This document shows, in pieces, positions 1 through 38,948 of a stretch of DNA of 38,948 bases (the stretch's first letter is position 1; every line of letters starts with the position of its first letter). The stretch spans positions 1 through 38,948 of IMG/VR virus record IMGVR_UViG_3300042476_000763; one strand, written 5' to 3'. The translations under genes were made by a program, and so were the position numbers. The stretch comes from a virus. The notes beneath the pieces are model-generated. The model had not been told where the DNA came from. It did not search any database and saw only the letters and a list, made by a program, of their open reading frames with translations.

Positions 1-579
1 CCATTTTTATATGCATGGAATGATGATAAACATATTGATGATTCTATTATTTTAAATAATAATATTCCTGTTTATATTTCAGTTGATTTTAATGTTAATC
101 CATTATGTGCATTAATAATTCAGAATATTGGTAGAGACACTAATATAGTTGATGAGATTAAAATAAATAAAGGAAGTGTTGATGCTTTTTGTGATTATGT
201 TGAGGGATATGGAATACCAAATGGATTGATTAGAATAACTGGAGATGCTATGGGTAAAGGTTCATCAATACAACAAAGGGATAATTCATCAGCATACACG
301 CAAATAAAACGTCGATTAAAATTATCTGATAGTCAAATAATAATACCAGGCAATCCAACTCATTTTAATTCTAGAATTGATTGCAATAATGCTTTAAATA
401 AATTAAAGATTAAAGTTAATTCTAAGAAATGCAAAGGCTTTGTATTTGATGCTAAACAAGTACAATGTGATAGTGATGGAAAAATAATTAAATCAAATAG
501 AAATAATTTGGCTCAAAGAGCTGACTTATTGGATTGTTTTAGATATTATGTCAATTCAATTATTAAAAGATATTTATAA
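1..579 (+). CDS. terL: Terminase large subunit, 3' part (5' end cut by window edge)
   Basis: Reading frame 1 is open from base 1 and is the C-terminal 192 residues of the terminase large subunit whose complete copy is at 37613-38890. It holds the RNase H-like nuclease domain that cuts concatemeric DNA at the prohead portal. Visible acidic motifs are VDFNVNP near the start, ITGDAMGKGS in the middle and ADLLDCFRYY near the end, the usual three-aspartate layout of the terminase nuclease. The ATG at base 226 is internal, not a start. On the closed genome this and the right-hand copy are one gene. Confidence 0.93.
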   Translation, partial: PFLYAWNDDKHIDDSIILNNNIPVYISVDFNVNPLCALIIQNIGRDTNIVDEIKINKGSVDAFCDYVEGYGIPNGLIRITGDAMGKGSSIQQRDNSSAYTQIKRRLKLSDSQIIIPGNPTHFNSRIDCNNALNKLKIKVNSKKCKGFVFDAKQVQCDSDGKIIKSNRNNLAQRADLLDCFRYYVNSIIKRYL

Positions 580-584
580 TTTTG
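577..584 (+). promoter_or_regulatory. Putative Bacteroidetes -7 box (TAATTTTG)
   Basis: TAATTTTG fits the Bacteroidetes -7 consensus TAnnTTTG and lies in the short gap between the terminase stop and the next start at 607. I see no convincing TTTG -33 box upstream, so this is a weak promoter call. Confidence 0.35.
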
Positions 585-606
585 TTGAATATAAATAACA
601 TGAATT

Positions 607-963
607 ATGTGTCAATGCAATAAATGTTTTAATTCAGGAATTATAGTTGACTATTGCAATAATGGAATTAAATTTGGTAGTGGACCTATAAATTCTAATT
701 TAGTTGTTGATGTGCAACATAATGCTACTAAAAAGATTCAAACATTTGATGTGGTAAGTGATGAATTTGGAATGGTTGAAATTACTAATGTCAAATTAGA
801 TTCATTACAAGGTTATACAATAACATTTCGTAATTGTAATAAATTTAATATTTGTGAAGTTGAATATGATTGCATTACATTTAAAGTATCTAATACTTCT
901 AATTATATTTTAGAAAATCCAATTAATTTAATTGAATGCTCATGCGAAGAATTAAATCCATAA
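607..963 (+). CDS. Cys-rich beta-type protein of unknown function
   Basis: 118 residues, not recognised. The N-terminus is cysteine-rich (MCQCNKC). The middle alternates hydrophobic and polar residues (NLVVDVQH, IQTFDVVSDEFGMVEITN, GYTITF) as in an all-beta, Ig-like or jelly-roll domain, so a virion surface role is possible but unproven. The gene follows the terminase by 27 bases and overlaps the next gene by 28 bases. An ATG at 602 is in another frame and closes at once. Its first 31 bases recur at the right window edge. Confidence 0.7.
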   Translation: MCQCNKCFNSGIIVDYCNNGIKFGSGPINSNLVVDVQHNATKKIQTFDVVSDEFGMVEITNVKLDSLQGYTITFRNCNKFNICEVEYDCITFKVSNTSNYILENPINLIECSCEELNP

Positions 964-1148
964 TAAAAGGTTGGTGGTTTTTAATTACTGACAATAAGAC
1001 TACTAAATTAATTTCAGAACCAAGAATTAAAATTTGCAATCGTTGTGAATTTAAAAATAAAGCAACTAATTCATGTAGTTTATGTGGATGCTTTATTCCT
1101 GCTAAAACTAGAGTAATTGAAGAGGAATGCCCAAATAATTTGTGGTGA
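936..1148 (+). CDS. Small zinc-ribbon-like protein
   Basis: 70 residues with four spaced cysteines, ICNRC near residue 35 and CSLCGC near residue 48, then CPNNLW at the end. The CxxC...CxxCGC arrangement suggests a structural zinc ribbon; small proteins of this look are common near terminase and tail genes of Bacteroidetes phages. ATGs at 936 and 942 are both possible starts and both overlap the previous gene. The N-terminal stretch is basic with a tryptophan-rich hydrophobic patch. Function unknown. Confidence 0.7.
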   Translation: MLMRRIKSIIKGWWFLITDNKTTKLISEPRIKICNRCEFKNKATNSCSLCGCFIPAKTRVIEEECPNNLW

Positions 1149-1408
1149 TGTTTATATCATTAGACACAATTGTGTATTTAGTTGATAATTCTATTGATGA
1201 TGAAGAGATAAGGAGCCTGACGTCACAGGAAGTTGGTTCTACTAAAGCAATAATAGCTATCAAAGATATAAGTTATGCATATCAAAGAAAAGATAATAAT
1301 AATTGTCAATTAATATTTACTAATGGGCATTCCATTGAAACAAAAGAAAGCATAAATGAAATTATTGAAAAAATTAATAAAGCGTCTTTATTACAAAAAA
1401 TCCAATAA
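1148..1408 (+). CDS. Hypothetical protein
   Basis: About 86 residues, not recognised. I place the start at ATG 1148, which overlaps the preceding TGA (1146-1148) in a TGATG junction; two GTG codons at 1142 and 1145 extend the frame but are less likely. Predicted beta strands and a C-terminal amphipathic helix (ESINEIIEKINKAS) suggest a compact domain. It lies just upstream of the tail-assembly chaperone and overlaps it by 53 bases. Confidence 0.6.
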   Translation: MFISLDTIVYLVDNSIDDEEIRSLTSQEVGSTKAIIAIKDISYAYQRKDNNNCQLIFTNGHSIETKESINEIIEKINKASLLQKIQ

Positions 1409-1985
1409 TAAAATACTCGAATATAATTTAGTTAAACTATTCGAAAAAGATGGATTTAATTATTATAAATTTCCAAAAGAAACTAATATGCCACTTGAAA
1501 GATTTGCAATGGCTATGGCATTATTAGAAAGATTATCATGTGGAATTAGTGGTAATGAAATGGAAAGCATATTAAATAAAATGGAAGAAGCATTGTCAAA
1601 TGGATTATCAAATCCAAAAAATGCTGCTTTAATTGCTGCTTATATTCATGTAATTAGAGAAAGACAAGACACTGTTATTCATAGAGATATTTTATTAAAT
1701 ATTGCTGCAACTTGGATTATTAGAGAAGATGAAGACCCAACAATTATTAATGATGATATTCATAGAAATAAATTAGAAATATTTGAAGCGATGTGCAAGG
1801 AGGGGTCGCATGATTTTTTTACCAAAGCGCATATAGAGCCACTCGTTCCATTGCTAAGTATTACTCGAGAAGAATTTCAGACATTGTGGGAATACAATTT
1901 GAAGCAAATAAAAAATCTAAAGGATATTCTCAACCGTTTGAATACTCACCTAATTACAGAAGCTCGAAAGTTAAAAGCCAATTAA
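1356..1985 (+). CDS. Tail assembly chaperone, short (gpG-like) form
   Basis: 209-residue, mostly helical protein directly upstream of the tape measure gene, the usual place of the lambda gpG-type chaperone that holds the tape measure during tail assembly. It starts with a basic helix (MKLLKKLIKRLYYKK), then a GFNYYKFP segment and a long helical body with few charged clusters. The normal stop is at 1983-1985. A -1 slippery heptamer at 1910-1916 would divert some ribosomes into the overlapping frame that ends at 2125. Identification rests on position, size and the frameshift; sequence similarity alone is weak. Confidence 0.7.
   Translation: MKLLKKLIKRLYYKKSNNKILEYNLVKLFEKDGFNYYKFPKETNMPLERFAMAMALLERLSCGISGNEMESILNKMEEALSNGLSNPKNAALIAAYIHVIRERQDTVIHRDILLNIAATWIIREDEDPTIINDDIHRNKLEIFEAMCKEGSHDFFTKAHIEPLVPLLSITREEFQTLWEYNLKQIKNLKDILNRLNTHLITEARKLKAN
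1910..1944 (+). promoter_or_regulatory. Programmed -1 frameshift site of the tail chaperone
   Basis: Bases 1910-1916 read A AAA AAT in the chaperone frame, a canonical X XXY YYZ slippery heptamer. The second frame is exactly -1 relative to the chaperone frame. After an 8-base spacer a modest hairpin is possible (TATTC 1925-1929 with GAATA 1940-1944). Slippage gives a gpG-T fusion of about 256 residues: 187 from the first frame and 69 from the second. Confidence 0.7.
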
Positions 1986-2125
1986 ATGAAGCGGCAATGA
2001 ATATTGTTGATGCTAATATTTCTGAATTTAATATGATAAATAAATCAACAATAGATTTATTTTTAATTAAATTTGAACACAAATATAAATCTCAACAAAG
2101 TGGCAAAGGTATTAATAACTTATGA
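1916..2125 (+). CDS. T-extension of the tail chaperone, made by -1 frameshift
   Basis: This frame is open upstream to a GTG at 1886 but has no ATG start, which argues for entry by frameshift at 1910-1916 rather than separate initiation. It adds 69 residues and ends at TGA 2123-2125, 26 bases inside the tape measure gene. The segment is helical and polar (SQLNEAAMNIVDANISEF). In lambda the T domain recruits the tail tube protein to the tape measure complex; the same job is inferred here from position only. Confidence 0.62.
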   Translation, partial: SKGYSQPFEYSPNYRSSKVKSQLNEAAMNIVDANISEFNMINKSTIDLFLIKFEHKYKSQQSGKGINNL

Positions 2126-5009
2126 AGCCGATTCAACTAAACTAAAAGAAGTTGTAAATGAGGTAAATGCAATAAATGATGAAACAGTTGATAGTGCTAA
2201 AAAGGCTGCTCAAAAATATATTAAATTTTATAGGGAAGCTGGAGCTGCTGCTGCTAGTGCATTTGGTGGAAAAGAAGTACAAAAAGGATTAGATGAGCAA
2301 GGCAAAGGATTTGATGGAATAGATAAAAAAGGAAAAACATTAACTGGCCAATTAAAGCAATTAAAACAAGAATTAGCTTTATTGGAACAACAAGGAAAAG
2401 ATAACACTGCTGAATTTCAAAAGTTATTAATTACAGCAGCTAAATTAGAAGACCAAATTGGAGATACTAGAGCTAGAGTAAAACAATTAGCTTCTGATAC
2501 ATTTAAATTTGATGTTGCTGTTGAAGCTATACAAGGTGTAGCGGCTGCATTTTCAGTGTTAGAAGGAGCTCAAGCTTTATTTGGAGAAGAAAATCAAGAT
2601 TTGCAGAAAACAATAGCTAAAACTCAAGGAGCATTAGCATTATTAAATGGTGTACAACAATTAGCTGCATTATATTTAGAGCAATCAAGAATTAAAACAT
2701 TATTGCAAACTGTTGCTCAAAAAATAAATACTAATATAACAAATACTCAAGCTGCATCATATACAATATTAGGTCGTTCAGTTACAATTAGTGCTAATGC
2801 TTTAAAAATATTTAAGGCTGCATTAGTGACAACTGGTGTTGGGGCTTTAGTTGTAGCTTTAGGATATTTAGTTCAAAAATTATTAGAAACAAGTGAATCA
2901 AGTAAAGAAGCTGCTGAAGAAGCTGAAAAAGCTCAAGAAATATTTGATAGAGTAAGCACTAATGCTAATAATTCAGCAAATAGATTAAATAATTCAAAAA
3001 TAGCATTATTAGAATCTCAAGGTAGATTGTCTCAGTTTGCTTCACAGAGATTGCAAGAGGTGAATAATTTAGGAGTTGCATTAGAAAATAATGATAAAGA
3101 AACTAAAGATGCTACATTAGCACGAGAAAAAGAATATAATGAAACTATTTTAAAATTAGATAAAGATAAAAATAAAGGTTTAATTGAATTAGAAAAGAAA
3201 TTATATGAAGAAGATTTATTTAAGATATTAAGAACGGGAGCTGCAAATGAAGAAGCTATTAGAAATGAAAGCAAAATTAAAATAGCGGATATTAGAGAAA
3301 AAGAAATAGAAGAGCAAAAACAAAAAGCCGAAAAGGCTAATGAATTAGCTAAAAAAGCTGCTATTGATAGATTAAAGATAATTCAAGAAGGTTTAAAACG
3401 AGAAGAAATATTAATTGGAATAAGTGAAGAATTAAAAATTAAACAAATTGAAAATAATGCTAATATTGAAAAACAAGAGGCTAGAAATTCAATTAAAAAT
3501 GCAGAATTATTAAATGCTACTTTATTAAGAATTGAGGCGGAAAAAAATTTAGAAATTGAAAATACTAAATTAAGTTTTGCTAAAAAAGAAGCAGACAATG
3601 AGATTAAGAAAATAGAAATATTAAGCACATTAAAAAGAGCTTCATTAAATGATGAATTAAAATTAATTGAATTTAGAGCAATATCTTTACAGAACGATGC
3701 TAAGATTCAAATTAAAGATAAAGAAGAATTAGAATTAAGATTAAAAGAAATTGAGGTTAATGCATTAAATGAAAGAAATGAAGTTCAATTTAATTATAAT
3801 AAACAATTATCTGAATTAGCGATATCACAATTAGAATTAAATAAAGCTTTAGGAGATGAATCAATATCAAATGAGATTGGTTTAATAAATCAAAGGTTCT
3901 TATTAAGAGAACAAGAATTAAGAAATAATGCAGCCAAAACAGTAGAAGCACAGCAAAAGTTAAATAATGATTTACTATTGCTAGAGCAGGAAAGATTAAC
4001 TGAGGTGCAGAAAATAAAAACTGATGCTATTGTAAATGATATTGATATTGAGAATACTAGATTAAAGACATTAATTGAATTAAATAAAGCTTCAATAAGT
4101 GATAGAATAAAATTAATTCAAAATGAGGCTGACATTAAAAAATTAAGAATACAAGATGAAATAAAAGATGAAAAGAAAAAGAATGCTGAAATTGAATTAA
4201 TAAATGCTCAAACTGAGAATGCTATTAGACAAGAAAGAAATAGGTCGACAATTGAAGGGATTCAAAAAGCAGAAGAATATATTGGTGAAGTACAAAATAT
4301 ATTTTCAGCATTAAATGATTTATCTAAAGCTAATACTGAAGTACGCATAAGTGATATTGAAACACAAAGCTCTGCTGAATTAGATGCTATTAATAGGGCT
4401 CAAATAAGTGAACAAGAAAAACAAAAACAAAGACAAGCATTAGAATTAAGAACAAGTAGAGCAATAACTCAAGAAAAAATTAAACAAGCTAAAAGAGATA
4501 AAGCATTAGCTATATTTAATGCTGCTATAGACACTGCTGTAGCTATATTGAAAACTGGAGCTCAATTAGGTTATCCACAAGCAATTCCATTTCAAATTGC
4601 AGCTGGAGTTGTTGGAGCTATACAATTAGCAGCAATTAATGCTCAACAATTACCTAAATTTAAGAAAGGTGGATTTGTGAAAGGCAAATTGCATAGTGAA
4701 GGTGGAACAATAATTGAAGCTGAAAAAGGAGAATTTATTGTTAATCGTTCTCAATCATCTAGATATAAAAATGAATTAGAAGCTATTAACACTTCAGCAA
4801 ATGCATTTAAAAAATTAGTTAGTGATAAATATATTAGACCAGCATTAATTGATTTTGCTTCAAATTCAAAAAGTTCAAATCAAATTATTAAAGCAACTCT
4901 TAATTCTAAATCAATGGAAAAAGAAATAAAAGCTTTAAATAAAAAGATGAGCAATAAAAATATAATTATAAATATTAACCAAAATGATTCTCGTTATTCA
5001 TGGCAGTAG
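2100..5009 (+). CDS. Tail tape measure protein
   Basis: About 969 residues, the longest gene, following the frameshifted chaperone. I prefer the GTG at 2100 as start because the product then begins MAKVLITYEAD, a typical tape-measure opening; the frame continues to a TTG at 2073. Most of the protein is charged heptad-rich coiled coil, with one hydrophobic segment near residues 240-262 (ALVTTGVGALVVALGYLV). The C-terminal GGFVKGKLHSEGG...EAEKGEFIVNRSQS block is characteristic of tape measures in this phage group. At about 0.15 nm per residue the tail would be near 145 nm. The gene overlaps its chaperone T-frame and the next tail gene. Confidence 0.9.
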   Translation: MAKVLITYEADSTKLKEVVNEVNAINDETVDSAKKAAQKYIKFYREAGAAAASAFGGKEVQKGLDEQGKGFDGIDKKGKTLTGQLKQLKQELALLEQQGKDNTAEFQKLLITAAKLEDQIGDTRARVKQLASDTFKFDVAVEAIQGVAAAFSVLEGAQALFGEENQDLQKTIAKTQGALALLNGVQQLAALYLEQSRIKTLLQTVAQKINTNITNTQAASYTILGRSVTISANALKIFKAALVTTGVGALVVALGYLVQKLLETSESSKEAAEEAEKAQEIFDRVSTNANNSANRLNNSKIALLESQGRLSQFASQRLQEVNNLGVALENNDKETKDATLAREKEYNETILKLDKDKNKGLIELEKKLYEEDLFKILRTGAANEEAIRNESKIKIADIREKEIEEQKQKAEKANELAKKAAIDRLKIIQEGLKREEILIGISEELKIKQIENNANIEKQEARNSIKNAELLNATLLRIEAEKNLEIENTKLSFAKKEADNEIKKIEILSTLKRASLNDELKLIEFRAISLQNDAKIQIKDKEELELRLKEIEVNALNERNEVQFNYNKQLSELAISQLELNKALGDESISNEIGLINQRFLLREQELRNNAAKTVEAQQKLNNDLLLLEQERLTEVQKIKTDAIVNDIDIENTRLKTLIELNKASISDRIKLIQNEADIKKLRIQDEIKDEKKKNAEIELINAQTENAIRQERNRSTIEGIQKAEEYIGEVQNIFSALNDLSKANTEVRISDIETQSSAELDAINRAQISEQEKQKQRQALELRTSRAITQEKIKQAKRDKALAIFNAAIDTAVAILKTGAQLGYPQAIPFQIAAGVVGAIQLAAINAQQLPKFKKGGFVKGKLHSEGGTIIEAEKGEFIVNRSQSSRYKNELEAINTSANAFKKLVSDKYIRPALIDFASNSKSSNQIIKATLNSKSMEKEIKALNKKMSNKNIIININQNDSRYSWQ

Positions 5010-7024
5010 ACATTAGATTTATTATTGATGGCGTAGATAGAGGTCAACCGCTAAACCCTAATGACTTCTCAATTAATATTAATGAAGAGATTTCTATCAA
5101 TACAAGAATAACTTCATTTAATAATGATTTATTATTTAGTGGAGATGTTTATAGTTATTTATATCAAAAATTAAAAATTGGAGATGCTTGTGCTTTATCT
5201 GAAGTTGTAGTTCAATATTATTGCAATAGCAATTGGAAGGAATTAGTCAAAGGGTATTTTGTTATTTCTGAATGTCAATTTGATTTAGAAAAATGTTTAG
5301 TGAAAACTAAATTATATGATAGAATATTTTCAACTAAAATAAATAATAATAAATCAATTAAATTCTCAACAGCAGCAACTGTAACAAAGAATTTAATACC
5401 CATAACAGCACCCAGAGTTATAATGTGCGATGTATTTAATCCAGCAAATGGAACTTATTATACTCAAAAAGCAAATGTTACTAGTGTTTATTTGGTATTT
5501 GAACATTTAGTAAGATGTATGAGTGATGATTTAGTAGACTTTGCTTCTAATTTCTTTTTTAATAGAGCAGAAAATGTTTCACCTTTGCCAAAATATGATG
5601 GGTTATTTGTTAGTAATGGCAAAGCTTTGTCAACTAAGTCTAATGTTGAAACAATGATTTCTTTTCAAGATTTATTTAATGCTTTAAATAAAAAATTTAG
5701 ATTAGGAATTGGATTTGAAGTTCAAACAAATGGAAGACCATTATTACGTATTGAAGAAGCTGATTATTTTTTTGAGCAAAATAGTAATATTTATTTTATT
5801 GACCAGCCTAATATAACTTTACAATATGAAACAGCAGAATTATATGCAGGAATAGCTTTAGGTTGCAGTGAATATTATAATCAAAATGAATGCAATAATG
5901 GAGATGGTGGTTGCCAATTTGCTCAATTAACATATTATGGATTTAAAGAAGAATCATTTGGTTTAATAGGAGAATGTAATACTGGAGTGACATTAGATAT
6001 AGTATCAAATGAAGTAATATTTGACCCTAATATAATTGAAGATTGTGTTAGATTTGGCAATGAATCATTTAATGATAATCCATTTATTATTACTTGTCAA
6101 TATTCAAGGTTATTTGCTCCAGTAACATATTTTGCTAGTGCACAAAAGTTTGACCCATATAATATTGGGCAAACAATTTATAATGGAGAATTAAATAATG
6201 AAAATGTATTATCTAATTGGATAAATGGTTATCCACAATCAGTGTATAATTATATTTCTGGATTTTCACCATCATTAACAAATGTTACTTCTTATTTAAG
6301 TCCTCCACCTCTTCAGGCATTTGGAGCTATTGATTCAGAATACACGAGATTCAGCGAATTTTTTGGATATTATATTATTTGGGGTCAAACAACAAATGAC
6401 CCAGGAAGCAACTTTATTAATGGAAGAGATTATATAGTTCCATATAATGGTATATATACAGTTAATGTATTTACTTGGGCGTTTTCAACTTTAGGAATTA
6501 GTAATGGAGCAATAATTATAAATCATAGGTCTCCTAATGAATCTACATATAATGATTATTTTGGAACATATCAAAATTTTGATGCTAATCAAGGGGTAGG
6601 CGAAGGTTTTTTTAGTGTAAATAAAACATTTGTAGCTTCACAAGGAGATAAAATCTCAATTGATTTTATAGCCAAAGCAGTTAGTGGAGCTACTAATACT
6701 ATAGTTAATATTGATAATTTTAATGCGCAAACTCAAAATCCACAATTACAATTATCTATGTTGACTATTAGTGGAGAACCATTGCAACCAACTGTTTTGC
6801 AACCATACGACCCTAATGATTATAAGAAATTTGTTTATAAATTTACACGTAAATTAACTATGGATGAAATTACAACAGTAATTAATAATCCATCATTGCC
6901 AATATTTTTAAATTATAGAGATGATAATTATTCAACAATTAAAACATATATTAAAAATATTGATATTAAATCAATTGTTACTCAATCAGCTGATGTTCAA
7001 TTAAAATCAAATAAAGTATTATAA
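5000..7024 (+). CDS. Large distal tail protein with possible C1q-like domain
   Basis: 674 residues, starting 10 bases inside the tape measure gene. Position directly after the tape measure points to a tail tip or baseplate component (Dit/Tal-like). The N-terminal 120 residues form a beta-rich domain (FIIDGVDRGQPLNPNDFS at the start). Around residues 460-570 the run YIVPYNGIYTVNV followed later by VASQGDKISIDFIA resembles a C1q/TNF-type jelly roll, often used for receptor or glycan binding. Several cysteines (CNNGDGGC) lie mid-protein. It ends in the ATAATG junction at 7022-7026. The exact tail role is inference. Confidence 0.65.
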   Translation: MAVDIRFIIDGVDRGQPLNPNDFSININEEISINTRITSFNNDLLFSGDVYSYLYQKLKIGDACALSEVVVQYYCNSNWKELVKGYFVISECQFDLEKCLVKTKLYDRIFSTKINNNKSIKFSTAATVTKNLIPITAPRVIMCDVFNPANGTYYTQKANVTSVYLVFEHLVRCMSDDLVDFASNFFFNRAENVSPLPKYDGLFVSNGKALSTKSNVETMISFQDLFNALNKKFRLGIGFEVQTNGRPLLRIEEADYFFEQNSNIYFIDQPNITLQYETAELYAGIALGCSEYYNQNECNNGDGGCQFAQLTYYGFKEESFGLIGECNTGVTLDIVSNEVIFDPNIIEDCVRFGNESFNDNPFIITCQYSRLFAPVTYFASAQKFDPYNIGQTIYNGELNNENVLSNWINGYPQSVYNYISGFSPSLTNVTSYLSPPPLQAFGAIDSEYTRFSEFFGYYIIWGQTTNDPGSNFINGRDYIVPYNGIYTVNVFTWAFSTLGISNGAIIINHRSPNESTYNDYFGTYQNFDANQGVGEGFFSVNKTFVASQGDKISIDFIAKAVSGATNTIVNIDNFNAQTQNPQLQLSMLTISGEPLQPTVLQPYDPNDYKKFVYKFTRKLTMDEITTVINNPSLPIFLNYRDDNYSTIKTYIKNIDIKSIVTQSADVQLKSNKVL

Positions 7025-8661
7025 TGAGCTACGAATCAATTCCAAATCAACCATTAATATTTAGCGAAATAATTGAAGAAGGTTGCCCAGGTTGCAATTC
7101 CGATTTTACTCAATTAATCGATTTTAATGACCAATTATTTTATCAAATTGAAACAAAAGTTTGTGAAGATATTTATTTAAAATTTTATCAAGTTCAAACA
7201 GTTGGCAATTGGTTTGTTAATGGTTCATTTGTTGGTAAATCAACTCCAGACAATGGTATTTATAGTCAACAATATTATAGAAATGATTTATCTGTAGTAT
7301 TTAAATTAAATATAACAATTCTAACTATTGAAGGAGAATTAAAATGTCAAATGACAATGGGAACATTTCAAACATTTAATTCTCCAGGCAATTATGAATT
7401 TTATTTATCTACAAATTCTTTAAGTAATTTAGTAGCATTTAATTTTAGTGGTTTAACATTTGCTGGTGAATTTATAGTTAATTCAATTGAAATAATACCA
7501 ACCAATGCTCTATTCACTGGTTTAGTAGACCCTGAAACATTAACTCCAATAATTAGATTTAATCCAACATTAACTAGAAAAGACCAATATTTAACATGCG
7601 CAATTAATTTAGCTGATTATGAAATACCAGAAGGTTGCTATAGGTTAGCTTATGCTGATTATTGTGAAAATACTTGTTCTCAATATCATTTAAATAATCC
7701 ATTATTTGTTTCTGATTTTGGAGCTAGTTGGAACTCTACTCCAATATTTGGTTCATCAGAATGGGATTATTCTTTAAATTCAGCTGAAATATTATTTAGT
7801 TTTGGACTTCCACAAGGTCAAACATTATTAAGTAATTCAAATGAATTATGTACTGATGTTGAATATGCTATAACTATTGTAGTATCTCAAATAAATGATT
7901 GTACTCTTCAATGTCAAATAGGTAGTCAATTATTATTTCCAATAATAACAAGTCCTGGCACATACCAATTTAATGTAACTCCTACTGGATTAGGTAATTT
8001 TCCTTCATTATTAGCTACAGATGATGCAGACCCTAACATTAGAGGGTTCGTTCAAGTTACTAGGTTTGACGTTAGAATGTATAAAGAATGGGCTGTTTAT
8101 GATAAATATTCACCAATAGTTAAAATTGGAGAATATAATGATGAATGCAAATTTTTTAAAATAGAAGGTTGCAATGCTGAAAATCAATTTGGATTAGGAT
8201 TTAGTGGTACTTCATTTTTGCCAGGAGTTAGATTAGAAGGTAGAAAATTTAGGCCACAATATTTAGCAGACATTGAATTATTTAAATATTCTTCAGGAAA
8301 AACTGTTACTACTTTTTATGATAGAAAAAAGAAATGGACATTTAATTTCGGTCGCTTGCCTGAATATATTTTAGATTTCTTAAGTACTATATTTTATTAT
8401 GATAATTGCTATATAAATGGGTCATTATATGCGCCATCTGAAGACCAATTTCCTGACATTGAATATGATGACGCTGATAATTTAGGGAATTTTTCAATTG
8501 ATTTAATTTCTAAAAATGAAAGAATTAAAAAGTCAATATGTTCAGCATCTGATGCTAATTGCCTTCCAACAATATTAGATATTAATGATGAACCATTTTT
8601 ATTAAGTCAATTTGATGATAGATTAATTACTCAATCTAATATTAATTTATATCAAGAATAA
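7024..8661 (+). CDS. Distal tail protein, second
   Basis: 545 residues, all-beta in character, starting on the last base of the previous stop. A CPGCNSDFTQLIDF element lies near the N-terminus, followed by two similar beta-sandwich stretches with WxxN and SPGxYEF/SPGTYQF patterns near residues 125 and 315, suggesting an internally repeated carbohydrate-binding-like domain. The C-terminal third (FSGTSFLPGVRLEGRKF, then TVTTFYDRKKKWTFNFGR) looks like a conserved structural core. It probably belongs to the tail tip or fibre base. I cannot assign it to a named family with confidence. Confidence 0.6.
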   Translation: MSYESIPNQPLIFSEIIEEGCPGCNSDFTQLIDFNDQLFYQIETKVCEDIYLKFYQVQTVGNWFVNGSFVGKSTPDNGIYSQQYYRNDLSVVFKLNITILTIEGELKCQMTMGTFQTFNSPGNYEFYLSTNSLSNLVAFNFSGLTFAGEFIVNSIEIIPTNALFTGLVDPETLTPIIRFNPTLTRKDQYLTCAINLADYEIPEGCYRLAYADYCENTCSQYHLNNPLFVSDFGASWNSTPIFGSSEWDYSLNSAEILFSFGLPQGQTLLSNSNELCTDVEYAITIVVSQINDCTLQCQIGSQLLFPIITSPGTYQFNVTPTGLGNFPSLLATDDADPNIRGFVQVTRFDVRMYKEWAVYDKYSPIVKIGEYNDECKFFKIEGCNAENQFGLGFSGTSFLPGVRLEGRKFRPQYLADIELFKYSSGKTVTTFYDRKKKWTFNFGRLPEYILDFLSTIFYYDNCYINGSLYAPSEDQFPDIEYDDADNLGNFSIDLISKNERIKKSICSASDANCLPTILDINDEPFLLSQFDDRLITQSNINLYQE

Positions 8662-8666
8662 ATAAT

Positions 8667-8674
8667 TATATTTG
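8667..8674 (+). promoter_or_regulatory. Putative -7 promoter box (TATATTTG)
   Basis: TATATTTG matches TAnnTTTG and begins only 5 bases after the stop of the upstream tail gene. It would start a transcript with a leader of roughly 70 bases ahead of the gene at 8752. No clear TTTG -33 box is visible; a phage activator could compensate. Confidence 0.45.
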
Positions 8675-8693
8675 TAAAACTTTAATGCAAACG

Positions 8694-8716
8694 TAGGCAT
8701 AATTTAATTCAGCCTA
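8694..8716 (+). promoter_or_regulatory. Leader hairpin shared with the capsid gene
   Basis: TAGGC (8694-8698), a 13-base loop, then GCCTA (8712-8716), preceded by CG. The 3' end of the hairpin is 36 bases before the ATG at 8752. The leader at 14035-14095 has the same CGTAGGC sequence, loop length and distance to the start codon. An RNA element or protein-binding site is likely. Confidence 0.6.
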
Positions 8717-8751
8717 ATCAATGAATTAATTAACAATTTAAATTTTAAAAA

Positions 8752-9288
8752 ATGTCTTGCGTATCCTTTTGTTCATCAGACCTACCCGACCATAATTTAG
8801 TTGATTGTGGAGAGTATAAATTAGGTGGCGTTTCTGCTATTATTATTGGTGCTTGCGGCACTGAATTAGTTAATCCTTCAGATGATGAAGCTATTCAAAA
8901 TTTAATTACCGCAGATTTAGCGGTCTTAATTAAAGATATTAGATTTTCTATCGCTGCTGGGAGTCCTATTACTGTTGATTCTCCAATTGGTTGTGGAACT
9001 CCTATTAGAATTAATGAAGACCGCACAGCAACATTATTTGATGCTAATGTCACTGATGAGAATGTTGCGTTTTGGAATGACATTAATAGTCGTCGTGTTG
9101 CTTGGATTTTAGCTTATTTATGTGATAGCAATAAAGTTATTTACATTGACCCGCCACAAGGAATTACAACTTCTGCACAATTTATAGTTCCAGAACAAAA
9201 CAATGAATTGCAGCGTTTTGAGGCTACATTTAGTTGGAGAGACAAAAATATTCCTCTTCAATATCCTACCCCTCCTGGCGTATTTTAA
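8752..9288 (+). CDS. Probable major tail tube protein
   Basis: 178 residues with its own promoter, leader hairpin and terminator, a sign of an abundant virion protein. The sequence is beta-rich and mildly acidic. It starts with a Cys-containing segment (MSCVSFCSSDLPDHN) and closes with FSWRDKNIPLQYPTPPGVF, a tail-tube-like strand and arm. Codon use is less AT-biased than in its neighbours, fitting high expression. No sheath is present, so a siphovirus tube is the best fit. A head decoration role is an alternative, and no motif decides between them. Confidence 0.55.
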   Translation: MSCVSFCSSDLPDHNLVDCGEYKLGGVSAIIIGACGTELVNPSDDEAIQNLITADLAVLIKDIRFSIAAGSPITVDSPIGCGTPIRINEDRTATLFDANVTDENVAFWNDINSRRVAWILAYLCDSNKVIYIDPPQGITTSAQFIVPEQNNELQRFEATFSWRDKNIPLQYPTPPGVF

Positions 9289-9307
9289 TTAATTATTTTT
9301 TTTTAGA

Positions 9308-9340
9308 AAAAAAGCCTTACATTATGTGGGGCTTTTTTAT
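9308..9340 (+). terminator. Rho-independent terminator
   Basis: A nine-base-pair stem AAAAAAGCC (9308-9316) with GGCTTTTTT (9330-9338) around a 13-base loop, followed by T-rich sequence. It sits 20 bases after the tail tube stop. Confidence 0.8.
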
Positions 9341-9374
9341 TTATTTTGTATTTATAACTAGTAATTAAATAATT

Positions 9375-9731
9375 ATGGCTACTAAAAAAGTAAAAAAGCA
9401 AGAAACTATAATTGATGATAATTCAATTTCTTCTAAATTAGAAAATGATAATAATCAACATATTGATTTTATTATTAATAATGGAGTAATTATTGAAAGT
9501 GCTGATTCTATTTCACAATTAAATAATGATTTAAAATTTATTATTATAAAATCAATAAGCACATGGACTAAAGCTATTGCTGAATTTAAATCATTGAAAA
9601 AGCATTTAGCTAAAAATGGGGTTGTTGTTTATATCAAAGATGAAAATATTGAATTAAATAAATTTATTAATTATATTAAAAATAATAGGTATAATGCTGT
9701 TGAATTAGAAGAATTTTATTTTGTTCAATAA
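9375..9731 (+). CDS. Hypothetical protein
   Basis: 118 residues, not recognised. The N-terminal 30 residues are lysine-rich then polar and probably disordered. The rest (HIDFIINNGVIIES, LKFIIIKSISTWTKAIAEF, NGVVVYIKDENIELNKFI) looks like a small alpha/beta domain. It lies between the tail tube terminator and the portal gene, a transition from tail to head genes, and could be a head-tail or assembly factor. The downstream 76 bases contain repeats. Confidence 0.6.
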   Translation: MATKKVKKQETIIDDNSISSKLENDNNQHIDFIINNGVIIESADSISQLNNDLKFIIIKSISTWTKAIAEFKSLKKHLAKNGVVVYIKDENIELNKFINYIKNNRYNAVELEEFYFVQ

Positions 9732-9760
9732 AGCAAAACTTAAGCAAAACTTAAGCAAAG
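9732..9760. repeat. 11-bp tandem direct repeats
   Basis: AGCAAAACTTA occurs at 9732-9742 and 9743-9753, followed by a partial third copy AGCAAAG at 9754-9760. It lies immediately upstream of the TATAAN hexamer array. Confidence 0.85.
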
Positions 9761-9768
9761 TGAAAGCG

Positions 9769-9798
9769 TATAAGTATAAGTATAATTATAAATATAAT
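9769..9798. repeat. TATAAN hexamer array, intergenic copy
   Basis: Five tandem hexamers: TATAAG, TATAAG, TATAAT, TATAAA, TATAAT. Together with the preceding GTGAAAGCG this closely matches 32352-32395 inside the helicase-loader-like gene. Here the frame is not part of a gene. It may be a relic of a gene copy or a DNA site. Confidence 0.75.
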
Positions 9799-9807
9799 AA
9801 TTAATAA

Positions 9808-9876
9808 ATGTTTTGTAGAAATAAAAATTGCGGTTCTCATATAATATCAAATCCATCAACTAAAGCGATAGCGTAA
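9808..9876 (+). CDS. Possible 22-residue Cys-containing peptide
   Basis: A very short frame beginning MFCRNKNCGSH and ending on the first base of the portal ATG (TAATG overlap, 9874-9878). The tight coupling to the portal gene and the CxxxxC pattern are its only support. It may be a leader peptide for translation coupling, or chance. Confidence 0.3.
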   Translation: MFCRNKNCGSHIISNPSTKAIA

Positions 9877-11795
9877 TGTCATTAAACGTCTTAGAAATAA
9901 ATAAAATTTTAAATGATTTTATTTCTAAATATAAGAATTGGAGTTTAAAATCATCTCAATCTCCTTATGACCATATAACAAAGGAGAGAATTAATGTTAG
10001 TAAATATCCAGAATATTGGACTGGATATAATTATGCTGCATTAATGTATGATTCAATTAAGCCACATTCAAGAGCAGACGTTTATCCAGAGCACTTATTT
10101 GCAGTGAGAGCTCCAAATCAAACTGAAGAGCAAGCAAAATATATTAAATCAAATTATAAAGCAATTACTTTAGGTGTATTTGAAGATTTTAAAGCGACAA
10201 TAAGTAGAGCTTTTGCTGACCAAAATTGGAGCATTAGATATAGTGAAGAAAAGGATGTGAGATTTGGTGATGAAACATTTCAATCTTATGTTAATAATGA
10301 GATTGAAAATTATGGTTCAATTGAAGCTTTTGCTAAAAGCATGATTCCATCTTTAAAACTAGTTGATGCTAATGGTATAATAGCTATTTATCCTAATGAT
10401 ATTACTTACACTAAATTTGAAGATATCGACAATGATGATGATAATATCATAAATAATGATTTAATAAAACCAGTGCCACGATATTACTCATGTAAATCAA
10501 TAGTTGGACAGGAATTAGGAAAATGGTACTTAGTTGTTAGTGAAGAAAAATCTATAATTAAATCAAACAATAAAGAAATTAAAGAGGGTTTAATTTTAGA
10601 ATTATTTGACAATGAATATATTTATAAAATAAAACAAATAGGTAAAAAGTCAGATTTTACATTTGGTGAAATAGAAATTTATTTTAAGCATGATTTAGGA
10701 TATGTGCCTTGTATTAAATTAATGGGTACTCCGCAATTAATAGAACAAACAATTGCATATCAATCTCCATTTATTACAGCAGTTCCATTATTAGAGCAAG
10801 CTTTATTAGATGAAAGTTATTTACAAATTAGTAAAGCCGGTAGTGCATTTCCTTTTATGGTGGCTTTAGGTGAAATTTGTGAATTTACTGATAGAGAAGG
10901 AAATAAATGTGATAATGGTAGAATATTTGATTCAATTAATGGCGGATATAGGACTTGTCAATCATGTGGTGGCAATGGAGTAAAAAGTAGGTTTAGCCCA
11001 AGTGGAGCATTATTAGTAAAACCTAAAACTTCAATGAGTGATGGAGACACTGGTATTAGTGGTGATTATTTGAAATTTGTTTCTCCACCAATGGACACTC
11101 TTTCTTTTTTAAGAAGTGAAATTGATTCATTGTTATTAAAATCAAGGTCAATATTGCATTTGCCTACATCAGATTCCGCTGTGTCAATAGGTGAATCACA
11201 AACAGCTACTGGTTCATTAAATAAATTAAGAGCATTACATGCATTTATTAAACCAATATCAGACCAAATATTTACTATTTATGAATTTGTTTTAGAAACA
11301 ATTGGAAGAATTAGATATGGTGAATATTTTGGTGGATTTAATTTAGTATACCCAACATCATTTGATATTAATACTCCTAGTGATTATTTGGCTTTAATTT
11401 CTGAAGGACAAAAAGCTGGAGTAGCACCATCAATTACATTTGCTAATATGTATAATTATATTAAAGCAATTAATTATACAGATGAAGAAACAACAGCAAT
11501 TTATGATTTAATTCTTGAAGCTGATGAATTATTATTAATGAATAGTGCTGATATAATTGCTAGAGTAGCTAATGGTTCAATTGAAAAATGGCAAGATGTG
11601 TTGCATTATTCAGCTCCACAATTAATAATGTATTTAATTAGAAATCATATTCCAACACCAGAAGCACCGAGATTCATTGATTTACCAATGAATGATAAAG
11701 TATCAATGCTTAAGCAATTGGCAGTGTCTAAGATTGCTGAGCAATTAGACCCTATTGAACAAATTAGACAAGACCTATTAAATGGCGTCAATTGA
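9876..11795 (+). CDS. Portal protein
   Basis: 639 residues, the right length for a phage portal, placed before a MuF-like gene and ahead of scaffold and capsid genes. The portal forms the dodecameric ring at the DNA-entry vertex. An early segment (YPEYWTGYNYAALMYDSIKP, residues about 43-62) and a helical C-terminal third fit the family. An unusual insertion near residues 335-375 carries CEFTDREGNKC and CQSCGGNG, a DnaJ-like zinc-binding pattern. The C-terminus is helix-rich (LKQLAVSKIAEQLDPIEQ). The start overlaps the preceding tiny frame; the end overlaps the next gene by 14 bases. The call rests on order and size as well as sequence. Confidence 0.72.
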   Translation: MSLNVLEINKILNDFISKYKNWSLKSSQSPYDHITKERINVSKYPEYWTGYNYAALMYDSIKPHSRADVYPEHLFAVRAPNQTEEQAKYIKSNYKAITLGVFEDFKATISRAFADQNWSIRYSEEKDVRFGDETFQSYVNNEIENYGSIEAFAKSMIPSLKLVDANGIIAIYPNDITYTKFEDIDNDDDNIINNDLIKPVPRYYSCKSIVGQELGKWYLVVSEEKSIIKSNNKEIKEGLILELFDNEYIYKIKQIGKKSDFTFGEIEIYFKHDLGYVPCIKLMGTPQLIEQTIAYQSPFITAVPLLEQALLDESYLQISKAGSAFPFMVALGEICEFTDREGNKCDNGRIFDSINGGYRTCQSCGGNGVKSRFSPSGALLVKPKTSMSDGDTGISGDYLKFVSPPMDTLSFLRSEIDSLLLKSRSILHLPTSDSAVSIGESQTATGSLNKLRALHAFIKPISDQIFTIYEFVLETIGRIRYGEYFGGFNLVYPTSFDINTPSDYLALISEGQKAGVAPSITFANMYNYIKAINYTDEETTAIYDLILEADELLLMNSADIIARVANGSIEKWQDVLHYSAPQLIMYLIRNHIPTPEAPRFIDLPMNDKVSMLKQLAVSKIAEQLDPIEQIRQDLLNGVN

Positions 11796-12693
11796 TGAAA
11801 TAGTAAAAAAGAAAATTAAATTATTAGAAGATACTCCAAATAAATTAATTACTGAATCTAAAAAGATTGAATTAAAAGTTTGGAAAGAATTACTTCCATT
11901 AATTAAAGACTTAGAAATTGATAGCAAAACAGGGGCTATAATTCAAAGTGATGGAAATATAAATAAAATAGCAACAATTACTGATGCTTTAAATACTTAT
12001 TTAGCTGGAGATGAATATAAAAGTGCTATAAAAGATTTTTTAGGTGCTATTGATGAGAATGTTAAATTAACTAATGATATTGCTAAGTCAATTGAAAAAG
12101 GATTTGAACCAACTGAAGCTCAAAAAAGATTAATTCAAATAACTAAACAAAATGCTATTGATGCATTTGTTGGTAGTGGATTAAAAAATAATGTTACACG
12201 CCCATTTTTAGAACAATTAACAGCTAATATAGCGTCTGGCGCTACTCTTACTGACGCTGTAAATACTTTAGAAAAAATAATTATTGGTGATAAAAAAAAT
12301 GATGGTAAATTATTAGCTAATACTAAAACAATTGCAAAAACAGCTCAAACAATTGCAAATAGTAGTTATAATGCAGCAATTTATGAATCATTAGACATTG
12401 AATGGTTTAGATATGTAGGAGGTGAAATACCAACCACTAGAGAATTTTGTAGAAATAGAGAAAATGGTATATTCCATAAAAAAGAAATTGAAATGTGGGG
12501 TGAAGGAGATAATAGTGGTGGAATTAATGATATAAAAAATGGAACATGGGCTGGAAGAATTGATGGAACAAATGAAAAAACTATATTTGTAAATAAAGGT
12601 GGATGGGAATGTAGACATGAATTTGTTCCTGTGAATATTAAACAAGTGCCAAAAGAAGTAATTGAAAGAGTAAAAAATGAAGGATTTATTTAG
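11782..12693 (+). CDS. MuF-like head morphogenesis protein
   Basis: 303 residues. The C-terminal 100 residues have the minor-head-protein signature: WFRYVGGEIPTTREFCRNR, then GTNEKTIFVNKGGWECRH, ending in FVPV. This pattern marks the Mu gpF / SPP1 gp7 family, which sits inside the prohead near the portal. The first 200 residues are helical. Immediate downstream position relative to the portal, with a 14-base overlap, is the standard arrangement. The cysteine and histidine in CRH are conserved in the family. Confidence 0.82.
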   Translation: MASIDEIVKKKIKLLEDTPNKLITESKKIELKVWKELLPLIKDLEIDSKTGAIIQSDGNINKIATITDALNTYLAGDEYKSAIKDFLGAIDENVKLTNDIAKSIEKGFEPTEAQKRLIQITKQNAIDAFVGSGLKNNVTRPFLEQLTANIASGATLTDAVNTLEKIIIGDKKNDGKLLANTKTIAKTAQTIANSSYNAAIYESLDIEWFRYVGGEIPTTREFCRNRENGIFHKKEIEMWGEGDNSGGINDIKNGTWAGRIDGTNEKTIFVNKGGWECRHEFVPVNIKQVPKEVIERVKNEGFI

Positions 12694-12901
12694 TAAAGAA
12701 TATATAAAAATAGTTATGCCAGATGGCAAAATAAAGCAAGCTAATGGCTTAGTTAGAAAATATTTGTTATCAATTGGAGGAAGAGAGTTAATTTTACAAC
12801 CTATAAATTTAAATTATGAAAATCAAACAAGAGGAAGCAGTGGAACTAGTGAAGTTCCTAAACCTAGAAGAGGCAGAAAGCCTAGAAGAAGCGAAAAATA
12901 A
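12677..12901 (+). CDS. Small protein with basic AT-hook-like tail
   Basis: 74 residues, overlapping the MuF-like gene by 17 bases and the scaffold gene by 86 bases in another frame. The N-terminal half has mixed strands (YIKIVMPDGKIKQANGLV). The C-terminus is PKPRRGRKPRRSEK, an AT-hook-like basic patch that could touch packaged DNA. No family recognised. The long overlap with the scaffold start means one of the two starts could be wrong, but both frames look coding. Confidence 0.6.
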   Translation: MKDLFSKEYIKIVMPDGKIKQANGLVRKYLLSIGGRELILQPINLNYENQTRGSSGTSEVPKPRRGRKPRRSEK

Positions 12902-13640
12902 ATTTCAAGAAAATTGGATTCAACAAAAAGAATTAAATTCTAAAATTGGCAAAATAACTGGCTCAATTAGCAATGTAACTCGCAAAGCTTTTGAACCTTT
13001 TGGTGTATTATTAAGTGAAGATGATTTTAAAGAGCAAAAAATAGAAGATGTTTTGCGTTCTGCTTCTGAAAAAGCTAAAATTGAATTTGAAAAGCAAAAA
13101 GAAGAGTGGGAAAAAAGAGCATCTAAAGATGGGTCAGGTGATTTAATTAAGGAATGGGAAAAGAAATACTCAACTTTAGAAAAGAAATACACGGAAATTG
13201 ATTCAGCTAGGCAAGATGCTATTAGCCAATTTGAGAATTTCAAAGTAAAAGTTGAAGAAGAGAAAAAAGAATTAAAAATTAATTCAGTTTTTGAAAAAGA
13301 ATTTGCATCAATTAAAGTAGACCCAACAGTAAATCAATTAACAATTAAAGGATTTAAATCTGATTTGTCTGAAAAATATGTTTTTGATGTAGATACTGAT
13401 GGAAGTGTAATTGTTAAAGATAAAAAATCACAAGAAAGAATAAAATCTACAACAAAAGCCGGCACATTCTTAGGAGTAAATGATATTTTAATTAAAGAAG
13501 CTACAGAAGCTGGAATAATTCAAAAAAATCCTCATGCTGGAAAGCCAAATTTAAATAAAGGATATATTGTTCCATTAGAAAATAATAATAATTCAAATAA
13601 ACAAAGAGGAGTTAATCCTAGATTTTTTGGAGGAGTATAA
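12816..13640 (+). CDS. Capsid scaffold protein
   Basis: 274 residues with a long charged coiled coil from about residue 55 to 155 (KIEFEKQKEEWEKRA, WEKKYSTLEKKYTEIDS), a typical scaffolding-protein core, followed by a globular C-terminal part. It lies two genes upstream of the major capsid gene, the usual scaffold position. No protease motif is seen. The start at 12816 overlaps the previous gene; the next in-frame methionine is far downstream, so the start is likely. The C-terminus NPRFFGGV may be the capsid-binding tail. Confidence 0.75.
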   Translation: MKIKQEEAVELVKFLNLEEAESLEEAKNKFQENWIQQKELNSKIGKITGSISNVTRKAFEPFGVLLSEDDFKEQKIEDVLRSASEKAKIEFEKQKEEWEKRASKDGSGDLIKEWEKKYSTLEKKYTEIDSARQDAISQFENFKVKVEEEKKELKINSVFEKEFASIKVDPTVNQLTIKGFKSDLSEKYVFDVDTDGSVIVKDKKSQERIKSTTKAGTFLGVNDILIKEATEAGIIQKNPHAGKPNLNKGYIVPLENNNNSNKQRGVNPRFFGGV

Positions 13641-13642
13641 TT

Positions 13643-13912
13643 ATGCCTAAATACGAAGGTTATATGGTCACTACTTCTGATAAAGAAGGTAAAAAATATA
13701 AAGCAACTGATGAAGATGGAAAAGAAATCCATTTTGGAGCATCTGGATATAGAATAAAGCCAGGCACTGATGCAGGAAATTCATATTGTGCTAGAAGTTT
13801 TGGAATTAAAAGTGATAAATATAGCGCCAATTGGTGGGCTAGGCAACTATGGAGTTGTGAAGGTAAAAAATCAGTTAGTGACAAACCTTTTTTTGGCAAA
13901 ATAGAATTATAA
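13643..13912 (+). CDS. Small head-region protein, DUF5754-like
   Basis: 89 residues beginning two bases after the scaffold stop. The motif order KKYKATDEDGKEIHFGASGY, then a PGTDAGNSYCARSFGI element, then SANWWARQLWSCEGKK resembles a small viral family with a conserved K-YxA...FG..GY core; DUF5754 is my best guess for the name. Placement between scaffold and capsid genes suggests a capsid-associated or decoration protein, but there is no direct evidence. A strong terminator follows. Confidence 0.65.
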   Translation: MPKYEGYMVTTSDKEGKKYKATDEDGKEIHFGASGYRIKPGTDAGNSYCARSFGIKSDKYSANWWARQLWSCEGKKSVSDKPFFGKIEL

Positions 13913-13931
13913 ATAATTAATTAAATTAAAT

Positions 13932-13967
13932 AAGAGCTCGATTAATTCGGGCTTTTATTTTTTTATT
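13932..13967 (+). terminator. Rho-independent terminator before the capsid gene
   Basis: The stem AAGAGCTCG (13932-13940) pairs with CGGGCTTTT (13948-13956) over nine positions including two G-T wobbles, with loop ATTAATT, followed by A and seven Ts. It separates the portal-scaffold operon from the capsid transcription unit. Confidence 0.75.
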
Positions 13968-13981
13968 TAAAAATAAAAATT

Positions 13982-13989
13982 TAATTTTG
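13982..13989 (+). promoter_or_regulatory. Putative capsid promoter -7 box (TAATTTTG)
   Basis: TAATTTTG matches TAnnTTTG and directly follows the terminator, 106 bases before the capsid ATG. No convincing -33 TTTG is present. The same octamer precedes genes at 607, 17513 and 37028. Confidence 0.5.
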
Positions 13990-14034
13990 TAATGCATTAA
14001 AGTAAATTGTAGTTAGCGGTAACTTAAAACGCAA

Positions 14035-14059
14035 CGTAGGCCTAAATTTGCTAAGCCTA
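14035..14059 (+). promoter_or_regulatory. Leader hairpin of the capsid gene
   Basis: CGTAGGC followed by a 13-base loop and GCCTA (14055-14059); the stem is TAGGC with GCCTA. It ends 36 bases before the ATG at 14095. Sequence, loop length and spacing equal those of the leader at 8694-8716. Confidence 0.6.
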
Positions 14060-14094
14060 AATTAGTAATATAACCCATTTAATTTTATAAAAAA

Positions 14095-15138
14095 ATGCCT
14101 ATTTCTTCGATTTTGAGCGAATGCCCTAATATACAAATGGCGCTCAGTGAATTATTTATGGAAGTTGGACAACGCGAATCGTTGCCTTTTATTGAGTTTT
14201 TAAATTCTCCTGAAAATGTGAAAATGATTAAACAAGAAATTTCACCAGGAGGAGGTAAACTTAAAACAGTTGAAGCTCGTTGGATTCAACGTTTACCAGA
14301 AAGTGTTGTAGAAGAAGGTGAAGACATTCTAACTTGTACTTCAACTAACACTTACGGAGACACCACTATCACTTATACTTTGGATTCAACTGACACTTAC
14401 ATTGCTAGTCAATTAATTAAAGCTGATGAAATTGCTCGTCATTGCCAAGCTAATAATGTTTATATTATGGAAGCTATTATGCGATTGATGAATGCAATGG
14501 ACCGCAAAATTAATTCAGTAGCAGCCACTCAAGCAGTTGCAGCTATTGGCAATTGGGGTACTGATGTTGAAAATTTCTACACTGTTACTGGTGATTGTCT
14601 TACAATTGCTACAATGAATGGCGACACTGAACCTAATCCATTTGCTTTAGCTGATATTACTCAAGCAACTCGCATGGCTAATTACCCAGGAGCTCCAATT
14701 GCATTTGGTGGTCCAGCTATGCAACGTTATGCTAATGCAGTACAAGCTGGTTGTTGTACACAATATGGCTTGGATTTAGCTACAATTACAGCCCAAAATG
14801 GATTTGGATTTGCTTATGATGCACGAGTTGCTGAAGCATTAAATAGTCCTAACAAAGCTTTAGTAACTACACCTGGAGCACTACAATGGCTTTCTTATAA
14901 TTTAGCTGGTTGGAATAATGGTATGACACCAATCGCTGGAGCTAATTATACTAAAACTCAAGTTATTACTCCTAGTGGTGTTCCTTGCGATTTAACTTTA
15001 AAAGATGATTGTGGTAATTTATCAATTGTATTAACTACTGTTGGTAAAGTAATTTCATTACCAAATACAATTTATCAAGCTGAAGATAAATATGCTGGTG
15101 TTAATTATGTTAATTGTGTGACAATTGTAAACCCGTAG
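14095..15138 (+). CDS. Major capsid protein
   Basis: 347 residues, preceded by scaffold, terminator, promoter and leader hairpin, which fits the most abundant head protein. The sequence has an HK97-type look: a helical N-terminal part (residues about 1-40), an extended beta region (ITYTLDSTDTYIASQLI), a long spine-like helix (IYIMEAIMRLMNAMDRKIN-like, residues about 120-140), an A-domain stretch with GAPIAFGGPAMQRYANAVQ, and a beta-rich C-terminus. Codon use is less AT-biased than elsewhere, in line with strong expression. The gene ends AAC CCG TAG; this lies in a slippery heptamer, so a C-terminally extended form may also be made. Confidence 0.8.
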   Translation: MPISSILSECPNIQMALSELFMEVGQRESLPFIEFLNSPENVKMIKQEISPGGGKLKTVEARWIQRLPESVVEEGEDILTCTSTNTYGDTTITYTLDSTDTYIASQLIKADEIARHCQANNVYIMEAIMRLMNAMDRKINSVAATQAVAAIGNWGTDVENFYTVTGDCLTIATMNGDTEPNPFALADITQATRMANYPGAPIAFGGPAMQRYANAVQAGCCTQYGLDLATITAQNGFGFAYDARVAEALNSPNKALVTTPGALQWLSYNLAGWNNGMTPIAGANYTKTQVITPSGVPCDLTLKDDCGNLSIVLTTVGKVISLPNTIYQAEDKYAGVNYVNCVTIVNP

Positions 15139-15200
15139 TTGGCTCGCAGTTTTTATTATCACAAGTTGATGATGAACTGTTGAGCCAAATAGGTGATAAT
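15129..15200 (+). promoter_or_regulatory. Possible -1 frameshift signal at the capsid stop codon
   Basis: Bases 15129-15135 read A AAC CCG in the capsid frame, an X XXY YYZ heptamer ending directly before TAG. Three bases later an extended stem begins: TTGGCTC (15139-15145) with GAGCCAA (15182-15188), and CAGTT (15147-15151) with AACTG (15175-15179). The loop's ATTATCAC (15155-15162) is perfectly complementary to GTGATAAT (15193-15200), giving a pseudoknot. The AAC-to-AAA re-pairing is imperfect and the 4-base loop across a long stem is tight, so this is a strong pattern but not proof. Confidence 0.5.
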
Positions 15201-15215
15201 TTAATGTCAGAGTAA
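15135..15215 (+). CDS. Capsid C-terminal extension in the -1 frame
   Basis: After a -1 slip, translation would go on for 26 codons, VVGSQFLLSQ at the start and DNLMSE at the end, stopping at TAA 15213-15215. Upstream, this frame is open only back to a stop at 15111-15113, so the permitted slip window is about eight codons and contains just one slippery heptamer. No ATG starts the frame upstream of the extension, so it is not an obvious independent gene. The product would be a minor capsid form of about 373 residues. Confidence 0.42.
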   Translation, partial: VVGSQFLLSQVDDELLSQIGDNLMSE

Positions 15216-15221
15216 TTATTG

Positions 15222-15252
15222 AATAGGGGATAATTATATCCCCTATTTTTTT
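15222..15252 (+). terminator. Strong rho-independent terminator after the capsid gene
   Basis: A perfect 11-base-pair stem AATAGGGGATA (15222-15232) with TATCCCCTATT (15237-15247), loop ATTA, followed by Ts. It lies downstream of the possible frameshift extension, so the extension is inside the capsid transcript. Confidence 0.9.
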
Positions 15253-15278
15253 GTATATTTACAATTAAAATATTAATT

Positions 15279-16325
15279 ATGTGTTATGAATCTTTAGTTG
15301 GTTTAAAAGGTTGCGGAGACCAACAACCATCAACTGGTTTATTTATTGATACATTAGGTATTAATGAATCTTTTTTAGCTCAATTAATAACAGACCAATA
15401 TGATACTGGTTATGATTTATTTATTGATAAATTAAATTTATCATATAAAAGAATTAGCAATGAAATATTGAATAGATTATCACCAGCTCTAAAGTCAGAT
15501 ACAATAATTGAAAATAGAAGGATTGGTCAATTATTAACTAATTATAAAAATGTACAATCATCATTATCAAGTGGTGTGTATGGTGGTATTAGAGTTAAAA
15601 TAAATCCAAATGAAACTTCATTTTTAAATTTCTATTTAAGCGATTTAACTTTAAATATAGATGATTCAAATACTAATCTTACTATTTATGTATTTGATTT
15701 AAATAAAATGAAATTAATTGAATCATTTATTTATACTCAAGGTTCAATATCTCAGTTTATTGGAAAGCAATATAAATCAGCTAAAAGAAAATTAGATTTA
15801 GCAATTGTTTATGAGCAAACTTTTGATGTTGCTAAAACAATAACTAAAAATGGTTCTTGCTCAACTTGCGGTGGTGGATTTAGATTTGCTCATATATGCC
15901 CTTTTGTTGACGCTATTGGAGTTAATTTATTATACGATGGAAATGAAGTCACTTCAGTAAACAATGTTATGTATACTTCTGGAATGAGCATAAATTATAA
16001 TATTAATTGTGATAGAGAAAGTTTTATTTGCTCAATTGGAGGAAATATATCTATTGCACTGGCTTATTTAACTGCGTCTGAAATATATGATTATGCTTTG
16101 ACTATTAGTCCAAATCAAAGAGTGAATACTTCTGTGATAATTAATAGAGGACAAAAGCCATTTGCCACTGCTGCCGCAGTCGAAGGTATAGTGGCAGCTA
16201 GAGATATTGCAGTTGAAAAATATAATAATGAATTAAGCAATTTAATTTCTAATATGAGATTGCCAGAAGATAATCATTGTTTTGATTGTAGAAAAAATAT
16301 TAAGTATGTAGTGTCTATTCCATAA
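15279..16325 (+). CDS. Structural protein after the capsid gene (function unknown)
   Basis: 348 residues beginning MCYESLVGLKGCGDQQP. An N-terminal helical part is followed by a beta domain (residues about 105-155, IRVKINPNETSFLNFYLSDL) and then a cysteine-rich C-terminal half (CSTCGGG, CDRESFICS, CFDCRK). Position between capsid and neck genes suggests a head or head-tail joining protein. I do not recognise a named family. It shares the ATAATG junction with the next gene. Confidence 0.6.
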   Translation: MCYESLVGLKGCGDQQPSTGLFIDTLGINESFLAQLITDQYDTGYDLFIDKLNLSYKRISNEILNRLSPALKSDTIIENRRIGQLLTNYKNVQSSLSSGVYGGIRVKINPNETSFLNFYLSDLTLNIDDSNTNLTIYVFDLNKMKLIESFIYTQGSISQFIGKQYKSAKRKLDLAIVYEQTFDVAKTITKNGSCSTCGGGFRFAHICPFVDAIGVNLLYDGNEVTSVNNVMYTSGMSINYNINCDRESFICSIGGNISIALAYLTASEIYDYALTISPNQRVNTSVIINRGQKPFATAAAVEGIVAARDIAVEKYNNELSNLISNMRLPEDNHCFDCRKNIKYVVSIP

Positions 16326-16924
16326 TGTCTACAATAAAAGAAATAAAAAAGAAAACAGATGATTTAATTGCTGAATGGGAGCAAGATTTTGAGCCATTAT
16401 ATAGGGCTGTTGCTGATATTAAAGGCGAAATGTTTGTTAGAATATTTGGAAAAGGAAAAGAAGGAGGTTTTAATAGTGAAAATGTTGAACTACCAACTCA
16501 ACCATATTCTATTAAGCCTATTTATGTTTCAAAAGTAATTGCTGGAAATAAAGGAACTTTTGTTAGTAAAAAGACAGGTAGAAAAGTTAAAAATAAAAGT
16601 AAGAATACAAAAAATGTAGGAACAAGAGATAGAGAAATTAAATCAGCTTATTTTCCTGGTGGTTATGCTCAATTAAAGCAAGTGTTAGGTAAACCACCAT
16701 TAGAATTAACTGGATTTTTGCGTTCATTTTTTTTAAAAGGAGAACCAATAGACCAAGGTTTTAGTTGTTATATTGTTATTGATGATTCTCAATCTGGTAA
16801 AGTTGATGGTTTAGAAAGTAGATATGGAATAATTTTTGATATGACTGATGATGAGTTCGATAGGTTTATTGATTATCATACTACTTATGTAATTGAAGCT
16901 ATTAATAATAAATTAAATGATTAA
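16325..16924 (+). CDS. Probable neck / tail-completion protein (HK97 gp10-like)
   Basis: 199 residues. A helical N-terminus, then a basic patch (KTGRKVKNKSKNTKN), then a FPGGYAQLKQVLGKPPLELTG stretch followed by FLRSFFLKG and YGIIFDMTDDEFD, a pattern seen in gp10-like tail-completion proteins (a YxxFRxxxGrxxxxvdLTLSGdLrrSf-type core). The product would join head and tail. Order (capsid, unknown, this gene, then a terminator-like protein) supports a neck role. Similarity is read by eye only. Confidence 0.5.
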   Translation: MSTIKEIKKKTDDLIAEWEQDFEPLYRAVADIKGEMFVRIFGKGKEGGFNSENVELPTQPYSIKPIYVSKVIAGNKGTFVSKKTGRKVKNKSKNTKNVGTRDREIKSAYFPGGYAQLKQVLGKPPLELTGFLRSFFLKGEPIDQGFSCYIVIDDSQSGKVDGLESRYGIIFDMTDDEFDRFIDYHTTYVIEAINNKLND

Positions 16925-16926
16925 AA

Positions 16927-17475
16927 ATGACAATACTTAAAACATCAATTGATTATTTAAATAATAAAATAAATGAAGCTAATATTTTTGATAGAATTTA
17001 TGGCTTATGTGAATTAATTAAATCACCAAATGATAATTTTTGGGGCTATTATATTGGTAATGGACAATACGAATCAATAAATAATTTTGATGCTAATAAT
17101 GCTACATTATTTTGGTCAAAACGTTCAACAGTTAATATCACCAAATTTGATAGTCTATCCACCACAGGTTGCATTCAAATGTACAAGACAATATTTCCAT
17201 TAAACTTATATGTTATTGCAAATAAGAGTGCTTTAATATGTGATAATGAAACAAGTGCTGATTGGTTAGCTAATGCAATATTTAAATTAATATCAGGAAA
17301 AGATTCTATTTTTAAGAAAGAAATTTCTGTTTCATTATTCGAAGTAATTCCAATGTCATATTCGACTGAAGTAAAAAATATAATTTCAAATTATAATTAT
17401 GCTACATTAGAAATGAAAATTGATATTGAAATTGTTTCATCATCAAAAGAATCTTGCTACGATTTTTGCATTTAA
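16927..17475 (+). CDS. Probable neck protein (tail-terminator position)
   Basis: 182 residues beginning two bases after the previous stop. A WGYYIGNGQYESINNFDANN segment near residue 40 and a beta-alpha layout are compatible with the small alpha/beta tail-terminator fold, and the gene is the last of the head-neck block. No diagnostic motif is visible, so this is assigned by context. Several cysteines occur, including at the very C-terminus (CYDFCI). Confidence 0.4.
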   Translation: MTILKTSIDYLNNKINEANIFDRIYGLCELIKSPNDNFWGYYIGNGQYESINNFDANNATLFWSKRSTVNITKFDSLSTTGCIQMYKTIFPLNLYVIANKSALICDNETSADWLANAIFKLISGKDSIFKKEISVSLFEVIPMSYSTEVKNIISNYNYATLEMKIDIEIVSSSKESCYDFCI

Positions 17476-17507
17476 ATAATAATTAATTTTAATTTTGTAA
17501 AAAAATA
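17465..17507 (+). promoter_or_regulatory. Bacteroidetes-type promoter before the fibre gene
   Basis: TTTG at 17465-17468 (-33), a 21-base gap, then TAATTTTG at 17490-17497 (-7). The downstream TAAAAAAATA continues an 18-base block TAATTTTGTAAAAAAATA identical to that at 37003-37020. Confidence 0.6.
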
Positions 17508-17512
17508 AAAAT

Positions 17513-18445
17513 ATGGCTGGCGTAAAAATTACTGATTTACCAATATTATCAACACCAAATGGCACTGATTTATTTTATATTGTTGATACAACTGGTAATG
17601 TATCATGTGCTATTACATTGGATGATTTAATTACTACTTTAAATTCATTATTAAATTATATACCATTAAAAGGGAATGCATTTACAGGTCTTGGTCAAGT
17701 TACTGGAGATATTGAGGTTGATGTTGCCGGTGGTGGATTAATGACTTTGCGATTTGTCAATGGAGATATAATTGGTCTTGGTGTAGATTATGGTGGATAT
17801 AGTGCAATATCGTTTTACAATACAAGTGCAAATCAAACGGTTTATTTGTATAATAGGGGTGGTGATTTGTATATTGAAAACGTAGATACAGGACAAAGTA
17901 CTGGAGCATTAATCGACCAAATACTTGGATTGAATGCGAATAAACAGAATTTTTCAAGTGGTGTAAATGTAACTGGGCAATTTGCACTAGGAGATGGTAA
18001 TTGTGTTTATTATGATAATAGTAAGGTATATTTTGATAATGGCTTGGAAGCCTCTTATAGAGGATATTCAAAACTGCCGTCATACTATTTTATTGATTCT
18101 GTTTCTTATTTACAATCGGGAACGAATCCACCAACCGAACAACAAGTGTTTGAAACTCAAGTAGGGGATGGAATTGTAACCAAAACAATTACCTATGTTG
18201 CAGCAGGAAATTACAAATTAGTGTACAATGTAGGTTTAATCACATCCTATATGCCAAATGCAACATCAAAAGTAAAGGTTATTTGCAGCAATGGTAATGA
18301 TGGTGATACTATAATTAATGTATTAGTAAACAATCCAAGTTTAAGTGTAATTGAAGTGGAGATATTTACAAGGAATGCACAAAATGGTAGTCTTTCTAAT
18401 GGCAGACTTTCAAATACAATTATTGATGTAATGTGGTATGTATAG
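17513..18445 (+). CDS. Tail or head fibre protein
   Basis: 310 residues. The opening MAGVKITDLP followed by a DLFYIVDTTGN segment is the characteristic start of phage fibre proteins in this group, where it attaches to the virion. The central part is low-complexity beta with many Gly, Asn and Tyr residues (LYNRGGDLYIENVDTGQ). The C-terminal 110 residues form a separate beta domain (YVAAGNYKLVYNVG, ending IDVMWYV), likely the receptor-binding head. Base composition from about 17690 to 18250 is visibly less AT-rich than the surroundings, as often seen in exchanged fibre modules. It overlaps the endolysin start by 8 bases. Confidence 0.65.
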   Translation: MAGVKITDLPILSTPNGTDLFYIVDTTGNVSCAITLDDLITTLNSLLNYIPLKGNAFTGLGQVTGDIEVDVAGGGLMTLRFVNGDIIGLGVDYGGYSAISFYNTSANQTVYLYNRGGDLYIENVDTGQSTGALIDQILGLNANKQNFSSGVNVTGQFALGDGNCVYYDNSKVYFDNGLEASYRGYSKLPSYYFIDSVSYLQSGTNPPTEQQVFETQVGDGIVTKTITYVAAGNYKLVYNVGLITSYMPNATSKVKVICSNGNDGDTIINVLVNNPSLSVIEVEIFTRNAQNGSLSNGRLSNTIIDVMWYV

Positions 18446-18890
18446 CATATCAGAAAAAGGTTTATCATTAATTAAAAGCTATGAAGGGCTTAAATTAGAG
18501 GCATATTTATGTCCAGCAAAAGTGTGGACAATTGGGTATGGTTCTACATTTTATTTAAATAATTCTAGAGTAAAACAAGGTGATAAATTAAATTCAATAA
18601 ATGAAGCTAATTCATTATTACTTCATTCATTAAAAAATTATGAAGCTTGTGTAATTGCTGGAATTAAGAATGCTAAGATAAATCAAAATCAATTTGATGC
18701 TTTAGTATCATTTACATATAATGTTGGATGTGCTGGCTTTATTAGGTCTACACTACTTAAATTAATTTTAATAAATCCAAATAATGAATTAATTAAAGAA
18801 GAATTTAAGAAATGGAATAAAGCTGGAGGAAAAGTTTTAAATGGCTTAATTAAACGTAGAAAAGAAGAATACGAATTGTATTTTTCATAA
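18438..18890 (+). CDS. Endolysin, GH24 lysozyme (muramidase)
   Basis: 150 residues, the usual size of T4/P22-type lysozymes that cleave MurNAc-GlcNAc bonds in peptidoglycan. The active-site region is clear: E16 in IKSYEGLKLEAY, C25 in CPAKVWTIGYG, and T31. Spacing 9 and 6 equals E11-D20-T26 of T4 lysozyme, so the catalytic Asp is replaced by Cys; T4 D20C is known to keep activity. Later QFDALVSFTYNVG and RRKEEYELY motifs also match. No signal peptide or SAR segment, so export would depend on a holin. The start overlaps the fibre gene's end. Confidence 0.93.
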   Translation: MYSISEKGLSLIKSYEGLKLEAYLCPAKVWTIGYGSTFYLNNSRVKQGDKLNSINEANSLLLHSLKNYEACVIAGIKNAKINQNQFDALVSFTYNVGCAGFIRSTLLKLILINPNNELIKEEFKKWNKAGGKVLNGLIKRRKEEYELYFS

Positions 18891-18972
18891 TTTTTTTTAA
18901 TTAAATAAAAAATAACAACAATTTTTTTATCGCTTTATGAAACTATTATTGCTATAATTAATATAATTAAAT

Positions 18973-19179
18973 ATGATAGATATTAACAAGTATAAGAAAT
19001 TATTCAAAGTAATTCTAGAATACTGGAATTATACTATGGGTAGTTTGATAATGCTATCATCATTAATATTATTAAGCATTGGTAAAATAGATAAAGAAAC
19101 ATTTTATATGATATTTGGCGCTGTTGCTACAATTGGTTGGCTGCCTAATAAAAGAAAGGAGGATAAAAATGGTAATTAA
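18973..19179 (+). CDS. Holin-like small membrane protein
   Basis: 68 residues with two predicted membrane segments, about residues 20-37 (TMGSLIMLSSLILLSIG) and 43-56 (FYMIFGAVATIGWL), and a charged tail (NKRKEDKNGN). Size, topology and place just after the endolysin fit a class II holin. It overlaps the next gene's start, with that gene's ribosome-binding site inside it. No family name is certain. Confidence 0.6.
   Translation: MIDINKYKKLFKVILEYWNYTMGSLIMLSSLILLSIGKIDKETFYMIFGAVATIGWLPNKRKEDKNGN
19156..19162 (+). promoter_or_regulatory. Canonical Shine-Dalgarno site
   Basis: AAGGAGG lies six bases before ATG 19169. It is the clearest start-linked SD I found in this otherwise SD-poor genome, and it decides the start of the next gene. 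Confidence 0.8.
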
Positions 19180-19594
19180 TTATTTGACATTTTTAGATGA
19201 ATTTAAAGGCAGAAAATTTGATACTACTTATCATGTAACAAGAAAAGAGTTGGTAAGGTTAGACACAAATAAAATTAATTGTGACACTATTCAAGAGATT
19301 AAATTGAATAATGCTAAAGAAATTAAACAATTAATTAAATTAGTAGAAAATAAAGAAGTTGAAAAGGTTAATAAAATAGATAGTGTAATTGAAACAAATA
19401 ATAATATTATTGAATATAAAGAAGAAATTCAAATTCATAATAAAGATATAATTAAATTTGAAAATAAAAATGTGAATAATATGGGTCAAAATTTACTAAA
19501 TATATCTATACTTTTCGCTAGCATTTCTTATGTATTTATTTCATATACAGCTTGGGGTTGTTTTTATAAAGAATTAAAAACTATATTTAAATAA
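19169..19594 (+). CDS. C-terminally anchored membrane protein of the lysis region
   Basis: 141 residues from ATG 19169, chosen for its strong AAGGAGG. The frame extends upstream to 19115 inside the holin-like gene but that part is a shadow. The body is long, polar and helical (lysine- and asparagine-rich, EIKQLIKLVENKEVEK), and a single hydrophobic segment lies near residues 112-132 (ISILFASISYVFISYTAWG). A tail-anchored topology could place the helical part in the cytoplasm. Role in lysis, such as an antiholin, is inferred from position only. Confidence 0.6.
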   Translation: MVINYLTFLDEFKGRKFDTTYHVTRKELVRLDTNKINCDTIQEIKLNNAKEIKQLIKLVENKEVEKVNKIDSVIETNNNIIEYKEEIQIHNKDIIKFENKNVNNMGQNLLNISILFASISYVFISYTAWGCFYKELKTIFK

Positions 19595-19638
19595 TATTAT
19601 TTTTGTCTGTCCATTCTAGTTAGTTTAGTGTTTGTTTT

Positions 19639-19676
19639 AAATGCGATAATAGAAATGTTATCGCATTTATTTTTAT
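19639..19676 (+). terminator. Rho-independent terminator after the lysis genes
   Basis: An 11-base-pair perfect stem AAATGCGATAA (19639-19649) with TTATCGCATTT (19658-19668), 8-base loop, then ATTTTTATT. Confidence 0.85.
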
Positions 19677-19708
19677 TGTTATATTTTTACACTATAAAAA
19701 TATAAGTC

Positions 19709-20272
19709 GTGGCAACTAAATATATTCTAGAAAGTTCATTAGACATTTTATATTGTGTATGCGATATTGATGGATTAATAATTACTAGCAATGATTTATT
19801 TAAAACAACTATAAATCATATTAGACCAAAGAAAATAACTCAGATTATATCTAGCGATGATTTAGATGACTTTATAGATTCAATTAATAAATCAATTGAG
19901 AATTATCCAGAGCCAATAAGAGTGTATAGCAAAACACCTCAAAAGAATGGTTCTTTAAAATGGACATTATGGAATATTTATTTAATAAATAATACAATTC
20001 ATTTTATTGGTATTGAATTAAGAGATGTAAATTCAGTTACGCAGCAAGAATTTGAAAGACAAAAAAAATTAATTGAAGAATTTAGATTTATGTTGTCACA
20101 TGAAATAAGGCAACCATTAACTTCAATAACTGGTTTAATTCAAATATTATTAAAAGACAAAGTAATAACAGATGAGGAATTTGATGAATTACTTTTAATG
20201 ATTAATAAAAGTGTAAGTGATTTAGACCAATCAATATTAAAGTTAGTAAAAAAATTAACTAAACAATTATGA
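19709..20272 (+). CDS. PAS-HisKA protein without kinase ATPase domain
   Basis: 187 residues from a GTG start. Residues about 6-105 have a PAS-like layout (LDILYCVCDIDGLIITSN at the start, then GSLKWTLWNIYLINN and FIGIELRDV). Residues 114-187 form a HisKA dimerisation/phosphoacceptor helical pair with an H-box FRFMLSHEIRQPLTSITG, putting the phosphoacceptor at H131. The catalytic HATPase domain (N, G1, G2 boxes) is absent: the gene stops at a TGA overlapping the next ATG. It could be phosphorylated by, compete with, or heterodimerise with a host kinase. It follows a terminator and is coupled to a membrane-protein gene. Confidence 0.75.
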   Translation: MATKYILESSLDILYCVCDIDGLIITSNDLFKTTINHIRPKKITQIISSDDLDDFIDSINKSIENYPEPIRVYSKTPQKNGSLKWTLWNIYLINNTIHFIGIELRDVNSVTQQEFERQKKLIEEFRFMLSHEIRQPLTSITGLIQILLKDKVITDEEFDELLLMINKSVSDLDQSILKLVKKLTKQL

Positions 20273-20991
20273 TTGCTAATAGATATTTTAATTTAGACCC
20301 TAAAGAAAGTATATTAATAATTGCTATATTATTATTGATTGCATTATTAATTGATACTTGTGATAGGAATTATCAATTAAATGAAGACATTAAATATTTA
20401 AATAATGAATTAGATGATTATTCGGATTTAAATTCTAAATATGTAAAGACTATTTATAATGATTCATTAATTATTTATTCTCAAAAACAAAATATAATAT
20501 CTAAAGAATTAGCAAATTCTATAATTGAAAAAAAGTATAATCAATTGCTAGCAACTAATAATAAAAATATTAATGAAATTATAGATTTAAAAACAAGAAT
20601 TAAATTAAAATTTAAGACTGAATTAATTAATGCTGATGTTGATTCTAGTAATGGATTTGATTATAAAATAAAATTGCCTAAAGATTTTTTTAAGGAAGAT
20701 AAATGGTATTCTATTAGTGGAAATATAAATAGATTAGGTTATTTGCAAATAGATTCTTTATCATTAAATAGTGGAATAATATTTATTCAATCAGATACAC
20801 TAAGAAAAGGATTAATAAATAAAATATTAAATAAAAAAGATAATGTCATTAGAGTAAATATAGATAACCCCTATGTGAACATAAGTTCTTTAAGCAATAT
20901 TTATATTAATAAACAAAAGCAAAACAAAAGAGCTATATATATAGCATTGTCTATAGGCGCGCTACTCGGGTACGTAGTAGCTAGTAAATAA
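20269..20991 (+). CDS. Membrane protein with terminal TM segments, possibly spanin-like
   Basis: 240 residues with a hydrophobic segment at about 13-29 (ILIIAILLLIALLIDTC) and another at about 222-238 (YIALSIGALLGYVVA). Between them lies a helical, then beta-containing region. Topology resembles Bacteroidetes phage proteins found near lysis genes, some proposed as spanins, but no lipobox or diagnostic motif is visible. The ATG overlaps the PAS-HisKA stop (ATGA), implying coupled synthesis and perhaps a joint function. The last 40 bases are oddly GC-rich (GGCGCGCTACTCGGG). Confidence 0.6.
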   Translation: MIANRYFNLDPKESILIIAILLLIALLIDTCDRNYQLNEDIKYLNNELDDYSDLNSKYVKTIYNDSLIIYSQKQNIISKELANSIIEKKYNQLLATNNKNINEIIDLKTRIKLKFKTELINADVDSSNGFDYKIKLPKDFFKEDKWYSISGNINRLGYLQIDSLSLNSGIIFIQSDTLRKGLINKILNKKDNVIRVNIDNPYVNISSLSNIYINKQKQNKRAIYIALSIGALLGYVVASK

Positions 20992-21012
20992 CATCAATGT
21001 TAAAAATTTCTA

Positions 21013-21119
21013 ATTGAAAATCAATCACTTGTATTTTTTTTTGATGCTAAATGTAATACATATTCAGAAACAATATACTTTAGCAATATCAAAATAACAA
21101 ACACTTAAAAACTTACACA
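21013..21119 (+). promoter_or_regulatory. Early promoter module, copy 1
   Basis: This gap aligns along its length with 34111-34221. Shared elements in order are CACTTGT (21026), a poly-T run with TTTGA, AATGTAA, ATTCA, TATACTTTAGCA (21074-21085), and an ACAAA-ACTTAAAAACT leader reaching the ATG. TACTTTAG is one mismatch from TAnnTTTG. ATGTAATACAT (near 21051) is a perfect palindrome here, a possible operator. Likely drives the operon from 21120. Confidence 0.65.
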
Positions 21120-21323
21120 ATGAAAGCACAACTAAAAAAATTCAGAATTTGGAAGACTACCGAATTTGGATTAGGATGTTTTAACATCAAAGCGCACGAT
21201 TTTCAAGACGCATTTAAGAGGCTTGGCAAAAAGGACAAAGCAAGCCTATCTGCATGGATTGAGGACGAAGACGGCGAGTCTATGACCTTTGCCCAAATAC
21301 TTGGAATCCACGAACAATTTTAA
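21120..21323 (+). CDS. Small hypothetical early protein
   Basis: 67 residues, not recognised (start MKAQLKKFRIWKTTEFGLG; later DEDGESMTFAQILGI). It is the first gene after the early promoter module. Codon use is clearly richer in G and C than the neighbours (AAGGCTTGGCAAAAAGGACA, GACGAAGACGGCGAG), so it may have been acquired recently. An A-rich leader precedes the start; no SD. Confidence 0.65.
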   Translation: MKAQLKKFRIWKTTEFGLGCFNIKAHDFQDAFKRLGKKDKASLSAWIEDEDGESMTFAQILGIHEQF

Positions 21324-21342
21324 ACATTTAAACACTTACAAA

Positions 21343-21603
21343 ATGAAAGCAACACTAATTTTTGAAAACGAAATCAAGTTTTACAAAGCAGTAGAATTGG
21401 TACAAAACTTGGTTGAAGACCAAACATTTGATTTTAATTTTGGTTTATCAATGGACGATAAACTTTACATAGGTGGAAATGATAATATACTATGTGAAGA
21501 CGAATTGAATGAGATAATTGATGAATTGATTTTAATATTAATGGACAATTTAATTGATGTCAAAGAAATTAAGTTCAGTAATGACGAAAACTTTTACATG
21601 TAA
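21343..21603 (+). CDS. Small acidic hypothetical protein
   Basis: 86 residues from ATG 21343, which follows the repeated leader sequence AAACACTTACAAA; the open frame extends back to 21289 without support. Predicted alpha/beta with an acidic helix (CEDELNEIIDELILILMDN). The N-terminal MKAT... resembles the MKAQ... of the upstream gene only in its first residues. Function unknown. Confidence 0.6.
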   Translation: MKATLIFENEIKFYKAVELVQNLVEDQTFDFNFGLSMDDKLYIGGNDNILCEDELNEIIDELILILMDNLIDVKEIKFSNDENFYM

Positions 21604-21639
21604 TTCACTAACTTTTTAAACACTCAAAACTAAATAACA

Positions 21640-22527
21640 ATGGAAACAAATCAATTATTCGAGAAAACATTCCAAATTTTGGATGAAACCGGTACTAATT
21701 TTAAAGTATCAAAAGAGCAACTTTATTTTGGAAATGGATTTAAAGCTGAAGGACATTTTGGAATAATGCGTAATGACAATTCACAATGTCTTGGACGTGT
21801 TGGAGAGCGTTATACAATTTATCAAAATCATCAATTAGTTGAGCACTTAATTCAAGCAACTGAATTGCTAGATTTACAAGTTACAAATGGTGGTTTATTA
21901 AAAAATGGTTCTTATGTTTATTATCAAATGGAATTACCATCTGAATATATAGGCAAATCAGCAATCAAAAGAAGAATTACAGCACTTAATTCTCATGATG
22001 GCACTAAATCTATTGGCTTTGGCAGTAGTAACACTGTAGTGGTATGCCAAAACACTTTTCATAGAGCTTATAAAGATATGGAAAAAGCTAAGCATACTTA
22101 TTATGTTGATGAAAAAGTAAATCAATTAGCTAATGGAATTAAAAATACAATTGAGCAAGATTTATTATTAATGGAATCTTTTAAAAGAATGGCTGATGTT
22201 GAATTAAAAGATGAAATGATTGAAAGAGTAATTAATAAAATATTTAATGTAAATGCAAATGATAATCAAAATGAAGTATCAACTAATAAAAAGAATAAAA
22301 TAGTTGCATTTGCTAATTCATTAGAAACTGAAATTAATTTAGAAGGCAAAACAATTTGGGGATTATTTAATGCAGTTACTAGATATACAAATCATGTTGA
22401 TGGTCCTAAAAGAAAAGATTCAATTGATGATTATTTAATGAATGGTAATGGTTATCAAATTAGCAATTTATGCTACGAAGAATTAATGTCTTTTATTGAA
22501 TCAAATACAATTCAATTCGCAATTTAA
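21640..22527 (+). CDS. DUF932 family phage protein
   Basis: 295 residues, the typical length of DUF932 (phage/plasmid-like protein TIGR03299). Diagnostic stretches are an RVGERYTIYQNHQLVEHL motif near residue 55, a CQNTFHRA motif near residue 141 and a C-terminal WGLFNAVTRYTNHV helix. Members are common in early regions of phages and plasmids; the biochemical role is not established, though association with recombination and replication genes is usual. A hairpin terminator follows. Leader TTTTTAAACACTCAAAACT precedes the start. Confidence 0.85.
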   Translation: METNQLFEKTFQILDETGTNFKVSKEQLYFGNGFKAEGHFGIMRNDNSQCLGRVGERYTIYQNHQLVEHLIQATELLDLQVTNGGLLKNGSYVYYQMELPSEYIGKSAIKRRITALNSHDGTKSIGFGSSNTVVVCQNTFHRAYKDMEKAKHTYYVDEKVNQLANGIKNTIEQDLLLMESFKRMADVELKDEMIERVINKIFNVNANDNQNEVSTNKKNKIVAFANSLETEINLEGKTIWGLFNAVTRYTNHVDGPKRKDSIDDYLMNGNGYQISNLCYEELMSFIESNTIQFAI

Positions 22528-22539
22528 ATAAACAAAATA

Positions 22540-22566
22540 GGGAGTGAAATTAATCACTCCCTTTAA
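22540..22566 (+). terminator. Hairpin terminator after the DUF932 gene
   Basis: GGGAGTGA (22540-22547) pairs perfectly with TCACTCCC (22554-22561) around AATTAA. The T tract is short (TTTAATT), so termination may be partial. Confidence 0.6.
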
Positions 22567-22596
22567 TTCAATTTTAAACACTCAATAAAAAATACA

Positions 22597-22896
22597 ATGG
22601 AAACAACTTTCGAAAACGTAGAGCAAATGGTCACTTTTTTCAAAGACAATGACAACTCTAATTATTATTACTATAATCATTTAACTGGAGTATTAATTAT
22701 TTTAGTTGATAATGGTTGTGAAAAAGGAATATTCACTAGATGCGATTCTCGATGCGCTAATATTGTTAGACAATATCATAAAGAATTACTTAATGGAGTA
22801 CCAAAAGAGTTTAGACTCTATGATGATTTAACTCACTCTGATTTTTTTGATAAATTAGGTAAAGTAGAAGTTGAAATATCAAGACAAATACCATAA
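22597..22896 (+). CDS. Hypothetical early protein
   Basis: 99 residues, not recognised. Features are a run of aromatic residues (NYYYYNHLTG), a hydrophobic strand (VLIILVDNG) and a Cys pair (CDSRC) mid-protein, suggesting a small alpha/beta domain. It has the same A-rich AAACACTCAATAAAAAA leader type as its neighbours and lies between a terminator and the XRE regulator. Confidence 0.6.
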   Translation: METTFENVEQMVTFFKDNDNSNYYYYNHLTGVLIILVDNGCEKGIFTRCDSRCANIVRQYHKELLNGVPKEFRLYDDLTHSDFFDKLGKVEVEISRQIP

Positions 22897-22923
22897 CATT
22901 AAACACTTAAAAACTAAATAAAA

Positions 22924-23307
22924 ATGGAAACTAAAAACAAACATGTTGTAGGAGTAGACAATTTAAGATTTAATTCTCATCTTAAAAATAAAAGAATTGA
23001 ATTAAATTATACTCAAATTCAATTAGCTAAAAAATGTAATTTGCACCCTTCGACTATAAGCAAATATGAAATTAATAGTAGTGTATTGTCACTTAATAGT
23101 TTAATTAAAGTTTGTGAGCATTTAAATATTGACTATAAAAAATTAATAAATTATTATTCAATAAATAATGAACAAAAAAATGTTAGAAATAATGTTCAAT
23201 CTATAAATCATATTTTAGAAAAAGATGATATAATTACTATGTTAAAATTAGAAGGATATAAGATTTATAAACCAATTGTAACAACAACTTACGAAGAAAT
23301 AATTTAA
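22924..23307 (+). CDS. XRE-family transcriptional regulator
   Basis: 127 residues. Residues about 14-72 are a Cro/CI-type helix-turn-helix: LKNKRIELNYTQIQLAKKC, then HPSTISKYE as recognition helix, and LIKVCEHLNIDYKKL. The remaining 50 residues are polar. As there is no integrase, it more likely controls early/late timing than lysogeny. Candidate operators are the palindromic parts of the two early promoter modules, but this is inference. Confidence 0.85.
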   Translation: METKNKHVVGVDNLRFNSHLKNKRIELNYTQIQLAKKCNLHPSTISKYEINSSVLSLNSLIKVCEHLNIDYKKLINYYSINNEQKNVRNNVQSINHILEKDDIITMLKLEGYKIYKPIVTTTYEEII

Positions 23308-23326
23308 ACAATCAAAATAAATAATC

Positions 23327-24004
23327 ATGAATCAATTTGAATTAAACGCTCCAGTTGGTGGGCAAGGGAATCGCAAAATAGCTCCAGAAGGAATGCATAT
23401 TGCTAGATGTTGTCAAATAATTGACTTAGGTACTAGTGAACAAGGTGGCAATTATCCTGGAAAAAAACGCAAAGTTAATTTTGTATGGGAGTTACCAAAT
23501 GAATTAGAAATTTTTGACCCAGAAAAAGGTGCTCAACCATTTATCATTAAATCGCAATTCACTTTATCATTTAATGAAAAGTCTTCATTACGTAAATGTG
23601 TAGAAAATTGGGTTGGTAAAAAAATGAGCGACCAAGATGCTTCAAAATTTAATATTGGTAGTTTATTAGGTAAGCCTTGTATGATTAATGTAGTTCATAA
23701 TAATAAAGGTGAACAAGTATATGCTAATGTTGGTGCAATTACACCATTGCCAAGAGGAATGGAATGTCCACAAGCTGTTAATAAGCAATTAGCATTTAAT
23801 GCAAAAGTTCCTAATATGGAAGTATTTAATCAATTGCCTCAATTTATTCAAGATAAGATAAAGGAAAGCGATGAATTTATATCTTATATGAATAGTCAAA
23901 TGAATAATATTGGCGTGCCACAGGTTGACTTCTCTAATCAACATCCAATAGATAACAAAGATAACTTTTTTAGTAGTGCCTTAGATGATGGCCCCCCTTT
24001 TTAA
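23327..24004 (+). CDS. Single-strand DNA-binding-like protein
   Basis: 225 residues. The N-terminal two thirds are a beta-rich, OB-like region (EGMHIARCCQIIDLGTSE; VNFVWELPNELEIFD; LGKPCMINVVHN), and the protein ends SSALDDGPPF, much like the acidic DDDIPF tip by which SSBs recruit partners. It lies near exonuclease and replication genes. No RecT-type annealing protein is visible, so it may serve as annealing partner for the exonuclease at 30642. Family call is from the tail and context. Confidence 0.7.
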   Translation: MNQFELNAPVGGQGNRKIAPEGMHIARCCQIIDLGTSEQGGNYPGKKRKVNFVWELPNELEIFDPEKGAQPFIIKSQFTLSFNEKSSLRKCVENWVGKKMSDQDASKFNIGSLLGKPCMINVVHNNKGEQVYANVGAITPLPRGMECPQAVNKQLAFNAKVPNMEVFNQLPQFIQDKIKESDEFISYMNSQMNNIGVPQVDFSNQHPIDNKDNFFSSALDDGPPF

Positions 24005-24015
24005 TTAATTAATAA

Positions 24016-24043
24016 ATGGGCGGTTAATTCCGCCCATATTTTT
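24016..24043 (+). terminator. Rho-independent terminator after the SSB-like gene
   Basis: ATGGGCGG (24016-24023) pairs perfectly with CCGCCCAT (24030-24037), loop TTAATT, followed by ATTTTTC. Confidence 0.8.
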
Positions 24044-24066
24044 CAAACAAACAAAAAATAAACAAA

Positions 24067-24726
24067 ATGACAACCACTAAATTAGCAATACCAATTCAAG
24101 ACCTTTATGCAGCAATTAATTCTAAAATTGTATTAAATGCTCAAAATGTTTTATCAAATGCTCCTCAATTAATCAATGACAAATATGATTATGATTTAAC
24201 TGAAAGTATTATGAGAACAATTAATGAAGCTATTAAGCACATAGAATCAGCTAGAAAAAATGTTACTATGCCATTAGATGCTTATAAAAAATCATTAATT
24301 GAAATTGAAAAAGAATCAACTCAATTATTTAATGACTTTATTAATTCACGCAAAAAAATGCTTTTAGAATATAATGAGCAATTAATTAAAAAGCAGGAAG
24401 AGGCAAATAGGAAAATCAAAGAAGAAGCAAACAATATGCTAAAGCAAAGCGGAGCTGAAGCATTAGCTGATATTATGGGTCATTTTACAGATAAATTAGT
24501 TAATGCTAATATTGAATTAGAAAAGCCTAAAAATATTAGAACAATTATTAAAGCTAAGATTAATGGAGAAGTTGATTGGATTAAAGTTATTGGAGTATTA
24601 TTTAATGCTAAAATATTGCAACCAGAAGATTTATTAAAACAATTACCAAAAGCTATGGATGAATGTGGTGTAAAGTCAATTGATGGAATTGAATTATATG
24701 AACATAAAACTCAAGTAATACGATGA
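24067..24726 (+). CDS. Coiled-coil protein of the replication/recombination block
   Basis: 219 residues. Residues about 45-120 are a long charged helix (IKHIESARKNV, IEIEKESTQLFNDFINSRKK, QLIKKQEEANRKIKEEA), followed by a small C-terminal alpha/beta domain (IRTIIKAKINGEVDWIKVIG). The layout recalls DUF1351-type phage proteins that accompany recombination genes, but I cannot confirm it. Ends ATGA-coupled to the next gene. Confidence 0.6.
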   Translation: MTTTKLAIPIQDLYAAINSKIVLNAQNVLSNAPQLINDKYDYDLTESIMRTINEAIKHIESARKNVTMPLDAYKKSLIEIEKESTQLFNDFINSRKKMLLEYNEQLIKKQEEANRKIKEEANNMLKQSGAEALADIMGHFTDKLVNANIELEKPKNIRTIIKAKINGEVDWIKVIGVLFNAKILQPEDLLKQLPKAMDECGVKSIDGIELYEHKTQVIR

Positions 24727-24992
24727 ACATTTTAATTGAAGCAAATAAAATTGTTAATGATAGGTCTGAAGAAAAGCAAAGGCAATATGGACCATTTGCC
24801 GAAGGAATGGAAAAAGCAGCTAAAATAGCTTCTATTATGTCAAATAAAGATTTTACAACAACTGATATTTATAATTGCTTAATTGCTTTAAAATTATCTC
24901 GCGAATCTTATAATCATAAAGAAGATAATTTATTAGATGCTGTAGCTTATATTGCTTCATTAAATGACTATAAAAATTCTTTAACATTATGA
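24723..24992 (+). CDS. DUF6378-like small protein
   Basis: 89 residues: ANKIVNDRSEEKQRQYGPFAEG, then a KIASIMSN helix, and LIALKLSRESYNHKEDNLLDAVAYIASL. This matches the pattern of DUF6378, small all-helical phage proteins with an xxxxRxxxYG N-motif and KLAR...DxxVDxAGYAAL C-motif, reminiscent of all-alpha NTP pyrophosphatases. ATGA overlaps on both sides place it in a translationally coupled chain leading into the modification cluster. Confidence 0.7.
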   Translation: MNILIEANKIVNDRSEEKQRQYGPFAEGMEKAAKIASIMSNKDFTTTDIYNCLIALKLSRESYNHKEDNLLDAVAYIASLNDYKNSLTL

Positions 24993-25882
24993 AAACAGCA
25001 ATAATTGGAATAATAAATAATCCAGCTACTTCAGAGAACTCTCATTCAGCTGGTATGAATTATATAGTGTCAAAGTTATTTGATGCACCTATATTAAATG
25101 AGAATGAAGATTGGAATGATTATGATAGATTAATCATATATCATGGAGTTAATTTTAAGGAAGGTTCATTTAATATAATTGGAGGTTTTTCAAATGATAT
25201 TTTTATTAGAATAAAAAAGTTAATTGATTATAAAGGTGAGATATTAACTTTAGATGGATTTCAATTAATTGATTTAATTAAAGCTAGAAAATTATACAAT
25301 TATACTTATGATAAAGTATTTAATTCAATTAAATTACCAAATAAAGATAAATTAGTAATTGGTGATTCTCATTCAATATCTGTTTGGCCAAATGAAGAAT
25401 ATACAATATCTAGAAATGATGGCAAAACATTACATGGGTTTTTAAAATTAAATTTAGATTTATCTAATTATAAAGAGATAATATTTTATTTCGGAAATAT
25501 TGATATTAGATTTCATTTAGCTAGGCAATCAAATCCAATAGAAGCAACTAAAGATTTATTTAATCATTATTGTGAATACGCTTCTAAATATAATTGCTCA
25601 TTAACTCAATTGCTTCCAATTGAAGATGAATCTAGAAAAATACCAAGCACTGGATTATATAAAGGTAAACCATTTTATGGTGGTATTGAATTAAGAAAAG
25701 AATTAAGAAATATAGCTAATGATATAATGAAAAATTCTAATTTAAAATTTATTGAATGGCCTGATTATTTTGTAGATATTAATGGCAATTTAAAATTTGA
25801 TATTATGGAACCTAAGCAATCAGTCCATATTCGACCTAAATATTATCAGAGAAACATAAAAAAACAACTTTCACTTTTTTAA
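24989..25882 (+). CDS. SGNH-hydrolase-like protein of the modification cluster
   Basis: 297 residues. An N-terminal 120-residue segment starts MKTAIIGIINNPATSENSHS. Residues 125-129 are GDSHS, with S127 as candidate nucleophile; 169-176 are GNIDIRFH, resembling the SGNH block III GxND; and SVHIRPKYY at 278-286 offers the catalytic His (H280). The layout suggests an SGNH/GDSL fold, either an esterase or an acyltransferase. Because it begins the chain with inositol-phosphate synthase and base-modifying genes, a role in trimming or esterifying a modified base is inferred. The spacing of the Asp/Glu-His pair is not classical, so catalysis is uncertain. Confidence 0.6.
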   Translation: MKTAIIGIINNPATSENSHSAGMNYIVSKLFDAPILNENEDWNDYDRLIIYHGVNFKEGSFNIIGGFSNDIFIRIKKLIDYKGEILTLDGFQLIDLIKARKLYNYTYDKVFNSIKLPNKDKLVIGDSHSISVWPNEEYTISRNDGKTLHGFLKLNLDLSNYKEIIFYFGNIDIRFHLARQSNPIEATKDLFNHYCEYASKYNCSLTQLLPIEDESRKIPSTGLYKGKPFYGGIELRKELRNIANDIMKNSNLKFIEWPDYFVDINGNLKFDIMEPKQSVHIRPKYYQRNIKKQLSLF

Positions 25883-25892
25883 ACAATCAAAC

Positions 25893-27074
25893 ATGAAAAA
25901 AATTAAAGTAGCAATCGTTGGTGCTGGTAATTGCGCCAAATCATTAGTAGAAGGAGTCCAATATTATACTCAAAATAATAATGAATTATTTGGGTTAATG
26001 AAGAAAGATATTGGAGGTTATTTGCCTGAACATATTGAATTTGTATGTGCATTTGATATTGATAAAAGAAAAATTGGTAAATCATTAGGTGAAGCATTAA
26101 AAGAGAAACCTAATAATGCATACAATATTGTTGATAAAATTAATTGTGAAGCTTTGGTATATGAAGCTCCAATAATTGATAGTTACGCATCATTAATGGA
26201 GAATTATCCAGTTGATAATAGGTTTTTAGTTGACCAAAAATTAAGAATAAAAACAGATTTAAATTATTATAGTTCAACTTGTGATATAGATAGCATAATA
26301 GAATTTTATAAGAAAAAATTATCTAATATTTTATTAGAAAATAAAGTAGATGTATTAATTAATTATTTGCCAGTTGGTTCTCAATTAGCTACCGAATTTT
26401 GGGCTAATATAGCTATTGAAAATAAAATATCATTTGTTAATTGCATTCCAGTATTTATAGCTTCAAATAAAGAATGGGAAAAGAAATTTTATGATAATAA
26501 AACTACTATTATTGGCGATGATATGCGTTCGCAATTTGGAGCTTCAATATTATCTCAAATGCTTCAAGAATTAGCATTTGAAAGAGGGCATAAAGTTAAA
26601 GCACATATACAACGCAATGTAGGTGGCAATACTGATTTTTTAAATATGGAAGATAAATCAAGATTGTCTTCAAAAAAAATATCAAAAGAAAATGTAATTA
26701 AATCTCAAAATGAAATTAGAAATATATCTATTGATGGCTCATTCTTACATGCTGGGCCTAGTGAATATATAGCTTATTATGGTGATAATAAAGTAGCTAA
26801 TTTTAGATTAGAATTAGAAGGTTTTGGAGGAGCACCTGTAATTTTAGACGCCCAATTATCAGTGCAAGATTCTCCAAATTCAGCTGGAGTAGTGATTGAC
26901 GCTATTAGGTACATTAAAGTAGCAAATGAATTAGGGATATATGGAGCACTAAAAGGCCCATCAGCTTTCACACAAAAAACACCACCTAAGCAAATGATGT
27001 TTGTTGATGCATTAAAAGAATGCGAAGCTTTAGCTAATAGACAATACACTGATTCAACTTTAAGAATAAATTAA
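25893..27074 (+). CDS. Inositol-3-phosphate synthase
   Basis: 393 residues, the size of compact actinobacterial/archaeal-type enzymes that convert glucose-6-phosphate to 1L-myo-inositol 3-phosphate using NAD+. Motifs: GAGNCAKSLVEG at 10-21 (NAD-binding loop), NYLPVGSQ at 157-164, GDDMRSQFGAS at 208-218, NVGGNTDFLNM at 242-252, a lysine-rich catalytic stretch at 254-270, and DSPNSAG at 326-332. These are diagnostic. It is a metabolic enzyme unusual for a phage and is followed at once by a HAD phosphatase that could release free inositol. Cytoplasmic. An A-rich leader precedes it, 10 bases after the SGNH-like gene. Confidence 0.93.
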   Translation: MKKIKVAIVGAGNCAKSLVEGVQYYTQNNNELFGLMKKDIGGYLPEHIEFVCAFDIDKRKIGKSLGEALKEKPNNAYNIVDKINCEALVYEAPIIDSYASLMENYPVDNRFLVDQKLRIKTDLNYYSSTCDIDSIIEFYKKKLSNILLENKVDVLINYLPVGSQLATEFWANIAIENKISFVNCIPVFIASNKEWEKKFYDNKTTIIGDDMRSQFGASILSQMLQELAFERGHKVKAHIQRNVGGNTDFLNMEDKSRLSSKKISKENVIKSQNEIRNISIDGSFLHAGPSEYIAYYGDNKVANFRLELEGFGGAPVILDAQLSVQDSPNSAGVVIDAIRYIKVANELGIYGALKGPSAFTQKTPPKQMMFVDALKECEALANRQYTDSTLRIN

Positions 27075-27076
27075 TT

Positions 27077-27445
27077 ATGGAAATATATGCCTATGATTTT
27101 GATGGTGTAGTATCTATCGGAATTAATCCTAGAAATGACAATGATATTATAATAACTGGTCGTTGTATTGATGAAAAAGAATATGTATTAAATGAACTTA
27201 ATAAAAGAAATATTAATTGCAAAGTTTATTTTAATCCAATGACTTTAAATGAAAGAGGCAATCATACTATTGATTCAAGAATTAAATCAGGAATGCATAA
27301 AGTTAGTACTATAATTGATTTAATTAAGAATGGAATTAAGATAACTAGATTCTTTGAAGATGACCCAATTCAATATGAGTTATTAAAAGAAATTGATTTC
27401 GCAATAGAATTAGTTTTTATTCAACATTATTTAGTAGAAAAATAA
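27077..27445 (+). CDS. HAD-family phosphatase
   Basis: 122 residues with all four HAD motifs: DFDG at 7-10 (nucleophile D7, general acid D9), ITGR at 26-29, a SGMHK lysine at 75, and FEDDP at 93-97. No cap domain, so it resembles small phosphatases acting on sugar phosphates or nucleotides. It begins two bases after inositol-3-phosphate synthase; dephosphorylating inositol phosphate to myo-inositol is the obvious hypothesis, though a 5'-nucleotidase-like or polynucleotide phosphatase role is also possible. Confidence 0.83.
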   Translation: MEIYAYDFDGVVSIGINPRNDNDIIITGRCIDEKEYVLNELNKRNINCKVYFNPMTLNERGNHTIDSRIKSGMHKVSTIIDLIKNGIKITRFFEDDPIQYELLKEIDFAIELVFIQHYLVEK

Positions 27446-27446
27446 A

Positions 27447-28349
27447 ATGGAAAAACAAATTAAAATTAAAAATGGTGTTCATTATATTTATAGCACTCAA
27501 TTAAAAACATTTAATGATAATGATATTGAATTAAATTCATATAAGCATGTTGATTTTAAAGATAAAACAGTGCTAGATATTGGAGCTTGTATTGGTTCAT
27601 TTTCAAGATTAGCATTTGAAGGCAATTGTAGTAAGTATATTGCTTTTGAACCAGATGAAGATAATTTTAATATGCTAAAATTAAATAACAAAAATTTAAA
27701 TTCTGAAATATTCTTAGGGGCAATATCTAATTGTGATGATGAGTATATTAAATTTTATAAAGCAGAAAGTGATAATAAGACTATTGGCTACACTGAAAGC
27801 AACTCAACTATAGATAATATTAAATCAAATAGAATAGAGCAATTAGTTAAAAATTATAACTTTAAAAAAGTATTAGATAAATATAAACCACAAATAATTA
27901 AATGCGATATAGAAGGAGGTGAGTTTGATTTGTTTTGCGATTATCTACCTAATTATGTCACTGAAGTAATTATTGAGTTCCATGTATTAAATAAAAAAGA
28001 AAACTTATATAAGTTATGGTTTGAGATATTTAATAAAACTTTTTTAGGGCAAAAATGGCAAATAGTTAAACAACCAAAATATGTTTGTAGGAATTGGACT
28101 ACATTTAATGGATTAAATGTATTTACAATTGGGTTTAAAAGAGAAAGCAATTGGTTAGAATTAGATAAAAAAGCCAAATACAAAACGCTTGATAAAATAA
28201 TTAATAGAAAATATAGTGGAATTAATGGACATGAATTAGATTCTATAATAAATAAATATTGTGAAAATCAAAATAGATTAAGCAATAAAAATAAAAGCTT
28301 TATAGAGTATTCATTATTAGAATATAAATCAATAAAACAATTATTATGA
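27447..28349 (+). CDS. FkbM-family SAM-dependent methyltransferase
   Basis: 300 residues. SAM-binding motif I is VLDIGACIGSF at 42-52, motif II FEPD at 67-70, and KCDIEGGEF at 152-160 is the FkbM-typical motif, followed by EVIIEFHV. FkbM enzymes O-methylate sugars and polyketides. Here it sits between the inositol genes and the base-modification protein, so O-methylation of the attached moiety is inferred. The last 80 residues (ELDKKAKYKTLDKIINRKY) form a separate helical tail. ATGA-coupled to the next gene. Confidence 0.83.
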   Translation: MEKQIKIKNGVHYIYSTQLKTFNDNDIELNSYKHVDFKDKTVLDIGACIGSFSRLAFEGNCSKYIAFEPDEDNFNMLKLNNKNLNSEIFLGAISNCDDEYIKFYKAESDNKTIGYTESNSTIDNIKSNRIEQLVKNYNFKKVLDKYKPQIIKCDIEGGEFDLFCDYLPNYVTEVIIEFHVLNKKENLYKLWFEIFNKTFLGQKWQIVKQPKYVCRNWTTFNGLNVFTIGFKRESNWLELDKKAKYKTLDKIINRKYSGINGHELDSIINKYCENQNRLSNKNKSFIEYSLLEYKSIKQLL

Positions 28350-29380
28350 AGGATTTAATTAATATGAATGTTATTGATGATGTTGGATATTTCTTTAATA
28401 AAGTAAATGAAAGAGCTTTATATAAATTAGGATTTGTAGAAAATTATAGTGATGAAAATCAACCGGCTTTAGGAATAAATGTTGAATATTTCCATCCACA
28501 AATTACATTAGATGATAGGATGAGATACATAATGGAAAATATTGTTGTATCTAATCTTTCTATTGATAATATTATTTGTAATACTATTATATCACATTTT
28601 TATGGAGCAAGAGGTATTCATCAAATATTAACTAGAGATAATAATCCAAAAACAGCATTAGTTGATTTTGAAAGATTAAATAATGATATTGAATATGAAA
28701 ATGAAATTAGAATTAATTTAAATGATGCAGTATCATTAGGTTTGCCAATATATGGTAGCACTGAATTGAGAACTAGTTTATTTGGAGCATCAAATAATTA
28801 TGTTAGCAAATTAAAAAATCAAACTAGAAATACTGATAAAATAAATATATTGCTATGGGTTAGTTCATTTATCAAAAATGGTATTACTAAAAAAATGGCG
28901 AATGCTAATTCATTAAAAGAAATGTTTGATGTTTTAAATAATATTGAAGGTGTAGGTGGTTATTATGGTTATCATTGTTCTACTAGCAATAGTGTAAATC
29001 CTAAAATTAATATTAATCATGATGAGCGGTTTTGCGTTCCAGGACCAGGAGCTAGAAAAACTTTAGATATGATGTTCAAAGAAGATTGCAAAATACCTTA
29101 TGGTGATAGAGTGATTTGGTTTAGAGAGAATTATAAACAATTAATTGGTGAAATATACTTACATGACAGCACACATAATGTAATTGTCAATGGTAATAAA
29201 ATATTGCAAGATGAGCAAGATGAATTAAAGACTTATGGATGTGAAGTTGGTTTATGCCAATATGGTGTTTATGTAAGATTAAAAAATAATCCTCATTTAA
29301 TTAATAAAAGAAAAGTTGCTAGAGTTGAAGACAAAACAATGCAACTATTTTTTAATAGAATTAAAACTACACTTTTTTAA
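28346..29380 (+). CDS. aGPT-Pplase / hmdU-DNA-kinase-helical-domain-like protein
   Basis: 344 residues, all-helical, related by pattern to the glycosylase-like clade named alpha-glutamyl/putrescinyl thymine pyrophosphorylase. Key stretches: an N-terminal helical region with RMRYIMENIVVSNLSIDN, GVGGYYGYH at 202-210 (a GxGxFxxYQ-type loop), PGPGARKTL at 232-240 (the pGPGA.rg motif), and a C-terminal VEDKTMQLFFNRIK helix. In known phages these proteins act on hydroxymethyluracil in DNA, replacing its pyrophosphate or phosphate by a nucleophile. It is the strongest sign that this cluster alters bases in the phage DNA. Assignment is by motif reading. Confidence 0.68.
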   Translation: MKDLINMNVIDDVGYFFNKVNERALYKLGFVENYSDENQPALGINVEYFHPQITLDDRMRYIMENIVVSNLSIDNIICNTIISHFYGARGIHQILTRDNNPKTALVDFERLNNDIEYENEIRINLNDAVSLGLPIYGSTELRTSLFGASNNYVSKLKNQTRNTDKINILLWVSSFIKNGITKKMANANSLKEMFDVLNNIEGVGGYYGYHCSTSNSVNPKININHDERFCVPGPGARKTLDMMFKEDCKIPYGDRVIWFRENYKQLIGEIYLHDSTHNVIVNGNKILQDEQDELKTYGCEVGLCQYGVYVRLKNNPHLINKRKVARVEDKTMQLFFNRIKTTLF

Positions 29381-29403
29381 ATAAACTAAAATAAATACAA
29401 ACT

Positions 29404-29703
29404 ATGGAATTAAAATTTGAATTTGAATCAATTCGCAAATGGGCTAAAGAAAGAGGCATTTATGAAAAAGGAGATGCTAAAACTCAGTATTTAAAATTAT
29501 GCGAAGAAATGGGCGAATTAGCTCAATCATTATTAAAAAATAATGAAGAAGAATTTGTTGATGCAATTGGTGATTGCGTTGTAGTTCTTACTAATTTAGC
29601 TGCTTTAAAAGGTTATAATATTGAAGATTGCATTAATAGTGCTTATGATGTTATAGCTAAAAGAAAAGGCAAAATGGTTAATGGAACTTTTGTAAAAGAA
29701 TAA
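29404..29703 (+). CDS. MazG-like nucleotide pyrophosphohydrolase
   Basis: 99 residues with the all-alpha NTP pyrophosphatase signature: CEEMGELA (E34, E35, E38) and EEFVDAIGD with E50, D53 and D57, binding Mg2+. The enzyme hydrolyses a nucleoside triphosphate to its monophosphate plus PPi. In modification gene clusters, such enzymes often remove the canonical dNTP or supply the monophosphate to a thymidylate-synthase-like hydroxymethylase, which fits the gene two places downstream. Confidence 0.87.
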   Translation: MELKFEFESIRKWAKERGIYEKGDAKTQYLKLCEEMGELAQSLLKNNEEEFVDAIGDCVVVLTNLAALKGYNIEDCINSAYDVIAKRKGKMVNGTFVKE

Positions 29704-29705
29704 TT

Positions 29706-29948
29706 ATGAGATATACAGTTAGAGGGAAGAAAGGTCCTTATGATGGTCCTTTCACTAAATCTATCATCACTTATTTCTTAGAAGATGATAATGGAAAAAC
29801 AATATTTTGGCATGAAGGACCAAATAAAAAATTAAATGCTGAAATTGGGGATGTAATAACTGGTTTAGTTGTAAGAGATGATGATGTAGTTGATTATAAC
29901 AAATCAAATATCGAAATAATTTTAAAACAATTAAAATTAAATTTATGA
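29706..29948 (+). CDS. Hypothetical protein in the modification cluster
   Basis: 80 residues, not recognised. Beta-rich with a Gly/Pro-containing start (MRYTVRGKKGPYDGPF), then YFLEDDNGKTIFWHEGP and a valine-rich strand, which could form an OB- or SH3-like barrel. It lies between MazG and the thymidylate-synthase-like gene and is ATGA-coupled to the latter, so a role in the same pathway is plausible. Confidence 0.6.
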   Translation: MRYTVRGKKGPYDGPFTKSIITYFLEDDNGKTIFWHEGPNKKLNAEIGDVITGLVVRDDDVVDYNKSNIEIILKQLKLNL

Positions 29949-30640
29949 TAGAGTCTCATCACATTAAATTTACTAATGCAAATCAAGCTTTTGTTAATTT
30001 GTATAATTATGTAAATAACTATGGTCAATTAATTAATAATACTAAGACAATTTATAATATTGGTTTTTATATTACAAATCCATTAGATAATTTAATTAAT
30101 TGCAAAAGTAGGAATTGGTCTAAAAATTATGGTGATATAGAATGGCAATGGTATTTATCAAAAAATACTAATGCAATTGAATTATCTAAAATAGCAAAAA
30201 TTTGGGAGAATCATTTAGATAGCAATGGTAATGTAAATTCAAATTATGGTTATCAATGGTCTCAATCAAATCAATTAGATTTAATTATAAAAGAATTGAT
30301 TAGAGACAAAAGTACTAGAAGAGCTTATATTACAATTTATGATGGTAAGCAAATTGAAAACTCATTAGCAACTAATTGTGGATATTCTCTTGACACGCCT
30401 TGTACTTTAAATATTGGATTCAATATAATTAATGATGAAGTAAATATGAGTGTAATGATGAGGTCTAATGATTTATGGTATGGGTTTTGCAATGACCAAT
30501 ATTGCTTTTCTAATTTATTGAATTTAGTTATTGATAAATTAAATAGCAAAGGATTTAATTACAAATGCGGAGTTTATTATCATTTCGTAAATAATCTTCA
30601 TATTTATTCTAATAAGTTTAACAAACAAATAAATTTTTAA
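29945..30640 (+). CDS. Thymidylate-synthase-family enzyme, probable dNMP hydroxymethylase
   Basis: 231 residues, shorter than bacterial thymidylate synthase (about 264) and close to phage hydroxymethylases. Motifs: SRNWSKNYGDIEWQWYLS at 55-72, NSNYGYQW at 98-105, paired arginines R125-R126 for phosphate binding, TPCT at 151-154 with catalytic C153, RSNDLWYG at 173-180, and NNLHIYSN at 217-224. At the base-specificity site the sequence is GFCNDQYCF: ungapped alignment puts D184 where dUMP-specific enzymes have Asn, as in T4 dCMP hydroxymethylase, but a one-residue gap would place N183 there. It would supply a hydroxymethyl-pyrimidine nucleotide for incorporation in DNA. Confidence 0.82.
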   Translation: MIESHHIKFTNANQAFVNLYNYVNNYGQLINNTKTIYNIGFYITNPLDNLINCKSRNWSKNYGDIEWQWYLSKNTNAIELSKIAKIWENHLDSNGNVNSNYGYQWSQSNQLDLIIKELIRDKSTRRAYITIYDGKQIENSLATNCGYSLDTPCTLNIGFNIINDEVNMSVMMRSNDLWYGFCNDQYCFSNLLNLVIDKLNSKGFNYKCGVYYHFVNNLHIYSNKFNKQINF

Positions 30641-30641
30641 A

Positions 30642-31262
30642 ATGGAAAGAGACCAATACATCTATTACCCAGCATTGTCAGCTTCAAGAATTAAATCATT
30701 TTATAATGGTGAAATGATTTTTTCTTCAAAAGCACTTGATTATGGACAAAGTTTTCATTATCAATTATTGGAAACTAGTTATGATAGTATGCCAAAAGAA
30801 GTACAATTCATTCATGATAAAATAATGGAACATCCAATTGCTGGATATTTATTTAAAGATACTAAAAAAGAATTTGCTATGGTTAATGATTTAATTATAG
30901 AAAATAAATTAGTAAATGCTAAAGCTATGTTTGATATTTATTGTGAAGAAAAACAAATAATAGCTGATATTAAAACAACTTCAGCAACTAATTTAAATTC
31001 ATTTATTTCTGATATGACTAAATATAATAATCATATACAGGCTGTATGGTTTAGTATGGTAGCTAATTTAGACCCTAAAAACTTTTATTATATAGGAGTA
31101 AATAAGAAATTCAATAAAAATAAATTAAATCAAGAATGCATATATGTGTATAGGCATACTGATGAAGAGATTGAAAAAGCTAAATTTTTAATTAATAATT
31201 ATATTAAAACGCAATGGGAGGAAGTAAAAAAATATCTTGGACAAAGGACCCAAAACAAGTAA
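30642..31262 (+). CDS. PD-(D/E)XK exonuclease of the recombination module
   Basis: 206 residues beginning MERDQYIYYPALSASRIKSF, the LSaSrik opening of phage RecE/Cas4-type nucleases. GQSFHYQLLE at 35-44 provides the motif histidine H39, D98 lies in AKAMFDIY, and ADIKTT at 108-113 gives the D109-x-K111 core; Q133 follows. A 5'-3' exonuclease making ssDNA tails for annealing is the expected role, together with the SSB-like protein. It is shorter than RecE-type nucleases by roughly 50 residues, mostly in the N-terminal part. Confidence 0.8.
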   Translation: MERDQYIYYPALSASRIKSFYNGEMIFSSKALDYGQSFHYQLLETSYDSMPKEVQFIHDKIMEHPIAGYLFKDTKKEFAMVNDLIIENKLVNAKAMFDIYCEEKQIIADIKTTSATNLNSFISDMTKYNNHIQAVWFSMVANLDPKNFYYIGVNKKFNKNKLNQECIYVYRHTDEEIEKAKFLINNYIKTQWEEVKKYLGQRTQNK

Positions 31263-31264
31263 AA

Positions 31265-31669
31265 ATGACAACTGGAGAATTAATGCTTTCAATTATTGAT
31301 ACTAAACAACATTATACATTTGAAGAATGGATTGAATCAATTTATGAAAATGCTAAATCAATTTATGATTATACACCAAATGGAAATAGACATACTTCTT
31401 CAGTATGGCCTAGAAGAGCAATAATTGGAATTGCTGTTAAACATTGGAGAGGAAGAAAATCATTAAGTGAAATTGGTAAGCAAATGGCAAAATGTGAAAA
31501 TAGAGAATCTAAATTCGACCATTCAACTTTAATTTACAATGTACAAAAACATGATGAGCATTTAAAATTTAAAGATTATGGTTTTGAAGATTATTATTTA
31601 TTGTATAATAAATTATTAAATAAATGCCGTAGTTGTGGATTAATTAAATATTACGAACATGAAAAATGA
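31265..31669 (+). CDS. DnaA domain-IV-like DNA-binding protein without AAA+ domain
   Basis: 134 residues from ATG 31265, two bases after the exonuclease stop; the frame reaches back to 31214 but that part is overlapped. Residues about 47-100 match the DnaA C-terminal helix-turn-helix: RRAIIGIAVKHWRG, then SLSEIGKQMA, then DHSTLIYNVQKH, where DHST is the DnaA-box-contacting signature. No Walker motifs. The C-terminus has CRSC, a possible half zinc site. Position just ahead of nuclease, helicase-loader-like and DnaB genes suggests an origin-binding role, or interference with host DnaA. Confidence 0.72.
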   Translation: MTTGELMLSIIDTKQHYTFEEWIESIYENAKSIYDYTPNGNRHTSSVWPRRAIIGIAVKHWRGRKSLSEIGKQMAKCENRESKFDHSTLIYNVQKHDEHLKFKDYGFEDYYLLYNKLLNKCRSCGLIKYYEHEK

Positions 31670-32048
31670 AGAAAGAGAGATTTATAAAACAATAACTAAT
31701 TATTTAGTTTATCAATATCCTAATTTAATATTTAGATTTGATTTTGCTGCTGGATTATGGTTGAATAAATATCATGCTATGTTGCATGGTAAATTAAATC
31801 CAATAAAAGGATTCCCAGATTTATTTATTGCTTATAAGAATTTAAAGTATAATGGTTTATTTATTGAGATTAAAACTGAAAAATCAACTCCATTTAAAAA
31901 GAATGGAGAATTAAAAAGTGGAGACCATTTAATAGAACAACAAATGATTTTAAATAAATTAAATGAGCAAGGATATTATTGTGTATTTGGAATTGGATTT
32001 GATAATTGTAAACAAATAATTGATGACTACATAAATAACAAACTTTAA
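31659..32048 (+). CDS. VRR-NUC domain nuclease
   Basis: 129 residues with a full VRR-NUC pattern: GFPDLFIAY at 51-59 (D54), FIEIKTEKS at 68-76 (E70, K72), and an EQQMILNKLNEQGY helix with the motif Gln at 94-95. VRR-NUC proteins are PD-(D/E)XK nucleases acting on branched or flapped DNA; phage versions likely resolve replication or recombination intermediates. It overlaps the DnaA-IV-like gene by 11 bases. Confidence 0.88.
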   Translation: MKNEEREIYKTITNYLVYQYPNLIFRFDFAAGLWLNKYHAMLHGKLNPIKGFPDLFIAYKNLKYNGLFIEIKTEKSTPFKKNGELKSGDHLIEQQMILNKLNEQGYYCVFGIGFDNCKQIIDDYINNKL

Positions 32049-32059
32049 ATAAAAATAAA

Positions 32060-32650
32060 ATGGACAAAAGAGACACATGCATTTTTTATAGGTCAATATT
32101 TGAATCTATACAAGAATTAACTAAAGAGCAACAAGCAGATATTTATAATGCTATATTTGAATATTGCTTAAATTTTAATGAATTAGAATTAAATGGTATA
32201 ACTAAAACAATATTTAACTTAGTGAAGCCAGTGCTATCTGCTAATAATTCTAGATATATGAATGGTAATAAACCTAAGATAAAAAAGCAAATAGAAGAAA
32301 AGCAAGAATTAAGCAAACAAAAAGCAATTAATAAGGAAGATAAAAGCGAAAGTGAAGCGTATAAATATAAGTATAATAATAAGTATAATTATAAATATTG
32401 GTCTTCAGAAGAATTTGTAAATTCAATTAAGGAAAATAGTAATGGATATGAATCACAAATGCTAAAAGAATTTTATAATCATTGGAGTGAAAAAGATGCT
32501 AATGGTAAAATGAAATTCCAATTAGAAAAAACTTGGGAAACAAATAAAAGATTAGTCACTTGGAAAAAAAGATATGACCAATGGAATAAAAAAGATAATA
32601 ATCAAAATAATAATCAATTATCTCGTTCACAAAGAGGTGTTAAATATTGA
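32060..32650 (+). CDS. Replication protein, DUF6291-like with hexamer-encoded YK repeats
   Basis: 196 residues. Residues 1-75 match the DUF6291 pattern (FYRSIFESIQELTKEQQADIYNAIFEY, later LVKPVLSANNSRYMNG). The linker encodes SEAYKYKYNNKYNYKYW from tandem TATAAN hexamers. The C-terminal region (FYNHWSEKDANGKMKFQLEKTW) is the short HWSE... tail typical of phage replication initiators placed directly before DnaB. It probably recruits or loads the helicase. Basic, charged composition throughout the middle. The repeats could double as the replication origin. Confidence 0.72.
   Translation: MDKRDTCIFYRSIFESIQELTKEQQADIYNAIFEYCLNFNELELNGITKTIFNLVKPVLSANNSRYMNGNKPKIKKQIEEKQELSKQKAINKEDKSESEAYKYKYNNKYNYKYWSSEEFVNSIKENSNGYESQMLKEFYNHWSEKDANGKMKFQLEKTWETNKRLVTWKKRYDQWNKKDNNQNNNQLSRSQRGVKY
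32360..32401. repeat. TATAAN hexamer array inside the replication gene
   Basis: Seven consecutive hexamers: TATAAA, TATAAG, TATAAT, AATAAG, TATAAT, TATAAA, TATTGG. They are in frame with the gene and encode alternating Tyr-Lys/Asn. The array and its upstream AGTGAAGCG match the intergenic array at 9759-9798. Such AT-rich iterated arrays in an initiator gene are a common form of phage origin. Confidence 0.75.
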
Positions 32651-32655
32651 GAATT

Positions 32656-34032
32656 ATGGAAGATATATTATCAATCGAACAAAGTGTATTGTCATACATC
32701 ATTACATCATCTGATTCATATAAAGAAATATTATTTAAAATAAATCAAGACCATTTCTCAAATGAATTATGTATTAACTTTTATAAGTTGATTAAATCAT
32801 TAGATGAAAAGAATATTGTACCAAATTTAGTAACAATAAACAATGAGAACAGAATTAAAGAATTAATTTCTAAAAATGATTTAGTTAAAATAGTAAAATG
32901 GCAAAGTGAAGTTAGTTATTATACTCCAATTAATGACTATATTGAAATATTAAATGACAATAGAATTAAAAGATTATTATCAAATAAAATTACTACTACA
33001 GCATTTAAATTAAATGACAATATAAAAGGTGACTCAATTTGCCATGAATTAATAAATGATTTAAATGATTTATTAGATTTAAAAGAAGATAAAGAAGCCA
33101 TAACAATGGTTGATTTAGTTAAATATGAAAGAGAATCTTTTTATAATAGAAAATATTTATCTGAATCTGGAAAAACTACTGGATTAAATACTGGAATTAG
33201 TGCATTAAATAAATTTACTGGTGGTTTTCAAAATGAATTTGTAATTTTAGCTGGTAGGCCTTCAATGGGTAAAACAGCAGCGGCTTTATTTCATGCATGT
33301 AATTTTAATGAGCATGGAATTTATTTTAATTTAGAAATGAATAAAAGCCAACTTTGTCAAAGATTAATATTGCAAAATCAAATTGAAGATATTAATAGTT
33401 CTAAATTAAGAGATGGCACTTTATCTCAAAATGAAATATTAGCATTTGAAAAAACAATAGGTGTTATTGAAAAAATGCCAATTAAGATTTATGATAAGTC
33501 TAGGTGCGGTGTACATGAAGCTATTAGAATAATTAAAAAGGAAGTTAAAAAGAATAATTGCAAATGGGTGATAATTGATTATTTGCAATTAATGACTATT
33601 GAAGGAAGCAAAGGCGGCAATAGAGAATTAGAAGTAGCTGAAATAAGTAGAACATTAAAAGCTGCTCAAAAAGAATTGAATATAACTATAATAGCATTAG
33701 CTCAATTATCAAGACAAGTAGAACAAAGGCAAAATAAAAGACCTATTCTTAGTGATTTGCGTGAGTCAGGTTCACTTGAACAAGATGCTGACACTGTTAT
33801 ATTCATTTATAGACCTGAGTATTATGGTTTAATGAATGAGCAAACAAATGAGCAATACACTAATGAAGTGTTTTATTTATTTGAAAAGCATAGGCAAGGA
33901 GCTACAGGTGAAGTTATGTTTAGACATAATCAAACAATTACTAAATTTTATGATAATGAAAGCTCATTTAATTCAAATAAGGCTATAACTCCTAATAACT
34001 TTTATGAAGTTGAAAAAGATGAACCATTCTAA
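32656..34032 (+). CDS. dnaB: Replicative DnaB-type helicase
   Basis: 458 residues. An N-terminal DnaB-N domain (IEQSVLSYIITSSDSYKEILF) and linker precede the RecA-like core: Walker A GRPSMGKT at 200-207, FNLEM as catalytic glutamate strand, Walker B VIIDYLQLM near 305-313, an ALAQLSRQVEQR H4-type motif, and a SGSLEQDADTVIFIYRPEYY segment with the arginine finger. It unwinds the fork as a hexamer. I use ATG 32656; a TTG nine bases earlier overlaps the upstream stop but has no support. The product ends in an acidic EVEKDEPF tail. Confidence 0.95.
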   Translation: MEDILSIEQSVLSYIITSSDSYKEILFKINQDHFSNELCINFYKLIKSLDEKNIVPNLVTINNENRIKELISKNDLVKIVKWQSEVSYYTPINDYIEILNDNRIKRLLSNKITTTAFKLNDNIKGDSICHELINDLNDLLDLKEDKEAITMVDLVKYERESFYNRKYLSESGKTTGLNTGISALNKFTGGFQNEFVILAGRPSMGKTAAALFHACNFNEHGIYFNLEMNKSQLCQRLILQNQIEDINSSKLRDGTLSQNEILAFEKTIGVIEKMPIKIYDKSRCGVHEAIRIIKKEVKKNNCKWVIIDYLQLMTIEGSKGGNRELEVAEISRTLKAAQKELNITIIALAQLSRQVEQRQNKRPILSDLRESGSLEQDADTVIFIYRPEYYGLMNEQTNEQYTNEVFYLFEKHRQGATGEVMFRHNQTITKFYDNESSFNSNKAITPNNFYEVEKDEPF

Positions 34033-34110
34033 ATTATATACACTTACATGTATATGGTAAAAAATGCCACAAAAGTTTGCTTTTCAAAGTTTGTAGATGA
34101 AAATTTTCTC

Positions 34111-34221
34111 ATTGAGAATTAGTCACTTGTGAAAAACTTTTTTTGAAAATGTAAAACGTATTCAAGTAATGGTATACTTTAGCATCATTCAAACAAACAA
34201 AAACTTAAAAACTCAAACACA
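34111..34221 (+). promoter_or_regulatory. Early promoter module, copy 2
   Basis: Aligns with 21013-21119: CACTTGT at 34124, poly-T with TTTGA, AATGTAA, ATTCA, TATACTTTAGCA at 34173-34184, then an ACAAAAACTTAAAAACT leader before ATG 34222. The two copies differ mainly in spacing (98 versus 94 bases from CACTTGT to ATG) and around the palindrome. The remaining bases, 34033-34110, hold no gene; they include TACATGTA near 34046. Confidence 0.65.
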
Positions 34222-35016
34222 ATGGAAACTTCAATCACAATCAACAATCTTTCTCAAGCAGAAATTGAATTAATCGCTCAAAATCGCGAATTGGAATTAC
34301 AAAAACAAATAGAAATTCAAAATAGAATTAATGATAAAATATTAAAAGCAACTAACGATATTAAAGGTAAATGCAAAAAATGGGCTGAACAAGTTGAAGC
34401 AGCTAAAGAGTATTATTTAGATTTTGATTCTAATTTGTATTCATTAGAAATAAAAGAATTTATGATTGAGAAAGATATTTATGGAGATAATTATGATGAT
34501 GGCGTTGTTGAAAAAATTATAATGTATGCAAGCCAAGCTACAATTATTAGAAATGACTACAAAAGACCAATAAATATTGAAGAGCATATCACATACAGTT
34601 CAAGATGGGATGTTAGAGGTACTAATAATGGTTATAAGCTAACTTTATTAGATGATAACTATAATACAAAATATTATAAGAAAGCAGAAAGAGTACATAA
34701 TAAAATTCAAGAAAAAATAGATGCTATTAATGCTGAAAAATTATCTCAATTAAATAAGAAGAATGCAGTTGAATTAAACTTAGAATCGCTTAAAGATAAA
34801 TATAAAGATGCAAAAATAGAATCGTCAAAAGAATATAAAAGAAGTGGTAAAGATTATATTACAATTGATGTTATAAATGTTTATTTGCTAAATGGAGTTA
34901 AAATTGTTAATAGAGTTTATGAAAATGGCAGAATGTCTATATATGATGTAACTTTTCCTGGAAATGGAAGTGATGTGACAACGATAATAGATGGATTAAA
35001 TTCATTATCATTCTAA
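34222..35016 (+). CDS. Hypothetical early protein, largely helical
   Basis: 264 residues, not recognised. The first 80 residues and residues about 155-205 are charged helices likely to form coiled coil (AELIAQNRELELQKQIEIQNR-type and KIQEKIDAINAEKLSQL). A beta-rich C-terminal domain follows (YITIDVINVYLLNGVKIV, SIYDVTFPGNG). As first gene of the second early operon it is probably an abundant early product. It may be a host-takeover or DNA-metabolism accessory protein; nothing decides. Confidence 0.65.
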   Translation: METSITINNLSQAEIELIAQNRELELQKQIEIQNRINDKILKATNDIKGKCKKWAEQVEAAKEYYLDFDSNLYSLEIKEFMIEKDIYGDNYDDGVVEKIIMYASQATIIRNDYKRPINIEEHITYSSRWDVRGTNNGYKLTLLDDNYNTKYYKKAERVHNKIQEKIDAINAEKLSQLNKKNAVELNLESLKDKYKDAKIESSKEYKRSGKDYITIDVINVYLLNGVKIVNRVYENGRMSIYDVTFPGNGSDVTTIIDGLNSLSF

Positions 35017-35025
35017 TCACTTAAG

Positions 35026-35265
35026 ATGAAAGATATGAAAAGCAATGTTATATTTTACAAAGGAGAAAATAAAATTAAAGAGCACTCATCAGAAACAAAA
35101 ATAGCAATAGGTATAATAGCACATAGTTTAGATAGATATTTAGAAAATGATAAAGAATCGAATTATTATGCTATAATAAATGAAGATAATAAGTTAACTA
35201 AAGTTTATATTAATCCATATAATAATAAAATAGTCATATTAAGTTTAGATTTAAATTATAATTAA
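35026..35265 (+). CDS. Small hypothetical protein
   Basis: 79 residues, not recognised. Two halves: a helical part after a short strand (NVIFYKGENKIKEHSS; IAIGIIAHSLDRYLEND) and C-terminal strands (YYAIINEDNKLTKVYINPYNN). Its stop shares a base with the next start (TAATG, 35263-35267). Confidence 0.55.
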   Translation: MKDMKSNVIFYKGENKIKEHSSETKIAIGIIAHSLDRYLENDKESNYYAIINEDNKLTKVYINPYNNKIVILSLDLNYN

Positions 35266-35441
35266 TGTCAATTATTAAAGGTAAAAAAGGTGGTTGGAGG
35301 CCTAATTCAGGTCGCAAAAAAAAGTATGATGAAGATACTGAAATGACTTGCTTTAGGCTTCCAATTTCACACAAAAAGAAAATCAAAAAAATTGTATCTG
35401 ATTATTTAAAAACAATTCAAATAAATGAAAACAATAGATAA
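35265..35441 (+). CDS. Small basic DNA-binding-like protein (ribbon-helix-helix type)
   Basis: 58 residues starting at ATG 35265. It opens with KGKKGGWRPNSGRKKKY, a Gly/Arg/Lys AT-hook-like patch, then MTCFRLPISHKKKIKKIVSDYL, a strand followed by helix as in small ribbon-helix-helix proteins of the KGGRRPGAGRPK...RVPxxLxxxI type common on phages and plasmids. The overlapping junctions with both neighbours (TAATG before; 17-base overlap after) support real translation. Probable regulator or nucleoid-like protein. Confidence 0.6.
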   Translation: MSIIKGKKGGWRPNSGRKKKYDEDTEMTCFRLPISHKKKIKKIVSDYLKTIQINENNR

Positions 35442-35745
35442 CATAGAAAACAAATTTGAAGCAAGCCATGAGCTTCCTAGCACTATCATCGAACAAACAA
35501 TTAATCTTATTAAAGATAAAATAAATGGAAATGATGAAACTAATAATGTAGCAATATTAGTTTTGACTGCATTAAAAAATAGATTAGAAATAGAGCAAAG
35601 ATATTATATGGAAAAAGCTTATATAGTTGGATGGGATTGTGGTTGGGAAGAATGTGGTTCTAATTATAGAGATAAAAAAGATGAGAAGTTAATAACTGAT
35701 TTTGAAACATTTTATAATAAAATAAAAAATGAGCAATCAAAATAA
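35425..35745 (+). CDS. Hypothetical protein
   Basis: 106 residues, not recognised. Helical, with an aromatic/cysteine segment (YIVGWDCGWEECGSNY) near residue 68 typical of small early phage proteins of this kind that begin with KNRLEIEQRYYMEKAY-like helices. Overlaps genes on both sides by 17 bases. Confidence 0.6.
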   Translation: MKTIDNIENKFEASHELPSTIIEQTINLIKDKINGNDETNNVAILVLTALKNRLEIEQRYYMEKAYIVGWDCGWEECGSNYRDKKDEKLITDFETFYNKIKNEQSK

Positions 35746-36022
35746 AACTCCAATTACTCAATTAATTGAATTATATGTTGAAAAGGCTAATTTAGCTTAT
35801 GATAAACATTTAGAAACTATGCATACTGATATTAAAAGCAGTGAAAAGTTTTATGATAGGTTCCATATAATAGGTAATTTAAAGCAACAATTAATTGATG
35901 AATTTTTAGTAATAGAAAGAAATTATATTTTAGAATTAATTAATGAATTAAAATCTACTACTAATGAAGATTTAATAAGTTCAAATGAATATTTTAATAA
36001 CGATTTTTGGAGAGCAAAATAA
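35729..36022 (+). CDS. Hypothetical helical protein
   Basis: 97 residues, not recognised. Helical throughout (ITQLIELYVEKANLAYDKHLE; NLKQQLIDEFLVIERNYILE), acidic, no membrane segment. It starts inside the end of the upstream gene and is followed by a two-base gap. Confidence 0.55.
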   Translation: MSNQNKTPITQLIELYVEKANLAYDKHLETMHTDIKSSEKFYDRFHIIGNLKQQLIDEFLVIERNYILELINELKSTTNEDLISSNEYFNNDFWRAK

Positions 36023-36024
36023 TT

Positions 36025-36246
36025 ATGTCAAAAACTAGAAGAATAAATTATAAAGATATTCAATTAGATGTTGAATATGAATATGAAGCTTATGATGCTA
36101 TTGAATATAATAGCACTGGCTTTGGAGGTGGAGTTGAAATATTAAATATTTTTTGCGTACAAAAAGACATCACTAATTTATTTTTTTATAAAATAGATAT
36201 TGGTGATATAGAAGAAATAATAATTGATATTGAAGATGATGAATAA
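36025..36246 (+). CDS. Small acidic hypothetical protein
   Basis: 73 residues from ATG 36025; the frame extends to a TTG at 36007 that overlaps the previous gene and is not preferred. Beta-rich (IQLDVEYEYEAYDAIEY) with a strongly acidic C-terminus (IEEIIIDIEDDE), possibly a DNA mimic or protein-binding tail, but nothing specific. Its last codons overlap the start of a tiny membrane-protein gene. Confidence 0.55.
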   Translation: MSKTRRINYKDIQLDVEYEYEAYDAIEYNSTGFGGGVEILNIFCVQKDITNLFFYKIDIGDIEEIIIDIEDDE

Positions 36247-36358
36247 AAGTTTGCTAAATGACTTATTTGTGTACTTAATGATGTTTATTATTGTTTTGAT
36301 ATTATCTTTAAGCTGGGCATTTCTAATAATTAATGAAGATAAAAACAAAAAGAAATAA
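36239..36358 (+). CDS. Single-TM small membrane protein (39 aa)
   Basis: ATG 36239 overlaps the previous gene's last codons by 8 bases and the frame stops at 36358, two bases before the next start. The product starts MNKSLLNDLFVY and has one clear hydrophobic helix (LMMFIIVLILSLSWAFLII, residues about 13-31) and a lysine-rich NEDKNKKK tail, so an N-out/C-in orientation by the positive-inside rule. Perfect packing between neighbours suggests a genuine gene. Function unknown. Confidence 0.6.
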   Translation: MNKSLLNDLFVYLMMFIIVLILSLSWAFLIINEDKNKKK

Positions 36359-36360
36359 TT

Positions 36361-36597
36361 ATGAAACAAACAGCAGTAAATTATTTATATCAACATTTTA
36401 TTATTCTATTAATAGAATTTGCGGAAGATAAAATTGATTATGAAAAATTTGGTCAATTAATGACAATTGCAAAAGATGCAGCAAAAAATATAGAGCAATT
36501 CCAAATTGAGCAATCTTATAATGATGGCAATTCAGAATGGAATGAAGTTGAATATAAAAATGGAGAACATTATTACAAACAAAAATATGGACAATAA
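36361..36597 (+). CDS. Small conserved-looking phage protein (MKQTAV type)
   Basis: 78 residues starting MKQTAVNYLYQHF, similar to a recurring small protein of Bacteroidetes phages beginning MKQTAVEWL, then a helical body (YEKFGQLMTIAKDAAKNIEQFQI) and an aromatic tail (EHYYKQKYGQ). The role of the family is unknown. Overlaps the next gene by 11 bases. Confidence 0.65.
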   Translation: MKQTAVNYLYQHFIILLIEFAEDKIDYEKFGQLMTIAKDAAKNIEQFQIEQSYNDGNSEWNEVEYKNGEHYYKQKYGQ

Positions 36598-36976
36598 ATT
36601 ATTATTTATCCCTTGCGCTATAGAATCAATTAGCACTAGAAAAGATAAGACATTAAAAATAACTATTGGAACACAAGAGTTAGACCCAAAATCAATGTCA
36701 CAATTATTAAACCAATGGTCTAATGGATATGGAATAATGGCATTTAAAAAAGAAGAATTTAATATTGAAGAAAAAGAATTATTAGAATCAATTAAAATAA
36801 ATCAAGAAGAATTAAACACTAAAACGCCATCACAAAGACTAAGAGCAGTATTATACATATTGTATACAAAAAATAATGAAGGCTATAATGACTTCACTAA
36901 TTATTACCTATCTAAAATAGAAAAATTAATTAAAACAATTACAAACAAAATTGACCAATACGACAATAATTTCTAA
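36587..36976 (+). CDS. Hypothetical early protein
   Basis: 129 residues from ATG 36587; the frame runs back to 36506 inside the upstream gene but that is a shadow. N-terminal strands contain TLKITIGTQELDPKSMSQLL, followed by GYGIMAFKKEEF and helices SQRLRAVLYILYTKNNEGY and FTNYYLSKIEKLIK. This combination appears in uncharacterised phage proteins near terminase or replication genes. No catalytic motif. It ends just before the late promoter at 37003. Confidence 0.6.
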   Translation: MDNKLLFIPCAIESISTRKDKTLKITIGTQELDPKSMSQLLNQWSNGYGIMAFKKEEFNIEEKELLESIKINQEELNTKTPSQRLRAVLYILYTKNNEGYNDFTNYYLSKIEKLIKTITNKIDQYDNNF

Positions 36977-37002
36977 TAAAAAATAATTTAATTAATCTTT
37001 TT

Positions 37003-37020
37003 TAATTTTGTAAAAAAATA
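37003..37020 (+). promoter_or_regulatory. Promoter of the packaging operon
   Basis: TAATTTTG at 37003-37010 matches TAnnTTTG and forms, with the following TAAAAAAATA, an 18-base block identical to 17490-17507. It lies 18 bases before ATG 37028. No good -33 TTTG; a phage-controlled late promoter is likely. Confidence 0.6.
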
Positions 37021-37027
37021 TCAGTAT

Positions 37028-37189
37028 ATGCCATTACTACAAGGTGAATCTCAAGCAGTCATTAATGCTAATATTAAAAAATTAGTAGAAGAAGGCTACA
37101 CTAGAGAACAAGCATCAGCAATAGCATATAATGAAGCCAAAAAATCAAAAAATAAAAGATTAAATAAATTATATGCAAGCAGGTCGTAA
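37028..37189 (+). CDS. Small conserved phage protein upstream of terS
   Basis: 53 residues: MPLLQGESQAVINANIKKLV, then EEGYTREQASAIAYNEAKK. It matches the widespread short phage motif MPLxxGxSxxVIsxNIxxLxxEGxpxxQAxAIAxxxA, often found near terminase or head genes, function unknown. It directly follows the promoter and overlaps the small terminase gene by 17 bases. Confidence 0.75.
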   Translation: MPLLQGESQAVINANIKKLVEEGYTREQASAIAYNEAKKSKNKRLNKLYASRS

Positions 37190-37613
37190 AACATTATACA
37201 AAAAAGAATTTAATAATATGGCATATAAATTATGCCTATTAGGATATACAGACGAAGACTTAGCTGAATTTTTCGAAGTAACAAAGCAAACAATAAATAA
37301 TTGGAAACACGAACATGAGGAATTTTTTTACTCATTAATACGTGGGAAGTCTGAAGCTGATGCAGAGGTTGCAAATGCATTATATAATAGAGCTATTGGA
37401 TTAATTATAAAAGAGGATGCTATTACACGCGATGGTAATATTGTAACATTAAATAAGCAATTACCACCAGATGCTTCAGCTGCTAAACATTGGTTATCTA
37501 ATCGCCAACCAAAATATTGGAGAAAAGATAATGAACATAATTTAAATATTACAAATGTTGAACCATTAGTTATTATTAGAACTGAAGATAGCAACAATGA
37601 AAATAATATTTGA
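37173..37613 (+). CDS. terS: Terminase small subunit
   Basis: 146 residues with an N-terminal helix-turn-helix (MAYKLCLLGYTDEDLAEFFEV, then TKQTINNWKHEH, residues about 15-50), the DNA-recognition part that binds the pac/cos site, and a C-terminal region with DASAAKHWLSNRQPKYWR, a typical small-terminase stretch. It overlaps terL in TGATG (37611-37615). Size and order match the family. Confidence 0.87.
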   Translation: MQAGRKTLYKKEFNNMAYKLCLLGYTDEDLAEFFEVTKQTINNWKHEHEEFFYSLIRGKSEADAEVANALYNRAIGLIIKEDAITRDGNIVTLNKQLPPDASAAKHWLSNRQPKYWRKDNEHNLNITNVEPLVIIRTEDSNNENNI

Positions 37614-38890
37614 TGCAATTTAAATTAACTAGTACACAAACTAAGGCTTATGATTTAGTTATTAATAATAAGAAAAGAGTTATAGTATTTGGTGGAGCTA
37701 TTAGAGGTGGTAAAACTTATTGGTTGCTTGTAACATTATCTTCATTATGTTTAATTTATCCTAGGTCACGGTATGCAATTATACGTAAGTCTTTACCTGA
37801 TTTAAAGCGCACAACATTCCCATCATTTTCTTCAATATTAAATGATGGGTTAATTAATTATATTAAATCATGGAATAGAGATACAAATGTAGTTACATTT
37901 ATTAATGGTAGTGAATTAATATTTATGTCTGAATCTTATGATGATGATAAAGATTTAAATAGATTTCGTGGATTAGAAATAAATGGAGCTGGATTAGATG
38001 AAATAAATGAATTGCAAGAAGTTACATTTTATAAAGTTCAAGAAAGAATTGGAAGTTGGAATAAAGCAATTGGTAGCCCACCAATAGTTTGTTTAGCTAC
38101 ATGCAATCCAGCTCAAAATTGGGTTAAAGAATTAATTTATAATAGATATAGAGAAAATACATTGCCAAATAAATGGGCATATATTAATTCAAGAATAACT
38201 GATAATCCATATTTGCATCCAGAATATTTAGAATCTTTAAAAGAATTACCACCAATACAATATCAAAGATTTGTTGAGGGAGATTGGGATATAAGTGACG
38301 AAGTTGTTAATCCATTTTTATATGCATGGAATGATGATAAACATATTGATGATTCTATTATTTTAAATAATAATATTCCTGTTTATATTTCAGTTGATTT
38401 TAATGTCAATCCATTATGTGCATTAATAATTCAGAATATTGGTAGAGACACTAATATAGTTGATGAGATTAAAATAAATAAAGGAAGTGTTGATGCTTTT
38501 TGTGATTATGTTGAGGGATATGGAATACCAAATGGATTGATTAGAATAACTGGAGATGCTATGGGTAAAGGTTCATCAATACAACAAAGGGATAATTCAT
38601 CAGCATACACGCAAATAAAACGTCGATTAAAATTATCTGATAGTCAAATAATAATACCAGGCAATCCAACTCATTTTAATTCTAGAATTGATTGCAATAA
38701 TGCTTTAAATAAATTAAAGATTAAAGTTAATTCTAAGAAATGCAAAGGCTTTGTATTTGATGCTAAACAAGTACAATGTGATAGTGATGGAAAAATAATT
38801 AAATCAAATAGAAATAATTTGGCCCAAAGAGCTGACTTATTGGATTGTTTTAGATATTATGTCAATTCAATTATTAAAAGATATTTATAA
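37613..38890 (+). CDS. terL: Terminase large subunit (complete copy)
   Basis: 425 residues from ATG 37613, coupled to terS; the TTG three bases earlier is not preferred. ATPase: Walker A GGAIRGGKT at 27-35, Walker B with GLDEINE, and coupling motif ATCNPAQNW. Nuclease: VYISVDFNVNP, IRITGDAMGKGS and ADLLDCFRYY provide the three acidic residues. The motor pumps DNA through the portal and cuts it. The 3' 579 bases are repeated at the window start, where the same gene is truncated. Confidence 0.95.
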   Translation: MQFKLTSTQTKAYDLVINNKKRVIVFGGAIRGGKTYWLLVTLSSLCLIYPRSRYAIIRKSLPDLKRTTFPSFSSILNDGLINYIKSWNRDTNVVTFINGSELIFMSESYDDDKDLNRFRGLEINGAGLDEINELQEVTFYKVQERIGSWNKAIGSPPIVCLATCNPAQNWVKELIYNRYRENTLPNKWAYINSRITDNPYLHPEYLESLKELPPIQYQRFVEGDWDISDEVVNPFLYAWNDDKHIDDSIILNNNIPVYISVDFNVNPLCALIIQNIGRDTNIVDEIKINKGSVDAFCDYVEGYGIPNGLIRITGDAMGKGSSIQQRDNSSAYTQIKRRLKLSDSQIIIPGNPTHFNSRIDCNNALNKLKIKVNSKKCKGFVFDAKQVQCDSDGKIIKSNRNNLAQRADLLDCFRYYVNSIIKRYL

Positions 38891-38948
38891 TTTTGTTGAA
38901 TATAAATAACATGAATTATGTGTCAATGCAATAAATGTTTTAATTCAG
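38312..38948. repeat. Terminal redundancy, right copy
   Basis: Same 637 bases as 1-637 with C at 38407 and 38824 instead of T. It includes the end of terL, the TAATTTTG box (38888-38895) and the start of the next gene. Confidence 0.95.
38918..38948 (+). CDS. 5' end of the Cys-rich protein gene (cut by window edge)
   Basis: The first ten codons of the gene fully present at 607-963, repeated because of the terminal redundancy. Not a separate gene. Confidence 0.9.
   Translation, partial: MCQCNKCFNS

Follow-up and report, generated by a model that had tools for sequence, protein, structure and literature searches.

Hypermodification of 5-hmdU, as in phages ViI, M6, SP10, phiW-14, and PaMx11, combines a 5-hmdU kinase with aGPT-Pplase or ADDT. 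For cytosine, the 5-hmC carbamoyltransferase system (MetaGPA; PMC8670742) pairs a dCMP-type enzyme of the thymidylate synthase (TS) family with a group-adding enzyme, and the rule that relates positions 177 and 147 of TS-family enzymes to dCMP specificity is documented in the same source. No DNA base with inositol or any other cyclitol was found in the searchable literature, leaving aside Iyer et al. (2013), which is the likeliest prior prediction. The window analyzed here (IMG/VR record IMGVR_UViG_3300042476_000763; 38,948 nucleotides) is a complete phage genome of 38.9 kb with a 637-bp direct terminal repeat (copies 99.7% identical). Judged from its sequence, this genome probably encodes a cytosine-hypermodification pathway, in which 5-hydroxymethylcytosine (hmC) would be made, inositol would be supplied by an inositol-3-phosphate synthase (MIPS) and a HAD phosphatase, and the two would be joined by an SGNH-fold protein and an HMUDK_hel protein, with an optional contribution of an FkbM-family methyltransferase.

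An ORF check of the sequence confirmed the eight ORFs that an earlier note on this DNA had placed at 24989–30640 (Table 1). All eight are on the plus strand, with junctions of −4 to +23 bp, and the ATGA overlaps described previously were seen at 24989, 28346, and 29945. Recurrence of the gene order in other phages had been proposed as a check, and the order was found in dozens of viral contigs, which argues that the arrangement is not due to chance. The reading of the locus as a DNA-hypermodification cluster is supported. Homologs of the upstream DUF6378 gene were found in at least 93 loci of the neighborhood set; because this gene recurs with SGNH as its usual upstream neighbor, it is regarded as the ninth member of the block.

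Table 1. Genes of the predicted cytosine-hypermodification block in the window.
Feature	Length (aa)	Position	Strand	Evidence or remark
DUF6378 protein	89	24723–24992	+	PF19905, E = 9e-12
SGNH-fold protein	297	24989–25882	+	AlphaFold model, pLDDT 93
Inositol-3-phosphate synthase (MIPS)	393	25893–27074	+	Inos-1-P_synth PF01658, E = 2.7e-23
Capless HAD phosphatase	122	27077–27445	+	HAD motifs; putative inositol-phosphate phosphatase
FkbM-family AdoMet methyltransferase	300	27447–28349	+	PF05050, E = 8e-11
HMUDK_hel protein	344	28346–29380	+	PF18723, E = 8e-15
MazG-type nucleotide pyrophosphohydrolase	99	29404–29703	+	PF03819, E = 3e-5; phrog_1992, E = 2e-34
80-aa protein	80	29706–29948	+	Conserved in sister phage L104, 70% identity
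Predicted dCMP 5-hydroxymethylase (TS family)	231	29945–30640	+	Thymidylat_synt PF00303, E = 9e-19

In an alignment with N177 controls, the TS-family enzyme has Asp at E. coli position 177 and Thr at position 147, and retains the catalytic Cys. Asp177, a residue other than His at 147, and the catalytic Cys are the features of a dCMP hydroxymethylase of the T4 gp42 type, and among solved structures, T4 dCMP hydroxymethylase is the closest (1b49; E = 1.6e-16). The predicted base is therefore hmC. The production of hmC by this phage is well supported by these sequence features, which may also be compatible with a dCMP methylase that adds CH3 rather than CH2OH. The hydroxymethyl-pyrimidine proposed previously is thus narrowed to cytosine, and a 5-hmdU (thymine) pathway was rejected because residues 147 and 177 are of the dCMP type. 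Among the loci listed, Asp177 is present in 59 of the 65 TS-family genes near the cassettes that have a readable motif.

Based on sequence matches and a common helical fold, the HMUDK_hel protein belongs to the aGPT-Pplase/HMUDK_hel/ADDT superfamily. Its matches in BFVD include the SP10 5-hmdU DNA kinase (E = 2e-6), a fusion protein of Aeromonas phage 31 (E = 5e-12), and Pplase1 and ADDT proteins. The best PDB fold for its model (pLDDT 88) is the PaMx11 gp46 glycinyltransferase (8z2n; Z = 11.4, 3.7 Å, 226 residues), followed by queuosine-salvage DUF2419 and base-excision glycosylases. The relationship to the aGPT-Pplase/HMUDK helical domain, for which the earlier note had suggested a structural search, was thus found. 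That note had described the protein as aGPT-Pplase/hmdU-kinase-helical-like; the helical part of the description holds (PF18723, fold, and BFVD matches), whereas the kinase part does not, and assignment as a 5-hmdU DNA kinase was rejected because the P-loop/Walker A motif is absent. In a scan of the ORFs of the complete genome, the only ones with a Walker A motif were an ORF of 978 aa and those of the terminase and a DnaB-like helicase; a hydroxymethyl-pyrimidine kinase was not recognized in the genome. The model suggests an HhH-glycosylase-like DNA base transferase without a kinase domain, and HMUDK_hel alone could be just a DNA-binding domain. Relatives of HMUDK_hel are present in Aeromonas phage 31 and Serratia phage MAM1, in which no MIPS was found, indicating that this family is not specific to inositol.

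The SGNH-fold protein had no match in a Pfam search. Its model has an N-terminal alpha/beta part followed by the SGNH domain (residues ~114–297), and the closest folds are acetylxylan esterase and sialate O-acetylesterase (VIA Z = 12–13). Residues Ser127, Asn170, and His280 are conserved, and the protein combines the SGNH fold with a Ser in GDS, an Asn in block III, and a His in block V. The usual DxxH acid is absent (position 277 is Q, G, K, or R), and a conserved Glu274 is found in place of the DxxH Asp. In Aeromonas phage 31, the SGNH domain and HMUDK_hel form a single protein, and fusions of SGNH to a protein designated X are seen in loci L174 and L154. SGNH, which had previously been merely listed, is the common core partner of the cassettes.

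For MIPS, the best PDB match is Mycobacterium tuberculosis Ino1 (1gr0; E = 9e-77) and the second is 6k96 (E = 4e-41). The protein has the Inos-1-P_synth domain and the active-site lysines of an inositol-3-phosphate synthase; its N-terminal part has no match to Pfam NAD_binding_5 (PF07994), yet aligns to 1gr0. It is unlikely that the product of this homolog is another cyclitol phosphate and that hmC is modified with the corresponding cyclitol, as might be suggested by 6k96, a five-membered-cyclitol-phosphate synthase, and by the NCBIfam mycothiol INO1 model, which scores far under its cut-off (297 versus 638 bits), given that 1gr0 is the best match by far and that the lysines and Asn/Asp shared with it are invariant across the phage set.

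The HAD protein had no Pfam, profile, or PDB match, and PDB sequence searches with the HMUDK_hel, SGNH, and HAD profiles gave nothing useful. However, HAD motifs I–IV (DxDGV, ITGR, K, and EDD) are invariant in its family, and its relatives in named phages are confined to the 18 records that also have MIPS. Three phage lineages have the pair, and in each of them DNA-modification genes lie alongside: FolE, QueC, and QueE genes in Stenotrophomonas phage Mendera, and ADDT and glycosyltransferase-like genes in Caulobacter phage Cr30. A 404-aa protein beside QueC in Mendera was considered as a TGT/DpdA homolog and dropped, its sole match being an unknown PHROG. Neither HMUDK_hel nor SGNH was found in Mendera and Cr30, such that these phages would need another inositol-using enzyme. 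The conserved active sites and the strict MIPS/HAD pairing support the earlier proposal that synthase and phosphatase are the source of inositol. Capless HADs often use large substrates, and the HAD homolog is annotated as a polynucleotide kinase in several Stenotrophomonas phages. Both points would fit an hmC-phosphate-inositol linkage with the HAD acting on DNA instead of free inositol phosphate, but we consider this very unlikely because the HAD tracks MIPS rather than the transferase and is present in named-phage lineages in which HMUDK_hel was not found.

Because the loci surveyed were retrieved through matches to proteins of the window itself, with a limit of the best 80 in each scan, co-occurrence is inflated. 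Among the loci listed, at least 118 non-redundant viral loci have SGNH; 61 of these have MIPS and HMUDK_hel, 49 have X (usually together with a PLP enzyme), and none has both. In the sister phage L104, a module of X and the PLP enzyme replaces the MIPS/HMUDK_hel module, while the flanks share 70–89% identity with the window. Among the loci listed for bacterial-genome contigs, for which SGNH was the only seed, MIPS-HAD-HMUDK_hel-SGNH occurs in at least four (three with TS), and X occurs together with MIPS in none of 14. A profile-profile comparison gave no significant link between HMUDK_hel and X, and X is therefore not claimed to have the HMUDK_hel fold. One short match between these profiles falls at a PGxGA-like motif.

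These patterns bear on two further explanations. SGNH and HMUDK_hel may add only a small acyl or amino-acid group to hmC, with MIPS, HAD, and FkbM producing methylated inositol for another purpose, e.g., as an osmolyte or for a surface sugar of the host; acetyl-transfer and esterase enzymes typically have SGNH folds, and no MIPS was found in the Aeromonas phages, which do have SGNH-HMUDK_hel. This appears rather unlikely, as MIPS and HAD lie between SGNH and HMUDK_hel in most of the loci listed, are swapped in one block together with HMUDK_hel for X and the PLP enzyme, and adjoin DNA-modification genes in unrelated phages. The phage is known from its sequence alone, and an auxiliary-metabolism inositol pathway could lie by chance beside a T4-like hmC gene. 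We regard such unrelated neighbors as extremely unlikely, since the invariant active sites, the conserved order in many contigs, and the module swap favor a selected functional unit.

The FkbM protein scores above the cut-off for TIGR01444 (fkbM_fam) and also matches Methyltransf_21 (PF05050). Against the PDB, its profile matched only the AdoMet-binding part of arginine methyltransferases, with no hint of the substrate. The inositol methylation proposed previously would be an optional step, the gene being present in 42 of the 62 MIPS+HMUDK_hel loci among those listed.

In the favored pathway, the presence of inositol on the DNA is strongly suggested. Judged from sequence, the TS-like enzyme most likely converts dCMP to 5-hydroxymethyl-dCMP, and MazG would remove unwanted nucleotides, allowing hmC to enter the phage DNA. 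MIPS would convert glucose-6-phosphate to inositol-3-phosphate, from which HAD would release inositol, as the conserved active sites and strict pairing suggest. HMUDK_hel, resembling the PaMx11 glycinyltransferase, would bind hmC within the DNA and act together with SGNH to join inositol to the hydroxymethyl carbon. More speculatively, SGNH might act in activation or transfer at the hmC hydroxyl, in the slot of the 5-hmdU kinase of thymine pathways, and FkbM might optionally place a methyl group on an inositol hydroxyl. The bulky modified base would shield the DNA from nucleases. A more specific version, which we put forward only tentatively, is that ether-linked, often O-methylated inositol is installed on hmC without a kinase, through SGNH activation and a glycosylase-fold transferase, and that either of two exchangeable modules can supply the nucleophile to the same SGNH core, one providing inositol and the other an amino acid derived from the PLP enzyme. 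If true, these predictions would mean a new chemical class of DNA modification, with its cassette in many environmental phage contigs, a plug-in phage DNA chemistry with a single hmC core and exchangeable donors, and possibly a kinase-free path to hmC modification.

Compared with the T4-type hmC pathway, the locus has the same dCMP hydroxymethylase family and signature, and the hydroxymethyl carbon is the expected modification site; however, MIPS, HAD, SGNH, and HMUDK_hel are present here and no alpha- or beta-glucosyltransferase was recognized. Inositol-hmC would have the elemental formula of glucosyl-hmC (about 419.15 Da), such that mass alone may confuse it with the T4 base; the O-methyl-inositol form would be expected at about 433.17 Da. 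The 5-hmdU systems likewise have MazG and a DNA-level transferase of the same helical superfamily, but differ in that the target here is hmC, no kinase was found, SGNH is in the kinase's place, and the proposed nucleophile is inositol, where those systems use an amino acid or polyamine. The MetaGPA system is similar in its pairing of TS-family and group-adding enzymes, whereas the transfer enzyme and the group differ. Aeromonas phage 31/44RR ORF233c also combines SGNH with HMUDK_hel in a fused form, and the phage 31 genome has a dCMP-type TS, but no MIPS or HAD was found there. Finally, M. tuberculosis Ino1, the closest solved synthase, feeds inositol lipids and mycothiol, whereas the phage MIPS is located in a DNA-modification cluster.

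At 38,948 bp, the window is an entire virus record; it carries a direct terminal repeat of 637 bp (99.7% identity, 2 differing positions) and was therefore taken to be a complete genome. The eight open reading frames that the earlier note had placed in its modification cluster were borne out, all on the plus strand with spacing of -4 to +23 bp. Pfam matches were found for the inositol-3-phosphate synthase (MIPS; Inos-1-P_synth), FkbM, HMUDK_hel, MazG, and thymidylate synthase (TS) genes. The putative HAD phosphatase is assigned from invariant motifs, and the candidate SGNH protein from a confident model (pLDDT 93) with SGNH esterases as the closest solved structures. A DUF6378 protein was counted in the block because it is found with SGNH in most loci. 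DUF6378 proteins hit PHROGs labelled phosphofructokinase, which is implausible for such a small companion of 5-hydroxymethylcytosine (hmC) modules.

Features of the modification block and of related viral loci
Feature	Record	Position	Remark
Direct terminal repeat	window	1-637 and 38312-38948	
DUF6378 protein	window	24723-24992	89 aa; directly upstream of SGNH
Cysteine-synthase-like gene	L221	6999-7874	
SGNH-HMUDK_hel fusion	Aeromonas phage 31 (L003)	6696-9119	807 aa
SGNH-X-PLP module	sister phage (L104)	7894-9821	MIPS-free
DNA-methyltransferase-like gene	L232	11790-12980	phrog_116, E 5e-17
MIPS and HAD with flanking genes	Stenotrophomonas phage Mendera (L001)	11098-16624	between FolE and QueC/QueE genes

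The earlier note proposed a hydroxymethyl-pyrimidine as the modified base, which the TS-like enzyme narrows to a predicted hydroxymethylcytosine. Among solved structures, this enzyme is closest to T4 dCMP hydroxymethylase (1b49, E 1.6e-16). It has Asp177 and Thr147 when aligned with canonical TSs and with the TS-family enzyme from MAM1, an Ackermannviridae phage; Asn is found at position 177 in canonical TSs and also in the MAM1 enzyme. These two positions distinguish dUMP enzymes from enzymes on cytosine-modified contigs (PMC8670742). In the recovered loci, the motif could be read in 65 TS genes, 59 of which have Asp177; the MIPS-class TS genes with Asn177 are long ThyA-type enzymes. Together, the T4-type relative and these residues predict hmC as the base of the pathway. 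No DNA polymerase was recognized in the complete genome, so hydroxymethyl-dCTP would have to be dealt with by the polymerase and kinases of the host.

The top solved-structure match of the HMUDK_hel model (gene at 28346; pLDDT 88) is PaMx11 gp46 (8z2n), the enzyme that adds glycine to 5-phosphomethyl-dU, followed by queuosine-salvage DUF2419 and then HhH DNA glycosylases. The Foldseek E-value for 8z2n is weak (0.085) and its Z of 11.4 (3.7 A, 226 residues) may reflect only a common arrangement in helical proteins; the match was trusted because it accords with the PF18723 sequence match and with the matching viral models, namely SP10 5-hmdU DNA kinase, Pplase1, and ADDT proteins. The Walker A motif is absent from this product. 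In the whole genome it occurs only in the terminase, the DnaB-like helicase, and one ORF of 978 aa, which leaves no evident phage kinase of the 5-hmdU type. Several other loci have a DNA-methyltransferase-like gene directly 3' of HMUDK_hel.

Viral scans with the SGNH, HMUDK_hel, MIPS, and HAD alignments (best 80 per scan, made non-redundant) recovered 118 SGNH-bearing loci. MIPS and HMUDK_hel occur together in 61 (57 with HAD), an unannotated protein X (300-347 aa) occurs in 49 (45 with a PALP-type PLP enzyme), and none of the 118 has both alternatives; these counts overstate co-occurrence, because the queries derive from proteins of the window and each scan retained its top 80. Within the same best-80 sets, the order SGNH-MIPS-HAD-(FkbM)-HMUDK_hel is found in 49/70 MIPS loci, and FkbM in 42/62 MIPS+HMUDK_hel loci, with glycosyltransferase-like genes (one TET-associated-type) elsewhere at or near its position. 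Some cassettes (L221 and L211) have a cysteine-synthase-like gene between SGNH and MIPS. The two alternatives turned up again when bacterial-genome contigs were scanned separately with SGNH as the only seed. Between 23327 and the DnaB gene, each gene of the window has its counterpart in L104, the closest relative found, at 70-89% identity; the one exception is MIPS-HAD-FkbM-HMUDK_hel, in whose place L104 has X and the PLP enzyme. SGNH is also fused to X in L174 and L154, and to HMUDK_hel in the T4-like Aeromonas phage 31, which also has a dCMP-type TS. The exclusive modules, the swap in L104, and the fusions to both partners argue that SGNH is the shared core, with transferase and donor genes changing together. 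The second hmC module (SGNH, X, and PLP enzyme, adjoining MazG and a dCMP-type TS), present in L104 and about 45 more loci, probably makes an amino-acid-type cytosine modification. Well-studied T4-like phages of the Aeromonas phage 31 type may have an unrecognized hmC modification.

Sequence and structure together show that the cluster encodes a synthase of the Ino1 type, a dCMP-type enzyme, and a protein carrying the motif set of HAD phosphatases, along with an SGNH fold bearing Ser/Asn/His and a further protein folded like DNA-base transferases. In the proposed mechanism, hmC would be present in phage DNA, free inositol would be the nucleophile, and HMUDK_hel would join the two. More speculatively, SGNH, which lacks the usual acid ahead of His, might replace a kinase by activating hmC (e.g., via a transient acyl group), and FkbM might methylate inositol. 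The founding FkbM enzyme methylates a hydroxyl on the cyclohexane of FK506, and thus a cyclitol substrate fits. Every single part of the cluster is already known; neither this set of genes together nor DNA decorated with a cyclitol turned up in the searchable literature (Iyer et al. 2013 lies outside that scope).

The closest match to MIPS is M. tuberculosis Ino1 (E 9e-77); lysines common to both are invariant across the phage set. Among 50,697 phage records, MIPS relatives are found in 18 from two lineages (Menderavirus and Cr30), and the HAD family in exactly the same 18. Aeromonas phage 31 and MAM1 have HMUDK_hel relatives but no detected MIPS, whereas Mendera and Cr30 have MIPS but neither HMUDK_hel nor SGNH was detected; thus, neither HMUDK_hel nor MIPS strictly requires the other across phages. 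The FolE-QueC-QueE gene set around MIPS and HAD in Mendera suggests that inositol is placed on a 7-deazaguanine there or serves some unrelated purpose. In Cr30, MIPS and HAD adjoin ADDT and a glycosyltransferase-like protein. Mendera, Cr30, and the window lineage represent three contexts with differing base chemistry, and in each of them MIPS and HAD lie beside DNA-modification genes.
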